Origin: Lineus longissimus
Lineage: Eukaryota > Nemertea > Pilidiophora > Heteronemertea > Lineidae
Reading direction: 5' to 3'
Assembly: GCF_910592395.1 (NCBI RefSeq)
Contig: NC_088309.1
Span: 15,752,599-15,816,598 of the forward strand
DNA: 64,000 nucleotides
A program made the position numbers and the translations under genes. Every line of letters starts with the position of its first letter. The stretch's first letter is position 1. Below are positions 1-64,000 of this stretch, piece after piece. The notes beneath the pieces were generated by a model that was given only the letters and a program-made list of their open reading frames with translations, had not been told where the DNA came from and ran no database searches.

Positions 1-1603
1 GTGTTTTACCAAACGATTGGAAAATCGCTAACGTTGTGCCAGTGTACAAGAAGGGAGACAAGCATTTGATTTCAAATTATAGACCCGTGTCTCTCCTATC
101 TGTGGTTTCTAAAGTAATGGAACGTTGCATTTATAACAGTATCTATCCAGTCTTAAGTCCGTCAGTCTATAAAGGCCAGCATGGCTTCTGTAACAGGCGG
201 TCAACGGCCACTCAACTTGTTCAGTTCCAGCATAGACTGGGCCAGGTCTTAGATAGTGGGGGTCAAACTGATGTTATATATTTGGATTTTGCTAAAGCTT
301 TCGATTCCGTTCCCCATTGCCTCTTATTACATAAGATTCGTTCCTTTGGAATCTGTGGACGTCTTCTGAGTTGGTTAACGTCGTATCTTACAAATAGGAA
401 GCAGAGAGTTGTGATTAATGGCTCGGAGTCATCACTTTTAGATGTACTGTCTGGTGTGCCGCAAGGGTCAATTTTAGGCCCTCTTTTATTCTTATTGTAC
501 GTAAATGATATTGCTGAGGTCGTTAGTGACGGTACTGCCATGGATCTTTTTGCTGATGATTCCAAAATGTGTAGGGAGATAGAGTCTGTAACCGACTGTC
601 TGCTACTTCAGACCGACCTTGATAAATTGTACGCTTGGAGTAAACGGTGGGGCATGACATTTAGCCCAAGCAAATGCATGGTCATGAGTGTTACTAGGAA
701 GTTAAATCCGACACACTTCTTTTACAATATCAATGGTTTTGCATTGTCTCGGGTTGATAAATTCAAGGATCTTGGTATTGTCTTTTCTTCGGACCTGTCA
801 TGGTCATCTCATGTCAATGGTATTGCAAGCAGTGCAAGTAGAATGTGGGGTATGATCAGGCGTGTATGCGGGCGTACTGCAGACGTTAATTTGAATATCA
901 TGTTGTATAAATCACTTGTGCGTAGTCGCCTTGAATATGGTACGGTGGTATTCGACACACATGTGCGACGTGATCTTGAAACTTTAGAGCGTGTCCAGCG
1001 GAGGGTGACTCGTCACATTTTAGGCCCTGATATGCCATATGTGGAGCGTCTGCGAGCGTAGTCTCTGCTGCCCCTGTCGTACCGTCGGGAAATCAAGGAT
1101 CTAGTTTTTATGCACGATTCTTATTATAATGTCCTGGATTTTAATGCACGTTTTTATATAACCCCGGCTGTAAGGGGCGACGGTTTACGACTGGCGCAGC
1201 CGAGATTCCACTCGGAGACGTTCGGTGCCTCATACTGGGTGAGGACACCGAAGCTGTGGAACAGCCTCCCGGTCCAATTACATAATTTGAAAAAAATGCA
1301 TTTTAAATCGTCCCTTAATGTTTATTATTTTGACAGGTTGGATCGTTTGGATGTCGACGACATGTGCACTTTCGTCACTTTCTGCCGTTGTGCAAACTGT
1401 CGGCCCACTTAGTGCGCATGTCGCCGGCACCCCGACGACACAACCCATATTATCTGGTGCCATATAATAGGTCTCGACCTACATGGTTACCAGTGTAATG
1501 CATGTACGTTTTATTTTGTTCATAATCCAATGTCTTGTCATGTTATATCAAATATTGTACATGTATTTTAAACGAATAAAAATTTTTAAAAAAAAATAAA
1601 AAT
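1..1603 (+). mobile_element. LINE (non-LTR retrotransposon), 3' part
   Basis: The window opens inside a non-LTR retrotransposon. It contains the reverse transcriptase, a C-terminal extension, a short 3' untranslated region and an A-rich tail near 1576-1605 (AATAAA-like signal followed by A runs). The 5' end, with any ORF1 and endonuclease, lies outside the window. The protein style (RPVSLLSVVSKVMER, FADDSK) fits the CR1/Jockey-like group, but the clade cannot be fixed without alignment. The A-rich tail marks the 3' boundary; no target duplication can be checked because the 5' flank is missing. Confidence 0.85.
36..1412 (+). pseudogene. LINE reverse transcriptase with one in-frame stop
   Basis: Reverse transcriptase (RVT_1 family) that copies element RNA at the target site. 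The first open block (36-1061, 341 aa) has the fingers motif NYRPVSLLS near residue 15, motif A (YLDFAKAFDSV, ~82-92), motif B (SGVPQGSILGPLLF, ~140-153) and the catalytic FADDSK (~172). A TAG at 1059-1061 ends it. The same frame stays open through 1110-1412, which encodes the usual C-terminal block ending in WNSLPVQLHNLKKMHFKSSL. The two blocks are therefore one gene with a single premature stop, and the catalytic residues are intact. The start at 36 is only the first ATG in the window; the true protein begins upstream. Confidence 0.9.
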
Positions 1604-2389
1604 AATCACACTAAAAGACCTACTTTCTAACATAACACACTTTCTGTCTCCAAAAATAAACCCTTCAGACTTGTGAACTCCCACAAAATAGGCCTGCAAC
1701 CACAGCTCAGTGGACTTAACCTGACCAAAATTTAATTTATTGATCTTGCAATAATCTGCTCCCCACTGACACACTATACTACTATCAATGTATCTCTGAC
1801 GACATGCCAGCGTATCGAACTCACTTCGGAAACTAAGGTCACCACGATTTCAGAACAGTGCATAATAATATCAAAAACAGTTCACCCTAACCGGCCTCCG
1901 TACAAAAACGAGCATGGGTTGGTCAATACGAACGCACATACAATTACAAACGCAGTTTTCGGCTCTATTTTTGCTGTCACGAGTCTGCAACTAGCTTACA
2001 CATCATGTACACATACACGTTGCTTCATTGTATTTGACGGCACAACAAGACAAATCTAGCTATGGTCTCCCATTATGTTTACATGCATTGAATCAGAATA
2101 CGCGGGTCGAGCGCGGCAACCGAGCGCGATGACACAACTATTCCTGCCTTCCAATATTAATTTGGGTTCTTTTTAAATCCTATACGCTGTAATGTCCTTT
2201 GATTTGCCTTCTTTGGTACTCGATATACATGATATAGTGAACTAATGAACTTGCAAATCGGCTTTAATGTTCAACTCTTACTTTATTGTCTCGTCTCGCT
2301 CGTCGACTACAGTAACAACAACAATGCACCGTTTTCGCCCCGGCCGCAACACGGGCCGAAGACAGATTTGGTTGGCTCGGGACACCACA
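1604..2389. other. Non-coding gap, nothing recognised
   Basis: Between the LINE tail and repeat X there is AT-rich sequence with short, poor open frames and no repeat shared elsewhere in the window. I see no RNA gene, promoter or coding signal that I can defend. Confidence 0.5.
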
Positions 2390-3504
2390 ATAATATCGCC
2401 TACCAGACTACTTTTTAAGCAGAAAATTGGGTACTTACCCCGGTACGACCGTAGTACTAGCCCGTAGCGGGCCATCGTCATCGAGCTGAGTGTCATTGAG
2501 CTCCAAGATTATTGCACATGGCGTAAACAACATGCCGCCATTTTGTCTCCGCTTCGGTATTTCGTAGGCCGCTTATAATGCACCTTCTCAATTAAAACCA
2601 ACATAATAAGGCCTTACATCGTTATAACGACATCGATCCAATCTTTTCTATGATAAATCTGGAAAGATACAAGTTTACAAAATTTCAATAACTTGGCTTT
2701 AATTAGCCCCTTAAACTAATACAGTTTGTACATGCTCTGTACCATAATACAAGACGAATATCAAAGTCACAACCTGTCTTCATAAACTGTCTTCGGCCCA
2801 TACGTTCCTGTGCTGCCACCTACCCTACTTGGAGGACACTAACAATTACTTCCAAAAGGGGTACTATCTACATCATGGAACTTAAAACATATTGAATACA
2901 CACTGTGGCAGGCAAGCAAATTACACCAGCCTACCATAGGGACCCAAAATAATAGTATATAAACAGGAATCAAATAGGAATCAAACCCGTCTTCAAAGTT
3001 ACCCTTCAGACAAAAAACAGTGTCCTAGGCATTTGCAGCCCCGCATAGCGAGACAACAGCCTCTGTTAAACATCAGTTACCTTCAGTATCCGGACACAGT
3101 TGCCGGTATCTTGTACAAAATTGTACTTAAGTGTCCAAACATCTCGAAAACAACATTCCTTCTTGGAAATCTTTATATCTGGCCACGACCACAACGATAA
3201 TTTCAAGCACGTGCAGTTTTTAAACAAAAGAGCAACGACCAAAAACAAAAGGGCATCAAAATCAAGAAACCTGGACCAGCGGTCCTTACACATCATTGAT
3301 TGAATAGGAACACCACACAAAACACAATAAAGTGGGGGTACAATCGATTACGAAGCTGAAGTGAACAGTGATTTATTCCTGGAGCTACTGCTGCTTTGTT
3401 GTGTAGCTGCCATGTTTTGAGAACTGGCAAATAGGAGACTTCATTGATTGCTGACGTCATCGGGCGGGAATTTGAATCGGCAGAAATAATTAAAAGGCAG
3501 GTAG
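2390..3504. mobile_element. Repeat family X, copy 1, first part
   Basis: This stretch matches 19414-19844 almost base for base in two blocks (2390-2630 and 3289-3504). Between the blocks copy 1 carries about 670 extra bases (2627-3295) that copy 2 lacks. The copy stops abruptly at 3504, where the hAT composite begins, and resumes at 18893. It has no convincing coding capacity. It is probably a DNA-element remnant, class unknown. Confidence 0.65.
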
Positions 3505-3911
3505 CAGGGGGATCCAGGAATTTGGGATGGGGGGGGGGGGCGAGAGGGCGGAGCCTGGCGGGGGTCTGGGGGCCCTCCCCCAAAAAAATTTAAAACTAGA
3601 AACCCGTATATGCGATTTCAGGGTTCCTGAGGGCTATTTAAGGGGCATGACATCGCATGAGAAATAGTCGCTTTTCAGGGAAAATGATGCTAAGTGATGC
3701 GATCTGAAAGGGGAAAGTAGGCTTCAGCTATACGCCAAGCAATGATGTCAATGATGTAAACATCAACTCCTCTCTGATTAAAAAATAAAGAGAAATCATT
3801 TATACTTATATAAGAATATAATATTTCAGTTAGTCTAATTCAAGGGTAAAGTGTCAAAGGTAAGGTATACTAGGTCCGATGTAACCCAATGACTACTAAA
3901 TGTCCATGCGC

Positions 3912-4541
3912 CTATTTCTCTACAAGGGGGCTTGCGAACAGCATCCGTATGGGATGCCTACTAGCGTACATGTTAATTATTTCCCCATAATCCAGTGGGA
4001 TATCCCTGTGTACGAAGAGAAGGACAGGGGCGTTGAATCTATCCTCACCCATCGTCGACCGGTAGGTATTTTTGACAAATCTCAGGGCTGAATTTGTGCG
4101 CTCTACACTAGCACTTGTTGCTGAAAATGTCAGAATTATACGGAATATTATCACTATGTTCGGAAATAGTTTCTCAACGCATTTGGCTTTGAGGGTTGGG
4201 AGGGTTTCTGATGGGGTAGTCGGCAGTTGGGCATCGTCAGAAGACCAGTAACGTCTCCAAAGCCAGAGTTCCTGTTTGAAGTTGCTACGGCAGGGCAGGT
4301 CATCTTCACAGCAGGAGCCGATGGTGTCCTCTTTTTCTGCATTTAGTTTAGCGAGATTGGTAGGTATTAGAAGCAGGGCCTTTATCGCATCATTTGATCT
4401 CCCACAAAATCTGTCATTCAGTTGGGAAATCAGGCGGTCGATGAATGGCAGGAAGATGCAGCGGCGATAATACTCCTCGGGGTTCTCAGCCTCAACATTT
4501 GCACGAAGCGTTTGGCGTCCGACAATACATAGTAAGGCCAG
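3912..4541 (-). pseudogene. hAT transposase, C-terminal third
   Basis: Encodes the hAT C-terminal dimerisation domain: TFSATSASVERTNSALRF, a variant of the hAT SxERxFS block, preceded by EYYRRCIFLPFIDRLISQL, which is characteristic of the P52rIPK/ZMYM-like hAT branch. The frame stays open upstream through the poly-G tract to 4592, but bases above 4541 belong to element A, so the real transposase sequence stops at 4541. It is the continuation of the gene at 16345-18284. With element A and one CAG removed, the reading frame is continuous across the junction. Ends at a normal stop. Confidence 0.85.
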
Positions 4542-5299
4542 TAGTCCTGGCTCTGGGGGGGGGGGGGGGGGGGGGGGGGTTCTTGTGTACATCTCTCTTC
4601 TACAGCAAAACTTTGGATTTTCCGGTTCTATATGTTGTCACCCTTGGAAAAAATATGGGTAACACTCCCAGATCAAGTACGTTTTTTCTGCACAGCCCAG
4701 TACGTGATTATGACATGAGAGCAATTGGCCAAAATAGCAAAATTCAGTTCTCATGGAATAATTCAAGAGGAGGCAACCTTAGATTCAAATGTAACATTTA
4801 TTTATCATGTTTAGACATAACTAACACATTTTTAGCATGGCTCAATACTTTAAATTGTCTTTTTTAGAAAGAAAAAAAACATAATTAAGGTTTTTTTCTC
4901 AAAAAATGACTTTCAGTTTGAAAGGCGCTCAAATTCCGATCACCTCTCATACACCCAATTCTGTAGATAAAGCAACCAAATTTGGTCAAAAGTTTCCTCA
5001 TGAAGTCCTTTGATAATTTTATGCATCATATCTGTGATTCAGGATATTCTATAGTGACAGCGGGGTCAAATGTCAACAAAGGTTACCCCTACCCCCAAAA
5101 AACGGTATAAACCAAAATTGGTTGAATTGGTCTAACTTGAAAAGTAAGTGTGATATTAGATTGATTTTGGTGTCAATGTATTGGTTTTTGATAGCACGCT
5201 GTTCTTTGGAGCCATAATCAACCCCTTTTGAGTTGACATAATTTGTATAATTTCAAAATGGGTGCTGAACAACTATGGCAATGATGAAGATGACTAAAT
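4542..5299 (+). repeat. Left terminal inverted repeat of element A
   Basis: Reverse complement of 15606-16344, with a long G-run (about 4555-4580) that is expanded relative to the right copy. Similarity ends sharply at GACTAAAT. The repeat contains the same short ATG-bearing stretch that starts the gene in the right copy. Confidence 0.92.
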
Positions 5300-5420
5300 T
5301 TAGCTCACAATTCAGCTTCAGCCAAACTATTAATATAGCTCAATGATTAATCCTCATTAAATTCATTACATGTCCATAAACCCAATATAACTGTCATAAC
5401 ACCACCTTTTACAACCTGCG

Positions 5421-5689
5421 TGTTCGGCCTATTGCAGGTTTATCATATGTAGTCCACGTGGTCCAGAGTATAGTCCATGCAAGACATGCAGAGAGATGTT
5501 ACAACGACGATATACTTATGCTAACTAACTTTATTCATCACAGGCTTTACAGGTAGAAAAGTCCGAAAAGGGGAAGTAAACACGATTGGTCAAGAAAGTA
5601 CCGTAAGGAGTCAATCCAAATATGGCCTGACAGGAGGCGGAGCTTATATGCTCAGTAATTAAGTGTATGATGGAAGGTGCGATGGCACA
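5421..5689 (-). repeat. BEL/Pao 3' LTR
   Basis: 269-bp direct repeat of 11887-12155 starting TGTTCGG and ending GGCACA. The ~2% difference between LTRs points to a fairly recent insertion. The 575 bases between the LTR and the pol stop are non-coding 3' sequence. Confidence 0.95.
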
Positions 5690-6264
5690 TCCTCCCCAGG
5701 GCAGGAAAATGTGTCTGGCATTGAAACCAAAATGACTTGTACGCTATCAAAGGGACCAATCCCTTGTAAAAACAAGCTGTCAATGTAGCCACCTTTACTT
5801 TAAAGTCCTAGAGTAAACAATCATAAACTAGAAAGATTACACCGTATTTATATCAAGATCAATTAACTTGAATTCTAAAGTGTCCTGTATTCAAACCGGA
5901 TCTCTAAATTGCTCTGTGGAGATTGCGAAAACTACAATGTATATATGAGACTTGCAGACTTGTACTAATTCGAAGTACAATGTATATGTAGTCAAATTTC
6001 TAAAGTCCTATTTCAATCAGCTAAAGACACAGAATATAGTGTGCATGAGACAGTTCGAATGACAATAATGAGTTTGTAGTATGATCTACTATAGAGTCCT
6101 ATATAACGCACTAATATGAATTCTTGTGACGCGTTCACACGGATATTCATTACATTGTTATTACATGTATATTGTCCTATGGATCAGTTATCTCGTTGTG
6201 CCACACCCTAAATAACATGTCCTGAACTGCCACTTCGTCACTCGTACTAAATAACACGTATCAT

Positions 6265-8877
6265 TTAATCGTCTTTGCCATTAAGTACGTTTGCCCATTG
6301 CATTATCTTATTTCTGGCGTTCTTGCTAGCATTGCGTGTTGGTGGCCTGTTGTTTACAGGTGCCTGTTGCATTGTGTTTTGCTGGGCTTCATTGTGTTTC
6401 TCGTGAACCTGGGCAGCGATTGGCGCAGTTTCAGTGGCAGTGACTTCAAGAGGATAAAGGCGCGCTATTGGGCGGTTAGTCACTCCCGATGATGTTTTTA
6501 TTTGTGCGGCACGTGCGATACCATCTTGACCATAGATCAGGCGTTCAATTTTAGCGATCTTCCAATTGACCCTTTTGGTTTCATCACTGTGGACTAGGAC
6601 GATTTCACCAACTTTTACGCGGGTTTCGCGATGACCGCGCTTCGATCGAATATGTCTCTCCCTTAACGAAGGGATATATTCCGATGACCATTGTTGCCAA
6701 AAGGGATCAATCAGTACCGCCAGTCGTTTAGCGCGTTTGTTAAGATTATCTCCAAAGTTCGGATCAGCAAGTTCATCCAAGTCGGTAGCTTTGTACGGAA
6801 GTCCTGTTATCTGTCTCCCGTGGAGAAGGTGTGCTGGCGTCAGAGGGGCAGTGATGTCCATGTCACCAATGTACGTGAGGGGTCGGTCATTTAGTATGCC
6901 TTCTACTTGGGTGACAAAGGTTGTCAGTTCATCCAGTGTTACTCGCGCTCTTCTTAGAGTTTTAATGATGGCCATCTTCGTCATTCCAATCATGCGCTCA
7001 AAGAACCCTCCCCACCACGGCGCGCGTTTGGGGTTGAAGGTCCAAGTGCAGCGGTGGTCAGCCATGTGGGCCTGGATGTCCGGTGATTGCATTAGCTGCT
7101 TAATCTCATTGGCGGCGGCGATGAAAGTTGTGCCATTGTCAGAAATCATTTGTGAAGGAGTGGAGCGGCGGGCGCAGAATCGTCGAAAGGCATTCAGAAA
7201 GGTCTGTGACGTCATATCGGGAACAACTTCAAGGTGCACCGCTCTTGTTATGGCACAGGTGAATAGGGCAATGTAGACTTTTGCCTCGGGACCACCCTCC
7301 TTGGGTCTGACATTTAGTGCACCGGTAAAGTCGCAACCGGAAACAGTGAAAGGGGGTGCTTGCTGGATGCGGCTGGCCTGAAGGGGCGGAGTTTCTGGTT
7401 TGCTATAGGGCTTTCCCATAATCAGCTTGCAGGTGACGCATCGTCGGAGTTGTGAGTTGACGGCTTCCCGGATTCTCGGAATCCAAAATCGCTGGCGGAG
7501 CCATGCCACGGTAGATCGCATTCCCGAGTGTAATTGGGCGGCATGGGCCCTGCCTACGAGAAGGTCGGTGAATAGATGCTTCCGTGGTACCAGATACGGG
7601 AACTTGGTGTCGAGGTTGTTTCTGGCATTGTTGAGTCGGCCATCTAGTCGAATCAGGCCTGACTCATCGAGGTATAGGCGAAGTTGATTGACAAGTGTTT
7701 TGCTGCGACCAGCTAGGGGTCCTGTGGCGGTCCTTCCTTTGAGGATTTCTATCTCATTGTGATAGCAGTCCGTTTGTATGGCTTTAATCCACAGTGTCTC
7801 AGCGGCAGAAGGTTCCTGTGCAGTGGCTTGGATCAGAGTCTTGAGATTGGTCTTATCCTTTGTTATCCAGACTTTGGCGATTTTCTGGACAAGTGCGGTG
7901 ATTCTGAGAAGCTTGCGGTACGAACTGAAACCTGTGACGTCAATGACCTTGGCGATACCCGGGTGTTGCAGCGGTGTTGTAGCGGGGTGATGGGTCTGGT
8001 CTCTGACATCTGGGGCGTGGTCGCTAGTGTCGTCTCGTACCTGGTCTGGTACGTCATCAGTAGTGGCGGCTTGCTGTAAGAGTACATTATGAAGAAGTTG
8101 TGTTGGCGTGGGTGGGTACATCCCGGTACTCAACCAGCTGGGGCCTGTCCACCACAGTGGGGAGTCGCGCAGTTCCTGTGCAGTGATGCCTCGAGTTAGG
8201 AGGTCAGCGGGGTTATCTTTTGATTGCACACAGCGAAATTCACCTGGGAATTTCCTGAGCTCATTCACATGATTCTGAACAAACACAGGAAGTTTCTTTT
8301 CGCTTGTAATCCAATGTAGGACGATCTGAGAATCGATCCAAATGACTTGTTTTTTCATTGGAATTAACCCTTGGAGTGCTTCTAGCGTATACTTGGCTAG
8401 TCTGTAGCCGGTGAGTGCTGCAATTAATTCCATGCGAGGAATGGTAGTGGCTTTTAGCGGTTTGACTCTGGTTTTGGCTATGAGGAGAGATGCCTGGGTT
8501 CCACTCTTTAGGTAGATGGCGCATCCGTAGTCTGCTGGGGATGCATCGCTAAATGCATGTAGTTCACAATTTTGCGGGTCAATGTTGTCCAATATTTTCC
8601 GAGGGACAGTGATGTTCATGGCTTCTTCCAATTCGATGGTGATTTTGCGCCACCTTTCAGACAGTTCTGTTGTAAGGGGTTCGTCCCAGTGTAGTCCGTG
8701 TTGCCATAGTTCTTGCAGGAAGGCCTTGGCTTTAATGTGCGTGGGGGCAATATATCCGAGTGGGTCGAAAATGCTAGAGCTGTGACTTATGACTGCGCCT
8801 TTGGTCAGAAGAATATCTGGGGATGGAGCAGCTTTCTTTGCATATGATAGTTGGTCACTACCGGTGTCCCATTTCAT
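6265..8877 (-). pseudogene. BEL/Pao RNase H, integrase and DUF5641 (intact block)
   Basis: The largest open block in the window, 870 codons, but only the C-terminal part of Pol. In order: RT thumb (FDPLGYIAPTHIKAKAFLQ), RNase H with HAFSDASPADYG, ELIAAL and WIDSQIVLHWI, a zinc-binding integrase N-domain (HSGMRSTVAWLRQRF...CVTC), the integrase core with FTGAL, ISDNGTTF and WWGGFFERMIG (D, D, E positions), and a C-terminal DUF5641-like segment (VKVGEIVLVHSDE). Ends at a normal stop. Because upstream frames are broken, it is classed as part of a dead gene. Confidence 0.9.
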
Positions 8878-9998
8878 GCCTAGGACACTGACGTTCGTCT
8901 TTGCTCGTTGATGTCATCAGCCTGAGCTTGGTCGCGTACTGTAGCATCATTTGAGGTCCATGCGCGGAGTTTGAAGCCACAGTCACTCATTATGGCGTTT
9001 GCGGTGTTGTAATATTCCATGGCGGTGTCTGTAGTGGCGACACCTGTCACCACGTTGTCAAACGTATATGTTGTTCTTGACGTCTGCTGCGATACGGGAT
9101 GAGGTTGCGGCGTCAAGGTGGGTGTGCAGTACGGTTTGCAGAATAAACGGCGATGACACTGTTCCAAATAAGACCGCTTCAAACTGGTACGTGTGGAAAT
9201 CACTCTCGGGGTCACTGGGATCACTGAGCCATAAAAATTTCGTAAAGCATCTGTCTTCTTCGTTGAGCCTGATGTTAAGAAACGCTTTCTCAATATCACT
9301 CGAAAGGCCTATGGGGTGCATTCTAAAACGGAGAAGTATGGCGTTGAGCTCGTTGAGGCAGTTTGGACTGGGGTCCAGGCAATCATTCAGGCTTGGGTGA
9401 TCATTTGACTTCTTGCAGGACGCGTCATATACTACCCGGATTGGGGTGGTGGCAGATGAATCTTTAAGAACCGCATGGTGGGGCAAGTAGTGGCCAATGT
9501 TGATGTTGTCGTCTGCTACTCTGCCGATGAAATGTCGTTGGAGTTGAGTGGTAATAATATCTTGATACTTACTCAGGAGGTCAGGCGATAATTTCCGTAC
9601 CATCGATCTTGTCCTTGCTTTGGCGACGTGGTAGTTCGTGGGTAAAATTGGGTGGTTGTCCAACCATGGTAGTCTGGCTACGTATTTTCCGTTGTCGTCT
9701 CGTTCAAGGCAGGTGTCGCGGTAATTGAGTAGAAAGTCGCTTTCTTTTTCTTCAGTGTCGTCTTTAATCCCTATGGTTTCCAAGTCCCAGTAAGATTGTG
9801 CTATTTTGTCTTCAAGGGTGTGGCTTGCTAGGACGTTTAGAACGGTCGTCAGGAGTGCGGGCGTGTATTCATCGCGTTGACCTTCGATATTGGCGGGAGT
9901 CGGGCCTGATAGGCGATATCCGAATTTCGATGAGACCGCTACTGGTCCGAGGGTGTTTTCTGCGGGACGGAAGATTTTGTCTCCAACTATTGACCAAT
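8878..9998 (-). pseudogene. BEL/Pao reverse transcriptase, frameshifted
   Basis: Reverse transcriptase of the BEL type (annotated Peptidase_A17/RVT in databases). Open block 9783-9058 contains LPHHAVLKDSSATTPIRVVYDASCK, DIEKAFLNI and the downstream core. A one-base change near 9059 disrupts the frame exactly at the catalytic YVDN-like motif. Coding continues in another frame to 8880 and returns to the original frame at 8877. The two shifts compensate each other, but the enzyme cannot be made as encoded. Confidence 0.85.
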
Positions 9999-11472
9999 AG
10001 TAGTCCGCACCAGGATGTCAATTTCCATAAAGTCCCCGGAGCTGGTTTCCGCAAACTTGAGGTTCTTTAGATGTGGTAAGGCGAAGATTGCTTGGGGGCA
10101 GGTGCTAATCGGTGCTGAAATCTTCGGGACGATGAGCATTTTCATGGGAACGTTTTCTACTCGAGAAGCGGTTTTTTCGATTTGGACGATGACGTTATCC
10201 AACGCACGTACGGCTTTGGCGTTAGCCCCAAAGGGTGCTATTTTTATCATCTCTCGAGATTGCGGTTTGAGTTCGAGATTGCTGGCGCATTTTGCGGTGA
10301 TGAAGGAGCGCTGGCTCCCTTCATCTAGAATGATGTTGACCTTAGTTGAGCGGGTCGGAGATTTTGCGGTTGCGACGGCGGATTTCAGAATTGCGGGACC
10401 CAACATAAGGGGTTTGGTGTTAACCAACTTATGGTGAACAGTTGTGGCGGTTTCAGCTTGTTCCCGTTCATTGTTGGGATTTGCGGTTGACCTAGGGTTT
10501 GAGGATCTATTTGAGGCCTGTCGGGATGAATCGCACAGTGCGGTATGATGGCGTCGCCTACATTTGTGGCGTTTGGTTGTTGAATTGCAAAACTTTGCCC
10601 GATGGTTGCCAAGGCAGTTAAAACACAAATCGGCCCTTTTTACGATTTCCCATCTGCGCTTTGGATCAGTAACACTTTTACAATGGACGCTGGGATGATT
10701 ATCAGTAGAACAAAACACACATTTCGCGCGTTTTTTCTCACTCATACTAGTATTCCTGGTGGTGTTAACACTAAATGCGGCAGTGGGTGTGGCATATCCA
10801 ATGTTTGAATCATTACACAGATCCAGAATGGCGTCTCCTTGAATTGAAATGTCAATTTCTCTCTTGATCGCCTCGCGGACATCTTGTAGTTGCCAGTCTC
10901 TCGCTCCATGGTCACGGGTGATGAGTTGTCTCAGTCGGCGTGGAAGTTTCTCCATGATGAGGGGCACTAGTAGGTCGCCGTAGGAACTCTCCTCCATTCC
11001 TATAGCGCGTAGGCCACGGATGTGACTTTCAAGTTGATCATAAAAGCTCTTCACGTTGTCAATTTCATCGCTTGGTTTGGGAAGGTCCCAGAGGGCTTTC
11101 ATGGGGGCTGCTTTTAGTTTGTGGTTCTGTCCATATCGTTCTCTCAAAAGTTCAATCGCACTCGCATAGTTAGCGTCGGTTAGTTGCAATCCTGCGATTG
11201 CCAAAGACGCTTCCCCCTGTAACTGGGCGCGTAAATATTGGAATTTCTGTACGTTTCCGAGTGCGTTGTTGTTATGGATGGCTGCCGTAAATCCGTCGAA
11301 AAATGTCGTCCACTCTAAGATGTTAGCGGAGAAGGTGGAAAGTTGGAGTTTAGGAAGATGAACGTTTTTTGTTACCGGTACCGTTGGCGTTGTGCTCGTG
11401 TTTGTGGGAGCTGGAGTCCGGGCTAGAGTCGCGGGTTTGGGCTGCTTAGGGCTCGCTAACCTGTCGTTTTTT
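9987..11472 (-). pseudogene. BEL/Pao gag (DUF1759-like), zinc knuckles and protease (DUF1758-like)
   Basis: Main Gag and protease frame; open upstream of its first ATG (11204) to about 11472. The order is a DUF1759-like Gag core (FYDQLESHIRGLRAIG), cysteine/histidine knuckles (CVFCSTDNHPSVHC, CFNCLGNHRAKFC) and an aspartic-protease-like DUF1758 segment with ILDEGSQRSFIT. It stops at 9987 because of a frameshift near 10000, after which the RT frame continues. Cytoplasmic capsid and polyprotein-processing roles are inferred from the family. Confidence 0.85.
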
Positions 11473-11806
11473 TCCTCAGAATGATGTGTTTCTCTTCCAC
11501 GTTTGACGTATATTCCTCGGCTTCCGTCACCGCGTGGTCTACGGTGTCGGTTGGGGTGGCCTTGATGATATCTTTATCAAGAGCCACAATCTCTGCCAGT
11601 TTTGTAGGGACCAGTGCAAGTTTCGCAAATACTTGATCCAGTTTGGTGACGTCTAGCGTTGTGTCTACTGCTGCTTCGGCGTTAAGTTCCTTCACCACGT
11701 CCTCCATCTTGTTGATGAGTCTGGTCATCGTCGCTCGTTTCGAGCCTCTCTCGTGAACCATGCGTTTAAGCTTGTCTGCTGCTACTTCCTCTGGTGTTGG
11801 AGCCAT
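11456..11806 (-). pseudogene. BEL/Pao gag, N-terminal segment
   Basis: 116 codons starting MAPTPEEVAADKLKR, a charged helical segment typical of the start of BEL Gag, ending in an early stop. Coding continues in the -1 frame immediately downstream. The shift falls at a run of seven A (coding strand, ~11469-11475). It is more likely an indel than programmed frameshifting, because the codon phase does not give a canonical slippery heptamer. Confidence 0.75.
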
Positions 11807-11886
11807 ATTTAAGCGGGATATCGAGTAAAACGTGAGGATAGATAGACCGAGTCCGTATTGAGAAAATCCTGGTCACATGCACCAAA

Positions 11887-12155
11887 TGTTCGGCCTATTG
11901 CGGGTTTATCATATATAGTCCACGTGGTCCAGAGTATAGTCCATGCAAGACATGCAGAGAGATGTTACAACGACGATATACTTATGCTAACTAACTTTAT
12001 TCATCACAGGCTTTACAGGTAGAAAAGTCCGAAAAGGGGAAGTAAACACAATTGGTCAAGAAAGTACCGTAAGGAGTCAATCCAAATATGGCCTGACAGG
12101 AGGCGGAGCTTATATGCTCAGTAATTAAGTGTATGATGGAAGGTGCGTCGGCACA
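11887..12155 (-). repeat. BEL/Pao 5' LTR
   Basis: Partner LTR, expected to hold the promoter for the minus-strand transcript. Followed on the element's left by the primer-binding region and a short leader before gag at 11806. Confidence 0.95.
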
Positions 12156-12180
12156 CTGCGCAACTACAATGTACTCTTTA

Positions 12181-15100
12181 TTAAGCGACAGAATTTTTGC
12201 AGTCATTAGGGGAGGCCTTTTTGCAATGACAAAAATTTACGCATCTGGCTGTGGCGGTCCTACAGGGACATGTTGACCTGGCACACTTAGCGCATGAACA
12301 GACAACTGTCCAATGTGATTCTAGAGTTTTCCATGTTGTCTCAGGTATGAGCTGTTCCTTATCGTGCGTATAACCATAATCCTCTGGCTTCAGTGCGATC
12401 ACCTGTTCAGAATCTTGATGAATCTTCAAAGCATGCATGATAGTGTAGGCATTGAAAAAGCTGCGCTTGATATGTGGCAGGAGACCTTGGCTGGTAGGTG
12501 GCAGGTTGTGATGAAAACTCCCTTTGACATGATGGAAGATCTCTGCACGCAAGTTTGAAAATGTCTTTCCATTGCTTTTTGGTTTCAGCACTTTGACCAA
12601 GTAGGATTCTGCATTCCTAATCGACGGCTTGGAGAGGGTCGGCACCCCCCCCCCCCCCCAAAGTGCATCAATAACTTTTCTGGCTTGGCCTTCAAGGCGG
12701 CCTTCTTGGTCCCAACTTTGCTAGTGATATCACATCCTGTAAGACTGTGGACTGCAGGAAGAACAGCACAGAGTTGACATCCGATGCGCTCGAACAAGGT
12801 ATGAAGGGGCACATACATATGCTATCTCCAACTCCAGCTCGTACCCACAGCTCCTCTAGGTTATGTTGGAGAAAGACAGGCATGTGGTGGAGCAAGGCAA
12901 CAACTACATCGGTATCATTGGAGATGACAACACATACTTTGTGTCCTTCCTTGAGCGCGTCCAAAACATGAAGGAGTATGCGAAGGTCCGCTTCTTCAAA
13001 TGTTGATTGAAGATGTGCCAGTGCGCTCTCATCTCCGTTGTGCATTTTAATACATTTCCAATCCTCTTCCTCTCTACTCACCTGGCCAAGTACAATTGGA
13101 TACTGACCGGTATTTGCAATATTTGAACGAACATGGCTGTAGATCAGTTTTTCAAGAAGAAGTTTGTTGTTGTTGGAAGGCCAGAAAGTGTTCATGTCCT
13201 TGGGTAGTGGTGTTGATGGCTCTATTGAACTATATTCGATGGGTACAGTGTCACTTCGCCTTTTCCTCACGCTGTCCTTCACTGATGGGTCATCAGAATA
13301 CATGTCAAACACATAGTCAGTTCGACCAAATTGACGATACTTGGCCGAAAATGACATGAAATCAGACAGAAGGTCATTGAACTTGGAAAGTTTGGTAACA
13401 TTAACCTTTCGGATTGTGGCCATGATGTCAACTACAAATGACGCATCTTTCCGATGACTGTATGTGATTTCCTCCGCTTTTAGGTGCGTTTCCAACTCCT
13501 TCAGTAGCTGGCTCTTTGCTGGTTTTGTCATCATTCCTGCATCATCGAACAGCACTGCGGAGGGAACAACATCGTACTTTAGAAGATCATCTGTTGTAAG
13601 GCCACGCTCCCGAGCAATTTCAATGTTTTTCTCAGCGATGTTCATCTCCTTCACTGTCGTCTTGGTAGTCTTCTGTGGCTTCTTTCGGAGAGTTTTCATC
13701 GTCTTCAAGTTTGCACGGTGAATGGTACTGCTTATTCGTTCAATCTTGGTGACAAACCTTTCCTTTCTGAATTTCAGGTATTTGTCTTTTCCTTTTGATA
13801 AGGCATTGAGCATGTCAATTTTTATATCTTCGGACATGACCTCTTTTGTCACAAAGTTTTGTAATGTTTGGGAAGCGTCTACAGACAGAGGGGACCCCTT
13901 CTCTTCAATGAATCTCATCATCTCCTGAATATTTCCTTCTTTGCGGTTGGTTGTGGCCTGCGATGATTCGTGGTGACTGAAAGTCTCGTGTGTCCTATCA
14001 ATCACATCACTGTGTTGCCGATGTAGGTTCTTCACTGCCATCACTTCATGGTATATCAGGTCCCACTGGGCGACGTACTGTTTTTGCTTTGCATGCCCAA
14101 TGACCCCATCGCTGCACTTTGATGAAAGATTTATGCTTTGCCCTAATTTCTGGTCTCCTCCAACAGCAGTGAATCGGCCGGGTATCTCTTTGATTGAAAA
14201 ATGCCTTTGACAAACTGTTCATAAACTGATGGTGCAGTTTCAGGCAGACATCGCATGTCTTCAAGGTACAGAGAACCCCATCGCAAGTAGTTTGTCGAAT
14301 CGAATGCCGCAAATAGGTTCAATGCACGCTGGACGGCGTCAAGATGCAGTTCCCAAATTCCTTCACGGTCAGCTCTCAGTAGATCACGGACAATATCCAT
14401 CATTTGCAGGTACTGAGCCCAGAACTTGAAGTTTTCATTGGCATCAGACCGTGTTTGAATGAATCTGTTCAACTCTTCGACCAACGCCTTTGATGCATCA
14501 GCAAACTGAACCATATACTTCTGACTACCTGTGATGCATTTCTCCTTGACACTAGACTTGAGGTTTGTCAGGATGGCAAGCTCATGTGTATATGGGTCGA
14601 TGCCTGTCTCGGAGAAGAATGCTTTGTACAGAAGACGTTCAAAGGCTTCAGCAAGGAGCTGCATACCCTCAAGATAGCGGCTGTAGTGACCTCCATGTCG
14701 AACGGAATTCTCGATTACAGTGGGGCCAAAAACACCAGCCTGCAACCATGTGATGTCTGCGCCACTTCCATCCAGGAATTTGCCGATACATTTCAAAACA
14801 GTTTTCACTAAGTGAAACGTTCCCAGGCAAGGAACCAGGGTCCTGAATTCCTCTGGTCTCAGCAGTTGTATATCACGGACGATACAATACACACCTTCAT
14901 CACAATACATTGGTATCTCATTTTGAGTCAGCTGAGAACCAATGTCCAGAAAGTTCTTCATAGCGGTATAAACTGTCGAGTACTCTGTAACTGGATGCGG
15001 CAGAACAGGCACAAATGCAAGATTCTTTAATGGGATGGCCTCTTCTGTCCAAACAGAGTTACTAGCGCTCCATGATGGCATTGTTTGTGACACAGGGTAG

Positions 15101-15630
15101 ATGGACACTTCATCCTGAATGACGTTCAAGCGGGCGAGGGTCCAAGAAACATCCTTCAGTTTTGCTGCATCGGCTTGGGACGAAGTGTAAGGAAGGTCGG
15201 CCACTTTGTAAGTTGCTGGAATGTCCGCACGGCGTGCAGGCTTGTGAAAGTCGGACAGCACCTGGCATTTCAGTACTTTACTGAATGACTGTGGACCATG
15301 TGTAACCTGCGTGTCAGAAATCTTTGGTTTACATGTCGACGACAGGGGTTTGTCTTGGAACAGAACAGTCACAGTGTCATGTTCAGATACATTGGCTCCC
15401 TCATGGTCCCAGTTGTCAATTGCACTTGAGGTGAATTGCCCAGGATCAAAGTGTGACGGCAGTGAAACGCGATCGTTGTTGTGCTGTGCTGTAAACGTGG
15501 CAAGGTCATGTTGGTACCTACGCAGCTCCGGGTAGCTGATGGCTAGTCCTGCATGGTTTAGAACTGTAGTTACAATTTTGCCACCACGCCCAAGACCATG
15601 AACAGATTTAGTCATCTTCATCATTGCCAT
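12181..15630 (-). pseudogene. Element A protein: PIN/XPG-like nuclease with CXC-like tail
   Basis: A gene of about 1150 codons in four open blocks: 15630-14143, a frame running ~14180-12692, 12818-12585 and 12645-12181. The blocks are joined by frameshifts near 14180, near 12815 and at a C-run at 12647-12660. The N-terminal block has IDNWDHEGANVSEHDTV, shared in diverged form with element B. The middle is helical and rich in Lys and Glu. Near 12700-13000 comes an acidic, PIN/FEN1-XPG-like segment: EADLRILLHVLDA, SNDTDVVVALL and HSLTGCDITSKVG. The last block has a cysteine-rich CSCAKCARSTCPC...CHC cluster resembling tesmin/TSO1 CXC domains. It is probably the element's transposase or an accessory nuclease; the exact role is inferred. 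Frameshifts make this copy inactive as read. Confidence 0.75.
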
Positions 15631-16344
15631 AGTTGTTCAGCACCCATTTTGAAATTATACAAATTATGTCAACTCAAAAGGGGTTGATTATGGCTCCAAA
15701 GAACAGCGTGCTATCAAAAACCAATACATTGACACCAAAATCAATCTAATATCACACTTATTTTTCAAGTTAGACCAATTCAACCAATTTTGGTTTATAC
15801 CGTTTTTTGGGGGTAGGGGTAACCTTTGTTGACATTTGACCCCGCTGTCACTATAGAATATCCTGAATCACAGATATGATGCATAAAATTATCAAAGGAC
15901 TTCATAAGGAAACTTTTGACCAAATTTGGTTGCTTTATCTACAGAATTGGGTGTATGAGAGGTGATCGGAATTTGAGCGCCTTTCAAACTGAAAGTCATT
16001 TTTTGAGAAAAAAACCTTAATTATGTTTTTTTTTTCTAAAAAAGACAATTTAAAGTATTGAGCCATGCTAAAAATGTGTTAGTTATATCTAAACATGATA
16101 AATAAATGTTACATTTGAATCTAAGGTTGCCTCCTCTTGAATTATTCCATGAGAACTGAATTTTGCTATTTTGGCCAATTGCCCTCATGTCATAATCACG
16201 TACTGGGCTGTGCAGAAAAAAACGTACTTGATCTGGGAGTGTTACCCATATTTTTCCCAAGGGTGACAACATATAGAACCGGAAAATCCAAAGTTTTGCT
16301 GTAGAAGAGAGATGTACACAGGAACCCCCCCAGAGCCTATACTA
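15606..16344 (-). repeat. Right terminal inverted repeat of element A
   Basis: Mirror of 4542-5299, with only scattered mismatches over ~740 bases. The first codons of the element A gene (ATG at 15628-15630) lie inside this repeat, so the promoter and start are duplicated at both ends of the element. Confidence 0.92.
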
Positions 16345-18284
16345 CAGGGGTAAGCCACCTATTTTCGCCATCTTGGAGCACGAGGCGAACAGCCTTGCAA
16401 ACTCATGTTCAGAGTCATCTCTGATGGCCATCATCTCATCTTTTACAAGACTGACTTTGTCGTAGGCTGTGATGATATCCAAAGCCGTCCCTTGGAGCTG
16501 TCTTGACAGGCCTTTTGTGAAACCAAAAATGTAGTGGCAAGTTGTGAACGGCACAATGAACTTTGCGTTTCGCAGCTGGCCTTGTAGGCCATTAGCCTCT
16601 GTCACCGTCTTCGGATCCCATCTAGCGTCATTGTTAGTCACAATATTGTCCAGGCAGTCGAACAACGGTTCATACAATTACTCTAAATCATCAAATGAGG
16701 TATGGCGTTCAACCCATCGCGTCTCGCATAGTGGCTTAAGTTTCATCTTCATCAACTGCTTATTGCGACCAGGGTCTTCAGCGCAATAATTTTCAATTGA
16801 TCTTTCTAGTCTCCGTTGTCTCTTTGCCGAGAACTTGAAAAACAATCCCACAGACTGCATTGAGCACACCATGTTGTGTACCTCAGGCACTTTAGAAGCT
16901 TTAGATAAGGCCAAGTTCAGTTCATGAGAGGCGCAATGGAAATACGTAGCTTTCGAAAGCCCCCTTTTTGTTCGGAATTGGTTTGCCGCTCCTTTCTGTT
17001 TACCAGCCATATTACCTGCCCCATCGTAGGTTTGTGATCTGCACTTCATGGGGTCGAGGCGTACTTCAGTGATACATTCTAATATCAGGTCGGCAATTGT
17101 CTCTCCAATTATGTTTTCACATTTAACGTACTGAATGAGCCGCTCAACTGGTTCGTCCTCTTTCAAGTATCTCACAATAACCCCCAATTGCTCCCAGTTA
17201 CTACAATCGGTTACTTCATCGGCGACGAGTCCGTAGAATGGGCCTGAGGCTTGGGCATTCACCTCATCAGTTATTTTGCCTTGGATGAAATCAATGATGC
17301 ACTGGAGGAGATCATTTTGAGTCGTCTTGGAAATGTATGTCGCATTTTTTTGGGCTGTGTCCAAATGTTGCTGCATGTCTATATCAGTACGGCTGACCAA
17401 ACGAATCAGCGACTTGAAGTTCCCTATGTTGGTGTTGTCTTCATCACCTGGGTTGCCGTCGTCTATTTGACCTCTCAACGCTATCCCCTATCGCCCACAA
17501 AACTCCACACACCAAATGATTGATTCCAAAAATCTTCTGTTCCATTCAACAGCTTCATCGCCAGCATCAGAAAGAATGTAATCAACACGAGATCCTTGTG
17601 TTTGCATCGTATTGAGAAACGATCGCATTCGAGCACTAGAGTCTCTGTGGTACTCTAACACAGAATGTTTACAGAGGTCCGATTTTGCATCCTTCCAGTT
17701 GCGATAGGGAGTAGTTACCAGTAAATTAGCTCGACGGCCTTGATGAGCCGCTACCGGGAAGAGCACGCAACACAAACAGAATAAGCCATCTTTGTCTTTG
17801 GAGTAGGCCAGGAAATCATACAGTTCGAACCAATCAGGACAGCAGCGGCGTTTCTTTATTCCGGACCTTTCACTTGGAATTCAAAGGCTTTACCGGGTAA
17901 CCTATTCTTGATGAAATAGGCCTTCTGTTCACAATCGATGATCACGTTCTTTGTGATGGCCTCGACTCCTTCAGTTATGTCAAGCATCAATGACTCTGGT
18001 AATGAATCTGATGAGTCTGATTCTGAACTGGTATCTTCTATAGGCCAACCAGTAGTCTCTTCGCTGCCAACGCTGGATGCCGTTGAAGGAACCGCAATAG
18101 ACGAGTCTTCCCTTTCGTTGTCATGGTTGTTGATATCTTGGTCTAAGCTGGGTGCAGAGGAACTCGAGGATGTTGCTTCAGGGTCGTGTCCACCATAAGA
18201 CGTTGCTGCAGGTTGTGGTCGTCCAACATGTCCAACAGCTGCAGAAGTGGAGTCACTAACATCACCATGACTGTCGCTCTCTCT
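16345..18284 (-). pseudogene. hAT transposase, N-terminal two thirds (DUF4371-like)
   Basis: Minus-strand hAT transposase of the P52rIPK/ZMYM-like branch. A putative splice acceptor (TTTCAG, ~18285-18290) opens a Ser/Asp-rich acidic region. A zinc-finger-like CCPDWFELYDFLAYSKDKDG segment follows (~17810-17860), then the DUF4371/RNase-H-like core with LVADEVTDCSN and YDGAGNMAGK (16678-17478). The gene is broken by in-frame TAG at 17485-17487, in-frame TAA near 16678-16680, and a probable frameshift near 17850. It ends where element A was inserted. Both in-frame stops fall where glutamine would be expected (one C-to-T change each). Confidence 0.85.
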
Positions 18285-18892
18285 AGCTGAAACACAAATA
18301 TCATTCCATTCACTCAGTTGCTCATAGCATGAAGGGTCCTCCTAAAGGCCTACATGACACAAAATAAGCATAGCATGTATCATGGTACAAAAGCATAGCA
18401 GCTATACTATGCTTGCATGTCGGCCCACGAACTGAAGTCAGCTGCTAAGCCACGTGGTTGATTCATTATACAAGTTTATTCTGTGAATGTCCGGCCGTGC
18501 ACTAAACCATAGACGTCGTCTACCATATCAGCATCATGATTTAATACTATCAATACATATAATACCGACTAACAATACATATATACCGTATCGGATATAC
18601 AAACCTTTTTTTGTGAAAAACTTTCAAAAAGCGTGAGTTGCGGTTTGCGTTTTTGTGCAATGACTGTTGCAGCTTAGGCTATCTACATGCTTTCGGTGGC
18701 CGGCAGCCGTCTGCCGCCTACATCAGGATTAAAAGATAACTACTTCCGACTCAAGCGAAAGCGAAAGTAACTATAGCGCCAAAGACCGGAGCGGGCCGGC
18801 ATGTGTCTGGGACTGGGGATGGTACCGCGTGTTGATGAAAAACGGCACTTTTTTTTCTATGGTCGCCAGAAATAAGGGGGGGGGGGCTTTGC
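18285..18892. other. hAT 5' untranslated/intron region
   Basis: AT-rich sequence upstream of the hAT acidic exon, probably an intron and leader of that gene. It includes a G-run near 18877-18886 at the composite's right edge. I see no exon that I can defend. Confidence 0.4.
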
Positions 18893-19258
18893 CGGGCGGG
18901 AATTTGAATCGGCAGAAATAATTAAAAGGCAGGTAGCGCCCTCTCCTGTTAAAATTTTGAACTTTTTCTCAATAAAATAGTTTTTCAAGAATTTTATCTT
19001 AATATTAAAGCATATTTCGACTAATTCTGCTGCTCCTAGGCCGATATAGGCCAGTTTCCTTCATGCGCTCTCGCTCGCAGGAAGTAGGTCGAATGGCGAC
19101 AAATTTTGTTTTGAAAGTAGAGTTTGACCAGAAGTATCCAGAAATGCAAAATTGAAGTCTCTGGGTCTTACGGTTACAAAATGTGCACCATGGGTTTAAC
19201 GGACGGACGGACGGACAGACGGACGCCACTGAGCAGCTTACTTGACAAGCTCAGCTGA
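18893..19258. mobile_element. Repeat family X, copy 1, distal part
   Basis: Continuation of X copy 1 beyond the hAT composite. It repeats the last 44 bases of the proximal part (3461-3504 equals 18893-18936) and then runs to the family's end, with tandem GGAC units (about 19200-19224) followed by a terminal ACAAGCTCAGCTGA motif. It aligns with 19802-20190 of copy 2 with few differences. Confidence 0.65.
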
Positions 19259-19413
19259 CGGAATTCTCCACTTCAAAATACATCGGCGATGTCATCGCGA
19301 ACAGAGCATGCACTAACGATATCGTTTTCACAGAAACGTGGCCAAATTTTCAAGAACGAATTTCTGAAAGTAGTCCCTAAAGACCTTATGACTACCACTG
19401 AAACGAACTAGTG

Positions 19414-20205
19414 ATAATATCGCCTACCAGACTACTTTTTAAGAAGAAAATTGGGTACTTACCCCGGTACGACCGTAGTACTAGCCCGTAGCGGGCATCG
19501 TCATCGAGCTGAGTGTCATTGAGCTCCAAGATTATTGCACATGGCGTAAACAACATGCCGCCATTTTGTCTCCGCTTCGGTATTTCGTAGGCCGCTTATA
19601 ATGCACCTTCTCAATTAAAACCAACATAATAAGGCCTTACATCGTTGATTGAATAGGAACACTACACAAAACACAATAAAGTGGGGGCTGAAGCTGAAGT
19701 GAACAGTGATTTATTCCTGGAGCTACTGCTGCTTTCTTGTGAAGCTGCCATGTTTTGAGAACTGGCAAATAGGAGACTTCATTGATGGCTGACGTCATCG
19801 GGCGGGAATTTGAATCGGCAGAAATAATTAAAAGGCAGGTAGCGCCCTCTCCCATTAAAATTTTGAACTTTTTCTCAATAAAATAGTTTTTCAAGAATTT
19901 TATCTTAATATTAAAGCATATTTCGACTAATTCTGCTGCTCCTAGGCCGATATAGGCCAGTTTCCTGCATGCGTTCTCGCTCGCAGGAAGTAGGTCGAAT
20001 GGCGACAAATTTTGTTTTGAAAGTAGAGTTTGACCAGAAGTATCCAGAAATGCAAAATTGAAGTCTCTAGGTCTTACGGTTACAAAATGTGCACCATGGG
20101 TTTAACGGACGGACGGACGGGCGGCCCGACCAGCTGACGAACGGACTGACGGACGCCACTGAGCAGCTTATTTGACAAGCTCAGCTGACTTTGTCAGCTG
20201 AGCTA
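19414..20205. mobile_element. Repeat family X, copy 2 (short form)
   Basis: Second copy of X, missing the ~670-base internal segment of copy 1. The lost segment in copy 1 is bounded by near-identical ACATCGTT and ACATCATT, so copy 2 looks like an internal-deletion derivative made at microhomology. Its end carries GGAC tandem units and a hairpin built from CAGCTGA and TCAGCTG around 20180-20205. No coding potential. Confidence 0.65.
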
Positions 20206-20939
20206 AAAATAAGCAATGATCTAGTCTACTTAGTTAAGCAGACTTAATTACCAGCAGTACTAGTTTTATAAATGGAATTTTGAAAATAGTCAACTGTGGA
20301 ATTAACAATATATATTTTTGAGGTAGGCCTAATACAGTAAACTATAATGGTGATGGTTACATAATATACTTGAAAAAGTAGTGTGATGTACACTGCTGTC
20401 CATAAGTTTGAACCCACCCAACAACCAGATTTGTTTTTGAAAATTTCCCAGGTTTCAGTTCTCACCTATCAATGAAATTGCACACAAAGCTTCCTTATGT
20501 TATTACCAATCTGTCACATAATTTCATATTTGAAAGATCTCACCATTTCATGAAAATCTCCAAAAAATCAAAATCTCGAAATTTTCGAAAAATTTCTACA
20601 TCAAAAATCGAAAGGGATATTTCAAGTTCATGAGTGTGAGAGTTAACAATGTGATGCGGAATCAAATTCCAAATTCCAAAAGTGCGCGAAGCGCATGAAT
20701 TGGAATTATAATTTAATGAGTAAACCTAAATAGATGTAATAATCTGAATTCCATCCCAGAATTCAAGGATCAGCGGAAAAATAAAATAGTTCCGGCCCCC
20801 GGAAATAATTTCTTTTTTTCCCATGATCCTATGCGCCATCTGGAGTTCCGCTGCTTTCAGATTCCAATATAGTGTCTCCTGCAACAGGCTCTGCCTGTTG
20901 AGTAACAGGAGACGAGGCTTACCCAAAATAAGAATGATA

Positions 20940-21425
20940 TGCCATCATACCTACCAATAATCAATCTTGGACTTCTATCAATTAAATTAACATGTCGCCA
21001 GTCAAGCTTGACGGTCACTCTTCTCGGTGACAACAATGAACGTAATTCTGACCACCATAAACATAATGATAACTGAATGTTCTGTCAGTTCCTCCGGCGA
21101 CCACGATCCGTCGTGCTATAATCTTCCAGAATATAACGTAATTTTAATATTCATTCAATATCTGCCAAATCTTAGCATCCACAATTACCGTGAGTGACTG
21201 TAAACATAATGTCAAATAAAATCCATGCCAATTCCTGTGGCTGTCACAGTTTACATGTTTTCAACTTAATATAAAATAAATCCATTCCAATTCCTTGGCC
21301 ATCATGATCCACGTGCTAAACGTAAATGTAACTGAAATCCATGCCAACTTCCCTTGGCAATCACGATTCACGTACTGTAACGTGAACACTGGAATCACTG
21401 CCGATTTCCTTGATTAAACTACCGT
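20940..21425. repeat. Degenerate tandem repeats inside DIRS 3' region
   Basis: Loosely repeated units of about 60-70 bases built around AATCCATGCCAATTCC and CACGTRCTGTAACGT-like words, between the left end and the internal complementary region. They are non-coding; the function is unknown. Confidence 0.5.
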
Positions 21426-21683
21426 AAATGAAGATCTCCTTTGCTGCTCGCCATAATGCTCACCAAAATTATCCGGCTCCTGGCCGTGTCTTCACCTCTT
21501 CATCTTCTTTATTTACCTGCAAGTATATAATAAAGAAGTATATTAGTTTAGGATTTCTGTTCCGTAATCAAATATTAACACTGCCACATATATCAAACTT
21601 TGACTCATGCGTGCCAAGCATACAACAATACTATGCTTTAACCCTTCAAATTATCTTCACGGGTTTGGTTGGCGGGATTATTA

Positions 21684-21793
21684 CATCTATTTAGGTTTAC
21701 TTATTAAATTATAATTCCAATTCATGCGCTTCGCGCACTTTTGGAATTTGGAATTTAATTTCATAAACCATAAATAGATGTAATAATCTGAAT
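21684..21793. repeat. DIRS internal complementary region
   Basis: The first part is the reverse complement of the element's left end (20664-20743). The second part is the reverse complement of its right end (27857-27889). The two are fused at AATT. This is the arrangement expected if the region templates joining of the two ends into a circle during DIRS replication. Confidence 0.85.
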
Positions 21794-21802
21794 GTTCAAC
21801 AC

Positions 21803-24010
21803 CTAAGCATGTGTCAACACCTTCTCTTGAAAGCTTTGCCCATTATTGGCTGTGTCAACCGTCGCAATGTCTTTATGGTAAAACCGTCCGAATGTACTCG
21901 CTCGTGACCAATCAGCTTTTTTCATTATCTGTTCTACCGACATTCCTTGGCAACTAGCCTTAGAAGTTGCTGCAGCCCTTGTTGAATGAGCCTTATATTT
22001 CAAAGTATCTACACCTCCTTTTAGCTCACCTCTTAGCAGAGGTGAGCTTATCCCATACCGTGGCGTCCGTCGTCCGTCGTCGTCGTCGTCGTCGTCGTCG
22101 TCCGTCGTTGTCCGTCGTCCGTTAGCAGGGCACGTTTCGTAACTGTTAGAGCTATTGAGTTGAAACTTGGTACACATGTACCCTTATGTAATGACACCTT
22201 GGAGACCAAGTTTCGGTTCGATTCGTTTTATGGTTTGGCCACCAGGGGGCCAAACGTTAAAAGTGAAAATATGCAATATCTCCCTTAATAGTAGTCAGGA
22301 AATTTTGAAAAAAATATGGTAGGTACTTCTAGCAAAGGTGCATCATATATCCTCCGGGTTTTTGATTTGCCCTCCTTTTCAAGGTCACAGAGGTCAAAGT
22401 TTGCTGATTCACTGAACAGTAGCATGTTTCCTATCTATTTTAGCTAGAAGGTTTTAAACCAGTGTGGACATGTATCTTGGGATTCTCTATTCCACCCCTA
22501 AAATTTCGGCCGTTCGGACATCAAATATGGCCGCCAGGCAGCCATCTTGAAAAATAAACACAGTACTATTACTCCGAAACTAATGATCGGATTGCAACCA
22601 AATTTGATCTGGATGTATATCTATGTACTCTCTACTAAATCCTTGATTTTTTATCAAATGTGATAGCCAATATCGATGCCAGGCGGGCATCTTGAAAAAT
22701 TCTTAGTTTGGCCACCCGGGGGCCAAATTTAATGTCCAAAGTTAAAATGTTTGATAGCTCGTTTAATAGTGGTCTGATTTTCATAACATTTTTATGGTAG
22801 GTACTCCTAGCAAGGATACATTTCATAAATGTGAGTTTTTGATTTGACCTACTTCTCAAGGTCACAGAGGTCAAAATTTTCCTATGGCACTGCCATTTTA
22901 CAATGACGGCACGTTTTGTCACTGCTTTAGCTACAGATCCCTTACTTGGTACGAATGTACCCCTATACTCTTAGACTAAACTGCAGTCTTTTTCTGATTC
23001 TCAGTTTGGCCAGCAGGGCCCCAAATGTTAATAGTGGACTCTCCCCTAAGGGTGCCTTGAAATGCTGCTAAGTGGGATGTCATAGTCTAAGCCTAGGCAA
23101 ATGCAGGATTAATTAATTTCATTGTAAAACATTACTTCATTTCTTTCTTACATTTAAAACTATGCTAATGCTTCATCCATCTTCCCTTCACAAGAGGTGA
23201 GCACAATGGCCCTGGCCATTTTTCTTTTTCCATCAAGCCCAGCAACCACCTAGCAATCGTGCAAGGGGCCACTGGTTTGTGTGGTTTCTTTAACCCCAAA
23301 AACAAGAAAGTGACCTGTTCCTGGCTTACTCTCCATGGCTTAGTTCTAATCTGATACTCTTTCAAGCACCTCATGACATCTAGCTGAGGGTCAAGGTCAT
23401 ACGGGGCAAAAGACAGTTTTAACAACGACTTCCCAGGCCGTGAGGTTTTTGTGACCGAATCAATCTGGAACACTACTTTGCCATTTTCTTTTGTTTGATT
23501 TGAGCTTTTGATTTTACTCAACTCAGACCCCCTGCACACACTCGTGAGGGACATCAGCATGGCAAGTTTAGACGCTAACGACTTCATCTCCATGCTGTTA
23601 TTGTCGCCTAGCGCTCTGATCATTGTGAGAACCACCTCAACATCCCAAGTATCACTGTACCTGGGTACCGGTGGCCTTTTGTTAAATACCCCCAACATCA
23701 GCCTAGTGATGTCAGGGTGCTGGCCCAGAGGCTTGCCCTCTACTGGTGGGTGCCTGGACGATATTGCTGAGCGATATCCGTTGATCGTGCTATAGGCCTT
23801 GCCCAGTTCAAACTCTGCGGTGAGGAAGTTCCCTACATCCCCCACACTGGCCTGAAATGGATCAATATGTTCCCCAACACACCAGCCAGTCCACCTTTTC
23901 CAGGCTGAGTTGTAAGCGACCTCAGTTCCTGGTCGGCAGCCTCCTCTGTGGAGTGTGGCAGCTGCTTCAGAAAAGCATTGTGGTCTGTTGGGTTTCCTGA
24001 TATTCTCCAT
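21803..24010 (-). pseudogene. DIRS tyrosine recombinase, split by Helentron-like repeat
   Basis: Tyrosine recombinase that inserts the circular DIRS DNA. The upstream block (up to ~23221) has an N-terminal SAM-like region (TEVAYNSAWKRWTGWCVGEH) and the start of the catalytic domain (MLMSLTSVCRGSELSKIK carries the first Arg). The distal block (21803-22018) has HSTRAAATSKA, which is the H-x-x-R box, and FYHKDI with the likely catalytic Tyr. The 1.2 kb repeat at 22019-23220 lies between them, and the frame is continuous if it is removed. A separate frameshift lies near 23915. Confidence 0.85.
22019..23220 (+). mobile_element. Helentron-like non-autonomous repeat, copy 1 (diverged)
   Basis: Begins TTTTAGCTCACCTC with a hairpin (GCTCACCTC / GAGGTGAGC), then a GTC/CGT microsatellite. 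Ends with GAGGTGAGCAC and a palindrome AATGGCC-CT-GGCCATT. Interrupts the DIRS recombinase gene without an obvious target duplication beyond T-run ambiguity. More diverged than the other three copies and carries two AGGTCA-type direct repeats. Confidence 0.8.
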
Positions 24011-24135
24011 GCTGCCAATCGCATTGTTTGATTTTCTATCATTGGGTGTATTTCCCCTTGGTGATTGGTGAGCAGGTCGTTTGTCATTGGCATGAGGATG
24101 GGTTCCTTCACCAGCAGGGCCAGCAATGCCGGGTA

Positions 24136-25934
24136 TCATTGTTGGCCTGGCCATACTGGCGCCACCAGTGTAATTTCTGCCTTGTCCTGAACCACTTTGG
24201 CCAGAATCCGACCTATTAGGCAAAAAGGTGGGAATGCATACCCCTTGATCCCGGACCACTTCATCGCGAAGGCGTCGAATCTTATCGCCCCCGGGTCCGG
24301 CTTCCAGCTCACATATTGTGATTTCTGGGTATTGTGCCTGCTGGCAAACAGGTCCACTTGTTGTTCCCCCAGTATTTTTTCCACCTGAGAGAAAATCTGT
24401 GCATTGAGATGCCAATCGCTCGAGTCGCTGAACACCCTGGATGCCTTGTCGGCCTCCACATTGTCTTTCCCTGGTAGGTGCTCTGCTGTGAGCCAAATGC
24501 CGCGTTCCATGCAGCACTGCCACACCTCCTTTGTCACTGCCAGCAGTTCTCGGGACCTTGTCCCCCCATTTTGTTTATCTGGGCTACCGCTGTGGTGTTG
24601 TCTATCCTGAAATGGATGTGGCATTTTTACCACCTCTCTTACCAGAGCTTTGATTGCCATCAGGACAGCTTTCAACTCTAAGACGTTTATATGTGCCCCA
24701 CTTTCTTGGTGGGTCCACATTCCCTGTGCCATTATTTCTGTTCCATTCCGAACTGCCCCCCAACCTTTTTTCGACGCATCCGTTGTTCGCGTTGGGTGAG
24801 ATTACAGCTTTCCCATTCACATTCAGGAGATTCTGACACCACTATAATAGGTCTGCTCTGCATTCTGGTGTCAAGGTCACTAGCGCTCCGTAAGTTTGGT
24901 TTGACTGTTTTAGGCCTGCCCGCTTCAGCATCTGCAGACTGCGGTAATGCAACGGCGCCGGGAGGATGGCACTGACTGTTGCCGTCAGTTTGCCGATTAG
25001 CACAGCCAGCTCCCTCACTGACGTTTGTTTCTGGCCCAGCATAATGCTGCACGAGTCCCTGATCTGTTCTATTTTCTCCTGAGGGAGGAGGAGTTGCATC
25101 TTGATTGTGTCTACAATGAAGCCCAGATAGGAATTCAATACCTGGCATTGCTCCAGGATTGACCTGGTCCAATTTATTTTCCAACCCAGGATTTGAAGGA
25201 GCCACAGAGCTGAGGTTGTCTGGCTTTTCAAATATCCGGGTTCTTGATGCAGTATGATCAGATCGTCTAAAAAAAATCATAAGTCGGTAGCCCAGTCGTC
25301 TCAGTAGGCCTATTGGGATTTTCAAGAGTCTGGTAAACAGACGAGGGACTGGGGCTAGCCCGAAGGGACACACTAGGTATTTGTACATCTTGTCCTTCCA
25401 TTGAAAACATAAGTATCTCTGTGTTTCTGTCGCTACCGGTACACAGAAGTATGCGACCTTCAGGTCTATTTTGACCATGAAGTCGTCCGGTTGAATCAGG
25501 TTTTTTAGCATATGTATGGTCTCCATTTTGAAATGTTGATATTGTATGTGATTGTTCAGACTCTTCAGATTGAATACCGGTCTGAATGAGCCGTCCTTTT
25601 TCTTCCGAAGGAAGAGATGGCTCACATACTCCACTTCGTGGGGGTCGGTCACCTCCACTATTGCCCGTTTTTTTAGCATTTCCTGGACTTCGGTGTCTAT
25701 CTGGCGGGTCTCCCCTTCCGAGAACTTGGGGCAAAAGCATGATGTTCTCCTCGGAGGTTTCTGCACCCACTCTATTTGGTAACCTGTCACTGCCTCCAAT
25801 ATCAGAGGGTCGCTGGTTATTTGTTGGCAGTTTTTTATCCTGCCCCCCACTGGACCTTCTGTCGAAGGTGGGTTTTGCAAGCCTAGTTTTTTCAGTTCCC
25901 CTGCTACATCTTGTAGTCGTATCATTGAGATCAA
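24136..25934 (-). pseudogene. DIRS reverse transcriptase and RNase H, frameshifted
   Basis: RT block 25934-25276 has FLRKKKDGSFRPVFNLKSLN, KIDLKVAYFCVPVA and KYLVCPFGLAPVPRLFTRLLK, the DIRS/Gypsy-like RT signature. A run of eight A on the plus strand (25269-25276) shifts the frame at the catalytic YxDD-type motif. Coding continues through the RT thumb and connection (25231-24842) and RNase H (24732-24136, with NVLELKAVLMAI and GKDNVEADKASR). Another in-frame TGA near 24135 lies where Trp is expected. Confidence 0.85.
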
Positions 25935-26218
25935 ATATCTAAAAAGAAGTATTACTTTGATAACTGTGGAAGCTGTGATGAATAAAAACTGGAATTTCTT
26001 GTCTGGACATGCTGGAAGGCTTATTGAATTAAGAGGAACAAAAAAAAGGGGACTTGTGAACTTCAGAAGAAAGGAATGTGATTACGATTCACATAACATG
26101 AAAAACCGATAACAAGTTTCATCATTCTCTAGCAACAGGTCCTCATCAACACGATCCACTCCTCACCTGTCCGAGACTCTGTTGAAATTCATTGTCACGG
26201 TATTTCACGCTCACTTTG

Positions 26219-27718
26219 TTAGGGACGTTGTGTACACACGCAGGTGATTGGTTTATACAGTACATGTTTCCATGCCTTTACATCTGGATGGCAAGTTACC
26301 TCAAGCCAGGGCACTGTAACTTTTTCAGTTCCCCTGCTACATCTTGTAGTCGTATCATTTCGAATGACATATTGACCTTCTCGGGCATTGGAGACAGTGG
26401 CAAGCTTTGGGGATCGCATTTCGATTGATACATACCTTTTTCCACCACGCTTCGTGTTCGGTCGCTTCTTGTCGTAAGCGGTTGCTGTTCTGGCCGAGCC
26501 TGGCTTTGGCCCTTTATTGTATGTGGCTTTGTAGCCCCCGTCGTTGCTACTCCTGCGCGACGAAGGCCCCTTACGAAAGGGTCGATTGCCCCCTAGCCCT
26601 CTCTTAATTTCTTGAACTTTTTTCGTTCCTTTTGCTTTCTTATGCAAGGCTGCATAGAATTTTGATCCGAACAACTTCTTTCTGTTTTTTGCTAGAAGCT
26701 CACCATTTTCTTTGATTACTGCCCCCGCTTTTTTGTAACTACGCAGGAAGCGAGACATATAGTTGAAACGTCGACTGTAAGTCGACCACACCCAGGACTG
26801 GCCCAGCAGCAAAATGGCCTTCTCCACTTGCTCTAGCAGAGCACCAGCGTCCAACTTGTCGTTGTCTACGGCCCGTTCCATGGTCCGCCACAACTTCATC
26901 AGCGGCCATGTTGTTTGCAACAGTCTGACTTGCGACTTCATCATTGCGTCATCTTGCTTTTTGGCCAGATCCCTCAGCTGAGCTGGAAGCATGTCCCCTT
27001 CCAACTTAGGAACAGTGAAAATTTCATTTTCTGGGATTGGGTTTCCTTCCATCACTTTAGTTTTGATAGTCTCATCTGGAACAAACTGTGTAAAATGTTT
27101 TTGCACATATCTTTCTTGAGACTTCGATAGCTTCCACGCTCTCTTTTTTTCCTCACTACAGGGATCAAACCGGGCCCTCTTGGGGTGCCTACTGTCCTCA
27201 GAGCTGGAACGCGATCGGCGTTTATGGCGCCGGTTATGTTTTCGTTTGTGACGTCGATGTCTTTATGCCGCTGAATCATCAGCGCTGCTGCTGTCAGTCT
27301 CATGGTCAGAGCTGCTATAATTATTGCCACTACTGGACAGCGAGTGCGAGGACTCACATTTCCGCCTTCGGCTTCGGTGTCCGGAGTCTGACCCAGAAGA
27401 ATGATCTGAACCGCGCCCACTAAATACCTGAAGATCCTCTTCAGAATCCAAACCCCTCACCGATGGTGAGCTGTCGCGTTCATGATCAGTGCCCTGTGAT
27501 CCGGGCTCATGCCTCGAACATATCGAGGACTCGGCCATGTTGGAGGGAGCCGAAATGGCTTGTCCCTCATCAGACCGTTTTTGGGGTATCTTGTACCCCT
27601 CTGACCACCCCTTTTTAGGGCTGTAGCCACCCAGGGGGTCTGAATTAGCCTTTTGGGCCGATTCATTCGCTTTCCTACCTTTAATTCGCTCGGATGTCTC
27701 TTGATCCATGCTGAGCAA
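26219..27718 (-). pseudogene. DIRS gag-like protein, one in-frame stop
   Basis: Two open blocks in the same frame (27718-27263 and 27106-26219, with open sequence between them) separated by one TAA at 27263-27265. The N-terminal part is Ser/Asp-rich with a basic RHRRHKRK-type stretch. The C-terminal part has a helical core (QLRDLAKKQDDAMMKSQ, WSTYSRRFNYMSRFLRSY) and a basic Arg/Lys/Gly tail, as in DIRS Gag proteins. The assignment rests on position and composition rather than a strong motif. Confidence 0.7.
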
Positions 27719-27889
27719 ATTCGTCTACCATAAATCGGAAAGCAGCGGAAGTTAAAGATAGCGCATAGGATCATGGGAAAAAAAGAAATTATTTCCGGGG
27801 CCGGAACTATTTTATTTTTCTGCTGATCCTTGAATTCTGGGGTGGAATTCAGATTATTACATCTATTTATGGTTTATGAAATTAAATTT

Positions 27890-28253
27890 GACCGAAGAAA
27901 AATTCAGAAATTTCAACTCAAAATGCAAAATATCACGGAATATCAAAACAATCTTATTTTCATGATATCATTGATAGTAAGCTTGTTTTGGATGCGACAT
28001 GACTTTTTTGACTTAATTTTTCTTATTATATGTTAAATACGTTGAGAAGAGATGAAAAGGGCAGGAATATCATGGGAATAATGAAAATCTCAAATATATG
28101 TAGTTCGTGATATTATCAAATATTATATCTTGTAATTGTATTTTTTCATTACTTTTTTCTCTGATTGTTGTTCTGATACCCCAAGGTTAATTTTGACATT
28201 TGGAAAAATTAGATATCACAACCGAAGACAGTCTGTAAATTTTTAGCATTTTT
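27890..28253. other. Tc1/mariner-type element interior
   Basis: AT-rich sequence between the DIRS right end and the right inverted repeat of the TA-flanked element. No coding potential seen. Confidence 0.5.
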
Positions 28254-28481
28254 CGATATTTTGTTTTTTTTGGAGATTTTCATGAAATGGTGAGATCTTT
28301 CAAATATGAAATTATGTGACAGATTGGTAATAATGTAAGGACGCTTTGTATGCAATTTCATTGATAGGTGACAACTGAATCCTGGGAAATTTTAAAAAAC
28401 AAATTTGGTTGCTGGGTGGGTTGAAACTTATGGAGGGCAGTGTAAGTACATCGGTATATAATTCCACTTATTTCAAAATGG

Positions 28482-29210
28482 CTACTCTGAATTTGTGAAA
28501 GATATTATTTTGTTTAGTTCTTCAATGAACTCGACAACGAAATTGTCGTTGTAGCCCAAAAGAAACAGCTCAATATCTTGAGTTGTGAGTGTATGATCAA
28601 GACCTTTGCTGGAATCTACAATTGCATCAATGACTTCCTTTAAGCATTGCTTTTGGAAAACAAGTTGGAGGACCTCTTTGGTTGTACTTGTAGCATCCAC
28701 GTTTACCACAGTAGCAAGACCTTTGAATTCGGGTGTCATGTTTAGTTTCTGTATTGTGTTACAGTTCGTGCACCTTACTGTAGAAGATGCATCTGGGTTG
28801 TCTAAATCAATGTTCAGTTTGCAAGTAACACACTCTGCAATTGTCTGCACTCTAACTGCAATGAGATTTCCAATGATTGTTCTTGTTGACCACTGTTTGT
28901 AATTTGTCAAAGGGTTGGCTGGGAGTATTTGAGTCTGAGGGCTAGTTGACAAAATTTTTTTGTCTTTGAAAGATCGTACCTTAACATTTGAGATTGCGTA
29001 GGTGCTGTGTTGTTTTAGCTGTGGAATGAATGAACTCCATACAGAAAATTTTACTGTAGCTGTTAGATCCGCAACATACACATCAGTTGTGTAGGTCCTG
29101 ATGGCGTTTTTTGTATGTCAATATCATCGTCTTGGTCAATGACAGTAACTTTGATGTTTATTGCTGACGCCACGGTATAGGATAAGCTCACCTCTGCTGA
29201 CTGGCGAGCT
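28482..29210 (-). pseudogene. RPA-like OB-fold protein, copy 1 (frameshifted)
   Basis: The 199-codon block 29081-28482 resembles the RPA70 ssDNA-binding family. An OB-fold-like stretch (VADLTATVKFSVWSSFI ... KKILSTSP) is followed by a four-cysteine zinc ribbon (CVTCKLNIDL...CTNC) as in RPA DBD-C-like folds. Upstream codons (SAINIKVTVIDQDDDIDIQ) lie in another frame, with the shift near 29100. It parallels 36974-37720, so the two are paralogs or parts of one repeated gene. RPA-like genes also ride in some Helitrons, so the origin (host or mobile) is open. Confidence 0.65.
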
Positions 29211-29694
29211 AAAAAGCTGACACGCATCTTGGTCTTTTGCCAAAAGAAGAAAAGGTTGAACTTTTTGTGAAAAGGAACTTTATCTGCCGTCACACTGGCT
29301 TCGCTTTTTCCAAATTGGCCTATACACAGGGGACATCCGTACTCCATCAACTAGGCTTACCTATGGAATGGAATGACCTGATTCAATTCATACGCAAATT
29401 TATAGGGGCTTCAGGTAGTGATAATTTAGTTCTCAGACTTATATCAGATGGTTGCATCAGATGGTTCCACCATCTACCTTAGCTAGATCTGCTACCTGTC
29501 TTCCCCAGGGACATCCTCGCAAACAATTAGTCGAGCGTTACCAATTATACTGGAATTTGTTAATGGATTATGCGTCCACAGTGTAACAGTGGAGGGTACT
29601 AGTAAAAATAGGAATTTTGTGCAATTTATTTTGTTTACTGATAGAAGCACACTGCAAAAACAGCCAAATTAAACTAGGGGTCGTTCATGATGTA
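29211..29694. other. Gap without a recognised gene
   Basis: Short open frames on both strands with no family resemblance that I can name. The 81-codon plus-strand frame at 29237-29482 has protein-like composition but no support from context. Confidence 0.4.
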
Positions 29695-30660
29695 CAGTCC
29701 TTCAAAAAAGTAAATGGACACACAAAAATCAAATTTTCTTGAAAACGGCTGGTGATAAATCGATTCGGTTTGCTGCATTTGATAGGACATTTAGTTGTGC
29801 ATCATGGTATCTACCACATAAAAATTAGCCATTTTATCTAATACCGACTTTTATTGATTTACAAAAGGCCCCAAAATCAACTTTTTCGTTTCCGATTTTT
29901 TTCGTACTTTTTCTTGATAGGATGAATCACCATGATGAAAAACCCACGTCCCCATCAAGGTGATGAAAATATCTTGTGTTAATTGGTGGGAAAACAGCAT
30001 TTTATGTCAAAATTTTGCACCTTGTTTATTGACTTTGGAATTACTTTGGAGAAGTCGACCATAGCCAATTATGTCAGTTTCAACATGCAGCCCGAGTGTT
30101 AATTCCTTATTGGCTGATGTTTTGAATAGGGGTGGAAATGTTGTTAACATTGATGTATTGTAAACGCGAGGGTAAAGTAATATTGGTGAACCCATTGTCC
30201 AGCTGCCAAATCCAGGCCTGGGAGAGATATTCATAGGCATATTAAACAAGGCCATTGAAATGGTGACATGATTCCGGTTGTCTGGGCCAGGTGAATAATA
30301 TCAAGGGGGCATCTCCGCAGTAGAAGACCGGGTAACAAAACCCTTTTGCACAAATGGGTTAATAAGTTGCAGATTCAAGTGAAAACTGTGGAATTTCTTA
30401 GATATTCACTCATAACTCAACAGAAGCTTCCAGTCAATATAAAATTTGCCCCCAAAAAATGCGTGATAAAAAAGTTGATTTTGGGACCTTTCATAAATCG
30501 AAAAAATTGACTTATAGGTAAAATAGCAAATTTCCAAGTGGTAGATATCATGATGCACAACTAAATGCCCTATCAAATGCAGCAAACCGCATCGATTTAT
30601 CACCAGCCGTTTTCAAGAAAATTTGATTTTTGTGTGTCCATTTACTTTTTTGAAGGACTG
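29695..30660. mobile_element. Tc1/mariner-type MITE
   Basis: 966-bp element with ~190-bp inverted ends (29695-29890 mirrors 30473-30660), starting CAGTCCTTCAAAAAAGT and ending with its complement, flanked by TA (29693-29694, 30661-30662). No transposase. CAGT ends and the TA target are Tc1/mariner hallmarks. Confidence 0.9.
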
Positions 30661-30979
30661 TACGTACGCACCTCGGGGGAGGAGGGGTCATGTTCGCTGA
30701 TGCATGCATGTACATTTTGCCTGTACATTAGGGGGAGGGGATCCCAAAATCGGGGTTTAAGTGAGTACGTACTTTATAAACGCACCCCTGGCTGCAGAAT
30801 TTTCCTGCTTCACAGTCTTTTAGCATGGGGAGTGGAGGTTGGAGTGGGGAAATATGAATGTAGTCCAAAATGTGTTCTGAAGAAGTTGAAATAAGAATTC
30901 ATATTTAAGAAAAATATATTTATTTCAAAATGACTATCCTGTCCAGCAGGCGATTGGAATAAGCATTGAAATAAGAAAG
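30661..30979. other. Gap without a recognised gene
   Basis: No coding or structural signal beyond the neighbouring MITE and minisatellite. Confidence 0.4.
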
Positions 30980-31430
30980 AATCACAGGATCAGTGTTGAA
31001 TCAAAATGAAAATTACAAGTAGAAAAACAAATGGATAGCATATCAGAATCTGATAATATGTTTTGGACAAATTTAATACATGTACATGTATCTGCAATGA
31101 AAATTTCAAGTATGACAACAAGTGGATAGCACATCATAACCTGACTGGTAAGATGTTTTGGACAAACTTAATATCCGCAATGAAAATTACAAGTACAAAA
31201 ACAAGTAGACAGCATATCACAATCTGATTGATAACATGTTTTGGACAAATTTAATATTCACAATGGAAATTATAAGTAGGAAAACACATGGCTAGTAGCA
31301 CATCATAATCTGATTCATAAGCTGTTTGGACAAATTTAGTATCTGCAATGGAAATTACAAGTAGAAGAACATGTGGATAGCACATCATAATCTGACTGAT
31401 AAGATTTTTTGGATGAACTTAATATTCCCT
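30980..31430. repeat. ~88-bp minisatellite, about five units
   Basis: Recurring blocks of GCAATGAAAATTACAAGTA, CACATCATAATCTGA and GTTTTGGACAAATTTAATA with a period near 88 bases. Units differ by several substitutions and small indels. Confidence 0.8.
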
Positions 31431-32031
31431 GTCAACTTTGATCATGCAATACTAAATAAATAAATAAATAAAATATATTTTGAGGTTGATTGCAAGGAAC
31501 ACATTATAGACAGCAGAAGTTAAGTTCTTCCAATGTAGATTACTTTTATTAAAGACCATTTTGATTTAAAGTAAGAAGAGCATATCAGGGGCCATCCATG
31601 ATGGTATTTCCATCTGAAGAGCAGTTCTTCTGCTTGAGGGCCAAATGATGTGGGCGAACTTTCCGAAGAGCATACTGCTGTACATTTTTTACAGGAAATG
31701 TATGTGATGGATGGTCCCTTTCACAAAATTATAAGAATGAAGCAGTGAACATTAACTGCCAAATTATGAAGTTGCAATAATGATACTGATATTTGTTTAT
31801 TGATACACGCACTGGTAAAATTATTGCAAGTAACTGAGTATACCAGTGTTTGTATACAACGAGCACTATTACATGTACATGTATACTGAACATCTTGCCT
31901 TGGGTCAATTTGACACTAAAAAAGGTCTTTGAAGTCTTCACCCAGACTGCATAGTGGACAAACTTTGATCTAAACGGATACTAGTATTCCAGAGGAATCA
32001 GATCGGACCGTACCCAAAAATATGTCTGTTT
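31431..32031. other. Gap without a recognised gene
   Basis: AT-rich sequence with a short TAAA run near 31455. Nothing codable is supported. Confidence 0.4.
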
Positions 32032-32512
32032 TAGTCCATGGGCTGAGTAGGCCCACCTTGCAACCCCCCCTAAAACTGATGAAAATGCATGCAAGTTGTA
32101 GTATTTGATCTATATTTTCAAAATGTAGGGACTCAATGAAAATGTAGGGACTCAATACCACTCTTGGGCGGTTTTTGTGGGCGTGGCTCCTTTTTTTTCT
32201 GCGGCCAGTCTTGGGGTAGGGGAAATCTAAATTGACTTTCCTCTTGACTGGTTTATCATAGGAAAGTGTATGACCCATCAAAATGTTTGTCTTGAGCCAC
32301 TCTAGACTTCAAGATAATCAATATGCAAATTAACTCAATATGTAGGTCAACAGAGGTCAAAAGGTCACGAAATTTAGGGAATGCCTAAAATCTGGAAGCC
32401 GGGCCTGCAAATGTTCCCCGAGGTTCTGAAATTTGGAACAATTGAGCTAGGAGCCTATAATATCATTAACTGACATCCCTTCACTAATGTTCAATTATTT
32501 TCAAAACTGATG
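32032..32512 (+). repeat. Left terminal inverted repeat of element B
   Basis: Mirror of 36252-36752 with scattered mismatches. Contains three AGGTCA half-sites at 32344-32349, 32354-32359 and 32362-32367. Confidence 0.9.
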
Positions 32513-32949
32513 CCGCTGTGATAACGCAAATGGATCGAATTTCGAAAATGTAAAACAAAATGGTGATTTTAAATCTGTGGTAAAGGAATAGGCGATTATG
32601 AGTTATGTATGCCACAACAAAATCAACAATTAGGTACCATTCAATGAATGCTTTATTTTTCATTTCAAACAATCAAAATTTTAAATGATTTACCTAAATT
32701 ATCTCTTGAATTATGCAAATTAGGCAAATACTAAAGGTCAAAATGGTCAAGTCATGGAAGTAGCATGTACTAGGAGTGGTGTGTGTACATGCCATTTACA
32801 TATTTGTACACCATAATCAAGGAGTCAAATGGACATTTTCACAGATACATCCAGATACGGGAATACCAACTGAAGATGCAATATGCAGGATTAACCCCCT
32901 GATGCCGGTGACAAACCATGGCCAATGCAAATGATGCATATTACAGATA

Positions 32950-35605
32950 CGGGTACCAAGTTCTTAGTCAAAGTCACTGTCTTCACTGTCATGATTGTCG
33001 TCACTGTCACTGTTATAGTCATTGTCACTGCTGTCGCTATTCTCTGCTGTCTCATTCTCTTGGTCTTCTCAAGTATGTCTGCCATACTTGCTGGCAGTGC
33101 AGTTCCTTTGAACCAACACGGTTCCAGTCGGCCGTCATCAATCGTCCAACCATGATCCTCCGCTGGATGTGGGATTTCCGGCTTTGGGATGTGACCTCTT
33201 TTCCAGATTGCTACTTGATAATTTACTCTCTTAATATGCTCCTGAAGAAACACTCTTGGGGGTGGCAAGGAGGAGGGGTCTATGTTCTTCTTTGAATTCA
33301 ATGCTCCACCACACTTTGACTGCAGCATTTCGTATCTGAGACAGTCCACCTCCTTGGTCTTTGTACTCGTACTGTACATTGTGCAGGTGAATTCTTCAAG
33401 AGTGAGGAAGAGGTCATCGGTAACCTCCCAAGACTCTCCAAGGCATTTGAAGACTTCCTGATACTTTGTTTTTTTCTGTAAAGTCCTCAGAGGTTTCACC
33501 TTGCCGATTCCTTTGAAGGCACTTGTGGTATCGCATCTACTGAAGGCATGGAGGCCAAGCAAAGCAGCACAGTATACTGGGGTGAACTCCTTCGACATCT
33601 CCGTAACATCAATCAGTCGCCTCCTATTCCCTGTGACAGTATCAAACAGGAGTTGAACCTTCATGTTCGGGGCACAGTAGAGCAGAATGAAGAAGATATA
33701 TGTGTCTGGACTTCGAACACGCACGAAGCTGTATCCTTCTTCTTGGGCATAGGATGAGTACAGAATTACTCGTGTGTCCGTCTCCTCTTGTGTTGAGTCC
33801 AGAGATGGGATTTCAGATGCAGATATCCTCCCACTGACAGCTTCGAGTTGGTAGGCCTTGCCCTTGCATTCTGATAATGCACCAGGCAAAGTTCACCGCC
33901 TCTGATTTCGTCAAGGCACCCTCACTTTCAGGAACAGATAGATGTTTTATTGTCATCTGCGGGCTGTTCCTCTGACTGATGAAACAAGGAGGGAGACTGT
34001 CTGGTTCGTTGATGTCCAAGGACCTCTTTCCTGTCTTCGGTACTGAGGGGATGAGTGCATCAGACACGACCTGATCCTTCCGCACGTTCTGCAACATGAT
34101 GCCATGGGCTGTGTGTACTGATCCACTACCTGAAATATCATTGATGTATTGGTCGAAATTGTCAAAGTCGCTGTGGAACACTGCTGGACCAGAAGGGTTA
34201 CGCACGATATGGGGAGTAAGGACACTGGAAGCCTCTTCAAGTGCAGTTGCAAGAGCAGTTTCAAGTTCAAGTGAGTAGGAATAACTCTCAGCATGCCCAA
34301 GTCGATTCATGAGGGTGTTGAGCTGCGTGCTTCGGAAAAGATGGCGTAAGGTCATGCAAACTAGAATGTGTTTGGATAGCTTCCATTCTCCTCTTGTTGC
34401 TGCGCGACAGATGTCTTGAACAAGAGAAGACACAAGACGCTCTGTCTTCTCCGACGATGGCAACAAGCTGTTACCGGAAATCAGAAGGTGAAGGAACCTT
34501 TGCAAACTCTCAGGTGCTGGACTATCCACTGTTTGTAGATACCCAGCGGTGGGTGGCCATGGCATGTCATCAGCTTTCAGAAATGCATCTTTGATTATCT
34601 GGCGGAGTAGAAGTGCAACATCACCAATCTGATCTGAACTAGGCCTAAGCAAGCTACAACTATTCCTAACAGCAGTAGCAAGATCAAGATCATTGCTGAG
34701 CACTAAGGCAGACTGCAACCTCCCACCCTTTCTGTCAAGGGAAACAATGCTAAGTTTTTCGGACTACATTTCATGTTTTTCCAACCTCTTTTTAAGTGTC
34801 TCCGTTCGATAGTTCTGATTTGCAAATAGTGTCTCTGATAAGTGTTCAATGTACATGTCTCTTAGGTCAGTCATTTTCATTATTCATGGCCAATGATTAT
34901 CCTCTGATCAATAACCTCACAAATCTTCGAGAAGCAGAGTTCATGAGTTCTTTCACGGTCTTTGACATCCTGCTTAGCGTCTTCGTCAGTGCTCTTCCAT
35001 GTTGATGTATCGATATATTTCATGCGACAATGTTTATGATAACGTGCCTCTGAAGCAAAGAGATTGTATCCTCGAATACGGGTGGCGAGTTCTTCATCGC
35101 CTCTTTGCTCTGCTATGGGGAGTATTGAGTCCCCACCACCATGGGCAAAGTGCGACAGACCCTCTGAGGTCCACGACCCTTTGTCCACGAATTTCTTTCG
35201 CCCATAACTTTTACAGAAGATACAGTTCTGCTCAAACAGGATCTTTTCAGTTGAACTGTGACGACTTTGTCTCGTACTTGTAGGCCGATCATCATTAGTT
35301 GCAACACTTGGTTTCAGGCGGTTAAGATGATTGGTAAATTTTGAGTAACATTCACGATGGTAACCATGATTGTCACCAAGGGATTCAGGAATTTGAGCAC
35401 AAATGACATCCTGTCGATGTACTGACCCGGGCGGCTGAGCTTGTCTCTTATCCCGGATTTCGAGGATTTGGTCCAATCGTTCCTGGGGTTTCGGTAAATT
35501 AGAAAAACGTATGAAGTCAGTTGTTTTTGTCTTACTGTCGTGAATGATGCAGATGTCTTTGTCGATGGGTGCTGGCCTTTCAGTGCTCGCCTTTCTTTTT
35601 GACAT
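32950..35605 (-). pseudogene. Element B protein: zinc-finger N-terminus, PIN-like C-terminus, internally deleted
   Basis: Starts at ATG 35603-35605 (MSKRKAST). The N-terminal block has paired Cys/His motifs (HGYHRECYSKFTNH, CIFCKS, YHKHCRMKY). A middle block (34718-33870) carries FDNFDQYINDISGSGSVHTAHG, the counterpart of element A's IDNWDHEG motif. A third block (33889 down) has EETDTRVILYSSYAQEE, SPDTYIFFILLYCA and HAFSRCDTTSAFKGIGK, matching the PIN/XPG-like segment of A. The ~500-600 residues that separate these motifs in A are largely absent here. The C-terminus is a Ser/Asp acidic tail read after a frameshift near 33070. An in-frame TAG near 34765 and frame changes disable the gene. Confidence 0.75.
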
Positions 35606-36251
35606 TTCTGCTGATATCAGGCTGCCTGAAACAGGCAAGGATGGCACCATAAGTGAAACATGGCCATTTAACAATGCATACTTAACCATTCTACACTGGT
35701 GTTGTTGACTTCTTAATTCAAAAACACAGATTTTCAGGTACTTAGACAAGCTCATACAACATGTGTGTACTCCTAAACATACGGTACATCTAGGCATGCA
35801 CCTGCATGCAGCAGTGCTAAGCGTGTACACAGAGCCACTTTCACTTTCTTGCAAGATTTGTGCGTTCTTAATTCAATTAATTAATCAACAAATAAGATAA
35901 AGAAATTACTTACGTGATGAGTAAATGTTTATACATTCATCTGATCAACAAGACAGTCGTGATTCATTTGGGAAATATGAGAAAAAGAGTGATTTCATTT
36001 CAAGAAGATTCAGCTTCCATGCTTCATGCTCCTATTGTTTTAGTGTGATTTACATGATGGGCAAGAGATGGCACTACTGAGTTTGAGTTTGATTTTTGTC
36101 ACACTTGACAGGTGGAGCTCCAGTCTCAGGGCTGAAAAACAATATCTAGAAAAGGATATCAATGAGTTACAGAATTATAGCCTTACCGCATAAAAATCAC
36201 AGATTTTTTGACCATTTCCGAAATTTGACCTTTTCGCGTTAACCTCAGAGC
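35606..36251. other. Element B 5' leader
   Basis: Sequence between the right inverted repeat and the first ATG of the element B gene. The open frame extends a little upstream of the ATG without family resemblance. Presumed leader or promoter. Confidence 0.4.
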
Positions 36252-36752
36252 CATAAGTTTTGAAAATAATTGAATATTGGTGGATTAAATATATGAAGGG
36301 ATGTCAGTAAAAGATATTGTAGGCTCCTAGCTCATTTGTTCCAAATTTCAGAACCTCGGGGAACATTTGCAGGCCCGGGTTCCACATTTTAGGTATTCTC
36401 TAAATTTCGTGACCTTTTGACCTCTGTTGACCTACATATTGGGTTAATTTGCATATTGATTATCGTGGAGTCTAGAGTGGCTCAAGACAAACATTTGGAT
36501 GGGTCATACACTTTCCTATGATAAACCAGTCAAGAGTAATGTCAATTTAGATTTCCCCCACCCCAAGACTGGCCGCAGAAAAAAAAAGGAGCCACGCCCA
36601 CAAAAACACCCCAAGAGTGGTATTGAGTCCCTATATTTTCCATGGCAACATAAAAAATATGAAAATATAGATCAAATACTACAACTTGCATGCATTTTCA
36701 TCAGTTTTAGGGGGGGGGGGGTGTAAGGTGGGCCTACTCAGCCCATGGACTA
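36252..36752 (-). repeat. Right terminal inverted repeat of element B
   Basis: Partner of the left repeat. The same three half-sites occur in reverse orientation at 36410-36433. A G-run near 36711-36720 matches the C-run of the left copy. Confidence 0.9.
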
Positions 36753-36973
36753 TTTGCTGTAATTTGATTGTTCTATTTTATGAAAAAAAAATTTTTGGAA
36801 TTAAAGGCTCATGAGTCATAAAAGGTTTTTAATAGCATTTATGTGGGTTACAAAAAACAAGACACATTTTTGGGTCTGGTTTTGTAGTTACTCTAATGGT
36901 GTGAAGGAGATCATGTAGTTACTCTACCGGTGTGAGGTCAATGATGGTCTTTGTTAGTTCCTGGTATACTATT

Positions 36974-37973
36974 TTAAAGTTGGATTGATAATTGAGAAGA
37001 AAAGGATACAATATCCTTGTTGGATGGATATAGGTCATTGTGCTGTTCTTGGTTGGCTTCTTTGATAGCATTAACTACTTCAGCTAGGCAGTTACGACTG
37101 AATGTTAGTTTGTGGGGGCGGTGGTTTACAACTTCATTGAAGTTAGCTTCTCCTGTATAAATCTTCTCGGTTTTCACTGATTTCTTGCTCATATGACAGT
37201 GTACACATTTTATTTCCAATTCTGGAGTGTACTGGTTGAGAGCATTGCAAGAGGTACATCGGAAATGTCTGATGACATCAATTCCGACCAGCTCTGCTTC
37301 AATTGTGTTGGTTTGCATTTCCACATAATTTTGCAGAGGTGCAATTGGAGTTATGCCACTTTGTGGACTTGTTGAGAGATAGAACTTGTTCTCATACATG
37401 TAATACTTAACAACAACATTTGTCATCTTGTATGTGTTGCCCTTCTTTAATGTCAAAATATGGTTTTCCCAGGCTGACAATTCAATTAGGCCACTTGCGT
37501 CAGCAACATATTTATGTTGCAACTTGAGGGACCCATATGCAGTCAGTTTGGTTTGCATCCCATCTTCCTCCTCCACTACAACTGCTATTATGTTAATTTT
37601 GCTGTTCGGTGCCAATGATTCAACATCTTTAATGGCCGTGATGAGTTCTGCAGGTGGTTTGCAGGCAAAATGAGGCTTATCGCCAGAGACAGCAATGACA
37701 CTTGTATTGGTCAATTTCAAATCTGGTTCATTTCAGTATCTGGAGGGAATGAATGACAGTTTGTTAATTTGAACAAGTGTTTGTTGTTGGCAGTAATCTA
37801 TCAATATGTTGTTAAATCTGTCGGGTTGAAACGTGATGACACGCCTATACTTGTATTTATCTAATTGAAGCAGAAATGAGATGACTGACGCAAGACATTG
37901 TGAATATATCCTGTATAGGTGTTGAGACTGCTGCTAGGGTCTGGTTTCTGAGAAGGTGATGTCTTTGAAGATG
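36974..37973 (-). pseudogene. RPA-like OB-fold protein, copy 2
   Basis: The open block 37720-36974 has an OB-fold-like segment (NIIAVVVEEEDG, VADASGLIELSAWENHI, KFYLSTSPQSG) and a zinc ribbon (CTSCNALNQYTPELEIKCVHC), as in RPA70-type ssDNA-binding proteins. The frame continues upstream through an in-frame TGA near 37733 into further protein-like sequence (KYRRVITFQPDRFNNILIDY). A splice acceptor (TTTCAG) at ~37974-37979 may open this exon, with another in-frame TAG near 37930. Its first codon in the open block is TTG, so this is an internal exon or remnant rather than a complete gene. Confidence 0.65.
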
Positions 37974-38284
37974 CTGAAATGATAAGAAGAATCTATTGAA
38001 GTTATAGAATGATGTCAATTTTACATGAAGCATCAACTTGATTCAGGGGGATATCTAGGAAATATGAAAAGGAAGTGGAACACTAGAACTGAGATTTCAC
38101 AGGCAGCATCTGTGAATTCATGACTCCAGGGTTGTTTTGAGGGCGATTTCGTTAGAGTTAGTCTTGAGTACGGGAACACGTTTTTTTTAGCAGGAGGAAA
38201 GCGAGAACATTTTGCGCCGTCGTATTCCAATGTGACTTGTTAGTGGTGAAATCTGCTTTTACTTTTGCAAATTAACATATTCGT

Positions 38285-38339
38285 TTTTAGCTCACCTCTT
38301 AGCAGAGGTGAGCTTATCCCATACCGTGGCGTCCGTCGT

Positions 38340-38377
<38 letters not shown>

Positions 38378-39414
38378 CGTCGTCCGTTAGCAAGGCACGT
38401 TTCGTAACTGTTAGAGCTATTGAGTTGAAACTTGGTACACATGTACCCTTATGTAATGACACCTTGGAGACCAAGTTTCGGTCCGATTCGTTTCATGGTT
38501 TGGCCACCAGGGGGCCAAACGTTAAAAGTGAAAATATGCAATGTCTCCTTTAATAGTAGTCGGGAAATTTTGAAAAAAATATGGTAGGTACTTCTAGCAA
38601 AGGTGCATCATATATCCTCTGGGTTTTTGATTTGACCTCCTTTTCAAGGTCACAGAGGTCAAATGGTGTAAATTGGCCGTTAGGATGTAACGATGGCACG
38701 TTTCTAAACTGCAATGACTATTGATACCAAATTTGGTACACATTTACCCCTTAGTCAGGTGATCTCAGGGACCGAAGTTTGGTCCAGTATGATTCACCAC
38801 TTGACCACCAGGGGGCAAAATCCAAAAACCTTAAAAATGTGATTATTCCTTAACTTCTTGCCCGATTGCCACCAATTTGATATCATGGGTACATCTAACC
38901 ACCATACAGTATATGTCACACAGGTTTTTAATTTGACCTTCTTGTCAAGGTCACAGAGGTCAAATGGCGTAAATTCGCCGTCAGGCCGTAACTATGGCAC
39001 GTTTCTTAACTGCAATGACTATTGATCACAAATTAAGTACACATGTACCCCTTGGTCAGGTGATCTCAGGTACCGAAGTTTGATGCGATCTGATTTGCCG
39101 TTTGGCCTCCAGGGAGGGGGCCAAATCCTAAATTCTTCAAAATGCCATTATTCCTAGTAATGACTTGCCCGATTGGCACCAATTTTATATCATAGGTACA
39201 TCTAATTCTAACAACCATTCGATGTGTCACCCGGGTCTTCTTTGATTTGACCTACTTTTCAAGGTCACAGAGGTCGAATGTACTGTAAATTGGCCATTTT
39301 GGGGAAATTGTAATTGCTTGGACCTACATCAAACCTAACACTACATGACACAATACCATGCTCTTTATCCATCTTTCCACCACATGAGGTGAGCACAATG
39401 GCCCTGGCCATTTC
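38285..39414 (+). mobile_element. Helentron-like non-autonomous repeat, copy 2
   Basis: Same end structures as the other copies: 5' GCTCACCTC hairpin, CGT microsatellite (~38340-38390), three ~290-base internal repeats, and 3' GAGGTGAGC plus GGCCATT palindrome. It lies in a non-coding, probably intronic, stretch. Confidence 0.85.
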
Positions 39415-40295
39415 ATTCTAGTTCTAATGTTGTCTGAATTAAAGATGCTTTCCCCAATGCTTGACTGGTCTGGCAAGAGGCATTGCCGGAGCAAAAACCT
39501 GACGTCATTTTGGCCATTCTTCTTTCCGCACGCCCTCCCTCTCCGTAAAACTTCCTGACATGGTGTGAAGTGGGAGGGCGCACAATGGGAACCACACTGC
39601 CGCGATGTTAATAGTTTCTATTTATAGAATTCAGCGGCAGAGATTTTAAGCACGGAAAAAGTGGATTAACTCGGCTAATCTCCATGGATATTACCCAGGA
39701 ATGTTTTCAAGGCGAGGGAAACATCTGATTTAAGTACTGCGCTTATTAGATTTCATGTTCTTGCCGAAGATTGGCCTAAAACGTGGACAAAAAAGAGTGC
39801 ATTATCGAGCATTGGAGAGGTCACGTGATTGTACGAGAAACCTGAGTGAAAACAATACTGACTCCAGCTCCCAGAGGGAGGAGCTGGAGTCATAATTAGT
39901 TTTGTCATTTGTTGCACATATGTGAATGGCATGCAACAGCTGAAGGCCTGAGTCAGGACAAGTGGAGAGCAGTAGTCGGTGATTTCCTGGCATTTGATAA
40001 AGGAATTTAATAACTGTAATGCAATATAGAGCTGTAGCTATAGAAAAGTGGGTTGCTGCAATGGGGGGAGGAGCTTTGGCTTTGACCTGGCTACTTATAT
40101 ACTGGTACACATTGTATTGATGGCTTTGACCTGGTTACTTATATACTGGTACATATTGTATTGATGGCTTTTGCAATGAAAAGGGGGGACTTCACTGGAT
40201 CTCAAAATCAGTGTTTAGATTTATAATCATATGTTCTCAGTTGCTTGGAACATTTAACTGAAAGACATGTTTTTGTCTGCGGACTTGGAAATGCA
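39415..40295. other. Probable intron with small repeats
   Basis: No coding signal. Contains a strong hairpin at 39861-39891 (GACTCCAGCTCC / GGAGCTGGAGTC) and a ~53-base tandem duplication at 40077-40170 built on TTGACCTGGYTACTTATATAC. Confidence 0.5.
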
Positions 40296-40457
40296 TGTTT
40301 CAAGTGGTGTTTCTTATGTTTTACAAAGACAATAAAGACGGGCGTTGCGAGAACAATCTGTATTCAGGAGCCATCTTAGTTACACAAAGAATCTTGGGAG
40401 GTCATGTGACCATAGGCGCGCGAACATTCAAAAGACAATATAACGCACATTGTATCA
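40296..40457 (-). repeat. Gypsy 3' LTR
   Basis: Begins TGTTTCAAG and ends TGTATCA. Identical to the 5' LTR except for two substitutions near its end. Confidence 0.95.
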
Positions 40458-40625
40458 TCCTTTCCCTTGAATGATACCATCCAAATCAAATCAAAAACAT
40501 AAAACTGCACATACAAAACTAAACAGTCCAAGAGTCCTATTGTGCAGACTAATAATAATCTAAACTTGGATTACTACCTCTACGGCAGCAGATTAGTGCC
40601 ATAAAAAATAAAAAAAATAAAATAT

Positions 40626-40960
40626 TATCTCGTTATTACGAGATCTTTTCTCGTTATTACGCAACCTTTCTCGTTATTACGAGATCTTTTCTCGTTATTA
40701 CGCGATCTTTTCTCGTTATTACGCGATCTTTTCTCGTTATTACGCGATCTTTTCTCGTTATTACGCGATGTTATCTCGTTATTACGAGATCTTTTCTCGT
40801 TATTACGAGATCTTTTCTCGTTATTACGAGATATTTTCTCGTTATTACGCGATCTTTTCTCGTTATTACGAGATCTTTTCTCGTTATTACGCGATCTTTT
40901 CTCGTTATTACGAGATGTTATCTCGTTATTACGAGATCTTTTCTCATTATTACGAGATGC
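40626..40960 (+). repeat. Left hairpin array of the 16.5 kb element
   Basis: About fifteen units of ~22 bases, each CTCGTTATTACG(A/C)GATCTTTT or its GATGTTAT variant. Most units can fold as short hairpins (TCTCGT / ACGAGA). The open frames across it are a by-product of the repeat. Confidence 0.9.
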
Positions 40961-41053
40961 GAAAGTGCACGCAACATCGAGGATTAAAGCTCAGGATCAA
41001 GCGCGGGAAAGGTCCGTACTTTATAGACCCATATACCATCTTCGTGTCCTAAC

Positions 41054-42890
41054 ATGCCTAATATGAGGGAACTTCTTGTACGGTTCTATTTCAATCTTGG
41101 ACTGAACAATGGTGAAATTCTTGCTGCACTAGCAGGTAACCATGACATTACCATAAGCAAACGTACGTTGCATCGTGTGTTACGTGTACTTGGACTGTAC
41201 CGTAGGAAAAATAAGTCTGATTTGCGCGAGGTAGCAGCATACATCGAAGCATTGCTACAACAAGGCGGGGACATCCATGTATACAGGTGGATGCATCTAC
41301 GATGTGTGCAGCGCGGTTATGTTGTTTCTCTGGAGGAAGTTCGGCTCCTTTTGAAAATACTTGATCCAGTTGGTGTACGATTACGCTCTAGCAGAAGGAT
41401 GATTCGCAGGGAATACTTTTCACGAGGCCCAAATTTTGTATGGCATTTTGATTCATATGACAAGTTGAAACGGTACGGTCTTTGTATCAATGGGTGTATA
41501 GATGGCTTCTCTCGAAACATAATTTGGCTGGAAGTTTATTCTACCAGCAGTGACCCACGAGTTATTGCCGGGTACTATATGGAAACTGTTGAATCAAGAC
41601 ACGGTTGCCCAGTAAAGGCACGTGCTGACATAGGAACTGAAAATGGACACGTTGCACACATGCAGACATTCCTTGCAGGAGAGAACAGTTTTTACTACGG
41701 TAAAAGTTGTCATAATCAGAGAATCGAATCATGGTGGGGTATCCTAAGACGCCAGAGTGCTGAGAATTGGATCCTAATGCTGCGACAAATGAAAGAGGAT
41801 GGATGTTTCTCTGGTGACTTTCTTGATACATCGTTGGTTCAGTTCTGTTTCATGAATGTCTTACAGGTAAGTTGCACTTAATGAACTCCAAGTCATCTTC
41901 ATTGTTTGATTACTAGTATGCGAAACTAGGCGGCGTTTATCTGTTAGTACTCTGGCCGGCAGATAAATGCCGCCAAAATGATCTGACATCTTGCCTGGAC
42001 CTCGGTCATCCACAGTTTTAGTATTCACAGTTATTCTAAACACAGGAAATGTATGCCCACACGTTGAGTTAAATCCCCCAAATCGAACGGCTTCCCGGTA
42101 AGAAAAATGCCCATCCCGCTTCAGAGGCTGAAGAACCCTTATTTCTAACAAGAGTGTATATATTCAACGTGGGAGCAACCCCTTTTCATCTGTTAATATC
42201 GATTGTGAAAGGGACTACTTTCAGACTATGTCGCAGTATAAGTCGGCATACGAAATGCGGGTGCGCATGCATAGCCTATACTAGTTTTGGGACAACATGC
42301 GATATTACGATCATATACAAGGGCTGAAGAAAAAAAATGTCCAGTGTCACCCGAGGACTGTACTGCAGTCATACATTTGAGAAGGATGCAAAATCTTTAA
42401 AATCCTGATCCCGATAGGTTAATTGTGTAGAGAACGATTAGAGCAGGGCCTAGGCTCTGACCGTACCATCAGCAACAAAATTCCGACATAGTCCGATGAA
42501 AAACGACTGAGAGGCTCAGCCAACAAAGAACTAATCAGCTAATAGATTTGCATTTCCTTTCAGGACGAGTTAGACGAGGTCGTTCATTTGTGGAATACAC
42601 ACATTATCTCTCGGAAAAGGAACAATAATGCTCCAAGTGGAAGACCAGTTGTTATGTATTCTGTACCCCACTTATACAATGCCAGAGACCTCCTCATCCC
42701 GGTTGGAAATGCTGAAATCACGGTTTGTAAAAGTGAGTGCAGATTTCGAGGACATTATCCGTGTGACAGAGACGTCTTTGACTTATGCGTCTTGTACATG
42801 GATATCAATGGTTGGCTTCCTCCAGTGAGTCGTTACGAAGCTGTCGATCTATATACTAATCTGAGGAATTGCATTCTGGCCGACCTCTAA
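41054..42890 (+). CDS. Integrase-core (rve-type) transposase, two exons
   Basis: Exon 1 is 41054-41866 and exon 2 is 42564-42890, joined at a GTAAGT donor (41867) and TTTCAG acceptor (42563) in phase 0, giving about 379 residues. The N-terminal helical region with HDITISKRTLHRVLRVLGLYRRK looks like a helix-turn-helix. The DDE core has WHFDSYDKLKRYG (first D, ~residue 134), RADIGTENGHV (second D) and QRIESWWGILR (E). This family is widespread in animals as unnamed integrase-core proteins related to IS3/retroviral-type transposases; a link to IS3EU or Ginger elements is possible but unproven. No stops or shifts are seen. An in-frame stop upstream (41024-41026) supports the ATG at 41054. It is the only apparently intact gene in the window and the likely mobiliser of the 16.5 kb element. 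Confidence 0.85.
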
Positions 42891-44100
42891 GGAATACACC
42901 AAAGACTCCTGTTTTGTGCATCACTTGAAGTGAATTGTCTAATATGATCTGTGATGAATTTATGGTAAATTTCCTCCACCCTCTTCACTATCAAGCTGCC
43001 AGCATAGCCAGTAGCTTTCCTAGTTTCCTAAGTGTCCTTTTTTATTATCTACTATTTGTGTTTAATTACCCAACCGGAATCCTTCCTGCTCTTGTTTATC
43101 TTGTCTGAGATTGTGTCAAGCAAACCATTTTCATATCCTGCGCCACCCGTGTTATGAACTTCCAGTAGAAAACCAGTTCCAATGTTGGCACCATTGGCTA
43201 AATTTGGACATTTCGTATTTCGCGCACTTCTTCCCCTTTGAGGTGCTATTCGTAATGCTAAACTTGTGTCTACGTACATCGTTACACTGTGTACATTTGT
43301 ACACCTAGTTTAATACTATCATGTCTGACCTGTTCAAGAGGTGAAGTCGGGGTTTTAGAACAGAATCTAAATTGTTTATATTGCCAGACGAAGTTATTGC
43401 CTGTCTGAACAATAGCTATGTATATTGGTTGATGATTCATTAGAATTATCTTGGGTTCAGTAAACTTGTTGCCTTGTTAGACGGTGTTTTTATGGGCCAT
43501 GCCCGTTTCTGGCCATCGGCCATATTTCTTTTATTGAAGCATCGTGGTTCTTTCCTGCATCAGACTTTTCGTCTACAAACCCGACTTATACTCCTTGAAA
43601 CTTACTAGGATCTTGTTTTATGGTCGTTGAGAAATTTTTTCACATCCTGAATACAATCACTGTTGCGATAATCCGTTGTGAACTAAAGAAATCGGCACTT
43701 TAGTGAGCGCATTTTCGGCCTCGTGTACCATCCAGTAAAATAGGGTGTGAAGGGTCACGACGTCGTGATCTCCACCACGCCTTTCCGTCGATGCCTTCCC
43801 TTCGGGAAAAGTTAAATAACTCTAAATCTGTACATACGAATAGATTGTGCTCTCGGGATTATAAAGATGAATATCCAACATGTTTAAGGATATAATCATA
43901 TCCTTTGCGGTTTTTATGGGTGCTGGTGTATTTCGGTGGCCTTTCGGGCACATGCCCTTTTGTTTTCATGATTGTCGTGAAATCACATAAATTAGCGTCG
44001 GACCGCCAAAGTATAGACCATGTCTTATGCAAAGTTAATTTTCACAAATTCTGTACATACAATCTTCATCAAAATTCGTCAACTTAATCCCGAGTATTTC
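42891..44100. other. Interior of the 16.5 kb element without recognised genes
   Basis: No frame on either strand has a recognisable family signature. Presumed 3' region of the transposase gene plus filler. Confidence 0.4.
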
Positions 44101-44110
44101 AGCTTTCCTG

Positions 44111-44635
44111 TGATGTATTCCATTCTTATGCGGTTTCGCGGTGGCCGGAGATATAAAATTCCAATCGCTCACCCTACCAAATGGGCTCATTGCGAATCTT
44201 TGGGGGCCGGTCGAGGGCCGTCGACATGACGCCGGAATACTTAGAGAAAGTGGGCTTCATGATGAGCTGGAACAGTTGCCACGAACCCGGGATGGAGAAT
44301 TCTATTGCGTGTATGGAGATCCTGCTTATCCCATCCGTCCGTGGTTGATCTCGCCTTTTCGGGAAGGGGCCGCAGGTCTTAATCAAAATGAGCAGGACTT
44401 CAATGCTGCCATGTCTGCTCCTCGTACCTCTGTAGAATGGGGCTTTGGGAAAATACTGAAGTACTGGGCATTTGTGGATTTTAAAAAAGACTTAAAGGTT
44501 TTCCTCCAACCTGTGGGAAAATTCTATTTGGTTGCTGCATTGTTAACGAATATCCATACCTGTCTGTATGGTTCTCAAACAGGATCTTACTTCGACCTGG
44601 AGCCTCCCAGTCTCAACGATTACATAAGGGGCTAG
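44111..44635 (+). pseudogene. PIF/Harbinger-type transposase C-terminal fragment
   Basis: The block 44141-44635 resembles the DDE_Tnp_4 family: IKFQSLTLPNGLIANLWGPVEGRRHDAGIL (the second-D region), YGDPAYPIRPWLISPF and FNAAMSAPRTSVEWGFGKI with the E. The N-terminal half, including the first catalytic D, is absent or lies in undetected exons. The ATG at 44141 is internal. Ends at a normal stop. Confidence 0.75.
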
Positions 44636-47029
44636 GACAGAAACAACCTTCTGGCATCGGTATGGCACTTGACTGAACAACATGAGGCCAACTGCTTTCC
44701 AGTGACACTAGTGTGCAATGCTCATGGACGATTCCAAGACAACCCCACAAAGTGTTACTCTAAACCTGGACATTTTTGCTGGCTGATTAATTTCGCTGAT
44801 TTTGCAGGTGGGAATTACATCTTGTATTGGTGTTGAACTAAAGAGCAACCTCTTGTTAACAAAATTTATCTGTTTTTTCAAGGAATTTTGCAAATCTGCG
44901 AAAAAAATTAGCTGCAAATAATTTCTGGGTTACAGCATTTGAATGATGAAGAAGTATAACAATGTAAAAACAAACCAAATTTATTTGATAACATATATCA
45001 GTAACAACAGATTGTAAATAGATTTGTTAACAAGTCCTTAGTACTATCATTCGAAAGTTTGTTGTTTCCTCCATCCCGCGAGATGGGCTGGTGAATTTGG
45101 AAGTAAGAAATGTGCCTCTGAATTCTCCACCACACAATACAGAGCGAGTAAAAAAAAGACACTTTTTAAAAGGCCCCTTGTTTTATTGTGTACCAATACT
45201 AGTAGGCCTATATATAATCTATTTTTGCTTCTACTTATGCAGCAACTCTTCCTGCATCATTTGGTACTAGTCATGCCTAACTGGTTTTCATGCATGACTG
45301 CACAGGAGACATTTAGGAGACAAGGGTGAAATCTGACCTGCACCAACTGATATGGATGTGAAATGGCTCTCAATTGGCGCAGGTCGGATTTCACCCTTGT
45401 CCCTTATTATCCTCTGTGTAGTAAAGCATTAAAACCAATTAAGCATGAATGGCACATGCGTACCAGCGTCATCTTTTGTTGATTTCCGCTGGTACGCATG
45501 CGCAGCGAGGAAACCGGTGAAAAAAATGTCGAGTTGTTCTATCTTTGTCCGCGAGTGGCGCTGCAGTTCGGCGTCGAGCTGAGTTTGGCAAGTCAAGTAT
45601 TTGGATTCTTTGCTACCATTCTTACCAAAGGTCATCAATACATGTAATTTTGTACAACTACTACCTTATTCCTACCCAAAACAGTAAACACTAAATTTCA
45701 TTTCTATTCGAATCATTGTCATGTTCACGTGTTCATGATCTACCCACCCTTGGCCTTTTCCATTTGCTGCAACTTCTGCATCTTGATTCACTTCTCTCTC
45801 CTGGGGCTGGGGTGGAAATTCCATAGTCTAGAAAAAATAATAACACAGTTAATATTTTGTGCCCATTGAGGTTGACGTTCGTACTTTGCCTTTGGGACAG
45901 GCACGTAAGCTAGCCGAGTCAATGCCCGATATTTATAAAATTAAAAGACTAGAAAATGCTTTACAAGCAGGGGGGGGGGGGGCAGGGGGTCAAATGTCAA
46001 ATGCCCCCCCCCCCCGAGGTCACCAAAATTTTTTGCCCCCCCCAAGGCCAAGACCAAAAAGCTGGCTACACGCCGCCCCTATCAGTGTCCAGCATGGACA
46101 GGCCTGAGCAAGCCCAGACAGGCAACCATCATACCATGCATGACCATGTACAGTGTATGCAGTCGGAGCAGTGTGAGCAGGGCGTGGATAGTAGTGTATG
46201 CTGGCCCTGCTGTGCGGCTGAAGATGGTCCCGGAAGATGGTAAAAATGTCTCGATTTATTCCCATCAACACACTATTCAGTAGGATTATTTTCATCCTCG
46301 CACTTTATGCACCATCACTGCCCAAATTTACAACAAATACCTGAATAGTATCCCATATATTTGCCATTTTTCGTGCTACAAATGGAAGTGGACGTCGAGA
46401 CGTGAAACTCGGAAAATGCAGACGAGATCCAGCGCAGTTTTCTCGGAACTCGCGATCGGGAACGGCAATGGGGACACAACAATTGATGACGTCATCCACA
46501 AAACTGGGTCATTCTCGGCGGATCGGTTCTCGGAACGGGATAGCGAAAACTCACTATTGTAAATATCGGCGGTGTTATAGACCGATATGGACGACGCCTG
46601 GTTGTGACATTGTCTCGTGACGATGACTGACCGTCCAAACCTACGCACAGACAGTTATAAAAAAAAGGAGACCGAGATTCGCTACAATACACATGATTCG
46701 CTTTACATTATGTACATTGTTCAGTACATTCTACATTTTGCTATGCTTTGAGTGATTCAGATCTACGATCTTTGGAAGTTTGTTTACATTCATGTAAGTT
46801 TGGAACAAGATTTTGGATAGTAATCATTAATATCTTTTAAATTCGTGATCACGATTGATGTGAGTATGAATAATTGATTAGGGCAAGAATTAGACGGAGA
46901 CAGTGTGGATAAACGAGGTACATGTATTTGGACCAGATTTGCAAGTTGTCACTGCATCAGTTTCTACCGGTTCAATTTGGCGATGTGCCAGTATGAGTAG
47001 TGAGGATGTTGTGCAAATTTGTATCAAAC
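44636..47029. other. Interior of the 16.5 kb element with short hairpins
   Basis: No genes. Two compact inverted repeats: 45319-45404 (GACAAGGGTGAAATC... with its complement) and 45457-45502 (ATGCGTACCAGCG / CGCTGGTACGCAT). G- and C-runs at 45970-46040 are typical of decayed element ends. Confidence 0.5.
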
Positions 47030-48166
47030 CAGGCGCGGATCCAAGGGGGGGCACAGCCGGCCCATGCCCCCTCTATTTCTGAAAAAATCTTTGAAATTGA
47101 CCATGAAATTATTAGTCGTGGTTCCACCTATCCCAAATTGGTGGGTTTTCGAAACCCGTGTCTAACCCGTGTTTGAAATAAGCCCACCTTGCGTTTCCAC
47201 CTATTTTCTCCATTTCATTAGCACTAAACCCGGTGTAACATCTGTGGTTGTTCCCCATGTGTCAGTGTTTCCAAACAATAGGCAGCTAGAGAGACCACGA
47301 CTTTTCAATAGGGGGGATACACAGAAAAACTTGTCAATCTATTTTTGAGCGTTCCCAAACAATGAGGGGAAACACTCACACACGGGAAACACTCACATAT
47401 ATTACACCTACCGGCAAGAGAGGTCGCGCTTGCGGCTTCGCGGTACTTGATTTCAGAACAAGTACCAACAAGTTACCAATGAATTCCAGGAAAAACAGCA
47501 CAACCCTTGTCTATGAAAGGATTTGTACAAAGTGTGAACTTAGAAGTATTGGAAATGAGTTCAATTTCATTTTTAAATGCCCAGCGATTGAACATTTACG
47601 TAGAGAGTTTGAGGAAGCTAAGTATGCTAAGCACCCTGATGACCGAGGTTTGACTAGTTTATTCAATTCAAAGAAGAAGCAAAATGATTTTGCTCGCCAA
47701 ATTCATCTCAGCAGGATTAAAAGAGTATGCCCTCCTTCCTAATGTTATGTAACTAAGTGTTGGTATCTTTAATACCATGTCATTGTTGTTTGTTAGAAAT
47801 GTACTGTCAACGACAATTAGAATGTAAATTATATCTTATCTAATTCGTAGGTTCTCCTGTGTTTTTTTATGTATGCAATCAGCAAGCCGAGCTTATTGTG
47901 GTTCCACCAATCTGAAAGGCGGGTCTATTTCAGCCCCGGCAAGCTTGCCGGGTCTAATGGACACGGGGTTTTCAAACACGGGTTTATTAGACACGGCAAT
48001 AAATATGTGTACGCACAAGAACCCCGGGTTTTTGGTGGATTTGGAATAGGTGGAACCACGACTATTGACTTCAAAAGGATTTCTTTGCAATTGACCAGGA
48101 CATTTCAATACGAAGTACATGTATCATGTGTGCCCCCTCTTTTCTCAGCGCATGGATCCGCCCCTG
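47030..48166. mobile_element. Non-autonomous TIR element with embedded LINE remnant
   Basis: Ends CAGGCGCGGATCCA and TGGATCCGCCCCTG mirror each other, flanked by CAAAC (47025-47029, 48167-48171). A second inverted pair (TAGTCGTGGTTCCACCTA, 47114-47136 and 48043-48066) lies inside. The ends look hAT-like, but a 5-bp duplication is not typical of hAT, so the class is uncertain. Confidence 0.6.
47437..47742 (+). pseudogene. LINE C-terminal zinc-finger remnant
   Basis: FRTSTNKLPM followed by CTKCELRSIGNEFNFIFKC matches the C-terminal cysteine region common at the end of many non-LTR RT proteins. Only about 100 codons remain and the RT core is missing. Confidence 0.7.
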
Positions 48167-48699
48167 CAAACCGTCATAATTCAAATGGGATTTACCTACA
48201 AGGTGTCATACATGTGTCCTGTGTTTATCAGTCTATGTAACCTCATGATATATGAGGGAACGATGGTCCTTTTGTAGAGACTGTTGTCCCATGTTGATTA
48301 TAAATCTACCAGCAAATTAGACGACTGTCAAAATTAATCATTGAATTTATTTGAATAAACAAATCGTTTTTGAATTACATCTTGGAGTAATAACCTAAGA
48401 CATCGTTATGTTATTGCACAATATTACACACACTTCTTTTAAGAAGACAAAGATAAATCTACACGATATTACCATCATCATTGACTATTTTGCTACATGT
48501 ATAGTTCATTCAGAAGTCGTTGTCATTGAGCTACATGTAGATTCCAAAACCACGGCGACACTGACTTTCTGAATGAACTATCGTACATAATTGAACACAT
48601 TGCTAAGTTCTCAATAAAGAGCAACGAACAGAGATGTGATAAGATATTATCAACTGGCCGCGGATTATACTAGAATTATACAATGTACTGGCCTACCCC

Positions 48700-49610
48700 A
48701 TCTTAATGCACATGTCGATTATCTGCCCGCCGAATTCTACAACATTTCAATTAATAACAATAATGGTAGTATCAAATATACGCAACAAGTAGACTACACA
48801 TACCCACTGATTTCGAAAGCTCAAATCAAAACACTCATCATCACCTTTCAAGTAAAAACCGAACAAAAACAGAAAGACGGAATTTAAAGTCGACTACCTG
48901 CCGATTTGGACAACTTAGTATAATATACGATTATAGAGAAAATGCTTACAAAAAATAAAAAGTCGACATCATCCAAAACGCTCATCATTATCATTCCAGT
49001 AAAAACTTTACAAAACAGAATGATAAATGAATAGTCGACTATTTACCTGTCGATTTGGACAACTTCGCTATATGCACTATTGTACGGTTAATATGCATAC
49101 ATCATTAACTTGACGTACATTAGAAAAATGTTTGACACAAAATAGCAAGTCTTCTACCCGCCGATTTCAACAACATCAAAAACGCACATTATTACTATTT
49201 CAGTAACCTTACAATGTACATAAAACTAACGAAAGAGGATGATAAAATTAATAACTACCCATCGAATTCGGCAACTTCGTATTATGCACACAACAAGATT
49301 ATTGTGAAAATGCTTACAAAAAATAACAAATCGTCTACCCGCCGATTTCAACATCATCAAAAACACACATCATTACTTTTTCAGTAAAAAAAAAACTAAC
49401 AACTAACTTAAACAGAATGATAAAATTAAAACTACCGGTCGATTTCGAAAACTTCGTATTAGGCACACACATCATTGACAGTAAAAAAAGTCAGCTTACA
49501 CAAAACAAATAATATCGTCATAATCTCAATGCACGCGTCATTACCATTTCAGGGAACCACATCTCCAGAAGAAAGTTATGACAAGGAATGATAAAATGTC
49601 TAAAAACACT
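48700..49610. repeat. ~150-bp degenerate tandem repeat
   Basis: Units with recurring words GCCGATTTSRACAAC, AAAATGCTTACAAAAAATA and CTCATCATTATCATTYCAGT across about six divergent repeats. Lies immediately downstream of the HECT-like gene. Confidence 0.7.
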
Positions 49611-49682
49611 ACCGATCGCAAAAAATAGGGGGCATGAGATTAGCGTTCTTGCGACAGTTTAGAGCAAGTTTGGTAGAATCGG

Positions 49683-51819
49683 CTATACAAAGTCCATTAC
49701 CCACACGTTGCTATTCAGCATCTCCAAAAATTCATTACGGAATTCTGGATAGCTATTGCTTAGCGACTGCGAAAGCACCTGCTTCATAAATGTGGGTGCT
49801 AGCTGAATCGGAAAGTACCCAACGGCTTCATATCCCACCATCAAGATCCTGGCGATAGCCTTCCACTTGGAATGATCAAAATCATGGCGCAAAAAGGGTA
49901 CCTTGCAGCTAGTGCCCATGGTGCATGTTTTATAAAACTCTTCCCAGAATTCTGATACTGTGTCTCGTAAGACCCCGCCCATGTCAGCCGCAGCTTCGAT
50001 ATCACCATTAGGCAACAGTCGCCTTACATGAAGTTCCCCCCCTTGACCCAGGTCCGGATCTTTGACGAATGCTTCTACGAGGTCTTCCAAGGTAAAGCCT
50101 CGTCTGATCAACAACTGGTCAGCACGTGTCGGGCTGAAAATCGGAACCTCAGGTCGTGGGTGTATATCAGGCACATGTAATAAATCTGGAAGGAAGTCTG
50201 GCATGTCTGGCGATGTTATTGTAGATGGCAATGTGGTGACGAATGAAGCCCTGGGTACAGCGCTACTGGTTGTAATTGGCTGGTAGGGCACTGTGACACT
50301 GTCATCAACTTAATATTCGAAAGACCCCAGTGGACTGACTGAACCTAGCGCTGAGCCCAGTGCAGCTGAAGCCTTGGGTACAGCACTACTGGTCGGGATG
50401 CTATGCAGAGAGGCGTGTGGTAAAGTGACTGAAAGGGTATCGTCAATATCACCGAATGGGCCAAACTGAACCTCTAAATCTTGCTCATCGTTAGGTATAA
50501 CTACATTAGCTGCCACATTTGGCGGGTACTCTAACAGATCATATTTTCTGACGGAGTCACTAGATTTTTCATCCTTCATTTCCTTAGAATTATCTACAAT
50601 ATGACAAGTAGCAAGGTAAAATCGCATCATTGGTAATTTAGTTTTTTCATACAACTGTCCAACGGTGTCGGAGGAGTCCAATTCATTTTCCTTGAAGTCA
50701 ATTATGGAAAACTGATATTCTTCTTCCCCTCCTTGCGCCGATTTACCTCCCGGAAAGAAAAGGGCTTTGGCAATGCTGAGAAGGTCAGCAGACGTCATAC
50801 ATTTGTCTACACGGACCTTTCTCGTTCCGCCACCGCATCTGGAGCGTACCTGCTTTAGGATACCTGCATCAGAAACTCGATTCAGCCAACCAATCTCAAC
50901 AAACCGCATGTTTTTTTGCATTAGAATTGCCAAATGTATGCATGGATGACAGTTTTACCCTGGTTGTTTTTTCGCCAGCTTGATCGTCCGCTTCCATATC
51001 GGCGTCATCATGACCTCTCTTTAATTTCAGCTTTTTCCTTAGTCTATCTAACATATTTCCCTTCCGGGACTCCTTTCCTTCACTGGCTATCAGTCGACGA
51101 CAGTAGTTGGTCACCGCTAAACGATCACCGTAGAATTCGACGTACTCCTTCAGGTCCGCATCTGTCATCAGTAAAATGACTTGATGATCAATCTGAAATG
51201 CCAAAAATACATAAACCATTGATTTTATCTGGGACAGGTTGAACGCTTTACTGTACCTGTGCGAGAAGGTGTTGTAGCGAGCAAATAAAATTTATATATG
51301 CAAATTATGCATTGTAGACCGCGTCATATTTCCCGTTTGGTGCAATCGGCTAAGGGGTCATTCACAACTTTCTAAATGTTCACAAGACTCACATCTTTGA
51401 ATAGTACGCTGGGGAGGGGTGTAAGGGCTGTGACGTGTCTTGAACTGACTTCAAATATTAGAGGTTAAGATCATAACGGGAACGACAACGTTAACGGGAA
51501 TGACGCCACAAACTTATTGAAATGCATCATAATTAAAGGGGCACAGTATTAGATTCAAAGTCAAGGACCCGTAATTACAATATTGGTCAGACCCTCAGCT
51601 TGAATGAATACCAATCTGATGGTGTTGTCCATTTTCTGGTCTATCAGACAATCGCCTCGCTTCAAGTCTCCATGAGACGCGTCACGCTGAAAGCGAGAAT
51701 CCTCCTGACCTGTTATTCATGATAAGAATGAGACGATCGCTTCTTACCTTATCTTCCCTAAATTTGACCACCACATTCTGCAGGCCCCGCCCATTTAGGA
51801 ACTCTTCCAGTCCATCCAT
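49683..51819 (-). pseudogene. SAM-like/HECT-domain (E3 ligase-like) gene, decayed
   Basis: Exon 1 (51748-51819, MDGLEEFLNGRG) ends at a GTAAGA donor. Exon 2 starts at 51192 after TTTCAG, joined in phase 0. The product begins with a SAM-like domain (MTDADLKEYVEFYGDRLAVTNYCRRL), has a conserved middle segment (RFVEIGWLNRVSDAGILKQVRS) and ends with the N-lobe of a HECT ubiquitin-ligase-like domain (MGGVLRDTVSEFWEEFY...YFPIQLAPTFMKQVL). A run of seven A (~50909-50915) shifts the frame, and an in-frame TAA at 50310-50312 interrupts it. The HECT C-lobe with its catalytic Cys is absent. This looks like a captured or inserted cellular gene, now cargo of the 16.5 kb element. Confidence 0.8.
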
Positions 51820-52349
51820 ATCTAAAAGTATTAATTCGGTCAAAATTATTTTCGCTAAGCGCCTAGTTTCGGTTAGCGACCAGCAGTCAGGTCATGAAAT
51901 AGGTTTAAGTGAGGGCAAGGCCAATTTGCAACTTTTTCTTCAGTGGGACACTTTTCTAATACATTTAGAATAGAAAAACTGGCCTTGAACAAAGCAAAGG
52001 GAATTTGAGGAGTAGGGCACCAAGGCAAGTAGGTGGGCATCAAAGGCCACTGGCCTCATGGCCTTCGTTTATTTCATGCCCTGTGACTACATGTACATCC
52101 AACTGCATGTAAGGGAAGGAAAAACCAAAAGCGACTCAGTATTTGATCCAAAATCGTGAGCCAAGGGGGTATAACCTGTGGGCTTATGATGAAATGCGAA
52201 ATAAACCAGTGGCGAAATGACAACAGGATATTTTTTTTGTCCGATTCCTGTCGGACCGATTCCGTGCAAGCCGCGAGAAAAAAGGACATGGTCACTCCGA
52301 TTCCATGCAGGCCGCGAGAAAAAATTGTACTGAAAGATTCCGGGCTCAT
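51820..52349. other. Upstream region of HECT-like gene
   Basis: Presumed promoter side of the HECT-like gene. Contains two near-copies of ATTCCRTGCARGCCGCGAGAAAAA (~52258-52325), interrupted by the Helentron-like repeat at 52350. Confidence 0.45.
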
Positions 52350-52404
52350 TTTTAGCTCACCTCTTAGCAGAGGTGAGCTTATCCCATACCGTGGCGTCCG
52401 TCGT

Positions 52405-52457
<53 letters not shown>

Positions 52458-53496
52458 CGTCGTCCGTTAGCAGGGCACGTTTCGTAACTGTTAAAGCTAT
52501 TGAGTTGAAACTTAGTAGACATGTACCCTTATGTAATGACACCTTGGAGACCAAGTTTCGGTCCGATTCGTTTCATGGTTTCGCCACCAGGGGGCCAAAC
52601 GTTAAAAGTGAAAATATGCAATATCTCCCTTAATAGTAGTCGGGAAATTTTGAAAAAAATATGGTAGGTACTTCTAGCAAAGGTGCATCATATATCCTCC
52701 GGGTTTTTGATTTGACCTCCTTTTCAAGGTCACAGAGGTCAAATGGTGTAAATTGGCCGTTAGGATGTAACGATGGCACGTTTCTAAACTGCAATGACTA
52801 TTGATACCAAATTTGGTACACATTTACCCCTTAGTCAGGTGATCTCAGGGACCGAAGTTTGGTCCGAAGTATGATTCACCACTTGACCACCAGGGGGCAA
52901 AATCCAAAAACCTTAAAAATGTGATTATTCCTTAACTTCTTGCCTGATTGCCACCAATTTGATATCATGGGTACATCTAACCACCATACAGTATATGTCA
53001 CACAGGTTTTTAATTTGACCTTCTTGTCAAGGTCACAGAGGTCAAATGGCGTAAATTCGCTGTCAGGTCGTAACTATGGCACGTTTCTTAACTGCAATGA
53101 CTATTGATCACAAATTAAGTACACATGTACCCCTTGGTCAGGTGATCTCAGGTACCGAAGTTTGGTGCGATCTGATTTGCCGTTTGGCCTCCAGGGAGGG
53201 GGCCAAATCCTAAATTCTTCAAAATGCCATTATTCCTAGTAATGACTTGCCCGATTGGCACCAATTTTATATCATAGGTACATCTAATTCTAACAACCAT
53301 TCAATGTGTCACCCGGGTCTTCTTTGATTTGACCTACTTTTCAAGGTCACAGAGGTCGAATGTACTGTAAATTGGCCATTTTGGGGAAATTGTAATTGCT
53401 TGGACCTACATCAAACCTAACACTACATGACACAATACCATGCTCTTTATCCATCTTTCCTCCACATGAGGTGAGCACAATGGCCCTGGCCATTTC
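52350..53496 (+). mobile_element. Helentron-like non-autonomous repeat, copy 3
   Basis: Near-identical to copies 2 and 4, located in the 16.5 kb element just upstream (on the minus strand) of the HECT-like gene. Internal tandem units are approximately 52473-52760, 52775-53070 and 53080-53375, each ending in a TCAAGGTCACAGAGGTC-type motif. Confidence 0.85.
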
Positions 53497-53713
53497 ATTT
53501 TTTGCACTATTGAGAACTGATTAATGGACTAGAGGTAAAGGGTGATAAATAAATTTTTAATGGGGCTTTACATTGACCTCAAACCTTTAGATTTGGCTTT
53601 GGAGCACGGAACTTGCCATGCAAGGAGGGCCCCTTTCAGTTGCCCCTGGCTCATAACCCACCCAAAATCCTTGTCTAATGCCTTACTATGTCTGTGTCAT
53701 GCCATGCATCTCG

Positions 53714-53905
53714 GGCCGGTGTGACAGTGGATGTAGTCACCCTGGAGCCATAGTCCGGGTAGCATTGTATATGACGGATTAAGCCGCACGATCTATTATA
53801 CCAGTATTATACCACTAACCCTAACCAAACCTTTGACAATGCGGGCCTATTGTCACCCGGACTATCAACACTAGGACTACTATCCCTGTCGCACCTGCTC
53901 CACGT
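53714..53905 (+). mobile_element. CCGGTGTGAC MITE, copy 1
   Basis: Short element (~190 bp) with ends CCGGTGTGACAG and CTGTCGCACC, homologous in opposite orientation to 54187-54352. It includes a CTAACCCTAACC stretch shared by both copies. Confidence 0.7.
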
Positions 53906-54186
53906 GCTTTTGTTGTGATGGACTTAAAAATTTTACAGCTAAACATTTGTACTGGGGAAGAGGGGTTTTTGAAGGCTAAATGGCTGGCGTTCGCGGGGGG
54001 GGGGCTGGGGGAGGGGGTTGAGTAGGGCTGTTGGGATGTTCTTTTGGGATGTTCTTTGACTGCATTCGTGAAAATCACTTGCACTTTTTGCATTACGATA
54101 AATAAGCTATATATATATATATATATCTTGTCATAGGCCTACTAAATTGGGGCCACGGCAGTGGCGGCATGCAGTGAGGGACCTAG

Positions 54187-54352
54187 ACCGGTGTGACGGG
54201 GATAGTAGTCCTAGGGCTGATAGTCCGTGTAACAATAGTCCGCATTGCTAAATGTTTTGGTTAGGGTTAGCGGTACAATAGATCATGCTGCTTAATTGGT
54301 CAAATACAATACTACCGGACTATGACTCCGGGGGGACTATATCCGCTGTCAC
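54187..54352 (-). mobile_element. CCGGTGTGAC MITE, copy 2
   Basis: Inverted copy of 53714-53905, about 165 bp, with cleaner ends (ACCGGTGTGAC...GTCACACCGGT). Confidence 0.75.
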
Positions 54353-54975
54353 ACCGGTATCTCCCGCGAAGATATCTACCGGTATGTTGAATTGCTCGGG
54401 TATTTCCGACAAAGCTCGGAATGCTGTATTGAGGGAGTCACCGGTGGTATTGTAGGGGATCCAATTTAAGGTCATTCGTTTGGTCATTTCGCTATTTCAC
54501 CATTTCGCTGGTTTATTTCGCATTTCGCATTTCATCATAAGCCACCTGTGTACAACTTGCTCAAATACCATCTTATAGGCCTATATAGTTAATACTTTCC
54601 ACTGAAACTTCGTCGACACTAGCAGAATTTCAAAGATGTTGGGGTGGTTCCAGGACAAGCAGAAGTCGGCTGATTTGGCCTAATAGAATCCATGAACATG
54701 ATGTACAAAAGCTATCGTTTTTACGACACACTACGCACCCCGGATAATTCTAGAACAACCCCCCCCTTCACGCACACGCACCCAATTCCCCATGGTGGGA
54801 ACAACTCAATCCCCTTAGTCGCCCTCTGGCGTGAGGGTTTTGGGGGAAATAACTCGTCGGGGAGGGGGTGGGTGCAATGGTCCGGGGGATTGTCAAGGGG
54901 AAATTGACTCCCACCCTTCTATCATAACAAAGGCTCTTGCCATGTGCCGCTTCTTTGCCCGCCTACAGCAAACCA

Positions 54976-56290
54976 GATTCTAGGGCATTTGCCCCCCGGA
55001 CATCTGCCCCCCGGATCTTTCCCCCCGGATTTTTGCCTCCCGGACATTAGCCCCCCTAGGACTTCTGCCCCCCTAGGACATCTGCCCCCCGGACATTTGC
55101 CCCCCGGACATTAGCCCCCCTAGGACTTCTGCCCCCCTAGGACTTCTGCCCCCCGGACATTTTCCCCCGGACATTAGCCCCCCTAGGACTTCTGCCCCCC
55201 TAGGACGTCTGCCCCCCGGACATTTACCACCGGGGACAGTCAAAGAGAACTTGGATGAGTCGGTCAGTCCAAGAGTAGCAGGATGATCAGCTTTGGCCTG
55301 TATTAATAGATTTAAGAGCATACTTATGTGCATTACTCCAGGGCAATCCATAGGTCAAATGTAAGAATGGTAAGGATTGCTGTATTTCTTTTAAATGAAA
55401 ATTACTGAAGGTAGCAGAATTACTGAAGGTAGCAGGTAGGCCACCCTTCAGTAATTTTCAGCACAAAATAATTTAAATAATGATTACCTTCTTTGACCTG
55501 TACTATAACTTCATTTCTTGATTGGTTGTGATGGTGGAAGGAGACGGAGGTGTCATGTGAAGTTTTCTATTTTAATCAAACAACAAACACGTTTCAAAAC
55601 ATCAGATATACATGTACATGTACTAAAAATAGATTTACAGAAACATTGTATGACAGAGGCATTTCTCAGAAAAGGAGTATCATTAGGCCACTTAAAAAAA
55701 AAGCTGGTTAGCTTCCTTGCTTCTGGGAGGAGGTGGGTAGGGGGAGGTGTTTTTGTTTTTTTTAATTCATTTTAAGGCTGAAAATATAGCTGCTGAGCAA
55801 ATAAAAAAAAATCTGAATCATGATAAAATCCGGGTAGGTGTACATTCTAGTGTAAAATGCACTTTACATTTTTTTTGGCTCTCGAGCACTTTGTCGGGTA
55901 GGAAGGGGGACGCCAACTAACTTTTTTTTTATTCGGGCTTAGCTACGCAAGCCTATCCCTTCACAAGCATCGGAATAGCATTCCGCGACGTTACTATATA
56001 TAGAATTATCGTTACTATAAATAGAAAAGATGTATTCAGAAATCCTATGGGGGCTAATGTCCGGGGGGCAAATGTCCGGGGGGCAGATGTCCTAGGGGGC
56101 AGAAGTCATAGGGGGGCTAATGTCCGGGGGGGCAAAAATCCGGGGGGCAGATGTCCTAGGGAGGCAGAAGTCCTAGGGGGGGCTAATGTCCGGGGGGGGC
56201 AAAAATCCGGGGGGCAGATGTCCTAGGGGGGCAGAAGTCCGGGGGCAGAAGTCCGGGGGGCAAATGTCCAGGGGGGAAGTGTCCTGATAC
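54976..56290. mobile_element. Mutator-like non-autonomous element with GC-rich repeat arms
   Basis: 1.3 kb element whose two arms (54985-55235 and 56046-56282) are inverted arrays of CCCCCCGGACAT and CCCCCCTAGGACTTCTG units. A 10-bp duplication CAGCAAACCA flanks it (54966-54975, 56291-56300), which fits the 9-11 bp of Mutator-like elements. The centre is AT-rich and non-coding. Confidence 0.75.
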
Positions 56291-56564
56291 CAGCAAACCA
56301 CTACCGGGAATAACCGTTGAAAAACCTAAGACAATGCGTGTATTCAGTACACTGGTCAGCATTAGGCCTATACTGAATGGAAATGCCATGATGCAATACA
56401 CTGCCTGCAGCAACATCGAAGCCGCTGTTTCGCCTGACCCTTGCCAAGACCATGCGGCCGTAAAGGGCAATGGGTCTTTAGAAGATGTAACGGCATAAAG
56501 CTAAACTTACCTAACTTGCTAACTTGCCCACTCTCCCTGATGCGTGCACGTGTTTATTCCAATA

Positions 56565-57048
56565 TCGCGTAATAACGAGAAAAGATCTCGTAATAACGAG
56601 AAAAGATCGCGTAATAACGAGATAACATCTCGTAATAACGAGAAAAGGTCGCGTAATAACGAGAAAAGATCGCGTAATAACGAGATAACATCTCGTAATA
56701 ACGAGAAAAGATCTCGTAATAACGAGAAAAGATCGCGTAATAACGAGAAAAGATCTCGTAATAATGCGATAACATCTCGTAATAACGAGAAAAGATCTCG
56801 TAATAACGAGAAAAGATCGCGTAATAACGAGAAAAGATCTCGTAATAACGCGATAACATCTCGTAATAACGAGAAAAGATCTCGTAATAACGAGAAAAGA
56901 TCGCGTAATAACGAGAAAAGATCTCGTAATAACGCGATAACATCTCGTAATAACGAGAAAAGATCTCGTAATAACGAGATAACATCTCGTAATAACGAGA
57001 AAAGATCGCGTAATAACGAGAAAAGATCTCGTAATAACGAGATAATAT
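56565..57048 (-). repeat. Right hairpin array of the 16.5 kb element
   Basis: About twenty-two units, reverse complement of the left array, with the same A/C alternation. The array length differs from the left side, so the units have expanded or contracted since insertion or in the parent copy. Confidence 0.9.
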
Positions 57049-57087
57049 TTTATTTTTTATGGCACTAATCTGCTGCCGTACTACCTC

Positions 57088-57421
57088 AAATAAGAAACAG
57101 GAAAAACTTGACTAAACTTGTCAAAACAAATACTGTGGCTGTGACAAATATCAAACAGAATGACACTTTGAAATACACATGGACAAAAGAATGAGCAATG
57201 ATTGTGCTAACTGTACGGTACATATGAATAATGAAAACTGTACGGTATATATGAATAATGAATACTGGTTAATAATGCGCATAAATGTTTCTGTCTATTG
57301 TCTATAACAGAAAACCATCGAAATTGTCTCATGCTTTGGACCTTTCACTTTTAACACTCTCGTATTCAGAGCATAAACCATTCTTATGAAGGAGAGGTTA
57401 CTAGCACTTCACTTCATTTTC
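57088..57421. other. Gypsy 3' non-coding region
   Basis: Sequence between the Gypsy pol stop and the 16.5 kb insertion; it continues at 40458-40580. Nothing codable. A copy of the 16.5 kb element's 7-bp target duplication (CTACCTC) lies at 57081-57087. Confidence 0.6.
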
Positions 57422-58566
57422 TCAAATCATGTAATCATGGAACTTAGCGGGTCTTTGCCTCACTCTTGTGGAGCGGCGAGGCTCTACAACAGGGTCAGGC
57501 ACAACACTTTCGGAATTATCAGAACTAGACTGAGACACATCGATTTCCGGTGTCAGAATAACATCATCCTGAATCACTTCGAACTGTTGTGACAAACTAA
57601 GCGGCGCTTCGGACGTTTTACGCAGATCTACTCGATTTCTACAGAAAACTCCCGTATCAGTTTCGACCTTGTAAGAACGATTTCCATCTCCTGACTGTAC
57701 GACACCCTGTTTCCAACTCTTGTCTCCCTTTTTGTACGGTTTCATCCGAACAATGTCTCCATCCTGTAGCCTTGTCAGATCTTTAGCTGCGCGGTTGTAA
57801 TACTTGGCCTGACGGGCTTGTCCTTCGGCCATTTTCTCACGAATATCGGAGTCCACTGGTTTACATTGCAACATTGTTGACGTCATGGGCAACAATGTAC
57901 GTGTTCTATGATTGAACGTTCTCTGAGCGGGACTGCAATCTTAACCTTGTGTAGGAGTGTTACGCGTCTCCAACACAGCGAGATACTGGTCAGTGCCAGA
58001 CTTTTTAGCCTTGCGCAATGTCCTCTTGGCGGCTTTTACAGCGGATTCCACCTTACCATTGGACTGACTGTGACGCGGGCTAATCTTGACATGATCAAAA
58101 TCCCATTTTAGAGCAAAACTAGCAAATTCTGCAGAGACAAATTGTCCACCGTTGTCACTCACAACTTCTTCCGGACAACCATAGCGTGCGAAATGCGCTT
58201 TGAGCTTTCGGATAACTGCTGCACTAGAAGTAGAACGAAGTCTATCAATTTCCCAGAAATTGCTAAAATAGTCTACAGTTATTAGATAGTCTTTGTTGTC
58301 CCATTCGAATAAATCACATCCAACCCTTTCCCAAGGTCGTGATGGCAACTCGTGACTCTGTAGTGTCTCTTTCTGCTGACAGCTCTCAAATTCACGACAT
58401 ATCTCACAAAACTGAATGTATTCTTTCAGTTCACTGGTCATCTTTGGCCAGTACAGTGCTTCTCTGGCACGACGCAAACATGATTCAACTCCAAGGTGAG
58501 ACGTGTGAACTAGTTTTGTCATCATGCTGCGGAGTTTGGTGGGCACAATAACACGCTCACCCAGAA
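57422..58566 (-). pseudogene. Gypsy integrase
   Basis: The zinc-binding N-domain (HTSHLGVESCLRRAREALYWPKM...CEICREF) is followed by the integrase core with GCDLFEW, VVSDNGGQF and SPRHSQSNGKVESAVK (D, D, E). A TAA near 57941 ends this block and the frame reopens for the C-terminal SH3-like segment (QDGDIVRMKPYKKGDKSWKQGVV), ending at 57422. Confidence 0.9.
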
Positions 58567-60465
58567 CAGAAGTCCATTCTGCGAAGATATTTCATCTCGG
58601 AGATGAAAGTAAGGCACAACAGCATGCGGCAAGTTTTCCTTGCGCTCCGGCCACCCCTTAAGCACAACTCGGTTTAAACGTTGTAAAACACTGTCATTTG
58701 CCGTTTCAACACGAAGCTCTTCAAGCCTCTCAGACCTGATGGGAAGAAACTTCACCATGTTTATTTGCTCAAATTCGACCTGAGTGCTGTCCTCACAGGG
58801 GAGGTAGGAGCGCGACAACATGTCAGCGATATACATCTCTTTTCCTCTTAGATATTGAATTTCAAAATCATACTTTTGCGCTCGCAAAATCATGCCTTGG
58901 AGCCTTCGCGGGGCTCTCACTAGGGGCTTCTTTAGGATGCTTTCTAAAGGTTTGTGGTCACTAAGTACGGTTGTAAATTGGCCAAACGTGTACTGGTTGA
59001 ATTTTTCAAGGGCAAACACAACCGCAAGCATCTCTTTCTCAATCTGAGCATACCTAGTCTCTGTTAACGTTGGTGCACGGCTTGCATATGCTAACGGACG
59101 GCCTTCTTGGAGAAGAACACATCCTAAACCTTTCTCACTCGCGTCTCCTTGAATCACAAGAGGCAGTTTAGTATTGTAATACACTAGGACAGGTTCTATC
59201 GTAACAAGACGCTTCACTTCAGCGAAAGCTTTGTCATGGACATCGGTCCAAGACCACTGCGTTTCCTTAAGAGTCAACTTTCTAAGAGGTTCTAGAACAT
59301 CGGACAACATTGGCAGAAATTTCGCAAGATAATTGACGAATCCAAGAAAGCGGCGCATCGACTCAACTCCATCCGGCTTGTCTAACTCCAGAACAGCTTT
59401 GACCTTGTTGGGGTCCATCATGAGTCCATCCTTCGTGACACGATGTCCCATAAAGATGATCTCAGATTTCCTAAGTTCAGTCTTAGGCAAATTCAGCAAA
59501 ATTCTGTTCTCAAGCTGGAGAAACTTCTCCAAAGTAACATCATGATCGGCGTACGCTATTTCGTCGGTTTCACCAAACCCACAGACGAAAATGTCATCAT
59601 GTATACAGTAGACACCGGGTAGCCCAGCTAGGGCTTGCGACAAACGCTTCTGAAAAATTTCAGACGAGCAACTGAGACCAAACAGTAAACGAAGCCAACG
59701 GTAACGGCCTCTGGGGGTCTGAAAAGTAGTTAACAGGCTGCTTTCAGAGTCAAGTTCACAGTGCCAATAGCCATTTTTAAGATCAAACTTTGAGAACACT
59801 CGGGCTTTGGCAAGTTCAGGGAGTACATCATCAATGACAGGAATTTGATAGTGTTCCATTTTCAATGCCTGGTTTAGCGGACCAGGGTCGATACAGATTC
59901 TCAGGTCGCCATTTTTCTTAGTCGCAACGACAAATTGGCTAACCTAATCAGTAGGCTCATCTACTGGGGCCAACACTTTCACATCACATAAATGATCGAG
60001 TTTTACATTAAACTTGTCCCTAATGGCGACTGGTACCTTGCGCGGCGGCAATATCTTCGGACTAGTTGAACCATCAGTCTCCAGGTGGACTTTACCTGGC
60101 AGAGTGCCAACATCACCACAAAACACTTGCTTATACTTAAGCAACAACGGATCCTTGAGGTGATCGGACTCAGACACAGCAGCAACAGTAAAGCTATAAG
60201 TATTGACAGTGATCAACTTCATTTGTTATATAGCCTGAGCTCCAAGTAATGGCACAAACGGTTCATTCACAATGACGAATTCAACAGAGTACATTTTCCT
60301 AGTCTTAGGATTACGGATAGTAACACGACACTTTCCGATTGGCTCGATTTCAGAATTGTTCCACATTCTGAGAGTTTTTACTGAACAGTTCGCTACACCT
60401 CGGGCTGCAATGTACTTTCTCGGAAGTACATTCACGGACGCTCCACAATCGATCTGAAATTTCAC
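58522..60465 (-). pseudogene. Gypsy protease, reverse transcriptase and RNase H, with stops
   Basis: One reading frame interrupted by TAA near 60231 and TAG near 59946. The protease has QIDCGASVNVLP (aspartic D-C-G-A site). RT in 59865-58522 has PVIDDVLPELAKARVFSKFDLKNGYWH, LPFGLS-like LLFGLSCSSEIFQ, and the catalytic CIHDDIFV (a YxDD-type motif with His). RNase H has VIQGDASEKGLGCVLLQ and TVLSDHKPLESI. A frameshift near 58567 separates it from integrase. The catalytic Asp residues are present in RT. Confidence 0.9.
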
Positions 60466-60479
60466 GGGCTAATCGTCGA

Positions 60480-60892
60480 CAAGAAATTTGGCAAAAATTT
60501 GCTTGTCACACGACTTGGTATTGTCTACAGAACTTATACTACCAATGATCTCGGAGTCTGTATCAGACTGGGAATCGTCTTGAACAAAGTTAAGTTTAGG
60601 CTTGCTACGCCTAGAGGTTTGATGAGTGTTTGACTTGTCTTTATTCGTACAACATTTTGAGAAATGATCAGGACCATGACAAAGATTACACTCTTTCTTC
60701 CATGCTGGACACTTCTCACGATCCTTGACATGATGGTAACCACAGAACTTACAGTCAATGTCACGTTTTCCACGAGAGAAGTTAGGCTTAGATGAACTGA
60801 AACTAGACTTGTTTCGACTACTCGCAGACTTTTGACCTTTTAGCTCACCTCTTAGCAGAGGTGAGCTTATCCCATACCGTGGCGTCCGTCGT

Positions 60893-60945
<53 letters not shown>

Positions 60946-62643
60946 CGTCGTCCGTTAGCAGGGCACGTTTCGTAACTGTTAGAGCTATTGAGTTGAAACT
61001 TGGTACACATGTACCCTTATGTAATGACACCTTGGAGACCAAGTTTTGGTCCGATTCGTTTCATGGTTTGGCCACCAGGGGGCCAAACGTTAAAAGTGAA
61101 AATATGCAATATCTCCCTTAATAGTAGTCGGGAAATTTTGAAAAAAATATGGTAGGTACTTCTAGCAAAGGTGCATCATATATCCTCCGGGTTTTTGATT
61201 TGACCTCCTTTTCAAGGTCACAGAGGTCAAATGGTGTAAATTCGCCGTTAGGATGAAACGATGGCACGTTTCTAAACTGCAATGACTATTGATACCAAAT
61301 TTGGTACACATTTACCCCTTAGTCAGGTGATCTCAGGGATTGAAGTTTGGTCCAATATGATTCACCACTTGACCACCAGGGGGCAAAATCCAAAAACCTT
61401 AAAAATGTGATTATTCCTTAACTTCTTGCCCGATTGCCACCAATTTGATATCATGGGTACATCTAACCACCATACAGTATGTGTCACACAGGTTTTTAAT
61501 TTGACCTTCTTGTCAAGGTCACAGAGGTCAAATGGCGTAAATTCGCCGTCAGGCCGTAACTATGGCACGTTTCTTAACTGCAATGACTATTGATCACAAA
61601 TTAAGTACACATGTACCCCTTGGTCAGGTGATCTCACGTACTGAAGTTTGGTGCGATCTGATTTGCCGTTTGGCCTCCAGGGAGGGGGCCAAATCCTAAA
61701 TTCTTCAAAATGCCATTATTCCTAGTAATGACTTGCCCGATTGGCACCAATTTTATATCATAGGTACATCTAATTCTAACAACCATTCAATGTGTCACCC
61801 GGGTCTTCTTTGATTTGACCTACTTCTCAAGGTCACAGAGGTCGAATGTACTGTAAATTCGCCATTTTGGGGAAATTGTAATTGCTTGGACCTACATCAA
61901 ACCTAACACTACATGACACAATACCATGCTCTTTATCCATCTTTCCTCCACATGAGGTGAGCACAATGGCCCTGGCCATTTCATGGTTTACTGGAAACGC
62001 GATTTATGTCAGCTTTATCTTTGTCACCACTAAGGCTTTTCAACTGAGAAGCTGAAGTTTCCATGCTCCTGCAAATGTCTATGCACTTCTTAAGCTTAAG
62101 AGCACGTTCTTGCAACAGTCGTTTGCGGGTACGATTGTCATTCACCCCAAGCACAATTCTATCTCGTAACCGTGTGTCTTTAAGACAGTCACAGAAATTG
62201 CAAGTTTGAGCTAGTGTCCTGAGAGCTGTGACATAACTCACAATCATTTCATACGGACCTTGACTTCGACTATTAAAGTTGTAACGTTCGTAGGTTTCGT
62301 TGGTTTCTCCAATAAAATGATCGTCAAACTTCTTGACAATGTGAGCTAGAATGTTCTTGTCCTCACCCACACCAAATTGCATGGCATTATAAATTTTCAG
62401 GGCTTTTGCACCGATCGAGTGTAGAAACAGCGCGATTCGGAATTGTTCTGGTTGTCCTTCAAGCTTTGCAACAACGACATAGTTGGACCACATTTGTTTC
62501 CAGAGTTTCCAATTACCAATGACATCACCGTCTTCAACATCAAGAGCAGACGGTGGGGAAATGCCTGTCAGGGGCAAATTCACAGGTGCAGCAACCGGAG
62601 CTGGAGCAGCACCTCCTGCAGGTGGATCGTCAGGTGGCGCCAT
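60480..62643 (-). pseudogene. Gypsy gag, split by Helentron-like repeat
   Basis: The N-terminal block (62643-61981, 220 codons) is a Gag capsid-like region: Ala/Pro-rich start, WKLWKQMWSNYVVVAKL and a helical RNFNSRSQG-like core. The distal part (60837-60480) has a zinc knuckle-rich stretch (CKFCGYHHVKDREKC, CNLCHGPDHFSKCC). The repeat at 60838-61983 separates them and the frame is continuous when it is left out. An in-frame TAG near 60468-60470 separates gag from the protease frame, which is otherwise the same frame. Confidence 0.85.
60838..61983 (+). mobile_element. Helentron-like non-autonomous repeat, copy 4
   Basis: Sits inside Gypsy gag. The gag frame resumes cleanly on the far side when TTTTAGC...GGCCATTTCA is removed, with no target duplication. 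This gives exact element ends to within one or two T residues. Confidence 0.88.
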
Positions 62644-62803
62644 CTAGACTAATTAACGTAAACGACACGGCCTGGGCAGCACGTCACTCGAAAACGAATG
62701 TCTAGAAAGTTCGATTATAACGCTCTCGAAAAGCGAGTGTACTAACTAAGTTCTTCTGAACAGTCTATAATATTTTCTCTTTCCGTTTATCTAGCTGTCA
62801 CCA

Positions 62804-62965
62804 TGTTTCAAGTGGTGTTTCTTATGTTTTACAAAGACAATAAAGACGGGCGTTGCGAGAACAATCTGTATTCAGGAGCCATCTTAGTTACACAAAGAAT
62901 CTTGGGAGGTCATGTGACCATAGGCGCGCGAACATTCAAAAGACAATATAACGCATATTGTAACA
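62804..62965 (-). repeat. Gypsy 5' LTR
   Basis: Partner of the 3' LTR. Gag starts about 160 bases downstream on the minus strand (ATG at 62641-62643). Confidence 0.95.
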
Positions 62966-62970
62966 ATGCA

Positions 62971-63069
62971 TAGATAATAGACAAAAGATTTTTTGATTAT
63001 TCCTGCAACTAGACTTTCATTTTGAGGTATAGATTTGTAGAACAATGAATTTAATAAGCATTGACTTAC
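62971..63069 (-). other. Intron of putative host gene
   Basis: Non-coding sequence between the Gypsy target duplication and a small exon. The Gypsy element appears to have landed in this intron. Confidence 0.4.
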
Positions 63070-63134
63070 CTGTCTGTGAACTGTCTTAATTTTGTCAGGG
63101 CTAAAGACGAGTTTTGATGGGCTTGCAGAAGTAA
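63070..63134 (-). CDS. Putative small coding exon (Ser/Pro-rich), host-like gene
   Basis: 65 bases bounded by TTTCAG acceptor and CAG|GTAAGT donor on the minus strand. Translates as TSASPSKLVFSPDKIKTVHRQ in the open frame. No domain recognised. The exon at 37973, which begins with a similar SSKTSPSQKP reading, may belong to the same gene on the far side of the Gypsy element. Confidence 0.5.
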
Positions 63135-63701
63135 CTGAAAGAAGTCAGATCGAAGGTATTTAAAACAGTGTAGTGGTTGTTAGACTTTAATGCTATAATG
63201 GATGGAGTTGTATCACTGTCTGTGATGAGCTGATGTCATAATGGATTATATATTATATGGAGGTTGCATAACTGCTGTGGGCAAAGGTATTTCCCACTTG
63301 GTCTTGAGCATGGTGTATTCAGTGATGCCTATGTAATCTGTTTACTTCAGTCAAAACTTCACACATTTCAATAGGGACATTGTCAATCAGCTAATAATTA
63401 TTATAGGTATTTGTAGATGCAACGCTGATGTAGTAGCCATTTTGATCATCATGAGTACTAGTATATCATTCCACCTGACTGTGTGCATTTTGTATATTGC
63501 AGAGTGGAAAATTTGAATGAATGTTTTATTTTGAATTTAGGAAGTAAATTCCTCTAAAAGAGTTTCTATTTGAGGGAATTTTCTGACCTCATGGTTTCAT
63601 TTTGATAAATAGAGATGTCAATACAACTACTAAACTGTTGTAAGTAAGGGCTTAGCAAAAACTATGCTACTAATGTAGCCTGTGATGGATAAGAAACTTA
63701 C
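63135..63701 (-). other. Intron between small exons
   Basis: AT-rich non-coding sequence between the two putative exons. Nothing else recognised. Confidence 0.45.
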
Positions 63702-63761
63702 TTGATGATGATCTGGTGTTGGATTTTGTAGGGGTAGTTGGACTTGGCGAGGCTGCAGAGT
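63702..63761 (-). CDS. Putative small coding exon 2 (Ser/Pro/Thr-rich)
   Basis: 60 bases between TTGCAG acceptor and CAA|GTAAGT donor, translating as a Ser/Pro/Thr-rich stretch with a similar SAASPSP start. The 5' intron sequence after its donor (to ~63641) is nearly repeated at 63930-63996, after another donor at 63995-63996. This suggests tandem exon duplication continuing beyond the window. Confidence 0.5.
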
Positions 63762-64000
63762 CTGCAAGTATAGATATGATACCAGTTATACAATGTATCC
63801 TCAGATAAACATAGATGACAATTTCAAAAGTTAATTTTTGCAATATGCCGATAATTTCATGCGTACACAGGTTTGGAAGGACAACATTATTAGTGAATTT
63901 GAATTGAATGATAACCTTCCATCCACTAAATTGTTTAAGTAAGGGCTTAGCAAAAACTGTGTTTCTAATGTAGCCTGTGATGGATAAGAGACTTACTTGA

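Follow-up and report, generated by a model that had tools for sequence, protein, structure and literature searches.

An element inserted into a hAT gene

The window, a stretch of 64,000 nucleotides of the Lineus longissimus genome, contains an element, E1 (4542-16344), with inverted ends of about 740 bp in which 719 of 728 aligned columns are identical. Its termini are TAGT...ACTA, and a 3-bp target duplication, CAG, flanks it within a hAT transposase gene. The ends, the target and a nested insertion foreign to E1 are as follows:

3912..4541, minus strand: 3' part of the hAT transposase gene (E1 target), with the hAT dimerisation domain on this left flank
4539..4541, no strand: CAG target duplication, left copy
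4542..5299, plus strand: E1 left terminal inverted repeat (TIR), starting with TAGT and containing a 25-G tract
5421..12155, minus strand: BEL/Pao LTR retrotransposon nested in E1, duplication CTGCG
15606..16344, minus strand: E1 right terminal inverted repeat
16345..16347, no strand: CAG target duplication, right copy
16345..17880, minus strand: 5' part of the hAT transposase gene (E1 target), with DUF4371 on this right flank

The long TIRs and the CAG copies had been recognised in a preliminary description and were confirmed here. That description also held that the hAT frame becomes continuous once E1 is removed. Joining the flanks without E1 indeed gave a frame open through the junction, which is kept with one or two CAGs because the duplication is 3 bp, but the joined frame contains three stops away from the junction. 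Treating E1 as a single unit gave the right bounds but missed the BEL/Pao retrotransposon, whose LTRs (5421-5689 and 11887-12155) are identical at 264 of 269 positions and which entered E1 at a later time. Because this retrotransposon sits inside it, E1 proper measures about 5.06 kb.

Scanning the window for TAGT...ACTA pairs spaced 200-15,000 bp apart, with identical 3-mers on both flanks, yielded 162 pairs. The only outliers were a second element, E2 (score 48.5), and E1 (27), the next score being 13.

The E1 gene and a second member

The E1 gene comprises the following frame segments:

14143..15636, minus strand: N half, with the putative core of a transposase (motifs DNWD, YCDEG and GTFH at residues 73, 243 and 271, 0-based)
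12692..14218, minus strand: middle frame, in which the core ends, with the FEN1/XPG-like segment (FVVD, YVFD, EADLR, NDTDV)
12663..12797, minus strand: short segment in a separate frame (LTGCDITSKVG)
12181..12720, minus strand: C-terminal frame with a CXC-like cluster of nine cysteines

A single gene with nuclease-like and CXC-like parts had been proposed, and both parts are present, but the gene is split into at least four frame segments and its dead state had been overlooked. Likewise, the motifs EADLR, NDTDV and TGCD all occur, but TGCD lies in a different frame from the other two. The third conserved acid is replaced by glycine in E1, which is a dead copy through this replacement and the frame breaks. 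The N-terminal modules of its relatives appear to be missing from the E1 gene. In two relatives, L035 and L036, a 940-aa frame also begins inside the TIR, as in E1, so the short N terminus of E1 is perhaps not due to decay alone.

E2 is a diverged second member in the same window:

32032..36752, minus strand: E2, bearing TIRs about 550 bp long (87%), with ends TAGTCCATGGGCTGA and duplication TTT
34880..35872, minus strand: N-terminal cysteine/histidine modules of the E2 gene
33813..34763, minus strand: first part of the core (DFDNFD), with an apparent internal deletion after it
32891..33892, minus strand: nuclease-like segment (EETDTR, SPDTY, RCDTTSAFKGIG)

Relatives across the genome

The N half of the E1 gene matched 87 places in the species' own genome (391 Mb), many of them with long open frames, several of which share one length. 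Twenty of the matching places were examined as 10-kb stretches for ends and duplications. Eleven were bounded by terminal repeats and flanking duplications, and at nine a full pair of ends was absent within 10 kb. As in E1 and E2, the duplication was 3 bp in nine of the bounded members; it was 4 bp in the other two. Member ends start with TAG, mostly TAGT, and the inverted repeats often extend over several hundred base pairs, those of L030 and L031 being short and imperfect. Full-length copies with TAGT...ACTA ends and 3-bp duplications, which the preliminary description proposed to collect, exist; neither TAGT nor the 3-bp length is universal, and nine of the places lack an end pair within 10 kb. 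Bounded members measure 3.9-7.5 kb, compared with 5.1 kb for E1 minus its BEL insert, and those without damage have a single gene, up to about 1600 codons long. Targets are mixed (CAG, TTT, CTA, CTT, AAA, ATA, TTA, CCA, and CAA). Two near-identical copies with an open reading frame of 1589 aa occupy different targets; near-identical pairs at different targets were L032/L033 (99.8%) and L035/L036 (99.9%). The L032 and L033 elements contain no further methionine-started open reading frame longer than 109 aa, which argues against a separate DDE transposase mobilising them.

Host nuclease/CXC genes, either picked up by a transposon or simply flanked by inverted repeats with no connection to them, could account for the nine places without a full end pair. 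However, ends and duplications surround the gene in E1, E2, and 11 of the 20 places, near-identical copies stand at different targets, and L032 and L033 offer no other long reading frame, leaving such an origin barely credible. Because the relatives are present in multiple copies, with terminal repeats and duplications and with near-identical copies at different targets, the gene carried is a mobile-element gene. The preliminary description had said as much, and the contrary case, homologs that are single-copy host genes without TIRs, did not hold up as far as it was examined.

Searches of viral contigs with four E1/E2 protein pieces found no relatives, nor did a plasmid search with the E1 middle piece as its only query. 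Comparison of the E1/E2 pieces with PDB and NCBIfam gave nothing meaningful. Stretches matching a residue pattern numbered 0, 2, and 3 in viral contigs and 4 in a prokaryote collection; on reading, these were attributed to chance.

Architecture of the encoded protein

The protein consists, in order, of Cys/His-rich N-terminal modules, a D-D-E core and a FEN1/XPG-like part, followed by a CXC domain that Pfam recognises in some members. In the core, the D, D, and E are invariant in nine of nine aligned sequences, as is an H located 29 residues past the second D. Pfam DUF6589 (PF20231), an entry without a stated function, overlaps the core in part: six of 13 proteins matched at E 0.1 or better and seven showed no match. 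In L024, the match exceeded the Pfam curated cut-off and covered the second D and the E. A literature search on DUF6589 found no paper. The earlier statement that no classic DDE signature is present thus appears doubtful, judging from the invariant residues in the N half and the partial DUF6589 match.

A transposon without a DDE core, its DNA cut by the FEN1/PIN-like part alone, would be in keeping with the failure to detect an RNase H-like match to the core among PDB sequences and with a single-sequence fold model that was unusable. The invariance of the D, D, and E in all nine cores, together with the H, speaks against this model, which we regard as highly improbable. Returning to the D-D-E core, we tentatively suggest, at somewhat less than even likelihood, that DUF6589 is part of the catalytic core of transposases fused to a complete FEN1-type nuclease, that one protein cuts the two strands with a pair of unrelated active sites, and that DUF6589 proteins elsewhere are transposon-derived.

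Within the nuclease-like part, D28, D74, K83, D178, D201, D203, and D261 were invariant among 10 aligned sequences, which include two near-duplicate pairs. A profile of this part searched against 177,635 PDB sequences gave five matches (E 0.09-0.27), four of them to Exonuclease 1, which ranked first. Aligned pairwise, the part showed no significant similarity to FEN1, a preset FEN1 motif pattern had no match in E1, and Pfam scans gave no XPG family match. The residue order resembles that of FEN1, XPG, and EXO1 (D, D then K and R, E/D, DxD, GCD then a G-x-G stretch); L037 lacks the E pair of this set. The present part differs from FEN1, XPG, and EXO1 in being embedded in a transposase-sized protein and in an overall similarity below significance.

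The cysteine cluster had been likened to tesmin/TSO1, and this likeness was borne out in some of the relatives. Pfam TCR (tesmin/TSO1 CXC) was found in two of 13 members, L028 (26.6 bits, above the cut-off of 23.5) and L026 (19.1, below it), and a family profile retrieved the CXC of LIN54 in PDB (E 0.0029). The E1 cluster had no Pfam match, and the spacing of its cysteines is its own.

Proposed mechanism and significance

DNA binding, probably to the element ends, may fall to the N-terminal modules together with the CXC domain at the C terminus. The D-D-E core, given its conservation, would act as the transposase, and the FEN1/XPG-like part would cut or trim the second strand, either at the element ends or at the target. 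Insertion leaves the 3-bp, sometimes 4-bp, duplications that were observed.

According to the preliminary description, such proteins are usually listed as uncharacterised host genes in marine invertebrates. Our analysis connects this kind of protein with a transposon whose ends are proven and which has recent copies, and relates DUF6589, a Pfam entry lacking a functional assignment, to transposition. Intact members, with a transposase-like core and a FEN1-like nuclease, provide material for testing the role of the nuclease in transposition.

Comparison with known superfamilies

PIF/Harbinger, EnSpm/CACTA, and Zator are superfamilies with 3-bp duplications; Harbinger has a TWA target and EnSpm has CACT ends, and each has its own transposase. 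PIF/Harbinger and EnSpm/CACTA were rejected, as the TAG ends and mixed targets of the present family do not show their traits. Neither the E1 pieces nor the intact proteins in the Pfam scans matched a transposase family. AcademX is defined by an XPG nuclease, and Yuan and Wessler reportedly assigned a DDE domain to Academ.

We compared the family with published descriptions, rather than sequences, of Academ. Academ is a DDD/E superfamily (PMC9587614) with a mean length of 5565 bp in bivalves (PMC10294476), AcademX encodes a nuclease and makes 3- or 4-bp target duplications, and AcademH encodes a helicase and has duplications of 9-10 bp (PMC10045372). Because its family's 3- or 4-bp duplications and putative nuclease match those published for AcademX, E1 is very probably a copy, now inactive, from a family of cut-and-paste DNA transposons that belongs to the AcademX type within the Academ superfamily. 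The preliminary description had left a choice between a branch of Academ and an undescribed group; Academ is the likely home, and the second option is unlikely, AcademX being already described (PMC10045372).

A separate, non-Academ superfamily, in which such a core, a nuclease resembling FEN1, and a CXC domain came together independently, would suit a comparison made by description and the absence of an XPG family match in the Pfam scans. Against it are the duplication lengths and encoded nuclease reported for AcademX and an element size that fits Academ (PMC10045372, PMC10294476), and we consider it unlikely. Under the AcademX assignment, the present family differs from AcademH, a member of the same superfamily if the assignment holds, in its 3-4-bp duplications and in showing no helicase family in Pfam scans, whereas it resembles AcademX as described in its 3- or 4-bp duplications and nuclease-like part, with a size near 5.6 kb.

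Boundaries, target and nested insertion

The transposon with long inverted ends that the preliminary description placed at 4542–16344 (E1) proved to be real: its arms are identical at 719 of 728 aligned columns, its ends read TAGT...ACTA, and CAG stands on either side. The target of E1 is a hAT gene, and the claim that its frame becomes continuous once the element is removed was borne out: the frame runs on through the rejoined junction, and three stops interrupt it at other points. A BEL/Pao retrotransposon encoding Pao peptidase, integrase and gag-type domains lies inside E1, and E1 lies inside the hAT gene, so the order of insertion was hAT, E1, BEL. Without the BEL/Pao insert, E1 measures 5063 bp. 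The window was scanned for TAGT...ACTA pairs that lie 200–15,000 bp from each other and are flanked by the same 3-mer on both sides; of the 162 pairs returned, only E1 and a second, diverged member of the family (E2) stood out.

5421–12155: BEL/Pao retrotransposon nested in E1; target duplication CTGCG; LTRs of 269 bp each, 264 positions identical
32032–36752: E2, diverged Academ-like element; TTT duplication

The E1 gene is split over several reading frames, apparently lacks the N-terminal modules and has G at a conserved E position, where its closest relative, L018 (94% identity over 399 residues), has E; E1 cannot be autonomous. Intact relatives are present in the genome. The E2 gene seems to have lost an internal stretch that separated the beginning of the core, the putative transposase region, from the nuclease-like part. 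Long G/C homopolymers occur within E1 at 4555–4579 (in the TIR) and at about 12645–12660 (where the gene's frame breaks).

Family copies in the genome

E1 belongs to a mobile family with defined ends, target duplications, a single large gene and conserved acidic residues. Its N half matches 87 places in the window's own genome (181 initial candidates; 86 received scores), where open frames reach 1639 aa and the same length recurs, for example 1596 aa at four places. Twenty places were fetched for reading, and an end scan that gave top rank to pairs with matching 3-mers found terminal repeats with identical flanking 3-mers in eight of them; for L024, L025, L032 and L033, the scan ends equal the BLAST inverted-repeat limits, which were obtained independently of the flanks.

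Sequences duplicated at bounded fetched places
L018: ATA
L022: CAG
L024: CTA
L025: CTT
L032: AAA
L033: ATA
L036: TTA
L037: CCA
L035: CCAG (4 bp)
L030: TAAA (4 bp), short imperfect ends
L031: CAA (3 bp), short imperfect ends

Ends and a duplication thus bound 11 of the 20 fetched places. The other nine yielded no full end pair with duplication; among them, the inverted repeat of L023 lacks clean ends, and comparison with relatives brought out a single end in each of L020, L021 and L027. Including E1 and E2, 13 elements are bounded, 11 with a 3-bp and two with a 4-bp duplication. Near-identical copies occupy different targets: the main stretch of L032 matches that of L033 at 99.8% identity, and L035 and L036 agree at 99.9%. 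L030 and L031 share 99.9% identity over 6.2 kb. In both L032 and L033 the longest Met-started ORF spans 1589 aa and the second longest 109 aa.

Family protein

The proteins of the members that were read out have N-terminal cysteine/histidine modules and a C-terminal cysteine cluster. Within the core, D63, D218, H247 and E463 (numbering of the L037 piece) are invariant in all nine sequences; the first and second D are 155–170 residues apart (five proteins measured), and the second D and E 245–259 (eight proteins, one wrong motif left out). Pfam DUF6589 matches 6 of 13 proteins (L024, L025, L027, L028, L030 and L037) and five of nine core pieces, exceeding the Pfam cut-off in L024 alone (34.5 vs 27 bits); Pfam did not find it in L032, L034, L026, L019, L035, L018 or E1. 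The L024 match covers both the second D and E, those of L025 and L027 include the second D, that of L037 includes E, and those of L028 and L030 fall between the two. Pfam TCR (CXC) was detected in 2 of 13 proteins, with L028 above cut-off, and a PDB sequence search with the whole-family profile found the CXC domain of LIN54 at E 0.0029.

In the nuclease-like part, D28, D74, K83, D178, D201, D203 and D261 are invariant across 10 aligned sequences, which include two near-duplicate pairs; E175/E176 are absent from L037 only. Pairwise comparisons of single sequences with FEN1 gave no significant match. Against 177,635 PDB sequences, the nuclease profile gave five matches with E values under 10, of which four were Exonuclease 1 (E 0.09–0.27). 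In the three displayed alignments, pieces that are individually weak match the VFD..SK..ER motif and the GCD motif in order. With hhalign, only 2 of 200 shuffles beat the score of human FEN1, which covered the GCD region only; hmmsearch without filters left FEN1 outside the best 12 lines, all 12 being shuffles (of 3,000). A relation of this part to FEN1-type nucleases is likely rather than proven, and is argued chiefly from the pattern of conserved residues. In the mechanism we propose, the core would perform catalysis, the nuclease part may make a second-strand or flap cut, and the CXC domain and N-terminal modules would bind the element ends.

Other repeats in the window

Further repeats and elements were observed in the window.

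38281–39417, 52346–53499, 60838–61984: dispersed repeat of ~1.15 kb, long copies 97–98% identical, containing a CGT microsatellite and a 301-bp unit in ~2 tandem copies; truncated copy at 22017–22398
23165–27262, minus strand: DIRS-type retrotransposon-like frames, reverse transcriptase and possible tyrosine recombinase (by eye)
29692–30663: inverted-repeat element of ~970 bp, arms ~195–210 bp
40628–40958 and 56564–57042: 21-bp tandem arrays of TCTCGTTATTACGAGATCTTT type, mutually opposite in orientation
41027–41881, plus strand: integrase-core protein (Pfam rva_4, E 1.4e-25), possibly another DNA transposon
57941–59943, minus strand: LTR-type retrotransposon, reverse transcriptase and RNase H (Pfam), integrase-like frame (by eye)

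Probable placement in Academ

Bivalve Academ elements have a mean length of 5565 bp, according to PMC10294476. According to PMC10045372, duplications are 3 or 4 bp in AcademX and 9 or 10 bp in AcademH, a difference related to their encoded nuclease and helicase, respectively. Given the 3- and 4-bp duplications of E1's family and these published accounts, we file it as probably Academ, AcademX type. Duplication lengths are mixed even within near-identical pairs (L035 and L036; L030 and L031), which fits AcademX, as described in PMC10045372, closely.
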